The notes under the pieces are model-generated. The model was given only the letters and a program-made list of their open reading frames with translations, searched no databases and was not told the DNA's origin. The translations under genes and the position numbers were made by a program. From NCBI GenBank assembly GCA_025617745.1, contig CM046871.1:31565579-31629578 (forward strand): 64,000 bases of DNA. Direction: 5' to 3'. This DNA comes from Heliocidaris erythrogramma (lineage: Eukaryota; Echinodermata; Echinoidea; Camarodonta; Echinometridae). Positions 1 to 64,000 of the stretch are shown piece by piece (positions within the stretch are counted from its first letter, which is position 1; each line of letters begins with the position of its first letter).

Positions 1-325
1 ATCTGCGTATGTCTGCGGATCCTGCGGATTAGGTTACGGATGGATACGGACGTTTTACGCAAAAATACGCAAAGATACGGATCAATACGCATGATACGGA
101 ACAATACGCAAATTCTACCTAAATTCTGCGCAAAAGACCTTGCGCGGGAAATTTAAAATAATTTTGAGATTTTCAAAACTTTTTCGCGGAAGACCTCGAT
201 TCCTGCGCACTCCCACGGATTTTTACGGATGCACTTACGGATGATACGCATGATACGGATTGCTGCGGATTTCTACGGATTTTTACGGATGCACATCCGC
301 AGACATGCGTATCGCGCGTATCTGT
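1..325. repeat. Iterated TACGGAT/TGCGGAT short-motif repeat with inverted ends
   Basis: The first 325 bases are made of short variants of TACGGAT, TACGCA and TGCGGAT, unlike the unique AT-rich sequence that follows. The left edge reads GCGTATGTCTGCGGAT and the right edge (about 290-312), reverse-complemented, reads ACGCATGTCTGCGGAT. The block therefore looks like a small foldback or non-autonomous DNA element with inverted ends. The left edge may be cut by the window boundary. From 326 to 860 I see no gene or clear repeat apart from an (ATT)n run at about 818-850. Confidence 0.5.
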
Positions 326-859
326 CCGTCTGACCTAAGCATTAGTGATATTGCAATCCTTTTGGTTCGCAATGGTTTTTTGGCATGCACCCTTGTTAAA
401 ATTCACCGAAACTGTCTTCTTTGCAAAATGATTTCTATCTGAAAAGGGCTTTATAAAGCAAAAATCCTGAATCACGGGTGAATAACATCTCATTAACACA
501 AATTTGAAAAAGAAAAATATGCACAATGAGGATTGGAGCAACCAGGCCATTTCACAAAAGGCATCTCCTTAACATCATGCCTATTGTGTTTTACAAGAAA
601 GTGAACCAACTAGATTTTTGCACAAAATGTTGAAGACAATGGTGTTCATATGACCCTGGAAACCTCAACAACTTACCATTGGAAATATGAATTACTCTTT
701 CATATGGTATGGATTTCATTGTTGGTAAACATATAGTTCATTTACAGGAATTTTGCAAAGTTGGGTTTCCTTTTTTTTGAAACGCCCAGCATATACATAA
801 TTTCTGTACTTTATGAATTATTATTATTATTATTATTATTATCATATTATTATTGTTGC

Positions 860-1955
860 ATATATGCTAATTATGCTAATTACTTCAATTGCATTACTTC
901 GAAATGAAAAAAAAATGGTGTTATAAATAAATTCCGCATCATAAACCCTAGAAAAATATTATTTATGTTTTCAGGCTTTCTGGATAAAAAATGGCAAAGA
1001 GTTCCAAATATAGTACATATGCTAATTAGCTCATTATTAGCTCATTATGCTTATTATGCTAATTACGTCAATAAAATTGCGTTACTTGAAATTAAAAACT
1101 GGTGTCATAAATGAATTCCTCGTCACAGAAAACCCTAGAAAAGTTGTATTATTTATGTTTTCAGGCTTTCTGGATAAATAATGGCAAAAGTTCCATATAT
1201 TGTACATATGCTAATTAGCTCATTATGCTAATTACATCAATTGTGTTACTTGAAATTAAAAACTGGTGTCATAAATGAATTCCTCGTCACAGAAAACCCT
1301 AGAAAAGTTGTATTATTTATGTTTTCAGGCTTTCTGGATAAGCAATGACAAAGAATTCCATATATTGCACATATGCTAATTAGCTCATTATTAGCTCATT
1401 ATGCTTATTATGCTAATTACGTCAATAAAATTGCGTTACTTGAAATTAAAAACTGGTGTCATGAATGAATTCCTCGTCACAAAAAACCCTAGAAAAGTTG
1501 TATTATTTATGTTTTCAGGCTTTCTGGATAAACAATGGCAAAGAGTTCCATATATTGTACATATGCTAATTAGCTCATTATGCTTATTATGCTAATTACG
1601 TCAATTGCGTTACTTGAAATTAAAAACTGGTGTCATAAATGAATTCCTCGTCACAGAAAACCCTAGAAAAGTTGTATTATTTATGTTTTCAGGCTTTCTT
1701 GATAAACAATGACAAAGAATTCCATATATTGCACATATGCTAATTAGCTCATTATGCTAATTATGATATTTATGTCAATTGCATTACTTAAAAATAAAAA
1801 TTGATGTCATAAATGAATTCCTCGTCATAAAAACCCTTAGAAAAGTTGTATTATACATGTTTTCAGCCTTTCTGGATTAAGATTAGCAACATATTACTTA
1901 TTGCACATATGCTAATTAGATGATTATGCTAATTAGGCTAATAAAAAAAATTGCT
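860..1955. repeat. Tandem array, about 166-189 bp unit, about six copies
   Basis: A unit containing ACATATGCTAATTAGCTCAT, then AAAACTGGTGTCATAAATGA, AAACCCTAGAAAAGTTGTAT and TTTTCAGGCTTTCTGGATAA recurs with starts near 1017, 1203, 1369, 1558, 1733 and 1903. A diverged partial copy comes first at about 860. Unit length varies because the TTAGCTCATTA segment is present once or twice. The outer copies are more diverged than the inner ones. Small open frames inside the array are by-products of the repeat. The unit is close to nucleosome length, but no function is claimed. Confidence 0.85.
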
Positions 1956-2109
1956 CAAGGTTGCCAAGGTGGCAACCAAGCTGAATTTACTTCAATACCC
2001 ATCTAGAACACAAATCAACAAAAAAACCTTGTACTTAACAACTTTTCCAGGTCATGTACATGGTATATGGTACCGTCTACTGGACTAATGGCATAATTAT
2101 TTTCTTACG

Positions 2110-2400
2110 TGGGTTCCCCCGGTGAGAGCTACAGAGTCTTCACTACGTACCGTTCGCCGGACGCACGCGCAATCGTCGTCTGATTCGGTCGACGGCGAGG
2201 CAAAGCACGCGGGCCAATGGGATTTGGTCGTTCAGGAAATCGCTCACCTGCTGCCAGTCGTCGTGCAACGCGAAGGCGACGTTGCACATGCGGGCCGCCA
2301 GGCCGACCGGTAGGGACGGAAGGCGGCTCGCGGCGGGCAGCGGGAATTTTATAGAGTCCATCGGACCCCCTCCTGCAGGGCGTGCAAAGTCAATCGAGGC
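2110..2400 (-). other. GC-rich, CpG-rich island with a 72-codon minus-strand open frame
   Basis: This about 290-bp island is far richer in G+C and CpG than its AT-rich surroundings. On the minus strand it is open from ATG at 2361 to a stop at 2143. The predicted peptide starts MDSIKFPLPAASRLP and continues with an amphipathic, Arg-rich segment ending RRLRVRPANGT. I do not recognise the family. It has no visible signal peptide or cysteine motif. It could be a short coding exon, a CpG-rich promoter, or a fragment of a mobile element. An internal CAG|GTGAGC (minus strand) could act as a splice donor. Function unknown. Confidence 0.3.
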
Positions 2401-2579
2401 GGGCGGGGACCCCCGCGTGCGTTAGCGAATTAATTATATTAGATATAAAGTATTTATATTGTGCCAACCCCAAATTAATAATGTACACAAGGCGCAATGG
2501 TCAAGAAACAGAAGTACGGTACATGAAAATACACACAAAAATTGAAAGAGCAGTCCAGGCAGTGTGGATTAGTCGGGGT

Positions 2580-2945
2580 ACTCGTTTTTCCGAAGGTCCA
2601 TAATTCCGAAGTTTCGTCATTCCGAAACACACATTTCCCTTAGTAGGGGTTCATAATTCAGAAAATGAAATAGGGTTCACAGTTCCGAACATTTGATTCA
2701 TTGTTCCGAAGGTTCGTTTTCCGGAGGTTCGTATTTCCGAAGGTTCATAATTCCGAAAATGCAATAGAGCCCTGCATACCTTTTCGGTATTACCAGCCTT
2801 CGGAAATATGAATCCTTTTTAATTTTTGGAACTATGAACCCTTTTTAATTTTCGGAATTACGAACCGTCGGAGTAACGAACCTTTGGAAATACGAATCTT
2901 CTGAAAAACGAACCTACGGAATTATGAACCTTCGGAAAGAGGATA
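2580..2945. repeat. Iterated TTCCGAAGGTTCATAATTCCGAA motif array, head-to-head
   Basis: The segment is a chain of variants of TTCCGAAGGTTC(A/G)TAATTCCGAA. In the left half (2580-2760) the motif reads forward; in the right half (about 2790-2940) it reads as its reverse complement, TTCGGAATTATGAACCTT. The whole block could fold into one long imperfect hairpin. The same motif and organisation recur at 37690-38285. Confidence 0.75.
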
Positions 2946-2964
2946 TAGGTAACCGTGTCTTTCA

Positions 2965-3355
2965 CGTCATATTCTTTAAAGATTAAGTTGAGTTCTGGTT
3001 AAACAATCACAATGTGAAAGAAACGATTTGGAAGGGATGATTATGCAGTAGCCTACCTAAGAATCGGTGTATACTGGAATTTTTTGGAATCATCAAAATG
3101 ATAAGAAACTTATTCAATCTTGCTGAATGTCACATGCACTACACACAGAAATGTGTGTAGACTATACGAACATGAGGCTTGAACGTTTGGTTAAAACTTT
3201 TCAACTATTTCTCGTCGTATTTCACATAATTATGATGGCATCTGAAGCGCAATTCTTTTCAGACTTCTTCCATGATATTCTTCCAAACTTAAAGAGAAAA
3301 AGTGAGAAAGCTCACAAACTATTTGTCACCCATACCAGAACACAACCAACTCTTT
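2965..3355 (+). repeat. Dispersed repeat family R1, copy 1
   Basis: This stretch resembles 10690-11085 (same orientation) and the reverse complement of 24068-24475. Shared landmarks are AAGTTGAGTTCTGG, a 'gaaatcggtgtatactg'-like block, the GTCACATGCACTACACACAGAAATGTGTGT segment and CTTCCATGATATTCTTCCAAACTTA. Similarity runs to about 3355 (ACTCTTTAATCCTC), the point where copy 2 meets the splice acceptor of WSC exon 2. Short open frames across it look like repeat by-products. Confidence 0.65.
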
Positions 3356-3499
3356 AATCCTCTTTTGTCCGCGAGAGGGCTGACTGTTTACAAGCGCCTA
3401 TTCTACAGAATCTCTCGGAAACTATTGAAGAACAAAGATGACATTGATCTTTTGAAAGTTAGCAAACACTGCGATCTTCAGGAGTTCCTACACTGTTAA

Positions 3500-4975
3500 G
3501 ACAGTGCATATCAGAAGGGTTGAGGTAACAAACTTCTTGCTCTTTTAAAGCAACTCGTAAAAAGTATTCGTTCACTCTTTAAAACTGTAATTTCATTTTC
3601 ATTCCCTGCTTATTCTGTAAACATTTTTAAATCTACAATTTCCCTTGTACTGTAAGGTATTTTATTCCCTAATAAATTGGTACCTATTTTGTAATGATGG
3701 ATATAATTTACGGGCACTTCATAAATAAGGGCCAATGTTACATGGGGCATCAATTCCGTCGTGACGGGGGATTTTTTCACTCACAGGGATATTTTTGTCG
3801 CATGCAGGACCCTTCTATAGGTTTTGAAAATGTTAGGGCACTAGCCCTAAAAACCAAAACCCATACACCCCCCCCCCCAAAAAAAAACAACAACAACAAA
3901 CAACAACAACAACAAACAAACAAATAAAAAAAAAAAAAAACAGGCAGTTCCCGCCAACCTACGCATCCCTCTTGATCCGTTATTGAAATATGCCCCTTTC
4001 TTACTTCAATTGTCGTAATATACACCTTTAACTCTGGTTGGGTTATCAGTAATGTATTATAAGAGATGTAAGATGTTCATGTTATTTGGCAGTAACGGGT
4101 AATAGTACTGTACCAACTTTATCATATATGAAACACAAGGTACAATCTCATCTAAGTAATATACTTTATTAGTATATAGATTGTTCATCATAGTAAAATA
4201 TACATTGCATTATGTGATTTATATCTACAGATCAGTTTTTCAGTATTATGTATTGGATCTGTCCCGCTTATGCAGGTAGCGACTGGTCATTAACAACATA
4301 TTGAAATAACAATCAGAGCATCGGAGCATCGAAGCATCGGACATCTTTTGCTAAAGGAGAATGCACAGTTTACCAACTGGATGCTAAAGATCAAAAATGA
4401 AATTCAAACCATAACTTTTTCATCTCTTTCTATAATACACAGACTGGTCATTGTTCTGAGCGAAAGCTGTGCCATGCTCCGATATGGTGCTATTAACTTT
4501 GAAGTTTACTCGCAGCATCGATAAAGAATAGTCACATATTCGTAACAACAAAACAAGAAGAAAAAGATGAAAGTAATCATATTTCTTTTGACATTCTGAT
4601 CCTGAATCGATTTATTGTGTGGATGTGAGGTTTGTCACAATAAATAAAATAAACTATACATACTCACTAATAAATACTTATATTGTGATTTTACGTCCAA
4701 ACTAATCGAAATGTAAAATTCGTGAGGTTCTGACAAATCGCTTGAAGATAAAGTCTAAAATAGATAGGCATCTATGTAACTTGATACTAAAGAAATATTG
4801 TCGAATTGATACAGACATTGGCAGTCCATCTTTACAATGATGACATGAATCAGCCTTTCAATGTCTCCACAACCAGAATTCTGCTGCTAAGTCATTCAAT
4901 AGAGTGCAGCATACTGTGGCATGATTGCATTTGTAGCCCGGCTACAGGCAGTTTGCAAGCAAAAACCCTGGTCAG
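3500..4975. other. Gene-free AT-rich stretch
   Basis: No gene-like frame, tRNA or clear transposon end is visible. It holds a poly-C run followed by an A-rich (CAA)n tract at about 3868-3942 and otherwise unremarkable AT-rich sequence. Confidence 0.4.
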
Positions 4976-4977
4976 CC

Positions 4978-5013
4978 CAAGGAGTTATCACATGTCTGTG
5001 ATAACTCCTTGGT
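4978..5013. repeat. Short palindromic element, CAAGGAGTTATCACA ends
   Basis: CCAAGGAGTTATCACATG is followed at once by its near-perfect reverse complement CTGTGATAACTCCTTGG. A sister copy lies at 55047-55081, and single arms occur near 22610 and 51290. This is the signature of a MITE collapsed to its two terminal inverted repeats. Confidence 0.7.
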
Positions 5014-5019
5014 CAGTCG

Positions 5020-5690
5020 TAAAGTCGTAAAGTCAGTCGTAAAGTCAGTCGTAAAGAATGTATGTCTCACCAAGTCTTGTACAAAATCTCCTCAGGTAAC
5101 AATGAGGAATTTTAGACGATATCAGAAGTCTTCGTTCCATGAAGATCTTGCATCTCTACCTTGGGATAAGGTATATGAATGTAAAAAAGTTGATAAAGCA
5201 TACTCAAAGTTTCTCGCTCTGTTCATGAAAACTTGTAATAAGCATGCACCACTTGTTAAAAATATTAGTCTAAAATACATTCTAAACCGTGGATAACAAA
5301 GGCAATTCACAAATCGATTAAGAAAAGGCATCGACTGTAGTCTAAGTTTCTCAAATCAAACTTTGATCCTGATGTGCATTTAAGGTATAAGAAATATAGA
5401 AATATGTTAACGACAACTTTGCGTAAGGCAAAACAAATACATTATGGGAACTTATTCCAGAAGCACAAAGGTAATGCTTGTAAAACTTGGAATACAATCA
5501 ATGAATTATTAGGTAGACAAGATGGTAGCAAAGCATCAGTGGAGAAATTAAACTATGATATAAATGGTGTACAGCGTGAATCAAATAACCCTAAAAAAGT
5601 TGCTGAAATTTTTAATGATTTCTTTGTTAATGTTGGTCATAATGTAGCTCAACAAATCCAGAACGCCAATATGAAATTTGTTTTACGGAC
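5020..5690 (+). mobile_element. Non-LTR retrotransposon (CR1/L2-like LINE) fragment, linker and start of reverse transcriptase
   Basis: Plus-strand frames with internal stops and a frame change encode pieces typical of the region between endonuclease and reverse transcriptase of CR1-like LINEs. The first (about 5100-5290) contains MRNFRRYQKSSF, LASLPWDKVYECKKVD and FMKTCNKHAPLVK. The second (5374-5690) contains YRNMLTTTLRKAKQIHY, KTWNTINELLGRQDGS and PKKVAEIFNDFFVNVG. The catalytic palm is absent because the copy stops at about 5685, where a SINE-like sequence begins. It is dead: stops occur at about 5294 and 5338. The (GTCAGTCGTAAA)n run at 5012-5060 is at its 5' edge. Confidence 0.8.
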
Positions 5691-5842
5691 GTGTATCAAT
5701 CAGATATGATTATTTACGTCTGGGGACCGACCTTTAACGGCACCATCCGAAAGACGTGACTCAGTTTCGAACCTGGGTCCGCTGAATCAGTTTATAACTC
5801 CCACTCTTAGCTGGATTACAGGCGCACGCCACAACGCCCAGT
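5681..5842 (-). mobile_element. SINE-like element with 7SL (SRP) RNA-like head, copy 1
   Basis: Read on the minus strand the block starts GGGCGTTGTGGCGTGCGCCT, then TGTAATCCAGCTA, and about 45 bases later CAGCGGACCCAGGTTCGAA. This order of GGGCG..GTGGCG.GTGCCTGTA.TCC.AGCTA and GG.CCAGG.TTC matches the Alu domain of metazoan 7SL RNA, including the UGUAA turn bound by SRP9/14. The rest (GTCTTTCGGATGGTGCCGTT, then a CAGACGTAAATAATCATATC tail) is not 7SL-like. A second copy is at 53581-53750, and the tail alone recurs at about 55706-55768. The 7SL assignment comes from memory of the RNA and needs an alignment. Confidence 0.5.
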
Positions 5843-6189
5843 TGTAGGTAGCTGGGTTAGGCTTAGACCAGGAGGTAGCTGGGTTAGGCTTCCTTGAAGA
5901 GTGAAGGCACAATGATTTTCTGACAAAATATCAAATTAGCGTCTGTGCTTGCAGACTACAGACGAGGCGTCATTTCATTTGCGTCATTACCTGCGTTAGA
6001 GTCGAGGCTGTGAAGGCAATTGCCACACACGTCAGTTATTATCCCCACTGTCCATTTTGCAATCACTTTTTAAACGCCATGACTCTTCCATGCCGCGCAG
6101 GAGACCGTACCAGCCACTGACGCGGTCCTGACGTCACCAAATGACGCATCGTGTAAGCCGGGCCTTCTCTCGGCAGCTGGATGAATATT

Positions 6190-8042
6190 TTAGAAAATAT
6201 TTTCATTTACGATCTTATAAAAAGGTATGTTTTGATCTTTCATTCTCTGACGAAAAGTACGAGTGTATGCTACATCACCCATTGCTAATCGACGACAAAG
6301 ATTGGGAGCGTTTTTGTTCAGGAAAAACGTCTCTGCTCTTCGATCGATCTTCTTGACTCTGGTTTTATTCAAACATGCATCGGAAGCATCGGAGAGCATA
6401 TTTCTTAAAGTAGCTAAATCTTGGGAAAAAGAAGGTCCGTAATCACGAACTTTCTGCCAAAATGTTTCATTAAAATGTTCGTAAAGCCTCACATCAGCTT
6501 TATTCCACTGACGAATTTCATCCGCCAAGTTATCGTCATCTTTCCTTCGATACTTTTCTGAACGAACCCCTTGTGCCAGATAAACAACATCATCCATCCG
6601 CCAACAGAGTAGCTTGCGTAGCAACACTAAGGATTCGTCAAAGTACTCGGTGATCATCACGAGATCGAACTCAGAATCGAGCTCACGAATCTTATTTCTG
6701 ACTTTCTCCTCATTGTCCATGTCTTTGTGGTCCATTCCGAAGTCGAAGAGATGCTGGTTGTGCATGCTCTCTTTGTAGTACTGTTTCTTCTTCATTACCC
6801 GCGCGAAGTACTTTTTCGGCGCCGAGAGAAAGAGTTTCATGGGTTCTTTTGATGGCGGCATCGCCTTCCAGATCTCGAAGTAGTTAAAGGCCGATTGCCA
6901 CTGCGCTGCCGGTTCTCGAAGAATCGTTACATACCTTTGAAAAATTATACAGTTATATTATTTATTCTTGCATGTTATTCTTTAGAGAAACAAAACAAAT
7001 GTTGCACCGAGGTATCACACATTACTTAGAGCATACCGCATAATGAAAATGTCCACCATGTCCATTTACAATAACAGCTCATATCATGATGACTGGTGTA
7101 GTTACAATGAACAAGTTTCCACCTCCGGGTGTCAAATACAATTTGCTTATTTTTCACACCCTCCTTCTTTTTGTTAATGCCCTCATTTCATCCCTTCCAT
7201 TTTCACCCCTTTATAATCAAATGCGTATTGTGTGAATTAAAATAGTGGTCTTTTTGAAGAGGAAAATCAACTCAAGGGCGATTTCAGTGCCCCATAGTCA
7301 TGAGTGTATATCCATTAGAAATCACCTTCGGATTACGTAAAACATCATTGTAATGCCAAAAAGGTGATGCACAGGGCTATTGAAATTGTCTTGGGTTGAT
7401 TTTTTTCAAAAGTGTCCAATAAATTACCTGGCGTCATGGAAAACTTTGGTCATCTCCTTCCTGTTCAGTCTGGCGTGATTAGTCAGCATGTCATATCCTT
7501 TTTCCAAGCTCCATCTTCTTTTCTTTGAATGATTACCTGGCAGACCTGCTATCTTCTTGGCGCTGAAGATGTTCCTGTTCAGTATAGACGAGCCAAGGCC
7601 TATATTAATCTCCCTGTACTTGTACGATATGTACGATCTCGCTTTCAAGCGTAAATTAACGTTATGTCAATCAAATGTAAAAATCATCGTGATGTTTTAT
7701 TAACAAATATTCGATTTAAAGTTATTGATGATGTCCAAAGGAGGCCAGTGTCGTGCTTCGCACCTCTGAAAATAGGTTACCCAGCCGTTTAATGAATGTG
7801 CAAATATATTTATTTTATAGGTATTTTTAATCAAATAGAAAATAACTACTACTACTACTAATACTACTACTACTACCACTACTACTACTACTACTATAAC
7901 TGCTACTAATACTACTACTATTACCACTACTACCACTACTACTACTACTACTGCTACTCTTGCTACTACTACTACTACTACTACTACTACTATACTACTA
8001 CTATAATTGCCACTTCTACACCACTACTACCACTACTTCTAT

Positions 8043-8077
<35 letters not shown>

Positions 8078-11000
8078 TACTACTACTATAATTACCACTT
8101 CTACCACCACTACTACCACTACTTCTATTACTACTACTACCACTACTACTATTACTACTATACCTGTAGTTGATAAAGTGACCCTTCGTTGGGACAAGGA
8201 CGGTAAGGTTTCTGGTGTAGGCATAGCGATCAAAGATGGAGCCCAGCGTTGTGGAACCTGTCTTGTGTGTCTTGAGGTACACCACCTTGTGGTGTGGTTG
8301 GCAGGAGTTCTTTGTGGACCAGTAAGAAGATACGGAAGACGTCGGTCTGGAATGATAATAATGATAATATAATCCATTTTACCATGTTTACAGTCTTAAA
8401 CATCAAATAGGGAACTTAGAAAAGTTCTTTCCGTTGAACATTTTGTGAAAATCAGTGGTCTCCCGACAATGTCAGCTTTGTTGCCGAAAAAGCAACTTTT
8501 GGCAATATTATTATGTGTTATTCATCTTATGCAATGCAACCTGCGAATGGAGGTTATATCAGGAAATTATATTGTATCAAATTTTGCATTGCACAAGATT
8601 AACAACACAGTTAGGGTTAGGTGCAGCGAGCACACTGTATGTGAGTTGTCTTTATTATTCAAAATTATTCATATGTTTCGCATACACCCATCCCAGTCGG
8701 TGGACATTATTACCCTGGCTTTAGGCACAGCTTCCCTAAGGCGCTGAAAGCGTCCAAGGAATAAATTATACCAGGTACCAATTTACTACAACTGGGTGGA
8801 GAGTAGAAAATTTAGATTAATGTCTTGCCAAATGACATTAGTGCCGCGGCGGGACTCGAACCGCGAACCATGTGATCCACAGTTCGGTGGACGTATCCAC
8901 CAGACCACGACACCTCTACACGTCTGGAAGAGAGGAAGTGAGAGTCTGTAAGCAGATAGATCGATGGATACTGAACGGAGAGAAAGGGGGTGATAATTTT
9001 TAATTGAGCAATCGTAGGAGTACGAGGCAGTGTGGGGGAGAAGCTGCAGCCTCCACTCCCATTTTTAAAGATCCTGGTAACCACCAACTCATATTCGAGC
9101 AGCGAGTGAAATTGCAATTTCTAAACAGAAAGTTAAAATGATATCTCAAAATAATAACCCGGTCACGAGACTTTCACATCGTCTGAGTTATCTAATTTTA
9201 TTCATTGCACGTTGCTAGGGCATTCGCATTTTTTTTCTTCAGGTAGGTTTATGCAGTTGGAATGGAAAGAGCACTTCCCCTTCCAAAAATAATGTTCACA
9301 AGTTAGAGACATTCGAAACTGTAAGAGCATTTAAATCATTAACGCTATACGAGAATTCAAGTCCACACTGGCGTAGCCGGAGTTGTTTAACGGGAGGCAC
9401 ACAAGATCACAGATTCATATAGTTACATACAGGCACAGACACACACACACACACACAACCGCACACGCACACAGGGGTAGGGGTAGGGTTATTAGGTGTT
9501 GACATCTAAGTTCTGTAGATGACCTTTTTTTTTTCTTTCTTTAGCGGATGAAGAAGGGGCCCCCTGTGCCCTCCCCTGGCTACGCCTATGCGACTCTAGA
9601 GTTTCTAAAGTAATTTATATCTATTTAATTGCTGAACAATTATTATGAAGACGCTGTGCTTTCATTACTAATAATAGTGATCTGTAACGAATGATTTATG
9701 TTGTTTCACATGTATCATTTGTTTTTCCATTCTTCTTCTGCGTTTTGATAAATCTCTACTTAGGTATATCTAATTTCCAGTTTAATTTCTGTATACGTAC
9801 GTAGATACTCTACATGTTGTTCTTGTTATTTTTGTTGCTGTTATACTTTTCTGATTTAGTATAATGGTGATGTCATGAGCTCATACATGTATATCTTCTC
9901 AACTATGAAATCCTGCACTTTCAATGACCTTTTTGCATTTCGAAAGTGAGAAATCAAGTTTTGGTTCCTAATGAAGTCATGACGTAGACAAGAGTTGTAT
10001 CTTTTTATTTCATCCACCTGAGCAGAATCACGTGGGGCGACATTACAATATGACTTTTCCATCCCCCCTTACCTCATCTTCTAACTTCTTTCACAATCTG
10101 CAACACAATACGATACAATGCACAACGTTCACTGAGTTGTGACAAGGTGACTGAAAGCACTTTACAGTTTCATTTTCTCACGGCGTATTTTCCAGGCTCG
10201 ATCTCTTCAGCTGACACTCTCTACTTTCTAAAAAAATATCTCGTCACGGAGCTGGAATATGAATCTTCAGATAAAAATGCACACGTTTTTAATTCTCTGC
10301 TCTGTTTTATCCTCATCTGTATCACCGTCTGTCGCTACCTGTACAGATCCTATGTGTCCGGAACGGATTGAAGGTAGGCTCAGACAAATCATTTTAGTTC
10401 CCGCCCAAAGCATGTCGTAATTGCATAACTATCGAAATATCCTTTTCTGTTGTGATTTCCCTAACGTATAGGAGAGCACCAGAAGCGCCGCAACGTCTTA
10501 GAATTTCAGTATATACTGACTGGCCCCTTTTACGTCCTGTCACATAATCCACGAGAACTATAGACTTACGGCTACTACTGTTCGACGTGGTCTCGGTCTC
10601 GTGGGCCTTCAATCAGCCAAGATCTCACCTATAATTATGCATTGGCCATTTTCCCTTCCCGAAATTAGTTTTTATTTCATATTCTCATCCATTTTAAAAA
10701 CAAAGTTGAGCTTTGGTCACGAGATGGAATTGCGAAATTAATTATCTCAAAGCAATTGGGAAAGGTTGATGATTATATAGCATATAAGAATTGGTGTATG
10801 CTGTAAGGTTTTTGAAATCACAAAAATGGTAAGAAATTGACTCAGTCCTGCTGAGAGTCACATGCACTGCACTCAGAAATGTGTGTAAGGAATTACACTC
10901 AAATGTTCGGCCCAAACCTTTCAGCTGTTTCTTGTCATATCTTTAATGTGAGGGCATTTGAAGAGCAATCCTTTTCAGGGGACATTTCTACTATGATAAT

Positions 11001-14000
11001 ATTCCAAACTAACATAAAAAAGAATGAGTAAGTTCGCAAAAATATTTTTTACCTTTCCCAGAACTCAACCTTCTCTTTAATTCTTACAGAAAGTGTAAAC
11101 ATCGGCTGCTTCTCCTATGAGTGTCAGAAGAGCCTCCTTCATGTTGGCATACCTGCAAACGCCATGACACCAACCAACTGCATGGCTAGATGTCAAAATG
11201 ATGGATATCCCTTAGCAGGCATGCAAAATAGCTCGAAATGCTATTGCCTTTGTAAAGAGACTTGCATGGTACGAGTGAGCGATGGCTTCTGTCCCTTCCC
11301 TTGCGAAGGAGACCCGCTTACAACTTATTGCGGAGGCATTGGCACAATAGCTTTGTTTGAAGGTAAGGCATCAATTTCAAAACGACCATTTGCAAATCGT
11401 AGAAACCCGGATTTCCGATAATATTCGCCAAAATTTCGCCAGACCTCCAAAATTCGTTCGGGGGAGGGGGGTATGGGGATCCAGTTTCCCTCCATAATTC
11501 TCTGACAAAAAAAAAAAAATGGTTTTCAATCTAAAAAAGGGGCGGCACAATCAACAAAAGGGCGGATCCTTTATCGTCAAAATGCATACTTTTCTTCTAA
11601 AAAAAGGGGGGGGCACGGGCCGGAAGTGCCAGATCCGCCACTGAGCTAATGTAATCATTGCACTTGACTGGCACTTGACTGATAACAGGGCCCTGTGACG
11701 TTGCCCATTCCTAATCATTTCTTCGTTTTTTATTCTTTATAGTAAACTTTCAGAACACACTGAGCCATATTTGCGTGGAAGAGGAGAAACAAAGTAGTGG
11801 TAAGTAGAATTTTCGGTCCATAAAAGATTGCTCATTTGGCAGTTGGTGCCAGTGACATTTGAAGGCAAATGGGACAAACTATCACTCCCGAGGCGATCTG
11901 GATGTAGCTATCTTTTCGAAGCAAAGCTGAGGAAAGATAGCGTATACATTCAGATCGCCGAGGAAGTGATAGTACGTCGCATCGCCTGAAATCAAAAGGT
12001 GATTATTTGCTTTATATTCCGCATCTGAAACATTTAACTGGTACGAGAAAGACAATTATTCTCTACTTCTCGAAAAAGACATTTATGATTTGGGCCCGAA
12101 TAAATTGATGTTAAAACCTATGGAATGCCATTACGGAAATAAATATAATTGTTCAATATCAATACAAATTATATTTCTCTTTTACAAAAGCATTTCACTC
12201 CAGGCAATATGTATTTCACTTTTCACAGGAATTCATTTCACTTTTCACAGGAATTCATTTCACTTTTCACAGAAATTCATTTCACTTTTCATTAAAAAAT
12301 TCATTTCACCTCGTCACAGAAATTCATTTCACTTTTCAATAAAATTCATTTTTTTCACAAAAATTCATTTCACTTTTCATAAAAAATTCATTTCACTTTT
12401 CACAGAAATTCATTTCACTTTTCACAAAAATTCATTTCACTTTTCATAAAAAATTCATTTCACTTTTCACAGAAATTCATTTCACTTTTCAGAAAACCTC
12501 ATTTCACTTTTTACAGAAATTCATATCACTTTTCAGAAATATTCATTTCACTTTTCACAAAAATTCATTTCACTTTTCACAGAAATTCATTTCACTTTTC
12601 AGAAATATTCATTTCACTTTTCACAAAAATTCATTTCACTTTTCTTAAAAAATTCATTTCACTTTTCACAGAAATTCAATTCAGAAACTCAATAAATAAA
12701 ATATAGTCAAGTAAGAAATGTAGATATGGAAAAATATTAGCCTTTTAAGAATTATTCTCTTGTAATTACATTTAAAACTATCAAGTGATGTTGCATTTTG
12801 TAGCCTGTTGGGGAGATCATTCAAAATTATTGCACCTGGGGAGTGTTTCATAAAGCTGTTCGTAAAGTTACGAATGACTTTACGAACGACTGGAACATGT
12901 TCTTGGGTGCTATACTAATCAGATTCTCAATCATTTAGCACAAGAACTGATCACCAGTCGTGCGTAAAGTCGTGCGTAACTTACGAACAGCTTTATGAAA
13001 CACCCCCCTGCATACCTAAAAGATTGTATAAATAATTGCAGCTTGGGTTGAGGTAAAATAACATTTAACGTATCAGCATTCCTAGTGTTAAAACCATGGC
13101 GATCAAAATACATCTCAATTTCATTGCACAATCGAATTGGAGCAGTATATACCGTTTATACATTTATACATAAGAGTGGCAAGAAAATAATCACGTCTTT
13201 GCTTAATACGAGGCCATGATAAACTTTTCATTAAATCGGTACCACTACTTTTCTCGTAATCGAAGTTCGCCGTTACAAAATCGAAGTTCGCCGTTACAAT
13301 GCGTGCAACCCTCTTCTGCGTTCTAAAAAGCTTCTTTTTATAAACATCCGGGCAATATTATATAACATGAATATGAATATGAATTATGATTTGAATATCA
13401 ATATCGATATGAATATGAAATATGTTCATCTTTCCAAATCAAACTTCTCTTTGACAGGTCGGATGTATCTTTATATCTCCTTGCCAATATCCATCGCTAT
13501 CATTATTGGAATAGGGCTTGTATCATTGAAACGCCGTCGTCGAAATTCGACATCACAACTTTACTCGCCGAGTCTTACTGGAAGCGTTCCTCGTTCAGTT
13601 CAAATTTCTGATCGATCTTCTGATGGACACATCAACCATTTCTATGCCGGCATTGAAGAAGTTGGTGGCCGTGATGTCTCTAATGCTCCTATGATAAGCG
13701 ATGCATCCCTTGACCGATGGCAGGTCTACGCGAACATCCCTGACCGAAGCGCGGCGGGCGACGCGGAAAACAACACTGACGGTAACCACACGTATGTCGT
13801 GACCCCCACACTACCGATGGCCCCTCTTAGTCCCTTGTATAGGGATAGCACCCCGGATGAGGATGGGTATCTTATCCCAGAATCATTCCCAGCATCCCCT
13901 CGATCTGATGCTCCTGGTGTACAAGGACAGGGCAATCGGGAGAGGTTTTTATCTTCTGCAAATGAGTCTGTATCTGATAATAACTATATACATTTACTTT

Positions 14001-16861
14001 GATTGAACATGTTGAATATCGGGTGGATGATTTTCAGGGACCATGTTTCCCTTAAATATCTATGAGCGTTTTTATTTGTAATCACAATTTTTCTACCATA
14101 AAAGGGGATAGTTTTGAATTGCACTAAATTGAATTGAACTGAAATATTGTCATTTCATTTATGTACATGTATATTGCGGCGTTTAACGACATTATACAGT
14201 TACTAGCAGAAGCAGCCCGTGGACATCCACGGGCGCTAGCTGTGTTTATGATTAATCACCGTACCGTATATTTGTCTCAATAATCAAGTGAATAAGAAAA
14301 AAAGTCGGGTAAAGTCGGGGAGGGGGCAGTCATTGAGACCTGTACATTATCCACGTAAATCACTGGCTGAATTAAAAAGCAGATTGAAGTAGGGGCAGAT
14401 CTTGATACCCTAAACAGGGAAACCCGTCTATCCCCTATTTTACTCTATCCCCTATTTTATATCTTTTATATCTTGCTTGGTATTTTACATCCTATTTAGG
14501 CCTACATTATCATCATAAGACTTCTTTTTAGCCAAAAAGGAACCGTAAAAGAAATTTAACCTAATTTGGAACACATTACCGAACTATCTCCCCCCCCCCC
14601 CCCCCTTCCGCGGATTTTCTTCTTATCAGATTTTCTGATAAAGTGTCAAATTGGGATCTGTGCTTGCAGACTATACCGTACCGGTAGCGAACGTCGTGAA
14701 ACCATAGAGTTACATACACACTAAACTCTGTGTGTGACCATGAAGTTTCAAATGATGTAACTCTATGCATGAAACATAGCACAGTGTACATGTACCTGTA
14801 TGACCTATACACGTGCGAACGATCTAACACGTGTGTTGTTGCGCCGTATGTACATTGAAGCCATCCATGCATGCGGATATGGCCACGCTGTTCTAATTTG
14901 GCATACCTCCCCTTCACAGGTAAAGTGTATGGGTTGGGCTCAGCATGAAGCTACAAACCCGCTTCATGGGTTGGCAGAATTATTAGGCCTACTCCCTGCG
15001 GAAATTCAATGTTTAAAAATGAATTTATGAAATATGGACGGCACGTCAGCCCTTAAGAAGTGCCTCCCACCACTCTAGTGGAAAGAACTTGTAAGATGTA
15101 AGCATAATCTGCGCAGAAAAAGGCTAACGGTTGAATGGTACTCTTAGGATATTTTCCCTATGAATGATTATAATTACTATTTCAGTAATATGAATGATAT
15201 GTTTGAGAGTTACAATAATTGGTCATGCATGAAATTCGTGTTCAGCTGAACTCGAATGAATATTCTTAAGATAATGTATTAATGTATTACATTTCATCAT
15301 GAGTTGCGTAGGGTGCCGTATGATCATTGAGGGGCACCGGTCTTATTCTGTAGCTAAAATGCAAATTAGGAAGGCCATTGATTGGGAAGAAGATATATGT
15401 GTGTGTGTGGGGGGGGGGGGGTAGCGTCTTCTTTTTACGTTCCATACCCCTCTCTTTTTATGTCTATCTATCCGTTCTTTTTTCTCTTGTATTCTCCTCC
15501 CCCCTAATTTTTGGTTTAGGGGCACGTGGCAACACCCTATCGTATCTACGCTACTCTTGGTCATAATACCCGCCTGTTTTATGTACTTTGAGTTGCGTTC
15601 TCCGGAAAGAAAATGATGGGATTATGTGAAGGAAAAGAGAGTATTTTAAAAATTTGGGGTGGGATAACGACTGCACAGGTCATTGCTCTATCGACAGGGT
15701 GATCTTTTGAAACAGACTATATCAACCTGACCCTGCCTGATCTACGCCCTCCTAATATATAATAATCGATACATGCCTCCGAATTCTTCTCTCTCACCTA
15801 ATGTGTATAATTAGCTAAGAATAGACGGTAGTTTAATGATATGTCAACTAAATTGATTGTAAATAGTGCACTTTAGGATCTTCTTCAAATCTCCTCTTAA
15901 TATGACACCAGAGAAGATTAAAATGTGTATTAATCTCTATCTTGTCAATAATCAAAACTTGTACATGTTGTATGAAGTGTCACACAGGGCTGGCGTATAT
16001 TTCTATTTTTTTTTCTATTGTTGTGTGTATACGTATGAATATGAATTGTTGCCTATACACAAACGATATCTTGTAAAATTATATGCAATCTATTTTAAGG
16101 TTAGTTCTGTTGTACCATTTTGAGGATCCAAATTGCCCCTTATCATTCACAGCATGGGTGTCCATCCGGGGGGGGGGGGGAGGGATATATATATATAAAA
16201 AATTGAGGTGGGGGATGGCCTGTATTATCTTCCTCCCCCCAATATTTTTGGATAAATTAAATAAGAATTGTGATACATTAACTTAAAACTAATAATTATC
16301 CAAACTCATGATGTTTGATTTTGAAATACCATTACTTTATTTAATGATTAGAAGCAAGGAAATTAGAAATGCCATAATTTCAATGCGAGGGCATTACTTC
16401 ATTGTTTGCCCCGGGCGCCATAATCCCGGACGCCGCTGGCTTTGCTCCCTCGCCGGTCATCCCCCCACCCCCATCCCCCAATCATGAACACGGATCGACA
16501 CCCCTGATTCACAGGGTTCAAATCACTAATTGTTCTTTGGCAAGACATTAATCTTCATTTACCTCTCTCCATCCAGGTGCAGTAAATGGGTATTTAGTAG
16601 GAAGTTATTCCTCGACTGATTTGGTATCCCCTGGGATGGATATGTGCACAACATAAATGTAAAGCTATTATTATTCATTACTTGTGTACGGGTGACCAAC
16701 CCATACAGAAAGTATACTCTGAAACATCCATCATGAACTCACCTGGCTTGTCGAAGTCCTCGTTGCTGAGACATCGAAGTCCATGTCATCAAGACGACCA
16801 CGGAAGAGAAGCCGACAATGAGGAGGATCTTCAGTGAAGCTTTCAAATTTCCACGTCGCAT
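6190..16861 (-). CDS. Gene A: galactose-3-O-sulfotransferase-like type II membrane enzyme, four coding exons
   Basis: The family transfers sulfate from PAPS to the 3-OH of galactose on glycolipids or glycoproteins in the Golgi lumen. Coding exons, all joined in phase 2 with GT-AG sites, are 16861-16743, 8346-8164, 7613-7428 and 6934-6190, giving 410 aa. Exon 1 encodes MRRGNLKASLK and a membrane anchor (about residues 12-27). Exon 2 carries LKTHKTGSTT (about 64-73), the 5'-phosphosulfate loop. Exon 3 holds GYDMLTNHARLN. Exon 4 begins YVTILREPAAQWQS (about 164-177), the 3'-phosphate site, followed by HNQHLFDFG and FDLVMITEYFDESLVLL, shared with genes C and D. The ATG at 16861 follows an in-frame stop. 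Upstream ATGs in another frame make a possible uORF. The 8.4-kb first intron contains a WSC gene on the other strand. Pairing of the distant exon 1 rests on phase, topology and lack of alternatives. Acceptor specificity cannot be read from sequence. Confidence 0.82.
7840..8160. repeat. (ACT)n / (AGT)n microsatellite in gene A intron
   Basis: Hundreds of bases of imperfect ACT/TAC triplets, with a near-duplicate of an interrupted segment (CTATAATTACCACTTCTACC-like). It sits in the intron between gene A exons 2 and 3 and touches the splice donor of exon 2 at 8163, so the catalytic frame reads straight into a Ser/Val-rich nonsense tail if the intron is not removed. Confidence 0.95.
8703..8915 (-). 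mobile_element. tRNA-derived SINE, family S1, copy 1
   Basis: Read on the minus strand it starts GGTGTCGTGGTCTGGTGG (box A-like) and has GGTTCGAGTCC (box B) about 45 bases on. Then comes the family body: AATGTCATTTGGCAAGACATTAATCTA, an ACCCAG block, GGTACC, and AAAGCCAGGGTAATAATGTC. The same body occurs at 16520-16675, 47071-47296 and 51446-51722. It lies in intron 1 of gene A. The tRNA-like head is a SINE promoter, not a tRNA gene. Confidence 0.85.
9368..9590. repeat. Non-autonomous element with GGCGTAGCC inverted ends and (AC)n core
   Basis: The left edge reads CTGGCGTAGCCGG and the right edge, reverse-complemented, reads AGGCGTAGCCAGGG. The interior holds an (AC)n run, a GGGTAGGGGTAGGG patch and a T-rich stretch. 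Inverted ends of this kind fit a small DNA transposon relic. It has no coding capacity. Confidence 0.4.
10277..14002 (+). CDS. WSC-domain single-pass membrane receptor with Tyr-rich tail, four exons, nested in gene A
   Basis: Exons 10277-10373, 11090-11362, 11743-11799 and 13458-14002 join in phase 1 throughout, with donors gtaggc, gtaagg and gtaagt and CAG/TAG acceptors, giving 323 aa. Residues 1-20 (MHTFLILCSVLSSSVSPSVA) are a signal peptide. Residues about 37-121 form a WSC domain: GCFSYEC, NCMARCQNDGYPLAGMQ, KCYCLC, CGGIGTIALF. WSC domains are cysteine-rich and thought to bind carbohydrate. Exon 3 adds a 19-residue stalk. Exon 4 encodes a transmembrane helix (about 146-165), a KRRRR stop-transfer and a 155-residue tail with seven Tyr. 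These include YANI (pYxN, Grb2-type), YAGI, YVVT, YLIP and a C-terminal YIHLL. Intron 1 contains repeat R1 up to the acceptor; intron 3 contains a minisatellite and a MITE. It is not Kremen-like, as there are no kringle or CUB domains. Ligand unknown. Confidence 0.82.
10690..11085 (+). repeat. Dispersed repeat family R1, copy 2 (in WSC intron 1)
   Basis: Shares AAAGTTGAG, CTCAAAGCAATTGGGAAAGG, GCTGAGAGTCACATGCACTG, ATTTGAAGAGCAATCCTTTTCAGGG and TTTTACCTTTCCCAGAACTC with copies at 2965-3355 (direct) and 24068-24475 (inverted). Similarity ends within a few bases of the exon 2 splice acceptor at 11089, so the polypyrimidine tract lies inside the repeat. Confidence 0.75.
12205..12675. repeat. Minisatellite, TTCATTTCACTTTTCACAGAAA unit (about 21-22 bp)
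   Basis: About 21 imperfect copies of ATTCATTTCACTTTTCACAGAA, with variants ending TAAAAA or AGAAAT, lie in the third intron of the WSC gene. A higher-order alternation of the variant ends is visible (for example about 12540-12650). Several units contain TTTTCACAG, which resembles a splice acceptor. Confidence 0.95.
12838..13013. repeat. Foldback MITE, GGGTGTTTCATAAAGCTGTTCGTAA ends
   Basis: Left arm GGGGAGTGTTTCATAAAGCT, then GTTCGTAAAGTTACGAATGA. The right arm is the reverse complement (TTACGAACAGCTTTATGAAACACCCCCC), giving about 60-bp arms around an approximately 55-bp loop. Its ends resemble those of the elements at 24598-24717 and 36931-37072 (GGGGCGTTTCAT(C/G)AA), one MITE superfamily. 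It lies in WSC intron 3. Confidence 0.8.
14003..16500. other. Intergenic/intronic stretch without recognised gene
   Basis: This is the 3' flank of the WSC gene and part of gene A intron 1. It holds a C16-like run at about 14587, a (GT)n-G12 run at about 15397-15422, a G12 run at about 16169 and short direct repeats. The frames at 14576-15030 and 15343-15566 lie in low-complexity or unconserved sequence, and no family is recognisable. Confidence 0.4.
16520..16675 (+). mobile_element. tRNA-derived SINE, family S1, copy 2 (5' truncated)
   Basis: Contains GTTCTTTGGCAAGACATTAATCTTCATTT, TCCATCCAGGTGCAGTAAATGGGT and a TATTATTATTCATTA tail, matching the body of the S1 family. The preceding GGGTTCAAATCACTA (about 16513) is a decayed box B. 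Diverged from the copies at 47071 and 51446. Confidence 0.75.
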
Positions 16862-17220
16862 GGTGCATCATCTGCCGTATCGTTAATGCGGTTCTCTGCG
16901 AGTCACCATGCATACACCTGCTAAGAACCTGATTTAAAAAAAGACAGTATCGGATCCAAGGGGAAAGGCCAATCAATCTGGCGTTTCTTTAATACATAAA
17001 TAAAATACGTTTTTGAAAATAGAAATACACATTATGCCATAAGATGAACATCACATAATTAAGCTTGCTTTTATATAGCACGAATAATAATGTTTTGATA
17101 ATAATTTCTTCCATAAGACATAAAGAAATCATAGTCTGAAATAAAATAATATATTCTAAGTTAAGAACGGTATACTCATCAAAACTGAATCAATTAAAAA
17201 CATAATATCTAATCACTTAC

Positions 17221-17330
17221 CGCGCTGTATGAATAGACTGTATTGCAAAGAAGTTGGGGAGACACCACATAGCCTTAATGTATTGCACCGCTCACGACCA
17301 TCGCTGTATAGACACAGCACCGTTGAAATG
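17221..17330 (-). promoter_or_regulatory. Probable 5' non-coding exon and promoter side of gene A
   Basis: On the minus strand the sequence ends ATTCATACAGCGCG|GTAAGTGATT, a near-consensus donor at 17220. The next downstream candidate acceptor is TTTAAATCAG at about 16930, which would join it to the exon carrying the start ATG at 16861. The exon's 5' limit and the transcription start are not visible. No TATA box is evident. Confidence 0.4.
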
Positions 17331-17418
17331 GAATGGATATGGTTGACGAATACAAATATTAGATTTTAAAAGATAGATATCGTGGACATTCGTCCAAGAG
17401 AGGTAACGACCGTGAAAA

Positions 17419-17886
17419 GTGATTGCAGGTCTATTGTTAATGGCGAGTCAGACAGAACGAGCACATAATAGTTATTATTATTCTTTGGAGTTGTTTTTTG
17501 CGTTCTCTTTTCCATGTCAAGCGATGAAAATACGTTTTTTGTTACTGTCTCGTACAGCCCCCGATGCTTTTTACCTAAAGTTTAAAAAAGGTATGCTATT
17601 GATCTGTCTAAATTGCCGATCAAATATTTCACTGAAACTGAAACAGTGGAGAATGTATGACATTGCAGATTTCAACGGCTCCCCTGCACTTTCAGTTTTG
17701 GATTCATTAAACAAATCATATTTTCCCTCTTCTCTCTTATCGTCTTATACTTCAGCATGTTCAGAATGGCGAGAAATTCAGACGATCTTTCATCTTCGTC
17801 ATCCTTTCAATCTATCTATTATCCTTCCTCATGTTTATGCTTTTATATTAACTTCGAATTATTTAGACAGCTTGAATAAAGAGTGA
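17419..17886 (+). other. Unassigned 155-codon open frame
   Basis: A plus-strand frame is open for 155 codons just upstream of, and divergent from, the gene A 5' exon. The predicted sequence is rich in Leu, Ser, Phe and Tyr, with no domain, signal peptide or repeat I recognise. It has no obvious splice sites in phase with neighbours. It may be chance in AT-rich DNA or a single-exon gene. Confidence 0.15.
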
Positions 17887-18055
17887 CTTTTTTCCTTTTG
17901 GTGTAATAGCCTAAACTATTTCTATATTACTTCTCCTTATATTTTAGTCATTATAATTATCATCATCACCACCAACCACCACTATCACCATCATCATCAC
18001 TGTGATCATCATCATATCCCCCCTCTCTCTCTCCCTCTCTCCATGTGTGTGTGTG

Positions 18056-18280
18056 TGTGTGTGTGGGCGTGTTTAGCCGTATGTCCGAGAATATTTTCGG
18101 ACAGAGAAGAAAAAAAAATCATGAGAACAATGGTCCCTCGGAAGCCGGACAATAGTCCTCGAACGTCGAACAATGAATTTGTGCCTTTTTCCGTTGACTG
18201 TCCGAGGACTGAGGAACAATAGAGGAACAATACTTGTCCTCGGAAATAAAGCAATACAAGACTGTGTGTGTGTGTGTGGG
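18056..18280 (+). repeat. Dispersed repeat family R2, copy 1
   Basis: Nearly matches 46324-46525 in the same orientation: ATGTCCGAG..ATTTTCGGACAGAGAA, GGAAGCCGGACAATAGTCCT, CGAACGTCGAACAATGAATT, GAGGAACAATA.TTGTCCTCGGAA. Both copies are bracketed by GTGTGTG microsatellites. The interior can fold (CCGAGGAC against GTCCTCGG), suggesting a small DNA element. Confidence 0.75.
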
Positions 18281-18710
18281 TGGGTGTGTGTATCCATTTC
18301 TAAATTCTTTTCGCATGATACTGTCACTTTAAAGCTATTTTAATGAACTGAAATATCTACCAGTTGCAATTTTTAATACATCAATCTCACAATTACTACA
18401 CATCACCATGACTATCTATTACAAAAATGATCAATTTTTCTCTCATGAAATCAATAACATTTGACGTTGGTCTCAGTAAAACAAGCAACTGAACATTTCT
18501 CGAATTCATTACAAATATCAAACAGAATATTTACGATGTTTACATGACCTAATTAATGGACTATTAAAATACATCAAAGTTAATTGTTATAGGCATGTAA
18601 ATAATATATATATATATTTAGAATTGTATTATAGACACAGCAATGGAGCCTGAAACGAGGACAATTGTACCAAACACATAAACATCATAATCTAGGGTAA
18701 TGTTAAAGTA

Positions 18711-19810
18711 ATATAGTTAGGTACACAGAACCAAATTTTATATTTTAGTGGCCCGCCATTGTTGTAATGCATTTCAGAGCCAACCTTGGATCTCAAAACG
18801 TTCGGTCGGTTTTGAAATCCTACCATAAACAGTAAAATGAAATGTGGTAGTGGTTAAGACCCACCGAAACCTCAGGGGCACGGTATTTGTTCCAAAACGG
18901 GCCCAAATGACCAGCCTTTTACTCACGGGAGTCGAAACGATTGCTTTAAGTGCTTTTCTCGAGGTAATAGAATCTCAGTAAATGGCTATTTTGATATTAA
19001 GATACAATAATACATTGTGGGTATGATAATATGGTGGCCAAATATGTGTCAGATGCCCAAATTCTGATTTTAGAGGGCCAAATGTAACATAAGTGATTAT
19101 CAAGCATTAAACTATAGTGGCATGACATTATCTTTCTATAGATATTTGAAAATGTTCTACAAATAGCATTTATCAAATCAATCGAGATTACATCATTCTG
19201 GGGGCACCTGAAAGGACATGAGAGCCCTGAACCTCTTTATTACGGACCGATTGAAAATGCATTAAAATTTATATATTTCACAGACTAACATATCAAAGCA
19301 TATGCACATGATAATTATGCCGAACTTACTAGTGATAGTCATGTACAGTATGAATAATACACGAGCACCTACAGCTTCCATTAAAAAGTTTTAAGGCCCA
19401 TTTTCTTAAAATAAGGGCCCATCAAAGGACAATAGTCTTGCTCAAATAATGCAGTGAGCTTTAACAATATTGTTCTCTATAGTAATCTCAGTATAAAGAA
19501 GTAAACAAAGCAATGATAGTTCGAAATCTCAGCATTCCAGGAGAATATTTGCGTGCTGAAATCAAATTATGAAAACGCTTTTCCAGCAAATATGACAGGA
19601 TTGGTTAAACAGACCAACACGTAGCTTTTTGTGTGCTCCCATAAAAAAAGGTCAAAGAATTGATGTTAATTCCAAGTTGTTAAGCTTTCTATTTAAACCC
19701 TCATAGCCAGGATTTGGGGGAGAGGGGCGGTCGGATTGCGCGCGCAGTCCGTGCGGGGGGGGGGGGGGGGGGGGTGCGGGATTCTCCCGAGCGGAGTGCA
19801 TAGGATTTGG
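18711..19810 (+). repeat. Long inverted repeat, left arm
   Basis: About 1.1 kb that pairs, imperfectly and with indels, with the reverse complement of 21475-22565. Matching landmarks include GTTAGGTACACAG at the outer edge, TGGCCCGCCATTGTTGTAAT, CATTCTGGGGGCACCTGAAAGGACAT, the AAGGCCCATTTTCTTAAAATAAGGG block, and GGTCGGATTGCGCGCGCA near the inner edge (followed by a G18 run). No coding potential was found. Confidence 0.85.
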
Positions 19811-21474
19811 CATCTCTTCAAATCGAGAGTGAAAATTTCCACTTGTCGATACATATTATTGTTGTTTTGATACCCTGTTTGATTTAGATTTAATATTAGT
19901 TTAATAAGTACTGCTGAAAATCAGTCATAAGAAACGTTTTCACACTCATACAAGTAAGAGTGGATAAATAACAGAATTTACATCAAAAAAATGTATACAA
20001 GCTATACGTATGTCACAAATATACTGCAAGTAAGCAATTTCTGACTTTTTAAAAACTGATATGGTAGAATGCTAGTGTGTTTTTTTATTATTTTATTATT
20101 CAATTCAATTCAATTCAAAATGGTATTTATTAAAATTTATCATGCGTCGCAACATAACGTTGAATTGGGCACAATTTACAAATATAAAATATACATGCAT
20201 ATACATCGTAGATAATACATTCAAATGAATAATTTACATGAAAGATTATTCTTAAAATAACAGTAGTTAGTTCTTAGATAATGAAAACAAAAATTATCAT
20301 TAACTACACACAGGAATGTATACTATTTTAAGCATTTGGTGATGGTAAACAATTTTTGTACGAATAGGATTTAGCGTAAGCTTTTCAGTGAAAACAAATA
20401 TTGCTCTCACTTTAAAAAATATCCTTTTTTTAGGTAAGTTCATATGAAGACAATTCATTTCACAAAACATATTTTCATTCAACATGAACACATTCTCGAT
20501 TCTAATGGTAATCTGAGGGGAGGCGGTTTTATACAGGCCACCCGTAATCTCATAAAAGAGTAGGCCTACATCTCTACATCATCTGCATCTACAACATCGC
20601 ATTGTTGATTCTTGCCGCAGTCAATGAGCGGATTTTCACTAGGGGAATTGATTTTATCCTTCCTTTATTCTTCTCCTTTTCTCCCTTCTTCTTGCTTTAT
20701 TTTTTTCTTTGTCCACCTTCTTTATTTCTTTTCTTTTCTCTTTTGCGTTCTATATGAGATCTTAGCATTTTTATCAGCGTTTTTATCTAGGCCTTTGTCT
20801 ATGACGGGATCTGAAATCAACAACTCCGTCGGACCCCCCCCCCCCCCCCCTTCACCCAACTGCCATAAAATACGAATACAAACCGAGCAATATTTCACTT
20901 CTGCGATTCTTTTCATCGAATAGAATATTATATCAAATATAGGTCATAAACCTTGAAGGCCTGTTTTTAGAAATACTATTTTACATAATTACAACTTCTA
21001 CATGTATTATATTGTAGACAACTGTAGCAGAAAAATCTATTGCAATATTTCGACGTGTGGAATTGGTCTCAGTATACCTGGCATATGTGTAAACTCCTAT
21101 CCGAAATATTTTGCAGCAGTGAGACCGTATGTCTATTGTAGGCCTACTCGGGCCATATGTTGGTTGTCATGATTCTTGTCTCCTCATAGTACTCTGATAG
21201 ACAGAACTGTAAACACTTATATTTCGGCAGAAACAATTGATCATGATATTGACAGAAAATAGATAAAACGGTACTTAATAAAGCCTCAATTTAGGCCCTT
21301 CTCACTCCCCAGAAATATTTATAGACTTTTATTTTAGCGTTCAAATTTTTCCTTAATTAAAAAATTAATCATTTAATGAAAAAAGAGCGTAAATCTACCA
21401 AACATCAGAGGATTAATCAAGAACACAATCCTCAGCTGCTTGCTTTTTTTTTTCATTTTCTGTATTTTACTGAA
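19811..21474. other. Spacer of the long inverted repeat
   Basis: About 1.66 kb of AT-rich sequence between the arms. It contains an (AATTC)n-tailed LINE-type 3' end read on the minus strand at about 20099-20230, a C18 run at about 20836 and a T-rich pyrimidine tract at about 20660-20750. No transposase-like frame is visible. Confidence 0.5.
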
Positions 21475-22565
21475 CCCCAAGGGCGCACGCTCTGCGAGTG
21501 CGATCCGACCACCCCTCCCTAAATAAAATCCTTGCTACGAGAGTGTAAACAGAAAGCTATAAGCAACTTCAAATGAACATAATTCATTGCCGTTCTTATC
21601 TTTATGGGAGTGGGAGTACACAAAAAGGTACATATGGGACTGTTTTACAAATCCTGTCATATTTTCCAGAAAAGCGTTTTAGAACTTTGATTTCAGTAGC
21701 ACTCAAAATTTCGAACTATGGTTATTTGTACATACTACTTCGTACTGGGACCAGTTTAAAGAACAATGTTGTTAAAGATCACTGCATCAATTAGGAAGAC
21801 TATGGGTCCTTTGATCGGTGGGACCCTTATTTGCGAAAAATTGCCCTGAAACCTTTTTAAAGGAAGCTGTAGGAGCCCACCGTGTATATTTATTATACAT
21901 GGCTATCAGCCATAATATCGGCACATCATGTAGCATATGTTTCGATATGTACTAAGTCAGTGATATATATGATTTTTAATGCATCAGGGATCCTATGTCC
22001 TTTCAGATCTCCCCAGAGTGATGTAATCTTGATTTTTTTGGTAAATACTATTTGTAGAACACATTTTCAAAAATGTTTAGAAATAATTTGAATTTGGGCA
22101 CCTGACACATATTTGGCCAACCTATATTATCATACCCACAATGTATCATTGTATTTTGATATCAAAATAGCCATTTACTGAGCTTCTATTACCTCGAAAA
22201 AAGCATCTAAAGCATTATTTTCGACTCTAGTGAGTAGCTGGTCCTTTGGGCCCTTTTGGAACACATGCCGGGCCCCTGAAGTCTTTGGTGGGTCTTGACC
22301 ATGACCATAATTTTCATGACCATAATTTTCATTTTACTGTTTATAGTGGGTTTTCAACACCAAACGAACGTTTCTAGCCCCAAGGTTGGCTCTGAATGCA
22401 TTACAACAATGGCGGGCCACTAAAACATAAAATTTGGGCACTTTGGGCAATTTTTATAAAAAATCAGTCGATGCCATCGTTTTCAGCAATAAATTTTACA
22501 TAGGAATCCATGTTGAAAAGAAAGTGAACACTATTTCCCCATGAGGAGCCGTCTGTGTACCTAAC
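21475..22565 (-). repeat. Long inverted repeat, right arm
   Basis: Reverse-complement partner of 18711-19810. It ends with CTGTGTACCTAAC, mirroring the outer edge of the left arm, and begins with GCGAGTGCGATCCGACCACCCC. It has its own tandem duplication ATGACCATAATTTTC at about 22300-22330 that the left arm lacks. Confidence 0.85.
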
Positions 22566-23169
22566 TTATTACATAAATATTGCAGAAAGAAGCAGGCGAT
22601 TTCAATTTCAAGGAGTTATCACTCCTTGGTAATATTATTGGATTATAGAAGCGCTCATACCCAAATGTACATATTCATAAAAGTCGTTATAAGCCACTGA
22701 AATTAATGATTGGCTGAAAGCAGATTTGCCATAGATTTATTATTGACAAGCAGTTTTATGTTGCGCTCTAATTAACTCACGGCTACCAGTATGCGCTCAC
22801 AGCAACATTCAAGGAATCCATTTCTATACCAAATTACCCGAGTAAATAGGGGCAATAAGTGAATTTACGATAGTGCTATAAACAGCTTTAAAAATGTTAT
22901 TCATTGCTACAATTGCCCTTTATACTTAAATCCTACATCTGTGAGGTTTTAAATTATACCTTGCTCAGTTAATTTGCACTTGATTGTTTATTCATGGATG
23001 GCATGTTATGGAATGATATCACTTGAACTGTGCTTATTTCCATGTTGCACTATATTGTGTAATTAATGCTTAGTTTGTAATATTCCTTTTGAAAACTGAA
23101 TCAAGGAATGAAAAAATTATTGAAAGAAAAGCATTAATGCATGGGCATTAATGTTAGGTGGGGTTCAAC

Positions 23170-23560
23170 TTTCGACCTCTCTTTTATAGTCATAAGGGTG
23201 TTAAAGGGCGAGAGGGCACGCGTGATCGTTACCTCATCATGCAGTTGCCCCGCGGGAGCAAACTTCGAACACGCTGTTCGCCGCGCAACATGCACGCTCC
23301 GCTTGAGCTCGAGCTCTCGTGCGAGATTCGGTCGGCTTCGTGCAGTCCGAAAAGTAATCCTACTAGTCCAACGCCGCGTTCGACGCAGAAATTTTGTGTA
23401 CGAGTGAATGGGGCTTACGCAATCCTGACTTTCCCCACGGCCGCCTGGTGGCGTATCCCTTTAATTATTCTGTGTCTAATGATATGGGTCAATGGCCTTC
23501 TAGCTCCAAACAGACGTACCGCCCTGTACCTATATTTTTACATGCCGTGGAATTTCTGAT
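23170..23560. other. GC-rich island with overlapping open frames
   Basis: A CpG-rich block (densest 23200-23400) in AT-rich surroundings. Two plus-strand frames run through it (up to 133 codons) but neither shows a known domain, and reading-frame choice is ambiguous. It may be a promoter-type island or a mobile-element piece. The stretch 23560-24067 that follows has no recognisable gene. Confidence 0.25.
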
Positions 23561-24067
23561 TGTATACAAATTTCAATACAAATTATATATCGTTTTTAGG
23601 GAACCTGTTATCAAAATATTGCTATGACTTGAATGCAAATGATTATGACCTCGATGCGGTTGGCTCTTTGTTACTCTCGTGAAAACGGTCGACTGAGTGA
23701 AAAAAAATTCTGTTTTGTTCAGTTCTCATTATGCATTTTAATAGGTCATTCAAAGAAATTTGTTAATAGACCCAGTCTGTGTACGGCCCTGCATCAGGAA
23801 TGCACCCCCATCATATCTCCCTGTTGCTGGCGTGTCTAGTACATATACAAGGGCTCATGATGAACCATGGTTATTTTTACAACATATTAGATTCACTGAT
23901 AGCACTTAGGGCCATGCAGCTCAGATTTTATCACGCCTCCACAACGTTAGAAATTACCAGTAATAGCCTACATGTACCTGGAATACGATCAGAAATACTT
24001 TCGAGAAATCAACTCAGTGGCAATTTCAATACCCTACGGTATGTCCCATAGAAAACTGTTGTGATTA

Positions 24068-24475
24068 AATAAGCTTGAGTTTTGGGAAAGGTAAAAAATA
24101 ATTTTATGAGCTTTCTCATTGTTTTATGTTAGTTTGGAAGATTATCATAGTAGATATGTCCCCTGAAAAGGATGATTATCATAGTAGAAGTGTCCCCTGA
24201 AAAGAATTGCTCTCCAAATGCCCTCACATTCAAAATATGACAAGAAGCAGCTGTATTGTTCGGGCCGAACATTTGTGTGTAGTCCCATATACACATTTCT
24301 GTGTGCAGTGCATATGACTCTCAGCAGGATTGAGTCAATTTCTTATCATTTCGGTGATTCCAAGACGTTACAGCATACGCCGATTCTTATGTGCTATATA
24401 ATCAACCTTTCCCAATTGCTTTGAGACAGTTTCTGTCACAATTCAATCTCATGACTAGAACTCAACTTTATTTTT
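24068..24475 (-). repeat. Dispersed repeat family R1, copy 3 (inverted)
   Basis: The reverse complement aligns with 10690-11085 along most of its length, including CTCAAAGCAATTGGGAAAGG, GCTGAGAGTCATATGCACTG, and ATTTGGAGAGCAATTCTTTTC. It differs by an internal tandem duplication of a 37-bp CTTTTCAGGGGACA-TATGATAAT segment (about 24137-24205). Similarity ends in CACAACAG, again next to an acceptor-like AG. Confidence 0.75.
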
Positions 24476-24597
24476 AATTAATAAATCAGTGTTATTTTCG
24501 CACATTTCATTAGGTGATAGACAAAGTCTATATTGGAATTGCCTCAGGTTGATTTCTCGAAAGTATGTGCGATCGTGCTCTGGATACGCCGGAGATG

Positions 24598-24717
24598 ATC
24601 AGGGGAGCGTTTCATCAAGTGTTTTGTCAGTGATTTTAACCGGCTCTCAGCCAATCAGATGCAAGGATTTCAGTAAAAATCACTGACAAAACACTTGATG
24701 AAACGCTCCCCTGAGCC
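24598..24717. repeat. Foldback MITE, TCAGGGGAGCGTTTCATCAA ends
   Basis: The left arm TCAGGGGAGCGTTTCATCAA continues GTGTTTTGTCAGTGATTTTA. The right arm is its perfect reverse complement (about 42-bp arms). The loop holds CTCTCAGCCAATCAGATGCAAGG, also found in the sister element at 36931-37072. Confidence 0.9.
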
Positions 24718-24974
24718 ATTGTGGTTGTGAAAGACATAATTATAAATGATATCATTTACAATTATTCTTCAATATGAGGCTGTTAAGCCTGTAATACCCA
24801 ATCACATCGGGGTCGAATTGACTCAAAAGCCACCGATTATTGGACATTCGTATTAAGCTTAATTTTATTCGGTCTATCGTCTATTGTCGGCCTCGTTGAT
24901 TTGACTGGAGTATAAGCATAGACATATTACTGATGATATAATAGAAATGGAGAGGGAGGCCATAATATGAGAGC

Positions 24975-27900
24975 CTACTCTCTCCTTTTTTTGCGATATT
25001 CGCGACTGTTGTATGTCGGTATACCTTGTAGCATCATTCGTTCCCTGATAAGACGGGTGAAATCCACATCCCCTCTCGCAAGGTGTTGGCACCAGGCCGA
25101 TGGGTTATTCTTCAAAGAAAAGAGCACCACTCTCCTATCGTTTGAATTCTTACGGGTTGAATTGCAGCATTTATCATACGTATCAGCTAGCTTTTCTCTG
25201 AACTCTGCAAGGTCCTGCTCAAAATTAGGCCCGTACTCTCTAACTTTCCGCCAAAACGTCTGATTGAAATGTTTGTAGAGAGCGACATCTGCTCTGTTCC
25301 ACGCCTGAATTTTGGCTCGAAGATCTGGCCCAATCTCAACATGATAATCAGGTGTGCGCGTCCCTTTCGATAGGTACAAAATATCGTCCATACTCCAGCA
25401 AAGCAGCTTCCGAAGGAGGAGCAGAGACTCATCGAAGTACTCGGTGATCATGACGAGGTCGAAATCGGCGTCGATGTCGATAATTTTCCTTCTGACCTTC
25501 ACGTCATCGTTCATATCGTCATGTGACATGCCAAGGTCAAAGAGATGCTGATTGTGCATGCTGTCTTTGTAGTACTGCCGTGTTTGCATGACGTTCTTGA
25601 AATGCAGCTCGGGGTCATCCATGAAGAGCTTGAGGGGTTCCCGAGACCGTGGGAGGGACCTCCAGATCTCGAAATAGTAGAAGGCGGATTCAAACTGCGC
25701 CGAGGGTTCTCGGAGTATGGTCACATACCTTGCATCGTGGAAGACTCTATCCATGGACGATCTGTTATACCGTGCGTGGTTGGTGAGGATATCGTACCCT
25801 TTTTGAAAAGTCCAGAGACCGTTCCCTGTGTCCTTCGCCTCGGTGAGGTTGACCTTATCAGCTTTGAAGATACTCTGGTAGTTAACGAAGTGGTTCCGGT
25901 GTGGGACCAAAAAGGTTAGATTGTTGAGGCAGCCATACCGCTGGATGACCGATGCTAGGGTTGTCGACCCAGTCTTGTGCGTCTTTAAGAATACCAACTT
26001 CTGACGCGGTATGCAGTTGGTGCTCCTTGGTTCTGAGGATGTTCTGAAGATGTTTGTCTGTGTATGTCCGGATGATGTGTGTCTAATGGTTTGCAATAGT
26101 CTTTGCTGAAGAGGACCTTTGCTGGAATTTAAAAAATACAAAAGAATAACGATAAATTTTGTTCGAAAATGAGCACTTCGTGAGGTGTAGGAACGTGAAT
26201 TAAGGGATGTGATCAGTTTTCCGAGACCAATACAACTTCTTCCCTCGCAGCAGAGTTATTATTCCTCCTTATTTGTCGAAATGCTTTTCTAAAATGAATG
26301 AACTGTACGGTACTTTTATCTGATTCTAGAAATTGCTACTTTTAAAACGAGAAAAAACTATAGACTATCTTACCCCAAAGAGGCCTTTATAAAGTAGGTG
26401 TAGGTGTAGCTCTAAATGGAATATAGAGGAAAGAGAACCTGACATTTTCAAAGAAACACACTCTAACAAGTGAAATGCCCAGGACAGTCTCGCCTGAATT
26501 AATAGTGCAATTATCGGGGCAAAATTTTGATGAAAAATTAAAGGTTGGGGGTTCTTAAGGGGTGCTGCCCCCGGACCTGGACCTTGGGGCAATGTACCCT
26601 GTTTAAGGACTTGAGGTCTCCATCCTCAACTTTGCTTACAATCTTGCAATAGGGCTTCAAGAAGAAGAAGCAAAAAATGAATCTAATTACTGCCATTATT
26701 GGTGCTCTTGGGGGCACTACCCCTCCCTCCACTACCAGCAATTGCAAAGTTTTGAGAAGTCAAATACATGTACATACTACATACATGCATGAAGACAAAA
26801 CTTAATTTTACCAAAAACTTAAACGAGTTAAACTGTCAGTAGGTGACCTTTAATGTGATGAAAATGTAAGATTTGGGTATTTATTTGAAAGAGAAGAAAA
26901 TAAAGACAATTCTTACCAGGAATGATGCCAAGTTTCAAAGAACTTAAACAAATACTTTTGAAATAAAGTAAAAATTCAAAAACTTAACCTCGGGTTAAGT
27001 TTTTGGAACACAATTTAAATCAATTACATTTGACCTGAAATTTATTCCACATTATTTGTGATACTCTACAACCCTTGTGTACAAGTTTCATGGAAATTTA
27101 ACATACTTTTGAAGTGACAGCATTTCCAAAATTGTTGACGCCGTCACCGCCGCCGACGCCGTCGGAAATGCGGCGCCTATGTCTCGTTTTTTGCTTACGC
27201 AGGCGAGACAAAAAAGTGTTAAAGGGGAATTAACCTCAAAATATAAATGTGCTTATATTCAAAGATGTAATCTACTCCTTCTTGTTGTCCTACGTCGTTT
27301 TGCAGTAAAATATACGAGATGGGTATAAATCAAGATTTTCTCAGCAAGATTTATCGTCTGCTAGCGATACCCGGAGGCTGCCACTTTCTTGATGTGTACA
27401 TAAAGATATTTTTAATCCGAATGCAAAATTTTCTTTCTTCCTGATACAAAATCCCTTTTGAGATTTAAAATATTTAACAGATATATACATACATTCTAAA
27501 ATTTTCTTTGAAAATTACGATTTTACTAAATATAAATCTATTTTCTTGATACTATGACGTACGCTCCGGAGCGAATTAATTCAAATTTATGGATGATAAC
27601 TTTCACGAGCGTCAATAGTGACAAACTATGCATTCACCTGTTGTGAGATAATGGACTTAAAAGTCCAGAATGCGCGTTGTATAAATTATATTCTGCTCTG
27701 CCAGGCAAGCCCCCAAAATCGATTTCTAGTTAGCAAAACCAGATAATTTAAAAAGAAATCTGTAAATTTCAAATTTTAGAATATATGTATACACCTGCTA
27801 TGTATTTTCCATCATATATATGGGGATTTTTTCGTAATGAAGTGAAGCAATTTAGATCGAGGATTAAAAATAGCTTCCTGACCGGAACGGTTTCCAACGA

Positions 27901-29437
27901 TTCATGTACAACTCCATGTCATCAAGAAAATGGCAGCCCTTATTTTCTTCATTTATTGTTACTATGGGCCTATGTATTTATCTTTTTCCCGCGTTAGTTC
28001 ATTTATCAAATAAACCTTTTATCTATATAAAGCAAAAGTGATTGGGCAAATCAACAATGATTGGTGCTCTTAATAATAATAATAATAATAATATGGACAT
28101 TTGTATTGCGCCGGTATCCATCATGGTGTGGGTATGAGAATCAGCGGTCCTCGCAAAAACACTGGAAAGTTAATATTCGGGCACAAGGGGTCCCCCTTTG
28201 GCAATGGGCAGCAGCTCCCCACCCTAGGACTTTCAAAGTTCCGATATTTTTAAAGTTCAATTCAATTCAATTCATTTTATTCAATACTCCATAAAAACAA
28301 CAAAAAATTCAATTATACAGCGTATACAAAACAATAAAATACAATCAAATGAGGAGAAACAATACAATTATTCACGAGAATACAAAATAAATAAAGTGAA
28401 CATAAACAGTATGGAAGTATTAAGAACTTAGCAGGAAGGCAGTGCCTTATATGAAGCCAAGTCCAATGGAAAAAAAACCCCGGTTATTCAGAGAGAAAAT
28501 AACAACCAACGCACACACAAAAAAACAACAACATAGAACACACAGACAGACACACCCCCACACACGCGCACACCGAATACATAATTACTTATCAAGTAAA
28601 TGATGTTCAAGACGCATTTATTCGGGCAGCGAGGCGCTAGAATATCCACATAATAGGGCAGCGAGATTCTCAGATAATTATCTAACTTCTGTATGTAACT
28701 TCTGTACATTTTTTTTTTCTCTCTCTCGCTTCGATCTATGGCAAAAATTTATAGAAACTGAAAAGTTTATATTTTTTTGGTGGCAAAAGGCATTCTCCTT
28801 TGGCAATGGGCTGCAGCCCCTACCCCCCCCCTCCCCTCGAGGATTTTCAAAGTTCGATATTCGGGAAACACAACTTCATATTCGGAAGCGAGGTGCCAGA
28901 CTATCCACATGTTGGGGCAGCGAGGTTCCAGATGATTATGTAACTTCTGTATATATATATATAAATATTTTTTTTTTAGAAATTGAAAAGTTGATATTCG
29001 GGCAAAAGGCGTCAGCCCCTCCCCCCCCCCCCCCCCCCTTGCGAAAATGGGCCCGTATGATCAACATCTCTTCATCTGCGATTTTCTTTTATTATTATTA
29101 TTTGTGGGGGAGATGAGGGTGCAGCATTTTTGTCGGCAAATTTGGGTGTCACATTTGGGTGTCAGACCCCCCCCCCCCCCCCATTCAAAATGTTATAGCG
29201 ACGCCCCTGATGAGAGTGAAAGACATAAATGGACATGGCAGCACTGCAATTAAATATAATGGTTACTTTTGATTTTTGTTTGTTTGTTTATCTATTGTTT
29301 TTTCCGTACCTGCTTTTACGATTACGAATGGGAGGTAACGAGAGCAGGGCCGAAAGAGAGACGATAACGAAGATGATGGCGATGATGAACAGGATGAAGG
29401 TCGGGCGGGGGAAGAGATGAGAGCAGCATCGTAACAT
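24975..29437 (-). CDS. Gene C: galactose-3-O-sulfotransferase-like type II membrane enzyme, two exons
   Basis: Exon 1 (29437-29310) encodes MLRCCSHLFPRPTF, an Ile/Leu/Val-rich anchor (about residues 14-34) and PPIRNRKS, ending in phase 2 before gtacgg. Exon 2 (26121-24975) starts after TTCCAG and runs to the stop, giving 424 aa. The 5'-phosphosulfate loop LVFLKTHKTGSTT is at about 85-97 and the 3'-phosphate site RYVTILREPSAQFES at about 174-188. The family blocks HNQHLFDLG and FDLVMITEYFDESLLLLRKLLCW follow. Unlike gene A, the catalytic domain is intronless. Minus-strand AATAAA at 24869-24864, about 105 bases past the stop, is a good poly(A) signal. The frame is open upstream of the chosen ATG (SQYVNASTDEVHDDHGL) after a possible acceptor ATCCCAG, so a longer N-terminus from another exon is possible. 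Role as for gene A: PAPS-dependent Golgi sulfation of galactose; acceptor unknown. Confidence 0.88.
26810..27200. repeat. Dispersed repeat ending in CGCCGCCGACGCCGTCGGAAA
   Basis: The block contains AAACTTAACCTCGGGTTAAG, an AAGTTTCATGGAAATTTAAC segment and ends with CGTCACCGCCGCCGACGCC, GGCGCCTATGTCTCG and CAGGCGAGACAAA. This combination is familiar as a high-copy repeat of many marine invertebrate genomes. It lies in the gene C intron. Assignment is by memory of the motif. Confidence 0.5.
28075..29215. repeat. Dispersed repeat family R3, copy 1, with poly-C tracts
   Basis: The segment starts with (AAT)n at 28076-28092 and ends TTATAGCGACGCCCCTGATG. Blocks such as ATATTCGGGCAAAAGGCGTC, GCGAAAATGGGCCCGTATGATCA, and TTTTTGTCGGCAAATTTGGGTGTCA are shared with 45187-45950. 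A C19 run is at about 29022 and a C16 run at about 29167. A LINE-type (AATTC)n end at about 28258-28275 is embedded. It lies in the gene C intron just before exon 1. Confidence 0.7.
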
Positions 29438-30007
29438 CAGACCGTGGTCATCGTGGACCTCGTCGGTGCTGGCGTTCACGTACTGGGATGGTAGCCCGTC
29501 AACTCGAGATCCTGGTGGAATTATGCAGAAGGTTTGGAAGGCTTTGGGATTAATATTTCTTGCATTGGTTGAAATAAAAGAAAGAAGCTATACTATATAG
29601 AAATTATTTAACCGACTTCACTTCTGACAGGGAAAAGGTGGCCCATATTTCTGACAATGGACTGAGAATTCAAGGTTTTACCGTAGTATTTTTACTGTCT
29701 TGCCCAAATTATTGTGCATGTAATTTCTATTTTTTCCTCTTCATTTTCTTCTTCATTAAAGTATATTTAAGTTATGCCAGAGTGTGTTTATAATCAGGAG
29801 TATGGTTAGAATTTGTGAAGCTTTTTGTATTCCGTTATTTCCAGGCTGACCTTGAAAACCTTTAAGAAGGTTTATTTTACATTTTTGCGACTTATACTGT
29901 AACAGTCGAATAAACAACTCTTCATCGAGAAATCGAAATGAACCTCAATTTGTATTCGATGTAAATACAGACCCTGCATCAAAAGATCTCGAAGAAGCAA
30001 AGAGGCC

Positions 30008-30551
30008 AAAGGGGAAGTCCACCCTGATATTAAGTTGCTTCTAAAAGAAGAAGAACAAGAAATATAAACAGATCAATGAAAGTTTGACAAAAATCCGATA
30101 AGAAATAAGAAACTTATGAATTTTTGGAGTTGTGATCAACCAAACACAAATTAGTAAACTCCGTGACGTATCTTCCGAGCTCCTCTCCCACTTTTTGCCA
30201 TTTACTAAAAAAGTATATATTTTTACTTTCAGTTTCTAAAGAAAATATTTAATCATGCATGTAACCTAGACATAATCATTGCACGGATAATGTTTTACAC
30301 AAAGATTGTATGAAACAAATGTATTCCTTCGTCAATAACTAAGAAAATGAAAATTAATGAAATTTTCTATACAGACCAAATGAGAGAGGAGCTGACAAGA
30401 TACGCCACCGAGTAGACAATTTGTGTCTGATTTATTACAACTTCAAAACTTCAGAACTTTTTTTTCCTTGTGCTCAAAATGTTAACAATTTGTTTCTCTC
30501 ATTTTTCTGCTTTTATTGAAATCAACAAAAAACCAGGTTGGAATTCCATTT
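30008..30551. repeat. MITE-like element with AAAGGGGAAGTCCACCCT ends
   Basis: The left end reads AAAGGGGAAGTCCACCCTGA, and the right end, reverse-complemented, reads AAATGGAATTCCAACCTGG. The inner sequences also pair: an ACTTCAAAACTTCA block against TGAATTTTTGGAGTTGT, and GAGGAGCTGACAAGATACGCC against GACGTATCTTCCGAGCTCCTC. About 0.55 kb, no coding frame, same family as 60903-61492. Confidence 0.7.
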
Positions 30552-31699
30552 GAATTGTGAAATTCGGGTTAAACCGTAGCACGCCCTCATTTGAATATGG
30601 TTAAACAGGGATTGGAATCCTACAGGCAAACATTATTGCATTTGGAAGCTTGCAAGAATTGGTATAATCCTGGTATTATCAACGTACACGTAGAACAAGA
30701 TCGTTCGTTGTTGTTGTTGTTGTTTTTGTTGTTTTACAAATATTCACTCATTAGTTAGATATATTGTAGTAATAAAATAGATATAATTTCACAGCAAAAC
30801 GGGCATTTATTATAGTACGGTGAGTGCAATATCAATAAAACCAAAATGACTTTTATAATGCTGAAGAAAACAAAATAAATGTCATTGACCATCACCATTT
30901 CCTCATCGTCGTTTGATTTTTTTTTCGTCATCGATCTTCGATGTGCAGTAATAAATAGTTGTCCGTGGTAAGACTATTCCAGAAAATTAGAATTCATTGT
31001 TTGTTTGCTGAGAATTGCATGACCTCTCCTTTTAACTAGGTCAGCCTTGAGACGTCACTCTCAGGATAAATAGTGACGTTGTGATCCAACTCCTTGGTTT
31101 AACCACTGTAGCTTCATGGTTTAACCTAAAGTCCAGCGGTTGGCTTCACCATTGGTTTGTAGCTTTATGTCTTCACAGAAGCACAGAAAACATGTCAGTA
31201 GTTATCCAGTAGTTATCAGGCTAAACTGAAGAACGGGGCTAGCGAGTGTAAGGGCGGGGAGGGGGGGGGGGGGGAGGTATTTACTTACTGTTTTGGGGGA
31301 AACACTACGAGTAACATATTGAGCATCAACAATTGTCATCAATATTATAAAGATAATCATGACAATAAAATTAAGTCAGTGTGGTATAAAAGGTATATAT
31401 TTATGTAACATTATTCGATGAAATCTGGATCAACTGCTTTACATCACACAACAAAGTTTTAACAAACTATTTCAAAATGGTGGATCCTGGAGGGGAGGGG
31501 GTTCTATCTGAACATAATATGTAGAAACAGTTTTCATTTGGCCGGGGGCACTATAGTAGATGAGTGTATCTAGTACAGGAGTCATATGAGGCATGGGTAA
31601 ATGTGAGAGAGAAAGATAGAGTCATAGAGAAATAGAGAGTGAGAGACAGCTATGGCCTGTATGCTGCTGAAATTTTAAGTTTAACATAGAAAGTTTATA

Positions 31700-32930
31700 G
31701 TCCGATGTCTAAGTTTTGCTTTTGATATACATGACGTATTTACTCCCAGAATCAAGTGGTTTCACTCTTATTAGGTCACAGCGTGTTAGTGTAAATGGTG
31801 CATTGTCTGATAGTAAAACAATTTGTAAAGGTGTTCCACAGGGATCTATCTTGGGCCCAAAGTTATTTTCCATATTTATAAATGATATGCCTAATTAGGT
31901 ACTGAAACACTCTAAAATTGTTTTGTACGCGGATGGTACATCGATATATGCGGAAGGCGCAACTTTGACTGGTTAGAAAGAAACCGCATGATGATAAATT
32001 ATGATAAAACAAAATGGATGATAATTGGTACACGAACTAGACTATCGCAATCTGTGTAGTCTAATGAAACCCCCTTTAACATGATTTGTAATAACCATGA
32101 GATTATGCAAGTTTTATCCTTTGAATGTTTGGGAGAACGATAGATAATGAGCTCTCGTGGAAGGAACATGTATCCAAAGTATCTAGTAAAGTTAGCATGA
32201 ATCTTGGTGTAATAAGAAGATTAAAGGGTTGTGTTAATGAAAATACATTATTCACCTTGTATAATGCTATGGTTATGCCTATCCTAGATTATTGTTGTAC
32301 TGTTTGGGGATAGATTCAAGGAAGACACTGAAAGATTAAACAAGTTGCAGAAAAGGGCTGCTACGATAATTTTAAAAGCAGATTTTATGACTCCTTCTGA
32401 TACGTTAGTCGCTTCTTTAGGCTGGGTGCGTTTTGAACATAGAGTTCGTTTCTTCAGATGTTTAAATGCATGAAAAATATTGCCCCCTCATGTTTGTCGA
32501 GGTTATTGATTTTTAGGAAAGACCTTCATACACATGGAACTAGAGCATCGTCTCAAAATAAGATACATTATCCCAACTGTAATACAGAGTCCTTCAAACA
32601 TTATTTTTCACTATTTAGTAGTCTCACTTTGGAACAGTTTGGAACCCTCTTGTCAAAATATACAATCTCTTGCATCCTTCCGTCAGCATTTGCAGAATTC
32701 CTTAAAATGCAATTTGTTTATCAATTGCGTTTGTAATTTTAGCAAACATGTGTTATTTCATTGCTGATGCTTTTAATTTGTTTATTAAACATAATGATCA
32801 TTGATATGTATTAATTAACTACTCATGTATGATGCTCGCATTTTATTTTTATTTAGTACAGGACCCCAAGGGAGAGCAGCATTTGTTGATTGGGTTTCCT
32901 GATTAAATATTGTGAATGATAAATAAATAA
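31700..32930 (+). mobile_element. CR1/L2-like LINE fragment: reverse transcriptase palm to 3' tail, decayed
   Basis: Translated pieces in shifting frames give reverse transcriptase motifs: VSVNGALSDSKTICKGVPQG and SILGPKLFSIFINDMP (31780-31898), then LYADGTSIYAE, in which the catalytic YADD has become YADG. Next come ELSWKEHVSKVSSKVSMNLG and MVMPILDYCCTVWG (about 32145-32310) and the C-terminal domain to about 32740. Stops and frameshifts show it is dead. The 3' end is ATAAATAAATAAATA at about 32920. The 5' part is missing. Confidence 0.9.
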
Positions 32931-33037
32931 ATAAATACCAACCTATAAGATTTTAAACGCGTAGTTAATGGGAAATATTGTTTGAATTAATTTTCAATGA
33001 AGCATCTCAAGTAAAAAGACTAACATGACTATAAACC

Positions 33038-33262
33038 CTACAGAGAAGAAGAAGAAGAAAAAGAAGAAGAAGAAGAAAAAGAAGAAGAAGGAGGAGAAGT
33101 AGAAGAAGAAGGAGAAGAAGAAGGAGGAGGAAGAGGAGGAGAAGTAGAAGAAGAAGGAAGATACGAAGAAGAAGAAGAAGAAAAAGAAGAAGGAGGAGGA
33201 GGAGGAGGAGGAGGAGAAGAAGAAGGAGGAGAAGAAGAAGAAGAAGAAGAAGAAAAAGAAGT
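33038..33262. repeat. Polypurine (GAA/GGA)n tract
   Basis: An almost pure purine run of about 220 bases on the plus strand, mixing AAG and AGG triplets. Both strands show long open frames of low complexity (Lys/Glu-rich or Phe/Ser-rich) that are not genes. Confidence 0.95.
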
Positions 33263-33429
33263 ATAACATAATGTGCACAGGTACGTCATGTACGTATACA
33301 ACACGTACAAGGTAAAAAAAATCATTTTACCGGAGAACTTCACAACACACGAAACAGTATTGCACAGAAACTGAAGAAATACAAGATCGAAAAGACCACT
33401 TACCAAAGATCAAGAATAACTTTTGAAGT

Positions 33430-36280
33430 TCGGCTTCTTAACACCGTCACCACATGAAAAAATGTGAACATTCACCTCAAAACACTGAATCGCGTTGAAC
33501 TATAGAGATACCATTACATCCTACCAGTCGAAATGATTGGCCCTACGTAAAGACATATGGCTGGGACCGCTATAAGTACGATTATAACCAGTCGTACTTC
33601 ATAATTGATAGTCCAGGGTTAAAGGATATATCTGCCAGCGAGGCATTCACTTGCACTTTGCAGAGAGGCGGAAGGCGGTCTTGGGGCGTAGTAGGGACAG
33701 ATGAGCAGAGGAATAAGAAGGGGCGATATAACAATGCGTTAAGTGAGATGATACATGTATATGGGTTGAAAGAGGCGTATTTTAATACGGGCCATGATGG
33801 GCATAGTGAGGGGGACGTGCAAGCCCAATTCCCCCATCCTCGTCCAAAAAATAAAATAAAAGAATCGAATTGTTGAAAATTAAGGAAAAGAAACTAGGGG
33901 GATCAACTCAACATTAAAAGAGCTTTAAAATAACTTCGTGTACCTTTTTGTTGTTATAGTGCGTGATATAATGAACGTCTATTATTTAATTATAATGTTG
34001 GGTTTACAAAAAGCATAGGGGAAACATGCATATTTATTCAAACCTCATGCATGGATAGATGGGGGGGGGGGGGGGGGGGGTAAGTATATTGTTCTGAAAA
34101 ATATATTGGTCGGTAAAATGTAGGTATATTGGTCTGAATCGAGTTTACATCCTCATTTTGGGTTTACCTTGGCAGCTTGTTATAAGCTTGTAAGCTCCAT
34201 GTTAACACCTGTTTAGGTGCAATAGGAAAAAAAAATTACGCCAGCATTCCCAATTGAATAAAGCACTGCACATACCATGCAGACTGTCTCCCGTAGCAAC
34301 CGACGTAGGAAAGAAGATAATATTTATTTTGGGGCCATCTTGTCATAAAAATGTTTAAACTCCAAAACTTAAAATAAAAGTCCTAAATACAAGTTACATT
34401 TTAGTAAGATCAATGCTTTTTTTTTTATCAATCCGTTTCGATTAAACAAAAGAACTTATATTGTTATTTTCTACGGTTTAATGTAACAATAATAATCAGT
34501 ATTTTATGGCTCTTTCTCACCATCTAAAAATGCAGTTGGCAGTTGGCACCTCACAAAAAGCATTATTTTTGATGGATGCCAAAAGATCAGAGACTCCTAG
34601 GAATAAAACAACAATTAAGACAACGTTTCTATATAGTGTTATCTTTCTTGGAGCAAGAAAAATTACGAGTAAAGCAAATTTACCAAAGACAATCGTCACA
34701 TAATTGCCCTCACCCCCACTCCGTTCCAGTTTTCCTCAATAATTATACGTTAATTTGTCTTCTTTCTTCATTTTTTACAAGGAAATAATAATAATAAACT
34801 TTGAGGACATCGCAGACGTCACATTCAGATTCACTCGGATTACCATCATTTTCATTTCATTCAAACCAACTCATATAAATCATGTTATTTTCGTTCCCAG
34901 TTATTACAAGTGATTCAGCCATCAAAACATGACCCATCAATTGTTGTCTACCTTTATCATGTTTATGAAACAATTTGTAATTATGTGTTATGAATACAGG
35001 CTATAGAATCCACGAAATGCAATCATACAACGATTCTGCTTACTACAGTCACATGTGTTAACAAAATTATGAAAAAGCGTCGGGGTAAGTAGAATAGGTA
35101 ATGTTGTGATATGTTGTGATATCACGTATCATTCGAAACAAAACAAAACAAAACAAAACAAAACAAAACAAACAAACATTCTTTACGAGGATACCAAATA
35201 CTTTATTATGTTTATACATTTATTTGGTGTTGCTGTTATGAGTTTATATTTATGTTTTGTTGTGGGTTGTTTTTTGTTTGTTTACTATTGTTTCTGATTA
35301 TTGTTAACAGGGCCTCGTGGAAGACCACCACTATAGTTGATAATGAGTCACCCAGTCTAAATATCAGAAATAAATAAATAAATAAATTAGTCATTTCTGC
35401 TGAAATTACATCATTCTATATTATTTTTTCCATCCTTGTTAGCAAATCGAAATAAAGTTATGATCTTATTATCTCTTTTTTTAAAGTAGAAATTTGTCAC
35501 CTATCGACAGATTTAGTCTCACACTAGCACCCCCTCCCCCCCACAAAAAAAAACTAAAAAACTATTAGTCTAGAGACGCCTCTGCGTCCATCTGGTCTAA
35601 TACTTTGGCGGTTATTGAAACATAAGCGTTTCCTTCCTTCCTTCCTTCCTTCTTCCTTTGCATGGCCTAAAAGAGTTACCATGATTACGTAGCTAGACTA
35701 CAGTAAAATAGCACTTCCAAGACGTGGACAGAGTTAAATCTACTGTCAATAACTTATTCTGCAACGTAAGCATCCGTATTTAGAAGTGAACTCTTCCTCA
35801 TCCTTCTAAAATTTCCGATTGATCGCGAGAATTTGGAATTTCGTCTGCCACATGAATAATCTTTCATCGTGGAAAAAAATACGGGCGTCGTAATGAAATA
35901 TGTTTCTGTAGAGAACATTTTAAATTGATTTAATGGTCCACAAAGACAAGAATATTACACATTTTTATCTCAAACAAATTTTAACCCTTCGAGACAATTG
36001 ACCACATTTTACGGGTTTGGCTCAATAAATTTTGATTTAGAGCCCTAAAAAATATACCAGGTAAATGAGTAGAAAGAGCAAAAAATTTCTGGAGACACTG
36101 TGTCCAATTTGGTTGCATGATATCGGTATTGCGTTTGATGCCAGGAATTTTAAAAAAGGAGAATAAGCTTTAAAATCCTTAAATTTGCAACACATTGAAA
36201 AGTTCAAAATCATTGTTTTCTTAATCAAAATTGGGAATTTTAAACTATTCGTCAAAGTTCCTGGCCATGTCTGTTTTTTC
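33430..36280. other. Gene-free stretch with low-complexity sequence
   Basis: No recognisable coding family. It contains a G18 run at about 34062, an (AAAAC)n run at about 35133-35175, an (AATA)n tail at about 35372-35388 that ends a short LINE 3' fragment, and a (TTCC)n run at about 35630-35652. The 83-codon frame on the minus strand at 36037-36288 is unassigned. Confidence 0.4.
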
Positions 36281-36284
36281 AAAG

Positions 36285-36816
36285 ACAATATATTTTAATT
36301 TGTAAACAAATTTTTAGGCATTTTACTCCCAGTGTTATAGATCGTATGCTCGATCTGTAATGAAAAACACAAGTCAGAAAAAATTGGAACCAGCGGGATT
36401 CGAACCTGTCATCTACTGCTTGCCGGGCAGCGACTTAACCACCAGGCTATTCTGGTTCACGGCCAAGTCACGATGAACTGGAATCAAATACCCAAGATCC
36501 TCTTCTTTCTGACTCATTAATATTCAAACGGTCCGCCGTAGACAATGGTTAGTAAACGAAGAAGCTTAATGGGAGGAATTTTTAATTTGTAAACAAATTT
36601 TTAGGCATTTTACTCCCAGTGTTATAGATCGTATGCTCGATCTGTAATGAAAAACACAAGTCAGAAAAAATTGGAACCAGCGGGATTCGAACTTTTGTTT
36701 TTCATTACAGATCGAGCATACGATCTATAACACTGGGAGTAAAATGCCTAAAAAATTGTTTACAAATTAAAAAATTCCTCCCATTAAGCTTCTTCGTTTA
36801 CTAACAATATATTTTA
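36285..36816. mobile_element. Composite insertion flanked by 13-bp direct repeats, with tRNA-like core and inverted arms
   Basis: ACAATATATTTTA occurs at 36285-36297 and again at 36804-36816, exactly bracketing about 506 bases. Inside are a 115-bp unit present twice in direct orientation (36297-36411 and 36581-36692) and an inverted copy (36697-36803). The inverted copy also mirrors the flanking GTTAGTAAACGAAGAAGCTT (36547-36566). Between the direct copies lies a tRNA-like sequence, read on the minus strand, with box A TAGCCTGGTGG and box B GGTTCGAATCC. The second copy stops in the middle of box B. Confidence 0.75.
36383..36457 (-). pseudogene. tRNA-like SINE head / tRNA pseudogene
   Basis: On the minus strand TGAACCAGAATAGCCTGG through GGTTCGAATCCCGC to TGGTTCC forms a near-cloverleaf. 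The acceptor pairs 6 of 7, the D-stem AGC/GCT is intact, and the anticodon stem GCTGC/GCAGT encloses loop CCGGCAA (position 33 is C, not T). The T-stem has two A-C mismatches. It sits inside a duplicated insertion, so it is a retroposon promoter remnant rather than a working tRNA gene. Confidence 0.55.
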
Positions 36817-36930
36817 TTAGAACCATGTAGCATTAAAAGGAAAAATATATTGTTGCCAATTTGAAGAACAAAATGTGATAAATTTAGTCCTTAAATAATT
36901 CCTGTCATGAAAGGCTTAACCAACCTATCT

Positions 36931-37072
36931 GGGGGGCGTTTCATGAAAGGACTTGTCAGATATTTTATCCAACAAATTTGCTCTCAGCCAATCAGCTGCA
37001 AGGATTTCAGTAGCTTATAACGGTTGTCGGTTAAAATATCCGACAACTTCCTTTCATGAAACACTCCCTAGT
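36931..37072. repeat. Foldback MITE, GGGGGGCGTTTCATGAAAGG ends
   Basis: The left end GGGGGGCGTTTCATGAAAGG and right end CCTTTCATGAAACACTCCCT are inverted. The loop carries CTCTCAGCCAATCAGCTGCAAGG, shared with 24598-24717. Arms are about 35 bp and slightly diverged. Confidence 0.85.
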
Positions 37073-37689
37073 TCCCCCCTATTACTTTGGATTCATCTAT
37101 CAATATAATACAGGAATTAGATCGTCTGTGAATTTACAATAAATAAAATCTATGTCTTGGTAAATGTAATAAGGATTTGTCCATTTGGACACAAGTATTA
37201 GTTACCTGGCAAAGCTGGGGTGATTATTGCAGGACCGATAGGAAGAGCAGTATTGATACTAATGTGGCTACCCTGGGTATAAAATAAGATCAAATTATTC
37301 ATATTATTAATTATTTATTTCGTCTGGAGTTATACTAAACCTCTCCCCCTCCTGTCTGCATTTTACCATTAGTAAAAGAAAATATGTTTGTATTGCGTGA
37401 AGGCGTATTTTCCCCCGTGTCAGCAGTAGTGTGAATCGACAGAAACTGATCTCGGGAAATTTAGTAGCGTGGGAAGGCGTCAAAATTCAAGCGATTCTGG
37501 TCAGTTGTCAATATTTAACATTGGCCATGATCTTTTTGAGCCAGGCTAATGTATCCAATCAGTGTGGGTGTAGGCCTATATACGAAACCATATGGACTGA
37601 TACCCCAGTGACATCGCAGCATCGACTCCAAACCGATAGCGGACAAGATCTCGGCCATTCGGGATGATGTAATCGTGTGTTCTGTCCGT

Positions 37690-38285
37690 TGTCGAGGGCA
37701 CTCATTTCCCCGAAGATTCATAATACCTTAACACAAATTCCCCTTACCAGGAGGTTCAAAATTCCGAAAATGAAATAAGGTTCATAATGTCGAACCGTTT
37801 GCTGCATTACTCCGATGGTTCAAGATTCCGAAGGTTCGTAATTCCGAAAATGAAATAGGGCTCATGATTCCGAAGAATTATGACGGGTTCTATTGCATTT
37901 TATAATAATAATAATAATAATAATATGTTACATTTATATAGCGCATTAATACTTCAATGCGCTTTACATTTTTCGGAATTAGGAACCTTCGGAGTAACGA
38001 ACCTTGTTTGTATTTATTTCCGAATCATATAAAAACATATACAACATAGGTAGACATCAAAATCATGTACATCGAGAAAATGAGATGCAGAGGATGGCCC
38101 AAATTCAGCGTTATTATTAGAATAACACTGGTCTTCCTTGGGGTCCTTCGGAAAAACAAACATTCCGAACGATGAACCTTCGGAATTATGATTATGAACC
38201 TTCATAAAACGAACCTTCGGAATTATGAACCTTCGGAAAAGCGAACATTTGGAATTATGATGCTTCGGAAAAACGACATGTAACC
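37690..38285. repeat. Second TTCCGAAGGTTC motif array, interrupted
   Basis: Forward copies (AGGTTCAAAATTCCGAAAATG, GGTTCGTAATTCCGAAAATG) occupy 37730-37880. Reverse-complement copies (TTCGGAATTATGAACCTTCGG) occupy 37970-38275. Between them are an (AAT)n-TTACATTTATATAGCGC SINE/LINE tail at 37902-37965 and, inside the right half (about 38010-38150), unrelated sequence. Organisation and motif match 2580-2945. Confidence 0.75.
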
Positions 38286-38289
38286 GATG

Positions 38290-41200
38290 TGACTTGGGTA
38301 TAAGCCCCTGCTCTAGTCATCATCGAGTTTGTGAATGTGTCTTTATTATTTATTCAATGGTTTATTATACACAATAGCAGATACATTTTGCAGCCTGGTG
38401 GCTGAATTGCATGTTCTGTTACAATCGCACGAGTACATGTATAAATACAAATCTAAAACAGTTAATGCAGTAATGGTAGGAACGGTAGTAACAAAATGAT
38501 AGCTAGGCAGGGAGGGAGAGGGAAAGAGAAAGAGAGAGAGAGAGAGAGAGAGAAGATTAACAGAATGTGTATAAAATACAAAAGCATAGTTGCATATTTA
38601 CATATTCATGTAGTAAATGTACAAAGCATGCACAATTGTTAACATAAGTATTGAGAAATATGTGGATTCTGTGATAGGTAGAATTGAACATAAGCTTCAC
38701 TGCTTTAATGCAGACTAGGATCATTGGACTCATGCGAACGAAAACGCGATTACGTGACACAAGTTTGTGAATTAAACACAATTTGGCTTTTAACTGAATC
38801 CGAATCCCTTCGTGATTGGTCCAGATTTACCAATAGTTCATGACGCGAAATAAATGAATCACATGTACACAAGACTGTGCACTTTTCCCCCGCGAAAATG
38901 ACCGTTTAAAAGTTATGTCGCGAACAACTGTTTTCCCCCACAAACGATTTTATACAGTTTTCTCGATTGAAATTGTAGTAATTAATTCACATACATTTAC
39001 ATTTATCGTTCATGTACTTGAATGAAGTCGAAGCACTACTTCCAGTATAGTGTTTACAAGTCATGTGTACTTTGTTGAACGTTGCAGACTATAGCTATAA
39101 TGACCGAGTCCCCAACAGATGAGAAGCATATACAGTCTGATGGCACTGACCTTACCACAGAATGTCATTCCTGTCCGTTCCATCACCGAGTACCAACATT
39201 GACTAGTTTAGTTTAGTTTAGTTTATTAACCCAATCACCCTCCTGGGGTATGCGAGTACAAACAAACAATAAAGATTACATTTTTGGTGTTTGACCAGTG
39301 CTCATGGTGATGATGGATTCAGGGGGATATGTGCTAGCTCCCCACCCACCCACCCCCCCCCCCCCCCCTCCTCCGCCGAAAAAAAAAATGATACTACTGG
39401 TACTATGTAGTAGCTCCTTTTTCGATTTGTTTTGTTTGTTCGGTTGGTCGTCCATGTTTTGGTTTGGTTTGTTTTGTTTTATTTCTATGGTTGTTTGTTT
39501 GTTTGTTTGTTTGCTTGTTTTATATGTCAGATACTTTTGACAAAGTGGGACCTATATATCCTCGCCCTTTCGACAAAATTTCATAACCCTTTTTTATTGT
39601 TGCTGCTGTTTAGCTTGTCGAATAAGTGATAGATGCATTGTATGAACCAAAACAAACTTCTTGGGAATGACCAACTTCTAACCGTCAAATAGGGGGGGGG
39701 GGGGGGGGGCTATCAACACCCCCTCTACCCCAGCTCACCCTCAACCATCCGCATACCCATCAGATAAAAATAATGATTGCGGTCATGGGGTCATTCCATT
39801 TGTTTCGTTCATCCATGGCCAGCACCCGCTGCGCTGAGTTCGTTTACCTCCTTTGGTTTCCGAAAACCAACCTCTGCGTAGTCTGCAAGGCACAGACACT
39901 ATTTTGACACTTAAACGCAATTCCATCAAGTCTTGAGCTGAGCTTGACTTTGCAAGTCTTTATCTGTGCCAAGAGCAGCCACCGTGTGGACTTCTGTTTC
40001 AGAAGCCTCCTAGTTCAGTCTTTCAGACCCACTGTTACGCGTTACGACTGACAAGGGTTTGTGCCTGTAGACTACTCAACTGGTTTCCGACGAGCACCCA
40101 AAGCGGGTAAGATGTCAGATATATATGATCACGTAGCCAATCCGGATGGTAATGTCATAACACCATCATTCATTCACTCACTCATTCAGTCACCGACATC
40201 AACCCGACTACGACTGCCTGCCGTAACATGAACTCCGAATGATAATTCTTAATGAGGCTTGATAGTACATGTAGTTGGACTATGTAAACATTCCGCACAT
40301 TTGTTTGGATGGGGTAAGTTATAAACTTATACAGGACATGCTCCGGCGACAATTGTTCCGTGCCGATTTCGTACACTAACGGATTAAACCGAATACTAAA
40401 CCCAACAACATTTGAACCCTAACCTTAACCCTAAACCAAACCTAAACCCATATTACAACCCTAACCGTAACACTATCATGACTATACAGTTGTATTGTAT
40501 CTTTGACGAAAGAAACCCCTGAGCACTTGTCGCCGGCTAGCGCATGAAGGAGCACCAGTACACATGTAGTTAAACCGATAAATTGATTTGATGTTTACAT
40601 GTACCTACCTGGAAGCAAAACACTTTACCTCACACTCTCCCAACATTCCTGCAAACTTTTCACCTCGAACAGACAAGTTTGGTCCCTTTACCTGCTTTAC
40701 CAAGGAGTTGATTATCACTTTACCATATTTCATCTGTCTTTGAAATGAATTTCTGAGCTAAAGAAGGATGTGGTCAGTTTTTTTGTTTTGCTTGTCAGGG
40801 AATTATGGAGGGAAACTGAACCCCCCTCCCCCACTGAGCGAATTTTCGAGAAGCTGGCGAGACCCCAAAAATACAGGTCTACCTTTTCCAAAACTTGACA
40901 AACCTTCATTTGTGTGCCCCCCCCCCCCTGTTACTCAATCCTGGATCCGCCATTGGCGGTATATAAAACAAATGTTGACTCCTTCTTTTTCGCGTCGCGG
41001 TTAAAACCATTGCCCTCGGTGATCTTGCACCTGTGCTATGGACCTCGACTGTTGTCTCGGGGCATAGCACAGTTGCGAGCTCACCTCGGGCCATAGTTTT
41101 CACCGTGCCCCTCAAAGCAGTCAACATTTGTATAATATAGTATAAGCATCCAGTAAAATCACTCTGAGACAAACAGAAATGAGTGAGGTTGGGAAAATGT

Positions 41201-42600
41201 GAGGTCAGGTGTATGTGCATGTCTAAACTTTTTGGCCCAACTTTATAGCTCTTCTTGACATTACACTGTATATATAGTGCGTATAAAAAAAAGTATACCT
41301 AACTTTGATAGCTTCTAATTCAAATGTTATAACCGTTGTGACTTTGAAATTTATTTGATGGTGAAGGGTAACTTATTGCCTGTCCAGTGCCATGGTACCT
41401 CATTCATGACATTTCTGCCATGGATGACTGTTTTTTTGTTTTTTAAGTGTTGTCAAAATCTCCTTGTTCTAAGTTTGGGCTGATCGATGCAACGAATGAA
41501 TGCGTTACTTTAGTCTCAATCATTTTAAAAATTGAATTCTCCTTTGTGCTTCAATGCTTCATTGTTCAAAGTGATCCAGTGTATCTAAACTTTCAAATGA
41601 CCTTGTTTCAATCCATATAATAATCTCTAATTCATTTTAACAGCCTTCTAACCTCTTGTCTCGTGATAACTAAAAACTCTCTGCTCATTATTTTGTCCAT
41701 TGCACCATTTCACCTGCATTTGGTGCACACGTTTTTTTCTCGCGATAGCACACACGTACGTTCGCAACTCTATTTTTATGCTTGGAACCATTTTGAATGT
41801 TGTTGTTGTTTAATATCATCGTTTAATTATGATCAATTACACTTTTTCCCTTTTTTAAAATTATTATTTTAATGGACCTGTTGTGTATGCTCTTAATAAA
41901 TTTTGGATATAAGTATTTTTCCCCTCTCTCTTGATTGCTCGTACATATAGGCCTAATACATCTTTTTGATGACGTCAATCAACCGGTCCAGCGATTCGTG
42001 GCAACATTGACATGAACACCTAACACGGCAATCCTCTGTAATTAACAAAAATCCCCGTCCAAAAACTCCTGAAATTTCAGTTCCGTTTGGAAACGGTTGA
42101 ACAAATCAAGATGCTCGATAATGACTAAATCAAGTCCTCCGTCCATGCCATGCCATATCTCATAACTATTACACAGATTATCAAAAAGATCAAATTTTAG
42201 AATGCTTTGCAAAAATATGAATAATGTATTCATCAATAATACTAGAGTCTATTACATGGATTATTTTCCTCCTGTAAGATATTGAAGTTTAATCTTAGTA
42301 TGATATGGATACTATAGGATACATGTATTACGCGCTTGTTACAAAAGTGATTAGTAACATGCGTACATTTTGACAGAAAATGCCATCAAAAGGAGGGTAC
42401 ATTTTTAATTCCACAACCATTATTTTTTTTATAACGATATATCCTCTATAATGAGCAAAAACCATGTCTTGTTATTCGATACATATTCAATACCGTGAAA
42501 TATACTACGACGCATGTTGACGTATGAATCTTGCTCTTTTAGGTATGCTACGTCATATTGCGAAGATTACCCAGATTTTCAAAATCTGAAGTACATTGTA
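38290..42600. other. Gene-free stretch with LINE ends and poly-C/G runs
   Basis: LINE-type 3' ends occur at about 38340-38400 and 39205-39285 (TAGTTTAGTTTAGTTTATTA). There is a (GA)n run at 38525-38553, C/G runs at about 39353, 39690 and 40918, and CCCTAACCTTAACCCTAAAC at about 40417. A foldback at about 41010-41100 pairs GCCCTCGGTGATCTTGCACC with its mirror. No host gene is recognised. Confidence 0.4.
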
Positions 42601-42662
42601 TTTGCAAAAGTATGAATAATTTATTCATCAATAAATGTATGTAAAGTATCTCTCTGTTTTGT

Positions 42663-42824
42663 AATTGCTCACAATAGCATCGTGTGTTTTCATACAACAG
42701 ATTTTCAGTACCTTTCGTTTCCTGTGATGCTGGAGCATTTCTGACATAGCATCTACTATTGTGATTGAGAGTTTATGAGTTGGTATTGTATTAAAACATG
42801 CGATGCTATTGTGAGCAGGTGCTA
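42663..42824. repeat. Foldback element, GCTCACAATAGCATCG ends
   Basis: TTGCTCACAATAGCATCGTG at the left is mirrored by GCGATGCTATTGTGAGCAGG at the right, about 110 bases apart. The interior also pairs weakly (ATGCTGGAGCATT; CATAGCATCTACTATTGTG). Likely a MITE relic. Confidence 0.5.
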
Positions 42825-43956
42825 AACTGAGGGATAGGTATATACCAGTGTCTATTGTTTGGCTTGTTTTAGGTGACTGATGATTGACTGATGATGTCAT
42901 GTGAAGAATCAGACTCCAAAGGATTTTTTAGGGGCGGGGCCTAGCAGGTAATATAAAATAATTATAAAAATATTTAAAAATATATGACACATATTCAGAT
43001 CAAATGGTTGTAAATTTTGTGATGTACAGAACAATACACATCATCAAAGATCAACATGTACTTGCATTCCATAGGTCCTTTAAAAAAGGATGCGGATTAA
43101 ACCAAGATTGTGTTATCATAGCAAAATAAAATATCATAAATTTACCTTGTAATAAGCCCTTTCTTGAGTTTGAGTTGACTTTAACACCTTTTCTATTCCA
43201 ATGCACAAACTCAATTGAAAATAACTCAGCAATTGCTTTAAATATCCAATGTGTATTGGATATTTAGATTGACCTCTTTTGTCCGTTTTGAATAGTGTTC
43301 TCAGTTGGGTGCTCTCATTGAATAACAGTCCTCATTTTGATTGCTGAATAATAAAGTCCTGCTGAAAATTCAAGGTTCAGTTCAATAAATTGACTCGAAC
43401 AGGTACACAATATATGTGATATAAATTATATCTAGTATGTTTCCATGTGTTTTACGTGGTATCAGGATTTCAATAGAAAACGATTCACTTTGATTTTGCT
43501 CGGTATACAATAAACGGCTTTTGACAGAGTCATTGATCAGAGTTTAATATTCTTGTTCGGAATAGGAAGGAATAGAGTGGTAAGTTCTGATTTGCTTACG
43601 ATTTTGTTTTAGTAAACGATTTGCACTTGAAGTTGTAAACTAATTTGTGTCTGTTTTATAAGCAGGAAGATGGGACACTTTACTACAATAGATTACATTT
43701 CGTATGCTATTTGCCTACAGCAAGAGAGAGCTATCAAGTTGCTCCCGATGTCTATATTTATCCTTTATAAATAGCTGTTTCTTTATATAAAGAGGAATAT
43801 ATTTAGAGATATTTAGAGATAGTCGTTATCTATAAGATCATAGTTCGCCCAGTCTTGTTTTCCCGATTTCTTATAAATTTACACCAGTTGATATTGGGGG
43901 ACAGTGACGGTAAAGATCGCAAGGCGTTAATTTGATTCCAAAAGGTGGAAATATCC

Positions 43957-44182
43957 TCGATACACTCTTAGAAATGTTGGGTAAATGCCACTGGGTAAAT
44001 GAAGATTGGGCATAGGTTGGTTAAATCTTGCTCAACTTTTACATGCATTTACCCAACATTGGTCAAAAATAAGAATGAAATTGGTAAAGTTTACCCAAAA
44101 GTTGGTCGGACTCATAAGGACCCTCATGTTGGGTAAAATTTGGGTAAAATTTTGCCCAATATTTCTAAGAGTGTATCGAGGA
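43957..44182. repeat. MITE with TCCTCGATACACTCTTAGAAAT ends
   Basis: TCCTCGATACACTCTTAGAA at the left is mirrored exactly by TTCTAAGAGTGTATCGAGGA at the right. The subterminal TGTTGGGTAAATG and TTTACCCAACATT also pair. About 225 bp with GGGTAAA iterated inside. No coding capacity. Confidence 0.85.
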
Positions 44183-44589
44183 GATAGTTATTTGATTTGA
44201 ATTTGTTTTTTCCACTCTTGTTTTTCTTGAACAAATCACAATAAATCATACATCACAAGCAATAGTGAATATTATCAAAGTATGAACAATAGCATGAATA
44301 TTATAATAGAAGAATACAATGAAGTAATTACAATTATTGGTAAGGAATTTATAATAAAACAAAAGCGGTGGAACCTAATTTAAAAGCACTGCTTGTATTA
44401 CATAGGTCCCAAGAGATACGAATGAGAATTATACTTATAACTTTATTTTGCACAAAATGAAATGAAATGAGCCCAACACTGACTTTTGAAATCACACTGA
44501 CTACACCCAATCATGCTAATTATGGATCGGCATTAATCATGTTAATAAAATGTAAACGATTCGAAACGGAAAACTGGACAGTTTCAAGC

Positions 44590-46115
44590 GTCAGGTTAGA
44601 ATGGTCGGGTTGTCCGTCCGTCCCACTTTCTCGTCAACGCGATATCTCAAACATTATTTGAGGTATTAACTTCAAACTTGGTGCTAGTATGTATCACCTT
44701 AGGATGACGATCTGATTAGATTTTGGGATACGTAGGTAGGTCAAAGGTCAAAGGTCACTGAGGTCAATTTCTGAAATTTCAGGTTTTAACCTTTTCTTTT
44801 CTTTTTTCCTCTCACCTTATACGGCTTTTTCTGCTACAGAAAAACAAAGTAATATATAATTAAGTCATAAAAAGCCTTATATTTAACAACGCAACCGAGA
44901 TGGCGTAAGTATTCATATTTTGAACGACAGCGCCGGAAAAACCAACAACAACAACATCTCAAGAAACATTTGAGCTATGAGCTTCAAATTTGATATTAGT
45001 ATCCATCACCATATTGAGACAAACATATTAGATATGGGGGTAAATATGCCAAAGGTCGAAGGTCACAGATATAATTTACCATGAAATTTCACGTTTTTAG
45101 CCTCGTTATCGCAATATATCTTTAACGATTTGAGCCATTATCTCAAAACTTGGTACTATATAGTATGCATCACCATATTGAGACGAACAGGGGCGTCGCT
45201 AGAGGGGGTGAGGGTGTCACCCCCCCCCCCCACACACACACACATACGACACCTCTGTCGGCAAAAAGAAAAAAAAGAGGGGGAAAGGGAGAGGGAAGAG
45301 GAAAGAGGACTGCAAGCTGCTAGAATATCCAAATATTTGGAAAGCAATGTTCCCTGATAATAATATTATGTAACTTGTGTAACTTCTCTACATTTTCACT
45401 ACGAAAAGTTTTTTTAAAAAATTGCTCGCTCGCAAGAACACTGTAATTTTTATATTCGGGCAAAAGGCGTCCCCCTTCAGGAATGGGCTGCAGCCCCCCC
45501 CCCCCCTTCCTCTGAGTAATTTTAGAGTTCCGATATTTGGGCAACTAAAACAACCAGAATACCCACATATTTGGGCAGCACGGTTCCCAGATAATTATGT
45601 AACTTCTGTATGTAACTTCTGCACATTTTCACTATGAAACGTTAAAAAAATTGCTTGCTCGCTTTGCTCGCTCGCAAACATTTAAAAATTCATATTCGGG
45701 TAGCGAGGTGCCAGATAATTATGTAACTTCTGTACATTTTCATTACGAAAAGTTAAAAAATTTTGCTTGCTCGCGTCGCTTGCAAACATTTAGAAATTGA
45801 AAAGTTGATATTCGGGTAAAAGGCGTCAGCCCCCTCCTTGCGAAAATGGGCCCGTATGATCAAGATCTGCGGTGGGGGGGGGGGGGGGGTAATTAGGGTT
45901 CAGCATTTTTGTCGGCAAATTTGGGTGTCACACCCCCCCCCCCCCCTTCAACATTAGAAGTGAAATTAATGTTTGTTTATTTTTTTATCAGTTATAATGT
46001 TAATTATAGGTTTTTTATTCTGGTTATAACAATATTTCAAGAACAGTTTGATCCATGAATTTAACTGAATTCAGGCGGAGGCATATCGGAGACGCAGTCG
46101 CATTCATCTAGTTAT
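44590..46115. repeat. Dispersed repeat with AGGTCAAAGGTCA core, split by repeat R3 copy 2
   Basis: Segments 44590-45186 and 46015-46110 carry the motifs GGTCAAAGGTCAAAGGTCAC, ATCTCAAGAAACATTTGAGC, CATCACCATATTGAGAC and a GGAGACGCAGTCGCATTCAT end. These are characteristic of a ubiquitous marine-invertebrate repeat with tandem-like sub-units. It is interrupted at 45187 by AGGGGCGTCGCTAGAG, the start of an R3 copy that runs to about 45950. That copy includes poly-C/G runs at 45220, 45497, 45875 and 45932. Confidence 0.65.
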
Positions 46116-46323
46116 TTCTTATTGGTGTGTGTGTGTATGTGTGCGTGTGTGTAGGTGTGGTTTTACATAGATAGTCTTGTGGGGTACAGAGAACAAAAGA
46201 GCACAATGATGCCCTTTATTCCGTCATGCTTGTGGGGTACAAAATACAATAGGAGAAGTGCTTGTGGGGTACAAAACACAATAGGAGAAATGAATAGAGT
46301 TCCCCACAAGTCCATGTATGTGA

Positions 46324-46525
46324 ATGTGCGTTTGTTTAGCATTATGTCCGAGGACATTTTCGGACAGAGAACAAAAAAAAAATCATGACAACAATGGTCC
46401 TCGGAAGCCGGACAATAGTCCTCGAACGTCGAACAATGAATTTGTGCTTTATTCCGTCGACTGTCCGAGGACGAGTAACAATAGAGGAACAATAGTTGTC
46501 CTCGGAAGTAAAGCCATGTAAACGT
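46324..46525 (+). repeat. Dispersed repeat family R2, copy 2
   Basis: Sister of 18056-18280, same orientation, flanked by (GT)n. Immediately to the left, GTGGGGTACA(A)AA(A/T)ACA is repeated three times at about 46179-46285. Open frames on both strands are repeat by-products. Confidence 0.75.
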
Positions 46526-46857
46526 GTGTGTGCGTGTGTGTGTGTGTGTTTTACCATTTGTGAGAGGAGTGTGTCTGAGTGTGTGTTGTGTGTATATGGG
46601 TGGGGTGGGGTGGGGAAGGGGGGGGGGAGTAAGTTTGGAGAAAGTTTGAATTCTTTATTCCCCCCCCCCCTTTTAGTTTTAGGATTTCAAGTTCATCGAG
46701 CTTCTTTCTTAGTTTCGCTTTGTTTTGTTATTAAAATATTTTGAATATAATTATTGTTAGGGACATTGCTTATATTTGTTACATGTACATTATGTTATGT
46801 TTACTTGGAGTTATGACGTGCTTTATAACTTGTGTATGTATTTGGTTTTATATTTAC

Positions 46858-47638
46858 TATAGGTTTTCCCGGTCAATTTCAAACTTTCTCCAATCAATTT
46901 AACGTTTCGAGCAATCAATTTCGCCCGAAATGCGATCGCGGTAACAAATCAGAATTCAAATTCGTCTTTGTGGCCGCTCAAAATCAACATCTCAGCGATC
47001 AAATTGCAAATTGCGCCAATCAATTTAAAACAATGAGCAATGGTATTCGTCAATCGTCAATCGTCAATCGGCGCTAATGTCCTTTGGCAAGACATTCATC
47101 TACATTTGCCACTCTCAACCCAGGTGAAGTAAATGGGTACCCGGTAGGCAGAAATTCCTTGAAATGCTTTAGCGCCATAATAGGCAGCTCGGCTAAAGCC
47201 GGGGTAATAATGTGATACTTTGTATTAAGCGCAGTAGAGTATATCCATATAGTGGCTGCGCTATATAAATGGGCATATTATTATTATTATTATTATTCAA
47301 ATTCGTCCATTCGTAACAATTCCGTCTTTGCGGTCATTCAAATTCGTTAATGAGCATGCATATTTGAAATAACTGCAATCAAATTAAGAATGTGAGGTTC
47401 GTATCAAGTAGAAAGTCAAAATGGGGAGGGTTTGGGGAACGCTTTATGTTAATACTTGGCCATGGTGTTGTTATGCTCATTTGGCAAATAACCAGAAACA
47501 TTTTCCTTCTTTTCATGTCAAATTTGGGTAGAAATTTGATCTCTTTTTTGATATGGTGTTTTGATTTCTTAAGGGGTCTATGCCCCGGTTCTCCCCCAAT
47601 CCACCGTAAACTAAATATTTAGTTTACGGTGGATTGGG
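46858..47638 (+). repeat. Inverted repeat upstream of gene D, left arm (carries a SINE)
   Basis: Starts TATAGGTTTTCCC and ends in CAATCCACCGTAAACTAAAT with half of a palindrome. The reverse complement of 48412-48970 matches it almost base for base, so identical 76-codon frames appear on opposite strands. The left arm holds an extra about 226-bp SINE (47071-47296) absent from the right arm. Confidence 0.93.
47071..47296 (+). mobile_element. tRNA-derived SINE, family S1, copy 3 (5' truncated)
   Basis: Body motifs TGTCCTTTGGCAAGACATTC, CTCTCAACCCAGGTGAAGTA, AATGGGTACCCGGTAGGC, GCTAAAGCCGGGGTAATAAT and CTATATAAATGGGCATATTA end in (TTA)n. The head is missing. The homologous position in the right arm of the inverted repeat is an empty site (TCGTCATTCAAATTCG on the arm's own strand). 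Confidence 0.9.
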
Positions 47639-47924
47639 CCTTTTTAGGCTCTTTTATCTCACTTCCTCCGCTTTTTCGCTCTCGCCTTTTTTCTAAGGGG
47701 CTGACTGGGGGGGGGGGGGGGGGGGCATGGCCCTCTTTTGCCCGCCTGGCTAAGCTGGGGGTGTATTTGTTTCATCGCCCCTCGCCATATTGCTTCTACA
47801 CAGCAGTGGGGTGTCTCACATCCAATATAATTTTGTTTGCTAATTTGATTCTTTCATATTTGAGTGTTTCATTGAACAATGAAAATCATATTCCAATTTT
47901 TTACAAATAATCCTAACCTAGCTA

Positions 47925-48411
47925 ACCTATTCTTCGATTAAGAATAGCGACCTCTTCTTCGATTATGACAAGCGACCCTCCTCCCCGGTTATGAATAGCG
48001 ACCCTCTTCTTTGATTATGAATAGCGACCCTCTTCTCCAATTATGAATAGCGACCCTCTGCTCCGATTATGAATAGCGACCCTCTTTTCCGATTATGAAT
48101 AGCGACCCTCTTCTTCAATTATGAATAGCGACCCTCTTCTCCAATTATGAATAGCGACCCTCTTCTCCAATTATGAAAAGCGACCCTCTTCTCCGATTAT
48201 GAATAGCGACCCTCTTCTCCAATTATGAATAGCGACCCTCTTCTCCGATTTTGAATAGCGACCCTCTTCTCCAATTATGAAAAGCGACCCTCTTCTCCGA
48301 TTATGAATAGCGACCCTCTTCTCCAATTATGAATAGCGACCCTCTTCTCCGATTTTGAATAGCGACCCTCTTCTTTGATTATGAATAGCGATCCTCTTTT
48401 CCGATTATGAA
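47925..48411. repeat. 26-bp minisatellite, GATTATGAATAGCGACCCTC unit
   Basis: About 18-19 copies of (A/G)ATTATGAATAGCGACCCTCTTCTCC, very homogeneous, with variants ATTTTGAATAG and ATTATGAAAAG forming a higher-order pattern. It fills the loop of the inverted repeat. Confidence 0.97.
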
Positions 48412-48970
48412 TATGCCCCGGTTCTCCCCCAATCCACCGTAAACTAAATATTTAGTTTACGGTGGATTGGGGGAGAACCGGGGCATAGACCCCTTAAGAA
48501 ATCAAAACACCATATCAAAAAAGAGATCAAATTTCTACCCAAATTTGACATGAAAAGAAGGAAAATGTTTCTGGTTATTTGCCAAATGAGCATAACAACA
48601 CCATGGCCAAGTATTAACATAAAGCGTTCCCCAAACCCTCCCCATTTTGACTTTCTACTTGATACGAACCTCACATTCTTAATTTGATTGCAGTTATTTC
48701 AAATATGCATGCTCATTAACGAATTTGAATGACCGCAAAGACGGAATTGTTACGAATGGACGAATTTGAATGACGATTGACGAATACCATTGCTCATTGT
48801 TTTAAATTGATTGGCGCAATTTGCAATTTGATCGCTGAGATGTTGATTTTGAGCGGCCAAAGACGAATTTGAATTCTGATTTGTTACCGCGATCGCATTT
48901 CGGGCGAAATTGATTGCTCGAAACGTTAAATTGATTGGAGAAAGTTTGAAATTGACAGGGAAAACCTATA
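48412..48970 (-). repeat. Inverted repeat upstream of gene D, right arm, opening with a perfect 76-bp palindrome
   Basis: 48412-48487 is a perfect palindrome: TATGCCCCGGTTCTCCCCCA and its mirror, centred between 48449 and 48450 in AAATATTT. The rest is the reverse complement of the left arm without the SINE. A 12-bp direct repeat ATTATGTTATGT lies just outside at 48970-48981 and at 46789-46800. Confidence 0.93.
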
Positions 48971-49330
48971 TTATGTTATGTGGTACATGTGTATATGTGT
49001 ATTTCTATTTGGAGGAATAAACAAAAACACTTATAAAAAAAATGTGTGTGTGTTGTGTTTAGGAGGGCCTAATTTCGTGAGGTTTTGTGGGCTGACGTCT
49101 CTTGCCCGAATTTCAACTTTCCAGGTTCTAAAGTGAGCGAGCAAAATCTTGACATTTTATTTCATTGACAATGTAATATCGTCATCAAAATGTCAAATTC
49201 TAGGGAGGCTACCCCCCCCCCCCCCCCCCACCGTCTCGTACGCCTCCGTCTACACGCACAGTTTGGGTATGATATGATCACTTCTTCTCATTTTCTGTTT
49301 TGTTCCCTTTCTTTTTGACCATCAGCAACC

Positions 49331-51065
49331 ATGAGGAGCGTAATGATCTCTCGAAGGCAATTCACAGCGGCTTGCATCACCATGGCGTTGTTGGTTGCCA
49401 TGGCAATTTACATGATGACAACATTGGCAGATGGGATGGCGGCGGTGCTTCTGAACAAAAATCTTCTCTCTACGTGAGTGAGAGTGAAACTTTCTTATTA
49501 GGGATTTTGTTCTTTATTGTAAGGTTAAAAAGGTTAAATGGATGACTCCGATGCTTGGAACCGGGAGGTCCTGTATTCGCAATCAAGTTAGATGACTATG
49601 TTACCCTTGGGGTAGGCGCAGTAGACATAGATCCAAAATACCTAACTCCCAGGCAGGACTTACTGTGTATGCCTTATGGAAAAATAGAAAATAGATATAA
49701 ATCGAACTCACTTTAAAGTGACAAGATATTATTCTAACGCCTGCCTACAGTGTGAAAATCATCCAAGATCATATGTTCTGCATGCGGTATGGGCGGAGGT
49801 AATTTCATTTAATAACGGGGAATTCCTTGAATTAAATAATATAAAAAAACATAATAACCGAAACGAAAAATTGATAAATGACGGAAATCCAAATAGAATA
49901 TTGCTGTTGTCCTTACAGGAATAGAATGCAATCCGCATTTGGGGAAAAAGAACCACTTCCGAATCCACAAATGATCAACGTCACACGCACTTCAAACATC
50001 CAGGACTCAAAGACTACACCCGACCCAGTGCAGCGTCTGGTTTTCTTGAAAACACACAAGACGGGTTCCTCCACCGTTACTTCATTCCTGCAGCGGTATG
50101 GCTACCTCAATGATCTGTCCTTCCTAATGCCAAAATGCGGACATTCTTTCGACACCTACCGACACTTCGATGTCTCAAAGATCAAAGGACTGTCCTCCAC
50201 GTCCGCAAGAAAGAAGAAGACGTTGTTTAACTTTCTTACGAACCACGCTCGTTATAGTCGAAGTGATATGGATGCAGTATTACACGGGGCGAAGTACGTC
50301 ACCATAGTGCGCAACCCTGTCTCCCAGTTCGAATCCATGTTCTATTACTTCCGAATGTTCCAGTATCTTCCAGCGGGAAACACCTCACTGGCAGCATTCT
50401 TCGAGGACCCAGAGAAGAACTTTGAATCGATGCGCAGTAAGAATAGGCAGTTAACTGAGAAGCGGATGCATAATCAACAACTCTTTGATTTAGGAGTCAA
50501 TCTGGACGACATGAGTGATACCTCGACGGTAGATGGCAAAATACATCGTCTCCAGGACGAGTTCGATCTCGTCATGATCACGGAGTATTTCGATGAGTCG
50601 ATGCTACTCCTAAGTAAGTTAATGCATTGGAGTTTAGAGGATGTAAGACATATATCAAGAGGAGCGCGGCAATCAGGTTTTCGCCAGCCATTGACTGACA
50701 GCTTGCAAGCTCAAATCCGGTCGTGGAATTCCGAAGACGTTAAGTTATACGAACATTTCAATAGGACGTTCTGGGAAAAGGTTAAGGAGTATGGACCCAC
50801 CTTTAACGAAGATTTAAAAACGTTTCGACGAATTCAAGTTGATTTGTTTAATACTTGTCGTAATGCAGAAGAAGATGACACGACAGATCGACGCGTAGTG
50901 AATTCAAGGTTGAAGGAAGGGGCGCCGAATTGGTGCTCTTATTTCTTTACAAGTGACGTGCAATTTACATCACTTATTCGCAAGAGAATGAAAAAGAAAG
51001 GATTACCCCTCTATGATACTTGTGACCAAGTGAAACGAAAAGCAAAATCACGTGTTTCGAAGTAG
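49331..51065 (+). CDS. Gene D: galactose-3-O-sulfotransferase-like type II membrane enzyme, two exons
   Basis: Exon 1 (49331-49473) starts with ATG in AGCAACCATGA and encodes MRSVMISRRQ, an Ala/Met/Leu-rich anchor (about residues 11-33), and ends in phase 2 at TCTAC|gtgagt. Exon 2 (49919-51065) follows TTGTCCTTACAG. The protein is 429 aa. LVFLKTHKTGSSTV (about 88-101) is the 5'-phosphosulfate loop and KYVTIVRNPVSQFES (about 173-187) the 3'-phosphate site. The family blocks MHNQQLFDLG and FDLVMITEYFDESMLLL are present. The C-terminus is very basic. As in gene C the catalytic domain has no intron. It is transcribed toward the right, opposite to A and C, and begins about 360 bases after a large inverted repeat. 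No TATA box or poly(A) signal is obvious nearby. Expected to use PAPS in the Golgi to sulfate galactose; the acceptor cannot be predicted. Confidence 0.9.
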
Positions 51066-51194
51066 GAACAGTCAATACGGGAGTGGGGCAGGATTTGACA
51101 TTCCGATTATTATGAATTTGTTTACAATGAGCGATCAGAACTAGATGTTCAAATTAATTGTTATTTCACGTTTTGATGAATGTACTCCCGTATA

Positions 51195-51275
51195 CCAGAA
51201 AGAGAGGGAGCGAGAGAGAGAGGGGGGGGGGGGGGGTATATGTGCGTGCGTACATGTGTGTGTGTATATTATGTG
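51195..51275. repeat. GA/G14/GT low-complexity run
   Basis: (GA)n followed by a G14 run and a GT-rich stretch just downstream of gene D. No coding meaning. Confidence 0.9.
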
Positions 51276-51328
51276 TATGTTTCGGAATAACCAAGGAGTT
51301 ATCACAGTTGTATACAAATGTTCGATGT

Positions 51329-52156
51329 GCTTAATGCTTTGGTCACAAATCAGAGCGGCGACCGACCGATTTGTAGTCTGCCCGGGCGCCGCTGGAATTT
51401 ACGCATCGCCCAACGATTTTTGGAGAAGTCGAGCGGGCTGTAGATAATAATAATAATATTGGTTATTTTTATAGCGCTCATATCCACCTCGTAATAAGAT
51501 GCTCAAGGCGCTCCAACATTACCCCGGCTCTAGCTAGGCTACCGAATTCGGTGCTCACAGCATTCAAGGAATTCCTTCCTACCGGTACCCATTTAACACC
51601 TGGGTTGAGAGTGGCAAATGTCGATTAATGTCTTGCCAAAGAACATTATTGCCGTGCCGGGGTTCGAACCCACAACCTTCTCATCTCCAGTCAAGTGTTT
51701 AAACCACTCGACTACGACACCTCCCAGCGATGCCTGAGCGGTGCCCTGTCGATTTCCCGTTGGTCGCCGGTCGATTTTAGGTCAAAACTGGGCAAAATCG
51801 GGGGAGCTTCTCCGCGCGGCGTCCGGGCAGTGACCGACTGATGACCATCGATTCCCGGGCGGCGACCGCTCGGCAGCCTTTGATCTAGCGGCTTCGATTT
51901 TTGACCTAAATCGCTCGACGGCGACCGCTCGATTAGGTCGGTGCCCGGGCGGCGACCGCCAGGGGATCGAGCGTATTTTGGGCGGCGAGTGAAAAGTGGC
52001 CAGGCGCCGCCGAAATTTTAACTCCGTGCTAAAACTTCAGCGGCGACCGAGCGATGCCCTAAAAAAAAAACAGCGGTGCCCGGGCGAAATTGGCTAAAAA
52101 CTCGCCGCCCGGCCGCCGAGCAGGCGGATTTTCTGGGATGTGACCATAGCATTAGA
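51329..52156. mobile_element. Non-autonomous DNA transposon with ATGCT(A/T)TGGTCACA ends and TA target site
   Basis: The left end reads TA|ATGCTTTGGTCACA and the right end TGTGACCATAGCAT|TA, symmetric around a TA target as in Tc1/mariner-like elements. The interior is GC-rich with iterated GGCGACCG and CCGGGCG(G/C)CG motifs in both orientations and no long frame. A full SINE (51446-51722) has inserted into it. The same end (TGTGACCATAGCATTA) closes the GC-rich block at 57866. Confidence 0.7.
51446..51722 (-). mobile_element. tRNA-derived SINE, family S1, copy 4 (full length)
   Basis: On the minus strand: AGGTGTCGTAGTCGAGTGGT (box A TAGTCGAGTGG, 51714-51704), then GGTTCGAACCC (box B, about 51670-51660). 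Next come AATGTTCTTTGGCAAGACAT, GGTGTTAAATGGGTACCGG, GCTAGAGCCGGGGTAATGTT, AGCGCTATAAAAATAACC and a (TTA)n tail. This is the best-preserved copy in the window and is nested in the TA-flanked transposon. Confidence 0.92.
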
Positions 52157-53575
52157 CACTGCCAACAAGTTCATGACAACTAACACAAAACAGAAATGAT
52201 TACTATTTATTGATATATTGATTTTGGGGGAAATTAATTAACTGTGTTTCTTTGAATGTGAAGATGTTTTATTTCATATTATTCACTCACTTTAAATCAA
52301 TAATTTTAACTGTACATTTAATTTTTTTTAAAAGATGCATGAGTTGTCAGGGACAATGTAATCAAAGAAGGAAGTACAGGGTACACGGATGAATGATGTT
52401 CTACTTTTATAAAATGAATGTGAGGATACGGGTCTAGCTATGAAATCCAGAGGATATCCTATTACAGGAAATACATGTAGATCATAACACAAGATGAAAA
52501 CTATTGGAAGAAATCCAGCGGATCATTTCCTCGATAGATTATTCTCATTACCTAGATATTTCAGCGTTATAACCCCCACCCCCTCAAATTCCCAGCCAGC
52601 GAAAAACCATAATTTTTGGTTATTTATTCTTTCAAAGTTGTTTTTTTCTTTGTCCGTAAATTTTAGAATGTGATCTGGCTAGATACCCCCCCCCCCCCCG
52701 CCTGCTTTTCCATGATTACCAACTCTCCTTTAAATGTAAATTCATCTATGGCTACCCCTCCCCCTCCCTCCCCCTACAGCCACGCTCTCTACGTGCTCAC
52801 TATTATCCAACAATGTTATGTGTCCATATTGGTCACATGTATGGGTGTTGCATTCCGAATGACATTGTTTGAATTACATATACATGTAGGAGCAAATTGA
52901 ATAATATGAAGTACATGTATACTTTACAAAGTTTACCGAATACATTTAGTAAACACAGATTGACTTCAATTATCATTTTACCTGTTAGTCAGACAATTAA
53001 GCTAACGCGATAATTAATGCAGTCGATGTAAATTCACGTTACATGTATTATCAATTTACCTTTGTTATGTATGGAACATTATGTGTTGACTTGCATTGTA
53101 TTTATTAGTGCATATGTTAGAAGGTCTGATCATACTGTGTTTTCCCCTCTTTTTGTGTAATTTATGATCTAGAAAAATAAGATCTAATTTTGTTCCTATT
53201 GTGGCATTTTGTATTTTTGTGCTGTGATGTGTGTAGTTGATATTCAACCTTTACAATCATCATATCTTGTAAACTTTTCTAATTTACGATGTTCTCAGGT
53301 GTGATTACGTATTTAAGTTTTCCGACTATTCAGGATTGCCATGCTTGCATCAAAAGAGTATGAATTCTAGCTCTTGATTCGTATCACAATTTATTTCTAT
53401 AAAGATGTGTATAATATTATATACATGTATTTCTCAAGTTTTGTTTGAGGAGTATTTTCCATGTTTATTACATACATGACATAAAATATGAGGCGCTGAG
53501 ATCCTCGCATCTATATATTACCAACGCTTTTGTCTCATTTTCTTTTTCTTTCTTTTTTTACATTGTACCGTAGAT
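52157..53575. other. Gene-free AT-rich stretch
   Basis: No gene, tRNA or clear transposon end. A C14 run at about 52686 and a few TACATGTA palindromes are the only marked features. Confidence 0.4.
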
Positions 53576-53580
53576 TTAGA

Positions 53581-53750
53581 GTTGGGCGTGCGCCTGTAAT
53601 CCAGCTACCAGTGGAAGTTATAAACTGATTCAGCGGACCCAGGTTCGAGACTGAGTCACGTCTTTCGGTTGGTGACGTTAAAGGTCGGTCCCAGACGTAA
53701 ATAATCATATCTGATTGATACACGTCTGTAAAAACCCAATTACACACACA
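53581..53750 (+). mobile_element. SINE-like element with 7SL-like head, copy 2
   Basis: GTTGGGCGTGCGCCTGTAAT, CCAGCTACC, then CAGCGGACCCAGGTTCGAGA, GTCTTTCGGTTGGTGACGTT, AAAGGTCGGTCCCAGACGTA and a tail AATAATCATATCTGATTGAT. It matches the minus strand of 5681-5842 over its length. The last about 60 bases also recur at 55706-55768 inside a different transposon. Confidence 0.55.
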
Positions 53751-53867
53751 GTCGGCCGTTTCGAAATAATCATTTACTGGGTATTGATATTCATGGTGAT
53801 TTCAAAAATTACTAACTTTGTCACTGTGTAGTTAAAGGGCGTTAAAAATAGACTGACAAAGCAGATG

Positions 53868-53945
53868 AATGAGGAGGAGGAGGAGAAAAAGAAGGAGAAG
53901 AAGAAGAAGAAGAAGGAGGAGGAGGAGGAGGAGGAGGAGAGAAGG
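53868..53945. repeat. (GAG/GAA)n purine tract
   Basis: About 75 bases of GAG/AAG triplets. Confidence 0.9.
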
Positions 53946-54014
53946 AAGTGTGAGTGGGAGATGAAGAAACAGTAAAATGAGAGACAGAAGGATTTAAAGA
54001 ATGTTGGGTGACCA

Positions 54015-54975
54015 TGTTAACGGGGTGTTATCATAATTATATTATGGTATATTGGCTTGGGGCAATACAAACAAGACCCTATTAGACAAGTTATTTAAAT
54101 TGCAAAAGCGGGCTATTAGGTTGATTAACCAATCTGACTTTTATGCTCACACAAATCCATTTATTTCTAATAAATAAAATCCTAAAAATCCATGATTTAT
54201 ACGAATTTCACTTGGGTATATTTATGTTTCAACTCTCAAAAGACGATCTACCGGAAATTTTTTCATCTTTATTTGAAAGAAACAACCTCATCCATTCTTA
54301 TCCTACCCGCCAAAGGGACTCATTCCACCTTCCACGTACTCGTACATTATTTGCTCAAAGAACAATTGCATTCGAAGGACCCAGGTTTTGGAATCATCTT
54401 CCTAACGAAATAATCAACTGTTTATCCTTAAATACGTTTAAATATAAATTAAAATGCTCTCTTTTGTCCAGTTATGGACCCAGTTAAGACGCACTGGCTG
54501 AACAAATATGAATTATTTGCCATGTTTTCTACCCTTGTATCTTTTTTTAAAGTACGTTACTGCGTTAGTATTGAATTTTCTCTCTCTTTTCTTACCTCCC
54601 CCCTCTCTCTCTTATTCTTATAGCTTCTCCGTTTTTCTTCTCATTCTTTACCCCACAATTTCTTTTCACTTACCTTTGGCTCTTCCAATGTAGTCTGGTT
54701 TTTTTTTTTGCGTTCCTTCTCCTTGATTGCTGATTTCATAATATTTTAAAGGAACCTGCAGACTTTACAAGCTCTGCTTTTTATGCAGGTTCCTTCATAT
54801 TTCGAACTCATTTATTGTCATTGTTACAATCTACCATTTTTGCTATACTGAAATTACTTTGCTACACTGTATTGTTATAATCAAATGTATTGTCTTATAT
54901 TATGTTGATAATTTACTTATTTTGTGATATGAGAAATATGAGAATAAATTCAAATCAAAAATCAAATCAAATAAT
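54015..54975 (+). mobile_element. LINE fragment: reverse transcriptase C-terminal domain and 3' UTR
   Basis: Frames around 54030-54485 encode YYGILAWG, KLQKRAIRLI, INKILKIHDLYEFHLGIFMF, YPTRQRDSFHLPRTRT and EGPRFWNHLPNEI, the typical C-terminal end of CR1/L2-like reverse transcriptases. At least one frame break occurs near 54150. After a pyrimidine-rich 3' UTR the copy ends in an (AAATCAA)n-like tail at about 54945-54972. The 5' portion is missing. Confidence 0.9.
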
Positions 54976-55046
54976 TCTCAACACTTTAACGAAAAAATTC
55001 TTAGTATGTTTATTCTATTTTTAACAAGCGGACTAAAAGTTTGGAC

Positions 55047-55081
55047 CAAGGAGTTATCACAGAACTATGATAACTCCTTGA
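55047..55081. repeat. Short palindromic element, CAAGGAGTTATCACAG ends
   Basis: CCAAGGAGTTATCACAGA is followed by its mirror ATGATAACTCCTTG. Sister of 4978-5013. Confidence 0.7.
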
Positions 55082-55185
55082 CTGGAAAGTGATGTATGGG
55101 AGGACACTCGAAATCTAACCCAAGTTTGATTTCCATGGGAAGACCTCCTGAGAGCTCTGCGTCCGGAGTGTTTCAAGGGCCATCT

Positions 55186-57224
55186 CCCGGTGGAGCCACT
55201 CAATGTGACTTGGGGACCGCATGACCGTTACCAAAATCGCGGATATAGGGGTAAATTTCAAGGAACGTCCGCGGACAGAATATTCCTCGAAATATAGAAA
55301 ATAGGGGTGCGCAGGTGTCCTCGAAATTCATAAAATAGGGGTCAGGAAAAGGGAAGAAAACCCAAGGCATGAAGAAAAATCCGGGAGCGAGCCGAGTCGC
55401 TAGCTGCGGGCCTGCCGGGGAGGGCGCGTTCATCGTTGAGAAAAAAAAACCCGTACTGCCGTCACTCAGCAAGATGGCGGACGTGAAGGTAACTAATAAC
55501 ACTGTTGGGCTCGATCGCTCGCTGCACGCTTATTAGCCACACAGAACTCCTAGGAGTTCTGTGATTGGCCATAGCATAGGCAATATGACGCCACTGGCAG
55601 CTCGCCAGCGCCATCTTCTTTCCCTCAAAACAATTTTGAAGTTTGAAGGACTATTTTACTCATAGAATCATCATATGCCCTTCAAAGATGAAGTGGGAAG
55701 ATGCACGTGTGTGTAATTGGGTTTTTACAGACGTGTATCAATCAGATATGATTATTTACGTCTGCACGAATCGTGATGTTCGTGAAAGTCGTGTGAAAGC
55801 TAGACTTATGTTTCACAGTGATCACACTTCACAGGTATGAATAGTTCAACTTACACTAACAAGTAACAGTAACACTACAGTCCCATTCATACGCTTTCAT
55901 GTTAGTTTATGGGTGTATGGGTATGAGGCACTCATACTAGGCCATTGCTGCTTAGTTATATTATTATAATATAGTACACTCATAGGCCCTTGACTAGATG
56001 TGGGACTGTGTCCAACATTCACTGTTGCAGCAGTCAAAAGCAGACAACAAAATTGCTCTAAACAAGATTTAAATTTAAATTTTCTTAAATTTGCTAGATT
56101 ACCTGATTCATCATTCTTCAGTTCAACTCTTACTTTGCAACAAATGTAGGGATTCAGACTTGAAAGTGAAATTTAAAAAATAATTATTTTCCTCTCCTGT
56201 ATGAATGATTTAGCCTGGAAAAGGGCCTGCTGATACACACAAAAGCTATTGAAGCCTATTCACCCGTAAAAGCTAGTCTGGAGTACAAGGTTATCTCCAG
56301 GAGTTCAGATAAGCTTGTACATGTAGTACTAGTAGTGCTTATAAAGTTATACATCATAGGCGGATTCAGCATCCCCGAGGACAAAAGTATCTAAGGGCCG
56401 GCCTTTGTCCACGCACAATGCCGGCCCGTTGATTCTTTTGTATGGGAAACGGCTGAATCCGCGCATGTACATACTTTTACAAGCTCATCTGAAGATAACC
56501 TTGTACTCCAGACTAGCTTTTATAGGTGAATAGGCTTCAATAGCTTTTGTGTGTACTATCAGCGGGCCTTTTTCCAGTCTAGACAATTCATACTAGTAGT
56601 ATCATACATCATGATGAGTCATGAGAGGAAAATAATTATTTAAAATTTTATTTTCAATTCTGAATCCCAAATTTGTAGCACAGTAAGGCTAGTTGAAGAG
56701 TCCATGAATCAGGTAATCCAGCAAATTAAAGATAATCAAATCTTGCTTAGAGCAATTTTGTTGTCTGTTTGTGACCGCTGCAACAGTGAACGTTGGATAC
56801 AGTCCCACATAGGCCACCTCGTGTATGAATGATCTAGACTGGAAATAGGCACGCTGATACACACAAAAGCTGTTGAAGCCTATTCGACCATAAAAGCTAG
56901 TCTGGAGTACAAGGTTATCTTCAGATAAGCTTGTACATGTATAAGTCGGTATGAGGTTATTTAACCTCGCCTATTTGTGAGTGGTCAGACATAGCGGTTA
57001 TTTCAAAATATTTGAAATATGGTAAAATAGGGGAAAATTTCCGAAAGTGTCCTTACAATCTTAAAAATAGGGGTATTTCAAAGCACCATTTTGTCCTTGT
57101 TTTGACGTAAAAAAAGGGGTTAAATTTCACAAAATGTCCTTGAAATTGACTGCAAAAGGGGGTTATTTGCATTTTTGGTAACGGTCATACGCGTCCCCCT
57201 CTGCGGGGGAGTGGCTCCACCGGG
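55186..57224. mobile_element. 2.04-kb non-autonomous DNA transposon with 8-bp TSD and giant internal palindrome
   Basis: The 8-bp direct repeat GGCCATCT lies at 55178-55185 and 57225-57232. Between them the ends are inverted: CCCGGTGGAGCCACTC at the left and its complement at the right, with a second conserved block GACCGTTACCAAAA about 35 bases in. An 8-bp duplication is typical of hAT and P-type transposition. Inside, 56005-56345 pairs with the reverse complement of 56455-56805. A third direct copy of its edge is at 56821-56942. A plus-strand frame at 55643-55840 (VCNWVFTDVYQSDMIIYV...) has no recognised transposase domain. ATGGCGGACGTGAAG|GTAACT at about 55474-55494 looks like a captured coding start with a splice donor. 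Confidence 0.8.
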
Positions 57225-57239
57225 GGCCATCTATACACA

Positions 57240-57866
57240 GAGTTTGGTCAACATGGCGAATATTCTTTTTGCCCAACAAAGCAACATGAGCCTTAAACTC
57301 TGTGAATGTGTCAAGCTGTCTGCTGCCATCTGCGGTTACAGATGCGACTCACTTTTATTTGCGATGCGTTTCGCAGAAAATCCTTGCATCGCACGCACGG
57401 GTCTGCACGTTTTTTCCAAGCAGGTAGGAGCACGCAGGACACGCAAGGAGGCTGTTGGACATGCCCAACAATCTCTGCGTGTGGCTACGTGTTCTGATGA
57501 ACGCATATTGACACGCGCAGCCATCGTACTGCCTGCACGTGCTTCTGGCGACCATCGCACGGCTTCTTGCTGAGGTCTCACAAAGCCCATGGCTCCATAC
57601 GGAGCCGTGACATGTCGCCCGTCGGTGGCACATCGGTTGCACGTAACTGTACGGGGCTGCACATTCGCCTCAAGAATTCTTGCGGGTAAGAGGGAGTATG
57701 TTGATGAGGAGGGTGGAAGATGCCCAAGAGGAGGTGTAGAGAGGTGCACGACTGGTTGTGACCATGACAAAAGAAGGACGTACGAATAGCAGGAGTTGGC
57801 CCACAGCCGATCGCAGGTGCGGACACGCACGTGCAAAAAAGACGCACGATCAGTTGTGACCATAGC
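57240..57866. other. GC-rich repeat-like block ending in TGTGACCATAGCAT
   Basis: A CpG- and GCACG-rich block open over 132 codons on plus (57175-57573) and 175 codons on minus (57863-57336), neither with a recognised domain. The right end TTGTGACCATAGCAT|TA equals the end of the element at 51329-52156. TTGTGACCATGAC recurs at about 57757. It is most likely a related non-autonomous transposon whose left end was lost or disrupted near the 8-bp-TSD element. Confidence 0.45.
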
Positions 57867-57869
57867 ATT

Positions 57870-60800
57870 ATGTATGATCGCAGAAACTGACAGAACTTAG
57901 AGCTCCAAAATAAGCAGAAGCTTGATGCATTGTGAGCCCTTACAATTTAAATACAATTACTAAGAAAGGGAGAAAGGGGGATAGGGACTGTAGAGAGAGA
58001 GAGAGAGAGAGGGAAGGAAAGAGAGAGAGAGAAAAAAATGAAAGAGGATATAAAAGAGATGGTTGCACCTGCCATTACTAAGTACATACGTTAATATGCA
58101 TCGATATGCGAGAAGTACGAATAATGTACGTGACTGAAAATACATTCTTATTTGGAGAGCATTGCCATTGATTATTAAGGGCTGGTCACGTTCGTCCGGT
58201 AACGATAATGAGATTTTTCATTAAAAATATTGTTTTTGTGTTGTTGTTGTGGAATGGGCGGGGGAGCGATGGTGTATGTTCTCTTATATATATATTTTTT
58301 TTCTTTCTATCCTCTTTTGTCTTCTCTTATCAGTCTTTCCTCCTTCTTTTTTTAATTTTTTTTTTAATTTTTAATTCTTCTTTCTCTCTGAAGGAAATGA
58401 AACAAGGTATCGTGAAAATCGTTAAAAGTCATTGGCCAGTTGGTTAGGACCTAATTAAAAAAAATTAAGGCTTTTAAAGCAATTTAATACGAAATGTAAA
58501 ACTTTATTTGCGAATTGTGTATGTGAAAATACATTTCAATTGTCATTTTTTTTAATGAAATGTTTAATTAGTAGTTATATATTTGTGAATATCATTTGTA
58601 ATAATGTATGAAATGTTAGAAATTGTACAATTGTTTTTTATGAGAGAAAAGAATAAAAACTGATTTAAAAGAAAAAATAATGGTACACCCAAGAGCTGCC
58701 CTACTATTAACAGTGTGAGCACACTCACACCAGGGAATTTGCCTGCTCACGCCTACCCGACATAGGGTGTACCTTTAATTGAAAAAAATCTCGTTATCAG
58801 ACAAATGTGACTAATGCCGCTACGAGAATTATAAACTTACTTATCGAAATAAAGAACTTCTACTTGTAGCAGCACACCGTTTACCGCAGCCACATTATAA
58901 GATCATAACATTGTGTGGCAACATGTCCGATTACGTTTTTCTCAAGTAGGCCTTATACCGTTGCAAACCAGATAGTGCCACACAGAGCCATTTGGTAGTG
59001 AAATTAAAAGAACAATAAAACATAAAGGACAGAAAAGAAATTGACTCAAACTAACAACATCGTGTAAACTTATTACACAAAAATCTTTATTCATTTAATG
59101 TATTGCTTAAATAAGGCACAATAATCACTAAGGTCTTCTCTTTACGGTATGCGATACTTTAGGAATATCATATTTTTAAAATAATCCACATTGTAATTTT
59201 CAGAATCATTCTAGTAGTAACTTTACAGATATCGTTTAATTCCAGAGCTTTGTTAGGATTGATGGGTGCATGGTATGTGGTGGTATTAATTTGCATATTT
59301 GCATATTTAACATTTGATTTATGTCAAATGCTGTCAGTGTATATAATCTAAGGTTGAAAGAAAATAAATTGCTTTTGAAAGTTGCGGGTTTCCAGGTCAG
59401 TGACCATCGTATGGCCCATAATCATAACTATAAAAAACGTGTTCAAAGGAAATGACTTAGAGAGATATAATCACGGTTTTATTCTAGTGCTTTCTATTAC
59501 AAACTAAAGATACAGACAAATATCAAGAAAATTAAAATTGATTATCAAAAGTCGCTAAAAATGACATTTTATTAAATATTATTTATTAAAGGAATTTGAC
59601 TTTTTAAAATATACCATTAGAACACTACCTTGCATAAAGTGATATCACTTTGTGCGGTCATTATCGTTTGCGGTACATTTTGCTTATAAATACAACATCA
59701 CCCTGTACATTTATCAAATCGTAACTGACGCTTATTCGATTCGTTTCCTTAACGGTTATTATAACGAGGCTTTCATTACAGTTGCTTTAACAACAAGTTC
59801 AACAACATACACTTTAATAAAGCGTCATTATGTAAAGAAAAAAGGTAGCCTCTGAGCCTTGAAATTGCCTTCTAAGGCTCAGTCGTACGTTAGTTGTATC
59901 GGAAAGCCAGTCGTGGTATAAATACGCGGCATAAAAATCGACCCTCTTGATTGTTCACTATCACATCACTTTATACAAGTTATCATCAGAGTGATGATGT
60001 GGAGTAGAATGCTATAACCTTGTTCTTTGTGGTACTGGTAGCGATGCAGGGTTCTGCTAGAAAGCCCTCTACAGGTGAAAGCGATGCCAAGGAAGGTAAT
60101 GATGATGATGATGATGGTGGTGATGGTGATAAATGATAATTATCATCTTCATCCTCATGATCATGATTTGTAACGAATCTTGTCTACTAATTGTTTTGGA
60201 GGGGGGTGGGACACTTTTTCAATGAGCTATAGCCCTCGGTGATCAAGCCTCTCTCGAGCCAGTTTCTCTCGAAAAGCATGTCAATTCAAATTAGCTTTAA
60301 AAAATAATATATACACGGATCTAGATCTGGTAGGGAATGTGGAGTGTAACTTGTTGAATATTTCATCATAGTTTTACACTTGCATCAAAAGATAGCCAAG
60401 TTACAGATCTGTTGACGTTCCGTCCATGATATCGGATGAATCTTAGTGCAAATATCTATAACAGGAACGTCTAATCGAGTCTATACCAGTCCGATGTCTG
60501 CCCTTGAGTGCACCGCACAGCAACCTCACTGAGGTTCGCAAGAATCGTTTGTTTTACACAATTATTTTTGTCAGTTAATATATAAATATAACAATGTAGG
60601 CCTATGATATGCCTCATGAGTTGGAAATATATCACTGGAGCTTTAGGATTGTAATAATCTAGAGATATATGAACTAAAATCAAAGAAACCTAGAGAACAC
60701 TTTGGGGCCTTTCCGAAACTGTACATGAGGTTTATAGATTTTTTTTTTGTGTCGTGTTTTTTTATATGAATGTTTAGATGTTAACCAGGGTTTCGGATGA

Positions 60801-60900
60801 GGAGGCTTGATGAAGGTGAGTGACGCCATTGTATCATTGCAAGCTCCATTCGCAGGATTCACAGAAGAACACAATGTGCATGATGAGGGGAAGTCAGATT
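57870..60900. other. AT-rich stretch with one possible promoter
   Basis: Contains a (GA)n run at about 57995-58033, T-rich tracts at 58285-58370 and otherwise no recognised element, except the candidate promoter and first exon noted at 59917-60094. Confidence 0.35.
59917..60094 (+). promoter_or_regulatory. Candidate TATA promoter and first coding exon of an unseen gene
   Basis: TATAAATA at 59917-59924 is followed about 30 bases on by CACTATCACATC. After a short ORF (ATGTGGAGTAGAATGCTATAA at about 59998-60018) an ATG at about 60043 opens MQGSARKPSTGESDAKE and reaches GGAAG|GTAATG, a plausible donor. No downstream exon in phase is recognisable in the window, so this remains a guess. Confidence 0.18.
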
Positions 60901-60902
60901 TT

Positions 60903-61492
60903 AAAGGGCAATCCAACCTTGGTATTAAGTTGATTTGTGTGAAAGCAGAAAAATAAGAAAAACAGGATGGCGAAAGTTTGAAAGAAATCGGACAAGGAAT
61001 AAGAAAGTTATGGATGTTTGAAAAATGAGATCACTACATCTATGCGAATCTCAAATCGGCAATTTGGTGAGTCGATTGTGACATACTTGTGGACAACTCT
61101 CCAATTTGTCGTACACAAATTTATCATTAATTTGCGGTTTTCTCCGAAGCGCCTTTAACCTCGGGGCAGTACTCAAAATATATTGGAGATAGCATATTGT
61201 TATAGGTCCTCATGAAAGAAAAAGATTCTACTAATTAAAATATTTTGAAAAAAGTGACATTTTAGTCATTTTATGTGTTGGAGCGAATGGAGGAGTTGTC
61301 CACAGCTACATCACAGTGACATTACCTATTCGGCCAATTTGAAATTCCCATATGTATAATGATTACAACTTTCAAAAATTCATAACTTTCTTACTGCTTG
61401 TCCGATTTCGTTTAAACTTTTACCAAACTGCTTCTCTGATTTTTCCTCTTTCTTTCAAAGCAAATTAGCTATTAAGGTTGGATTTCCCTTTA
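60903..61492. repeat. MITE with AAAGGGCAATCCAACCTT ends, about 0.59 kb
   Basis: The left end TTTTAAAGGGCAATCCAACC and the right end, reverse-complemented, TTTTTAAAGGGAAATCCAACC match. The arms continue for about 170 bases (GAAATCGGACAAGGAATAAG against the mirror of CTTACTGCTTGTCCGATTTC). The inner GTGGACAACTCTCCAAT also pairs with GGAGGAGTTGTCCACAG. Same family as 30008-30551. Confidence 0.85.
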
Positions 61493-61997
61493 AAAATTAA
61501 GTCCATAAACAATATCACCTCTTATTCTTCCGAACTGCTTTGCTTTCGGTACAACTTGGATAATTCAAGAAATGCCCAGAAAATTAACATCTGCATCATA
61601 ATTCTAGTCAATGACGACATTAAAAGGGGCGCCAAAAGGATATTTTTGTGTCGCCAACATTATACAGGCTATAAACAACTGGTTTGTTCATCAGGAAACC
61701 TATTTTTTAATTTTATTGATACTTAAGAATATAAAGAGTAAAATTAGTATCAACCGAGGTCACAATACGCCATGAAAATATTATATATATCAGCGAGAAC
61801 CATATATATGTTTATTTTACCCATGTCGCCAGCGAACTATGTGATTATGTTTCAGGCCTCTGCTCTTTACTGTTATATCGAAATCATGTATTTTGTTTAC
61901 CATTTTATAGTTCCTTCGGTGCCTAAAGAAGAAAGCATATTACTTACCAAAAAGAGATTCGTATATTTTTTGTTGCGATCTTAGCGACGGTGTCTCC

Positions 61998-63665
61998 AAA
62001 TCGCGATAAGATACGTTACTTTTTGTATTGATGGCCTAAAAAAATTGAAGACAATGACGTAGTGTTCTGGACTTAGGTGTGGGGAATGAAGTCCATCTCA
62101 ATATTATATAAATACAAAAGTGTGTATTGAATCTCTATAATAATAGATATATTCAGATACAAAGTTTTTGAAGGTGTATGTTACGATAAGCAGAAATAAG
62201 ATACGTTACTGAAACTCTGCTCCATTACAGGAAAAGTACATTATTGACAAAGTTATAATATATTTTGCTTTAAAACATCATACACTACCTTTCGTCACAC
62301 ATGGGAATTAAGAAGGTAAAGGGTTTTTTTTCGTCAAAACACAAGGTGGAAACTAAAGGCCATCAAATACGTTACCGTCAAATACGTTACCCTTGGCTCT
62401 CTCTGAATGTAAAAATAGACGTGAAAATCTAAAATACGTCAATAGTGTAAGCTTTAATGTCCCAAAATACTTGTTTGGATGATTAATCACATAATTTGTT
62501 TTAAAAAAGGAGTTTTAGTTAGATTAAATAAGATTTGTGTCAGATACGTTACCACCATTAAAGTATTGTTCCTTAGCTTTAAAAAAAAATAAAATTCATT
62601 AAAGAACATGTGAAAAATACGTTAATACATATACAATGCTTTTGATATCTATGCAACGTTATTATTTGAGATATTTTATTATTTTTGAAAACTTTTTAGG
62701 GGCAGAGCCAATTAAACTAGCCTTGTGAAATAACGTTGTATTTATAAAAAATTAAATCGTCAGGAGGACTTATAAGTCTACAAAGCTAAAAGAGATCTCT
62801 GGATGGTTAATGTTTGTATGCATGGTTGTAGTGATTTCAATTCTGGAAAAACATGGTACATGTATGATGTAGAATATATGGATTGCCATGTCGACATAAT
62901 ACATTTAACGTATACCTTGTTTATTTTTTCTTTGCCTCGGAGGCAATCAATTTGATGATTTTGTTCTATCTGAATAATGTTACATATCTAATCAATGAGT
63001 TAATGTAGTTTCGGAGACTACAGTGTGCATTAGATGTCAAGTTTCGTTCATCATACATTTCAAACAGAATTATAATTATGTTTTTGCGTTAATTTAAGGC
63101 GATTACCCAAGGCTATAAATATGATTGTTATTGGTGGATATAACATTTGGGTGTAAAACAAAATACAAGAGTGATTTTATCATATTGATATATATAACTC
63201 TCAGTAACGAAATTTTGTAGTAGATGTATGTCAAATACGTTACCATATCTACGTGACCGTATATCTTCTTTTTACTCGGTGGTAATCAATTTGATGATTT
63301 TGTTCTTATCTGAATAATGTTACATTATCTATCAATGAGTTAATAAAGCTACATGGACTACATTGTGCATTAGAAATCAAAAGTTTCGGTCATACGTTTC
63401 AAACAGATATAATTATGTTGTTGTCTTAATTTTGTTCATCTATGCACGTATGTTATTGATGAATATATATATGACTTTGCACTTACTGAGCTAGTTTAAG
63501 GCGATTATCCAAGGTTATGAATGTTATTGGTGGATAATACATTTTGATGTAAAGAAAAAGTGCAAGTGTGAGTTTATCATCATGTTGATATATAACTCAC
63601 AGTAACGAGGTTTTGTAGTAGAGGTCTGTCAGATACGTTACCATATTTTTCCTTCCTTTTAATCC
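61998..63665 (+). repeat. Recurring ATACGTTAC motif with tandem duplication of an about 0.35-kb unit
   Basis: (A/G)ATACGTTAC occurs at about 62010, 62201, 62368, 62382, 62543, 63233 and 63633, plus variants. Units 62945-63250 and 63289-63650 share ATTTGATGATTTTGTTC, ATCTGAATAATGTTACAT, CAATGAGTTAAT, ACTACA.TGTGCATTAGA, AAGGCGATTA.CCAAGG, TTATTGGTGGATA and GTTTTGTAGTAGA, and both end in TACGTTACCATAT. No coding frame is conserved. 63665-64000 shows nothing recognisable. Confidence 0.75.
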
Positions 63666-64000
63666 AAAGTGTATGAAATATAATGTAAAAAGTACTTGCA
63701 ATTGGCTTTCAATAATAATTTCAATACTTATGCATAGCATTTAATATGTTATCAATGTGATACAACATCTAAGTGTATTAGAGATATAAAATGCAATTTA
63801 GGGTTATGCATTTTATACCAAAATAGACTATTTTTTCTCGCTAATTTTGACCTACACACTTCAAACATCAGTCTTTTTTTGTATCTGGACCAATCAAAGT
63901 TTAGTTAAATTTGTATAACCATGTGTGCATATTAGTAACGTTTACTTTTAAATAGATATTTACATGAATGATCCATAAATGATACACCCTCAACAATTTT

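Follow-up and report, generated by a model that had tools for sequence, protein, structure and literature searches.

A WSC receptor-like gene predicted in antisense within the first intron of a galactose-3-O-sulfotransferase gene of Heliocidaris erythrogramma

Introduction

Nested genes have been reported to account for about 10% of Drosophila genes and 1% of human genes, two-thirds of them lying on the strand opposite to the host, and most human nested genes are described as functionally unrelated to the gene that contains them (PMC4394429). Another report puts intronic genes at about 6% in Drosophila (PMC3786989), and the opposite orientation is given as the most common one for nested genes (PMC3933685). 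Antisense intronic examples include the LRRTM genes in introns of the alpha-catenin genes, OMG, EVI2A and EVI2B in NF1, and 2mit in timeless2 (PMC3933685; PMC4394429; PMC3786989). Here we describe a stretch of 64,000 nt from Heliocidaris erythrogramma (the window) in which a gene for a WSC-domain membrane protein (W) is predicted to lie within the first intron of a sulfotransferase gene (A). W resembles these examples in being a complete opposite-strand gene in one host intron, although the gene families differ, and whereas the nesting of LRRTM is reported to be conserved across most jawed vertebrates (PMC3933685), that of A and W is known from one window. Among the papers surveyed on nested genes in echinoderms and on galactose-3-O-sulfotransferases in echinoderms or sea urchins, none dealt with such a nested pair, judging by titles and the beginnings of abstracts.

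Among the closest systems at the protein level are WSCD1 and WSCD2; their orthologs are reported from echinoderms through to vertebrates, and their clade is set apart from other glycan sulfotransferases (PMC9304399). Those proteins unite a WSC and a sulfotransferase part in one chain (PMC9304399), whereas here the two belong to separate genes on opposite strands, with A in the family PF06990; a WSCD1/WSCD2 identity was rejected for both A and W, as Pfam joined WSC and sulfotransferase in neither protein. With galactose-3-O-sulfotransferases (PF06990) A has in common the profile match, PAPS-type motifs and an N-terminal anchor, and with type II Golgi enzymes a basic head followed by a hydrophobic N-terminal segment. 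W shares a WSC domain, a signal peptide and one membrane segment with Kremen1 and Kremen2; it was not taken for a Kremen, since Pfam found neither kringle nor CUB in it. Fungal Wsc1-type sensors have a long Ser/Thr-rich stalk. W has a single WSC domain, one membrane segment and a cytoplasmic tail in common with these sensors but, unlike them, a stalk of only about 20 residues.

Results

On the predicted coordinates, all four exons of W (plus strand) fall inside intron 1 of A (minus strand), so that every exon of one gene lies in one intron of the other (Table 1). Comparison of the coordinates revealed no exon overlap, with gaps of 1,912 and 2,740 nt between the exons of the two genes, and the mature mRNAs of A and W therefore cannot pair. 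The whole span of W lies inside the transcription unit predicted for A, on the opposite strand. The first-pass annotation had placed a WSC-transmembrane gene in the interval that separates the first two coding exons of a sulfotransferase gene; the coordinates, the domains and the exon 1 tests given below agree with that placement, and the opposite strands were recovered when both genes were rebuilt from the sequence with continuous frames. As a gene prediction, the nesting is confirmed and slightly refined.

Table 1. Predicted features of genes A, B, C and W, in positions of the window.
Feature	Position	Strand	Remarks
A possible 5' UTR intron	16929..17220	-	putative; donor after 17221 (10.3); acceptor-like TTTTTTTAAATCAG ends 16929
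A coding exon 1	16743..16861	-	ATG, type II signal anchor, phase-2 end at CAG/GTGAGT
A intron 1	8347..16742	-	8,396 nt, phase 2
A coding exon 2	8164..8346	-	contains LKTHKTGSTT; without in-frame ATG
A coding exon 3	7428..7574	-	predicted
A coding exon 4	6190..6934	-	contains VTILREP; runs to stop
W exon 1	10259..10373	+	signal peptide; second in-frame ATG 10277
W exon 2	11090..11362	+	WSC domain
W exon 3	11743..11799	+	short stalk
W exon 4	13458..14002	+	membrane segment, cytoplasmic tail with seven tyrosines, stop
B candidate anchor exon	29310..29437	-	phase 2, donor 9.8
B catalytic exon	24975..26121	-	single open frame
C candidate anchor exon	49343..49473	+	phase 2, weaker donor 5.9; other in-frame ATG 49331
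C catalytic exon	49919..51065	+	single open frame

The coding exons of A (119, 183, 147 and 745 nt, every intron in phase 2) give a product of 397 residues. In a Pfam search it matched the galactose-3-O-sulfotransferase family (PF06990) over residues 11-343 with E 1.8e-66 (225.2 bits against a gathering score of 27), which upholds the earlier identification of A as a sulfotransferase. A second Pfam match, among those with E up to 1, was far under its cut-off, leaving PF06990 as the sole convincing family; at the same limit A had no WSC match in Pfam and no relative among PDB sequences. The sequences LKTHKTGSTT (residue 64) and VTILREP (residue 152) are what we take to be the PAPS-binding motifs. 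Within the N-terminal 26 residues, a short basic stretch leads into a hydrophobic segment, the hydropathy reaching 2.11 at residues 8-26. This is the layout of a type II N-terminal anchor, and the product would be a galactose-3-O-type sulfotransferase with type II membrane topology, presumably located in the Golgi. The donor after 16743 scored 12.9 and the acceptor before 8346 (TTCCAG/A) 6.0; the other junctions of A were modest, with a donor of 5.3 at 8164 and acceptors of 5.3 and 3.3. An untranslated exon ending at the donor 17221 may precede coding exon 1 and be spliced to about 16929. Directly after coding exon 2, within intron 2, lies an ACT microsatellite of about 106 copies (7845-8160), which might affect splicing near that exon.

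The four exons of W, with every intron in phase 1, would encode 329 residues, and because W has introns it is not a simple retrocopy. Two in-frame ATGs, at 10259 and 10277, lie 18 nt apart, with an in-frame stop at 10212, and either may be the translation start; of the span 10277-14002 given previously, the four exons stand, whereas the start may instead be at 10259. The WSC domain (PF01822) matched with E 5e-10 and 39.9 bits (gathering score 27.8) over profile positions 2-82 of 82, and a membrane segment follows within residues 149-175, about 20 residues after the domain, in keeping with the description of W as a WSC-transmembrane protein. Of the features described as characteristic of the WSC domain (PMC9024836), W has the eight conserved cysteines, assigned by eye from their spacing (C45, 69, 73, 89, 91, 106, 110 and 119), as well as the CGG motif, at 119; three extra cysteines lie at 50, 93 and 97. 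Only WSC was above the cut-off in Pfam: kringle, CUB and sulfotransferase matches were not found in W. We infer that W is a surface protein, and the tyrosines of its tail could be signalling sites.

Among PDB sequences W had five matches, the best being 9n3u_A (E 0.0036), and Kremen was weak (E 0.1-0.26); the single-sequence AlphaFold model of W was too poor for use (mean pLDDT 35.2). Elsewhere in the window no W-like (WSC) sequence was found, the best tblastn match outside the exons of W having an E of 1.6 or worse. The introns of W also contain repeats. Intron 3 harbors a 22 bp minisatellite of about 21 copies (12213-12683), followed by broken open frames on the minus strand (12684-13357) with no Pfam match, which presumably resemble the C terminus of the reverse transcriptase of a non-LTR retrotransposon. 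Another repeat, some 400 nt long and with copies 72-79% identical, occurs at 10694-11084 (W intron 1), 24071-24477 and 3026-3361.

The nesting depends on whether 16743-16861 is the first coding exon of A. Upstream of coding exon 2 its frame stays open for about 11 codons, none of them an ATG, and, as the exon itself offers none, an upstream exon ending in phase 2 is therefore required. A scan of the minus strand from 8347 to 24974 for phase-2 ATG-to-donor pairs with a donor score above 3 gave 38 pairs, some with a common donor. Among these, 16861-16743 alone had both a donor of at least 6 and a hydropathy of at least 1.6; 10062-9887 and the other phase-2 pairs were discarded as they did not combine a good donor with a membrane segment. 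With all phases included and at least about 19 residues, 16861-16743 ranked first of 57 by combined score, by the narrow margin of about 21.3 to 21.0 over a frame running through coding exon 2 and the microsatellite. That frame is not the catalytic one. A hydrophobic stretch beginning at 8403 was rejected, as it ends in phase 1 and is off the catalytic frame.

Dinucleotide shuffles of the region produced a donor of at least 12 with a hydropathy of at least 2.0 in 0 of 300 cases and the combination of at least 6 and at least 1.6 in 40 of 300, figures to be read with some caution given that the cuts were chosen after the real exon was known and that the weights used for splice sites were approximate. 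Over both strands of the whole window three candidates passed the latter cut, namely exon 1 of A, exon 1 of B and 63740-63601 (minus). The PF06990 profile includes the anchor region and hence can be used to test exon 1. At full length A scored 225.2 bits with exon 1, 214.7 without it and 214.8 with one decoy exon in its place (a gain of 10.5 for exon 1); in shortened constructs the scores were 91.0 with exon 1, 82.6 without, and 81.7-84.3 with eight decoys (a gain of 8.4). The nine decoys, drawn from the 37 other pairs, gained at most 1.7 bits, though the gain from exon 1 may partly reward any hydrophobic stretch.

It could be argued that the gene model is in error, such that 16743-16861 belongs elsewhere, A starts at another exon and W is simply an upstream neighbour. 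The long junction is a prediction only, and its acceptor is moderate; nevertheless the candidate scan, the ranking, the shuffles and the Pfam gain all single out 16743-16861, and on the minus strand below it a search limited to sulfotransferase-like partners found no such sequence besides A. We regard an error of this kind as highly improbable, and retain 16743-16861 as the first coding exon of A.

A is one of three galactose-3-O-sulfotransferase genes clustered in the 64 kb, with tblastn identities to A of 53% for B and 41% for C. The catalytic part of A has two introns that are absent from B and C. In B the open frame has no ATG ahead of the PAPS motif; in C in-frame ATGs are present, with no membrane segment after them, and phase-2 acceptors occur at 26121 in B (score 6.1) and at 49919 in C (9.9). 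The candidate anchor exon of B was at the top of 70 candidates, while that of C, with its two ATGs, took rows 4 and 5 of 84 and was first among those in phase 2, its donor falling under the cut of 6. In B and C the Pfam match starts downstream of these exons, which it thus does not test. If the candidates are right, a split phase-2 anchor exon would seem common to A, B and C, and the first introns, with the anchor exons of B and C taken as candidates, would measure 8,396, 3,188 and 445 nt, respectively. Tblastn with W detected nothing WSC-like in the first introns of B and C. Values of dN were 0.41 (A-B), 0.61 (A-C) and 0.56 (B-C), whereas dS could be estimated for A-C (2.75) but for neither A-B nor B-C; these figures fit purifying selection.

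Searches of the window with Rfam at gathering thresholds and with ARAGORN gave no match, and ten of its open frames, picked by eye, had no Pfam match above the cut-off. Just upstream of C there is a near-perfect inverted repeat (46855-48973), with arms of 344 nt at 100% and of 116 and 92 nt at 98-99% identity, which is a foldback element, a recent palindrome or an assembly artefact.

Discussion

Our results favor an ordinary antisense nested gene, which we consider very probable, and W and A would then act independently. W has its own start, exons, stop and signal peptide exon, would be transcribed from its own promoter, and would have come to lie in, or have been enclosed by, the long first intron of A, against which it runs. 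The anchor exon of A would then sit 8.4 kb upstream of the catalytic exons and be connected to them through the 16743-8346 junction. Provided that both genes are transcribed, the antisense of W would be present in the A transcript only within this intron, and be removed together with it. A search upstream of A and W found no TATA-like match.

An antisense interference and a functional link had both been raised as possibilities by the first-pass annotation, and for neither did we obtain direct evidence. According to the first, transcription of W would lower that of A through collision of polymerases or pairing of unspliced transcripts, resulting in mutually exclusive expression. The opposite strands and the location of the W span wholly inside the A transcription unit are compatible with this, and inverse regulation has been called likely for opposite-strand pairs (PMC4394429). 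However, the exons do not overlap, and the argument fits any antisense nested pair, with nothing specific to this one. Interference between the two transcription units is thus conceivable in principle, as it is for any such pair, but we find it improbable here as an account of the locus.

Slightly less probable still is a functional pair, in which A and W are co-regulated, the ligands of the WSC domain are glycans that A or its sisters have sulfated, and selection maintains the nesting. In favor of such a pairing it can be noted that WSCD1 and WSCD2, which are sialic acid sulfotransferases, are themselves WSC-domain proteins (PMC9304399), that a fungal protein with three WSC domains is reported to bind beta-1,3-glucan (PMC9024836), and that the sea urchin REJ proteins 6, 7 and 10 have WSC domains (PMC1934368). 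On the other hand, A belongs to PF06990 while W is without a sulfotransferase match, and no WSC sequence lies near B and C. Further, a structural comparison of WSC domains is reported to show no obvious pocket for a glycan (PMC9024836), REJ1, the binder of the fucose sulfate polymer, is not listed among the WSC-bearing REJ proteins (PMC1934368), and the reported lack of relation between human nested genes and their hosts (PMC4394429) points the same way. Of the proposed combination of a glycan-modifying enzyme with a putative glycan-binding receptor, the enzyme is borne out by the galactose-3-O-sulfotransferase match of A, but glycan binding by the WSC domain of W is putative. The most elaborate version, in which the pair is a split-gene counterpart of WSCD1/2, with selection keeping a galactose-sulfating enzyme beside a surface receptor that recognises its product and antisense transcription coordinating the two, seems to us very unlikely.

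The independent, ordinary nested gene being our preferred reading, what the window offers is a well-supported predicted antisense nesting beside a sulfotransferase cluster, and the pair as it stands is an ordinary one. For annotation the locus is of use in that gene finders may break A or fuse W into A. Conservation of the pair in related species would make it an example, open to testing, of a locus with both a glycan enzyme and a receptor.

Finally, a dispersed repeat with copies about 74-81% identical occurs at 8740-8916, 16524-16612, 47069-47213 and 51550-51723. Two of its copies are inverted near the ends of intron 1 of A and bracket W (arms 8769-8837 and 16531-16599, 80% complementary), an arrangement that could in principle help to loop out the intron; since further copies are found at 47069-47213 and 51550-51723, a plain repeat family is suggested.
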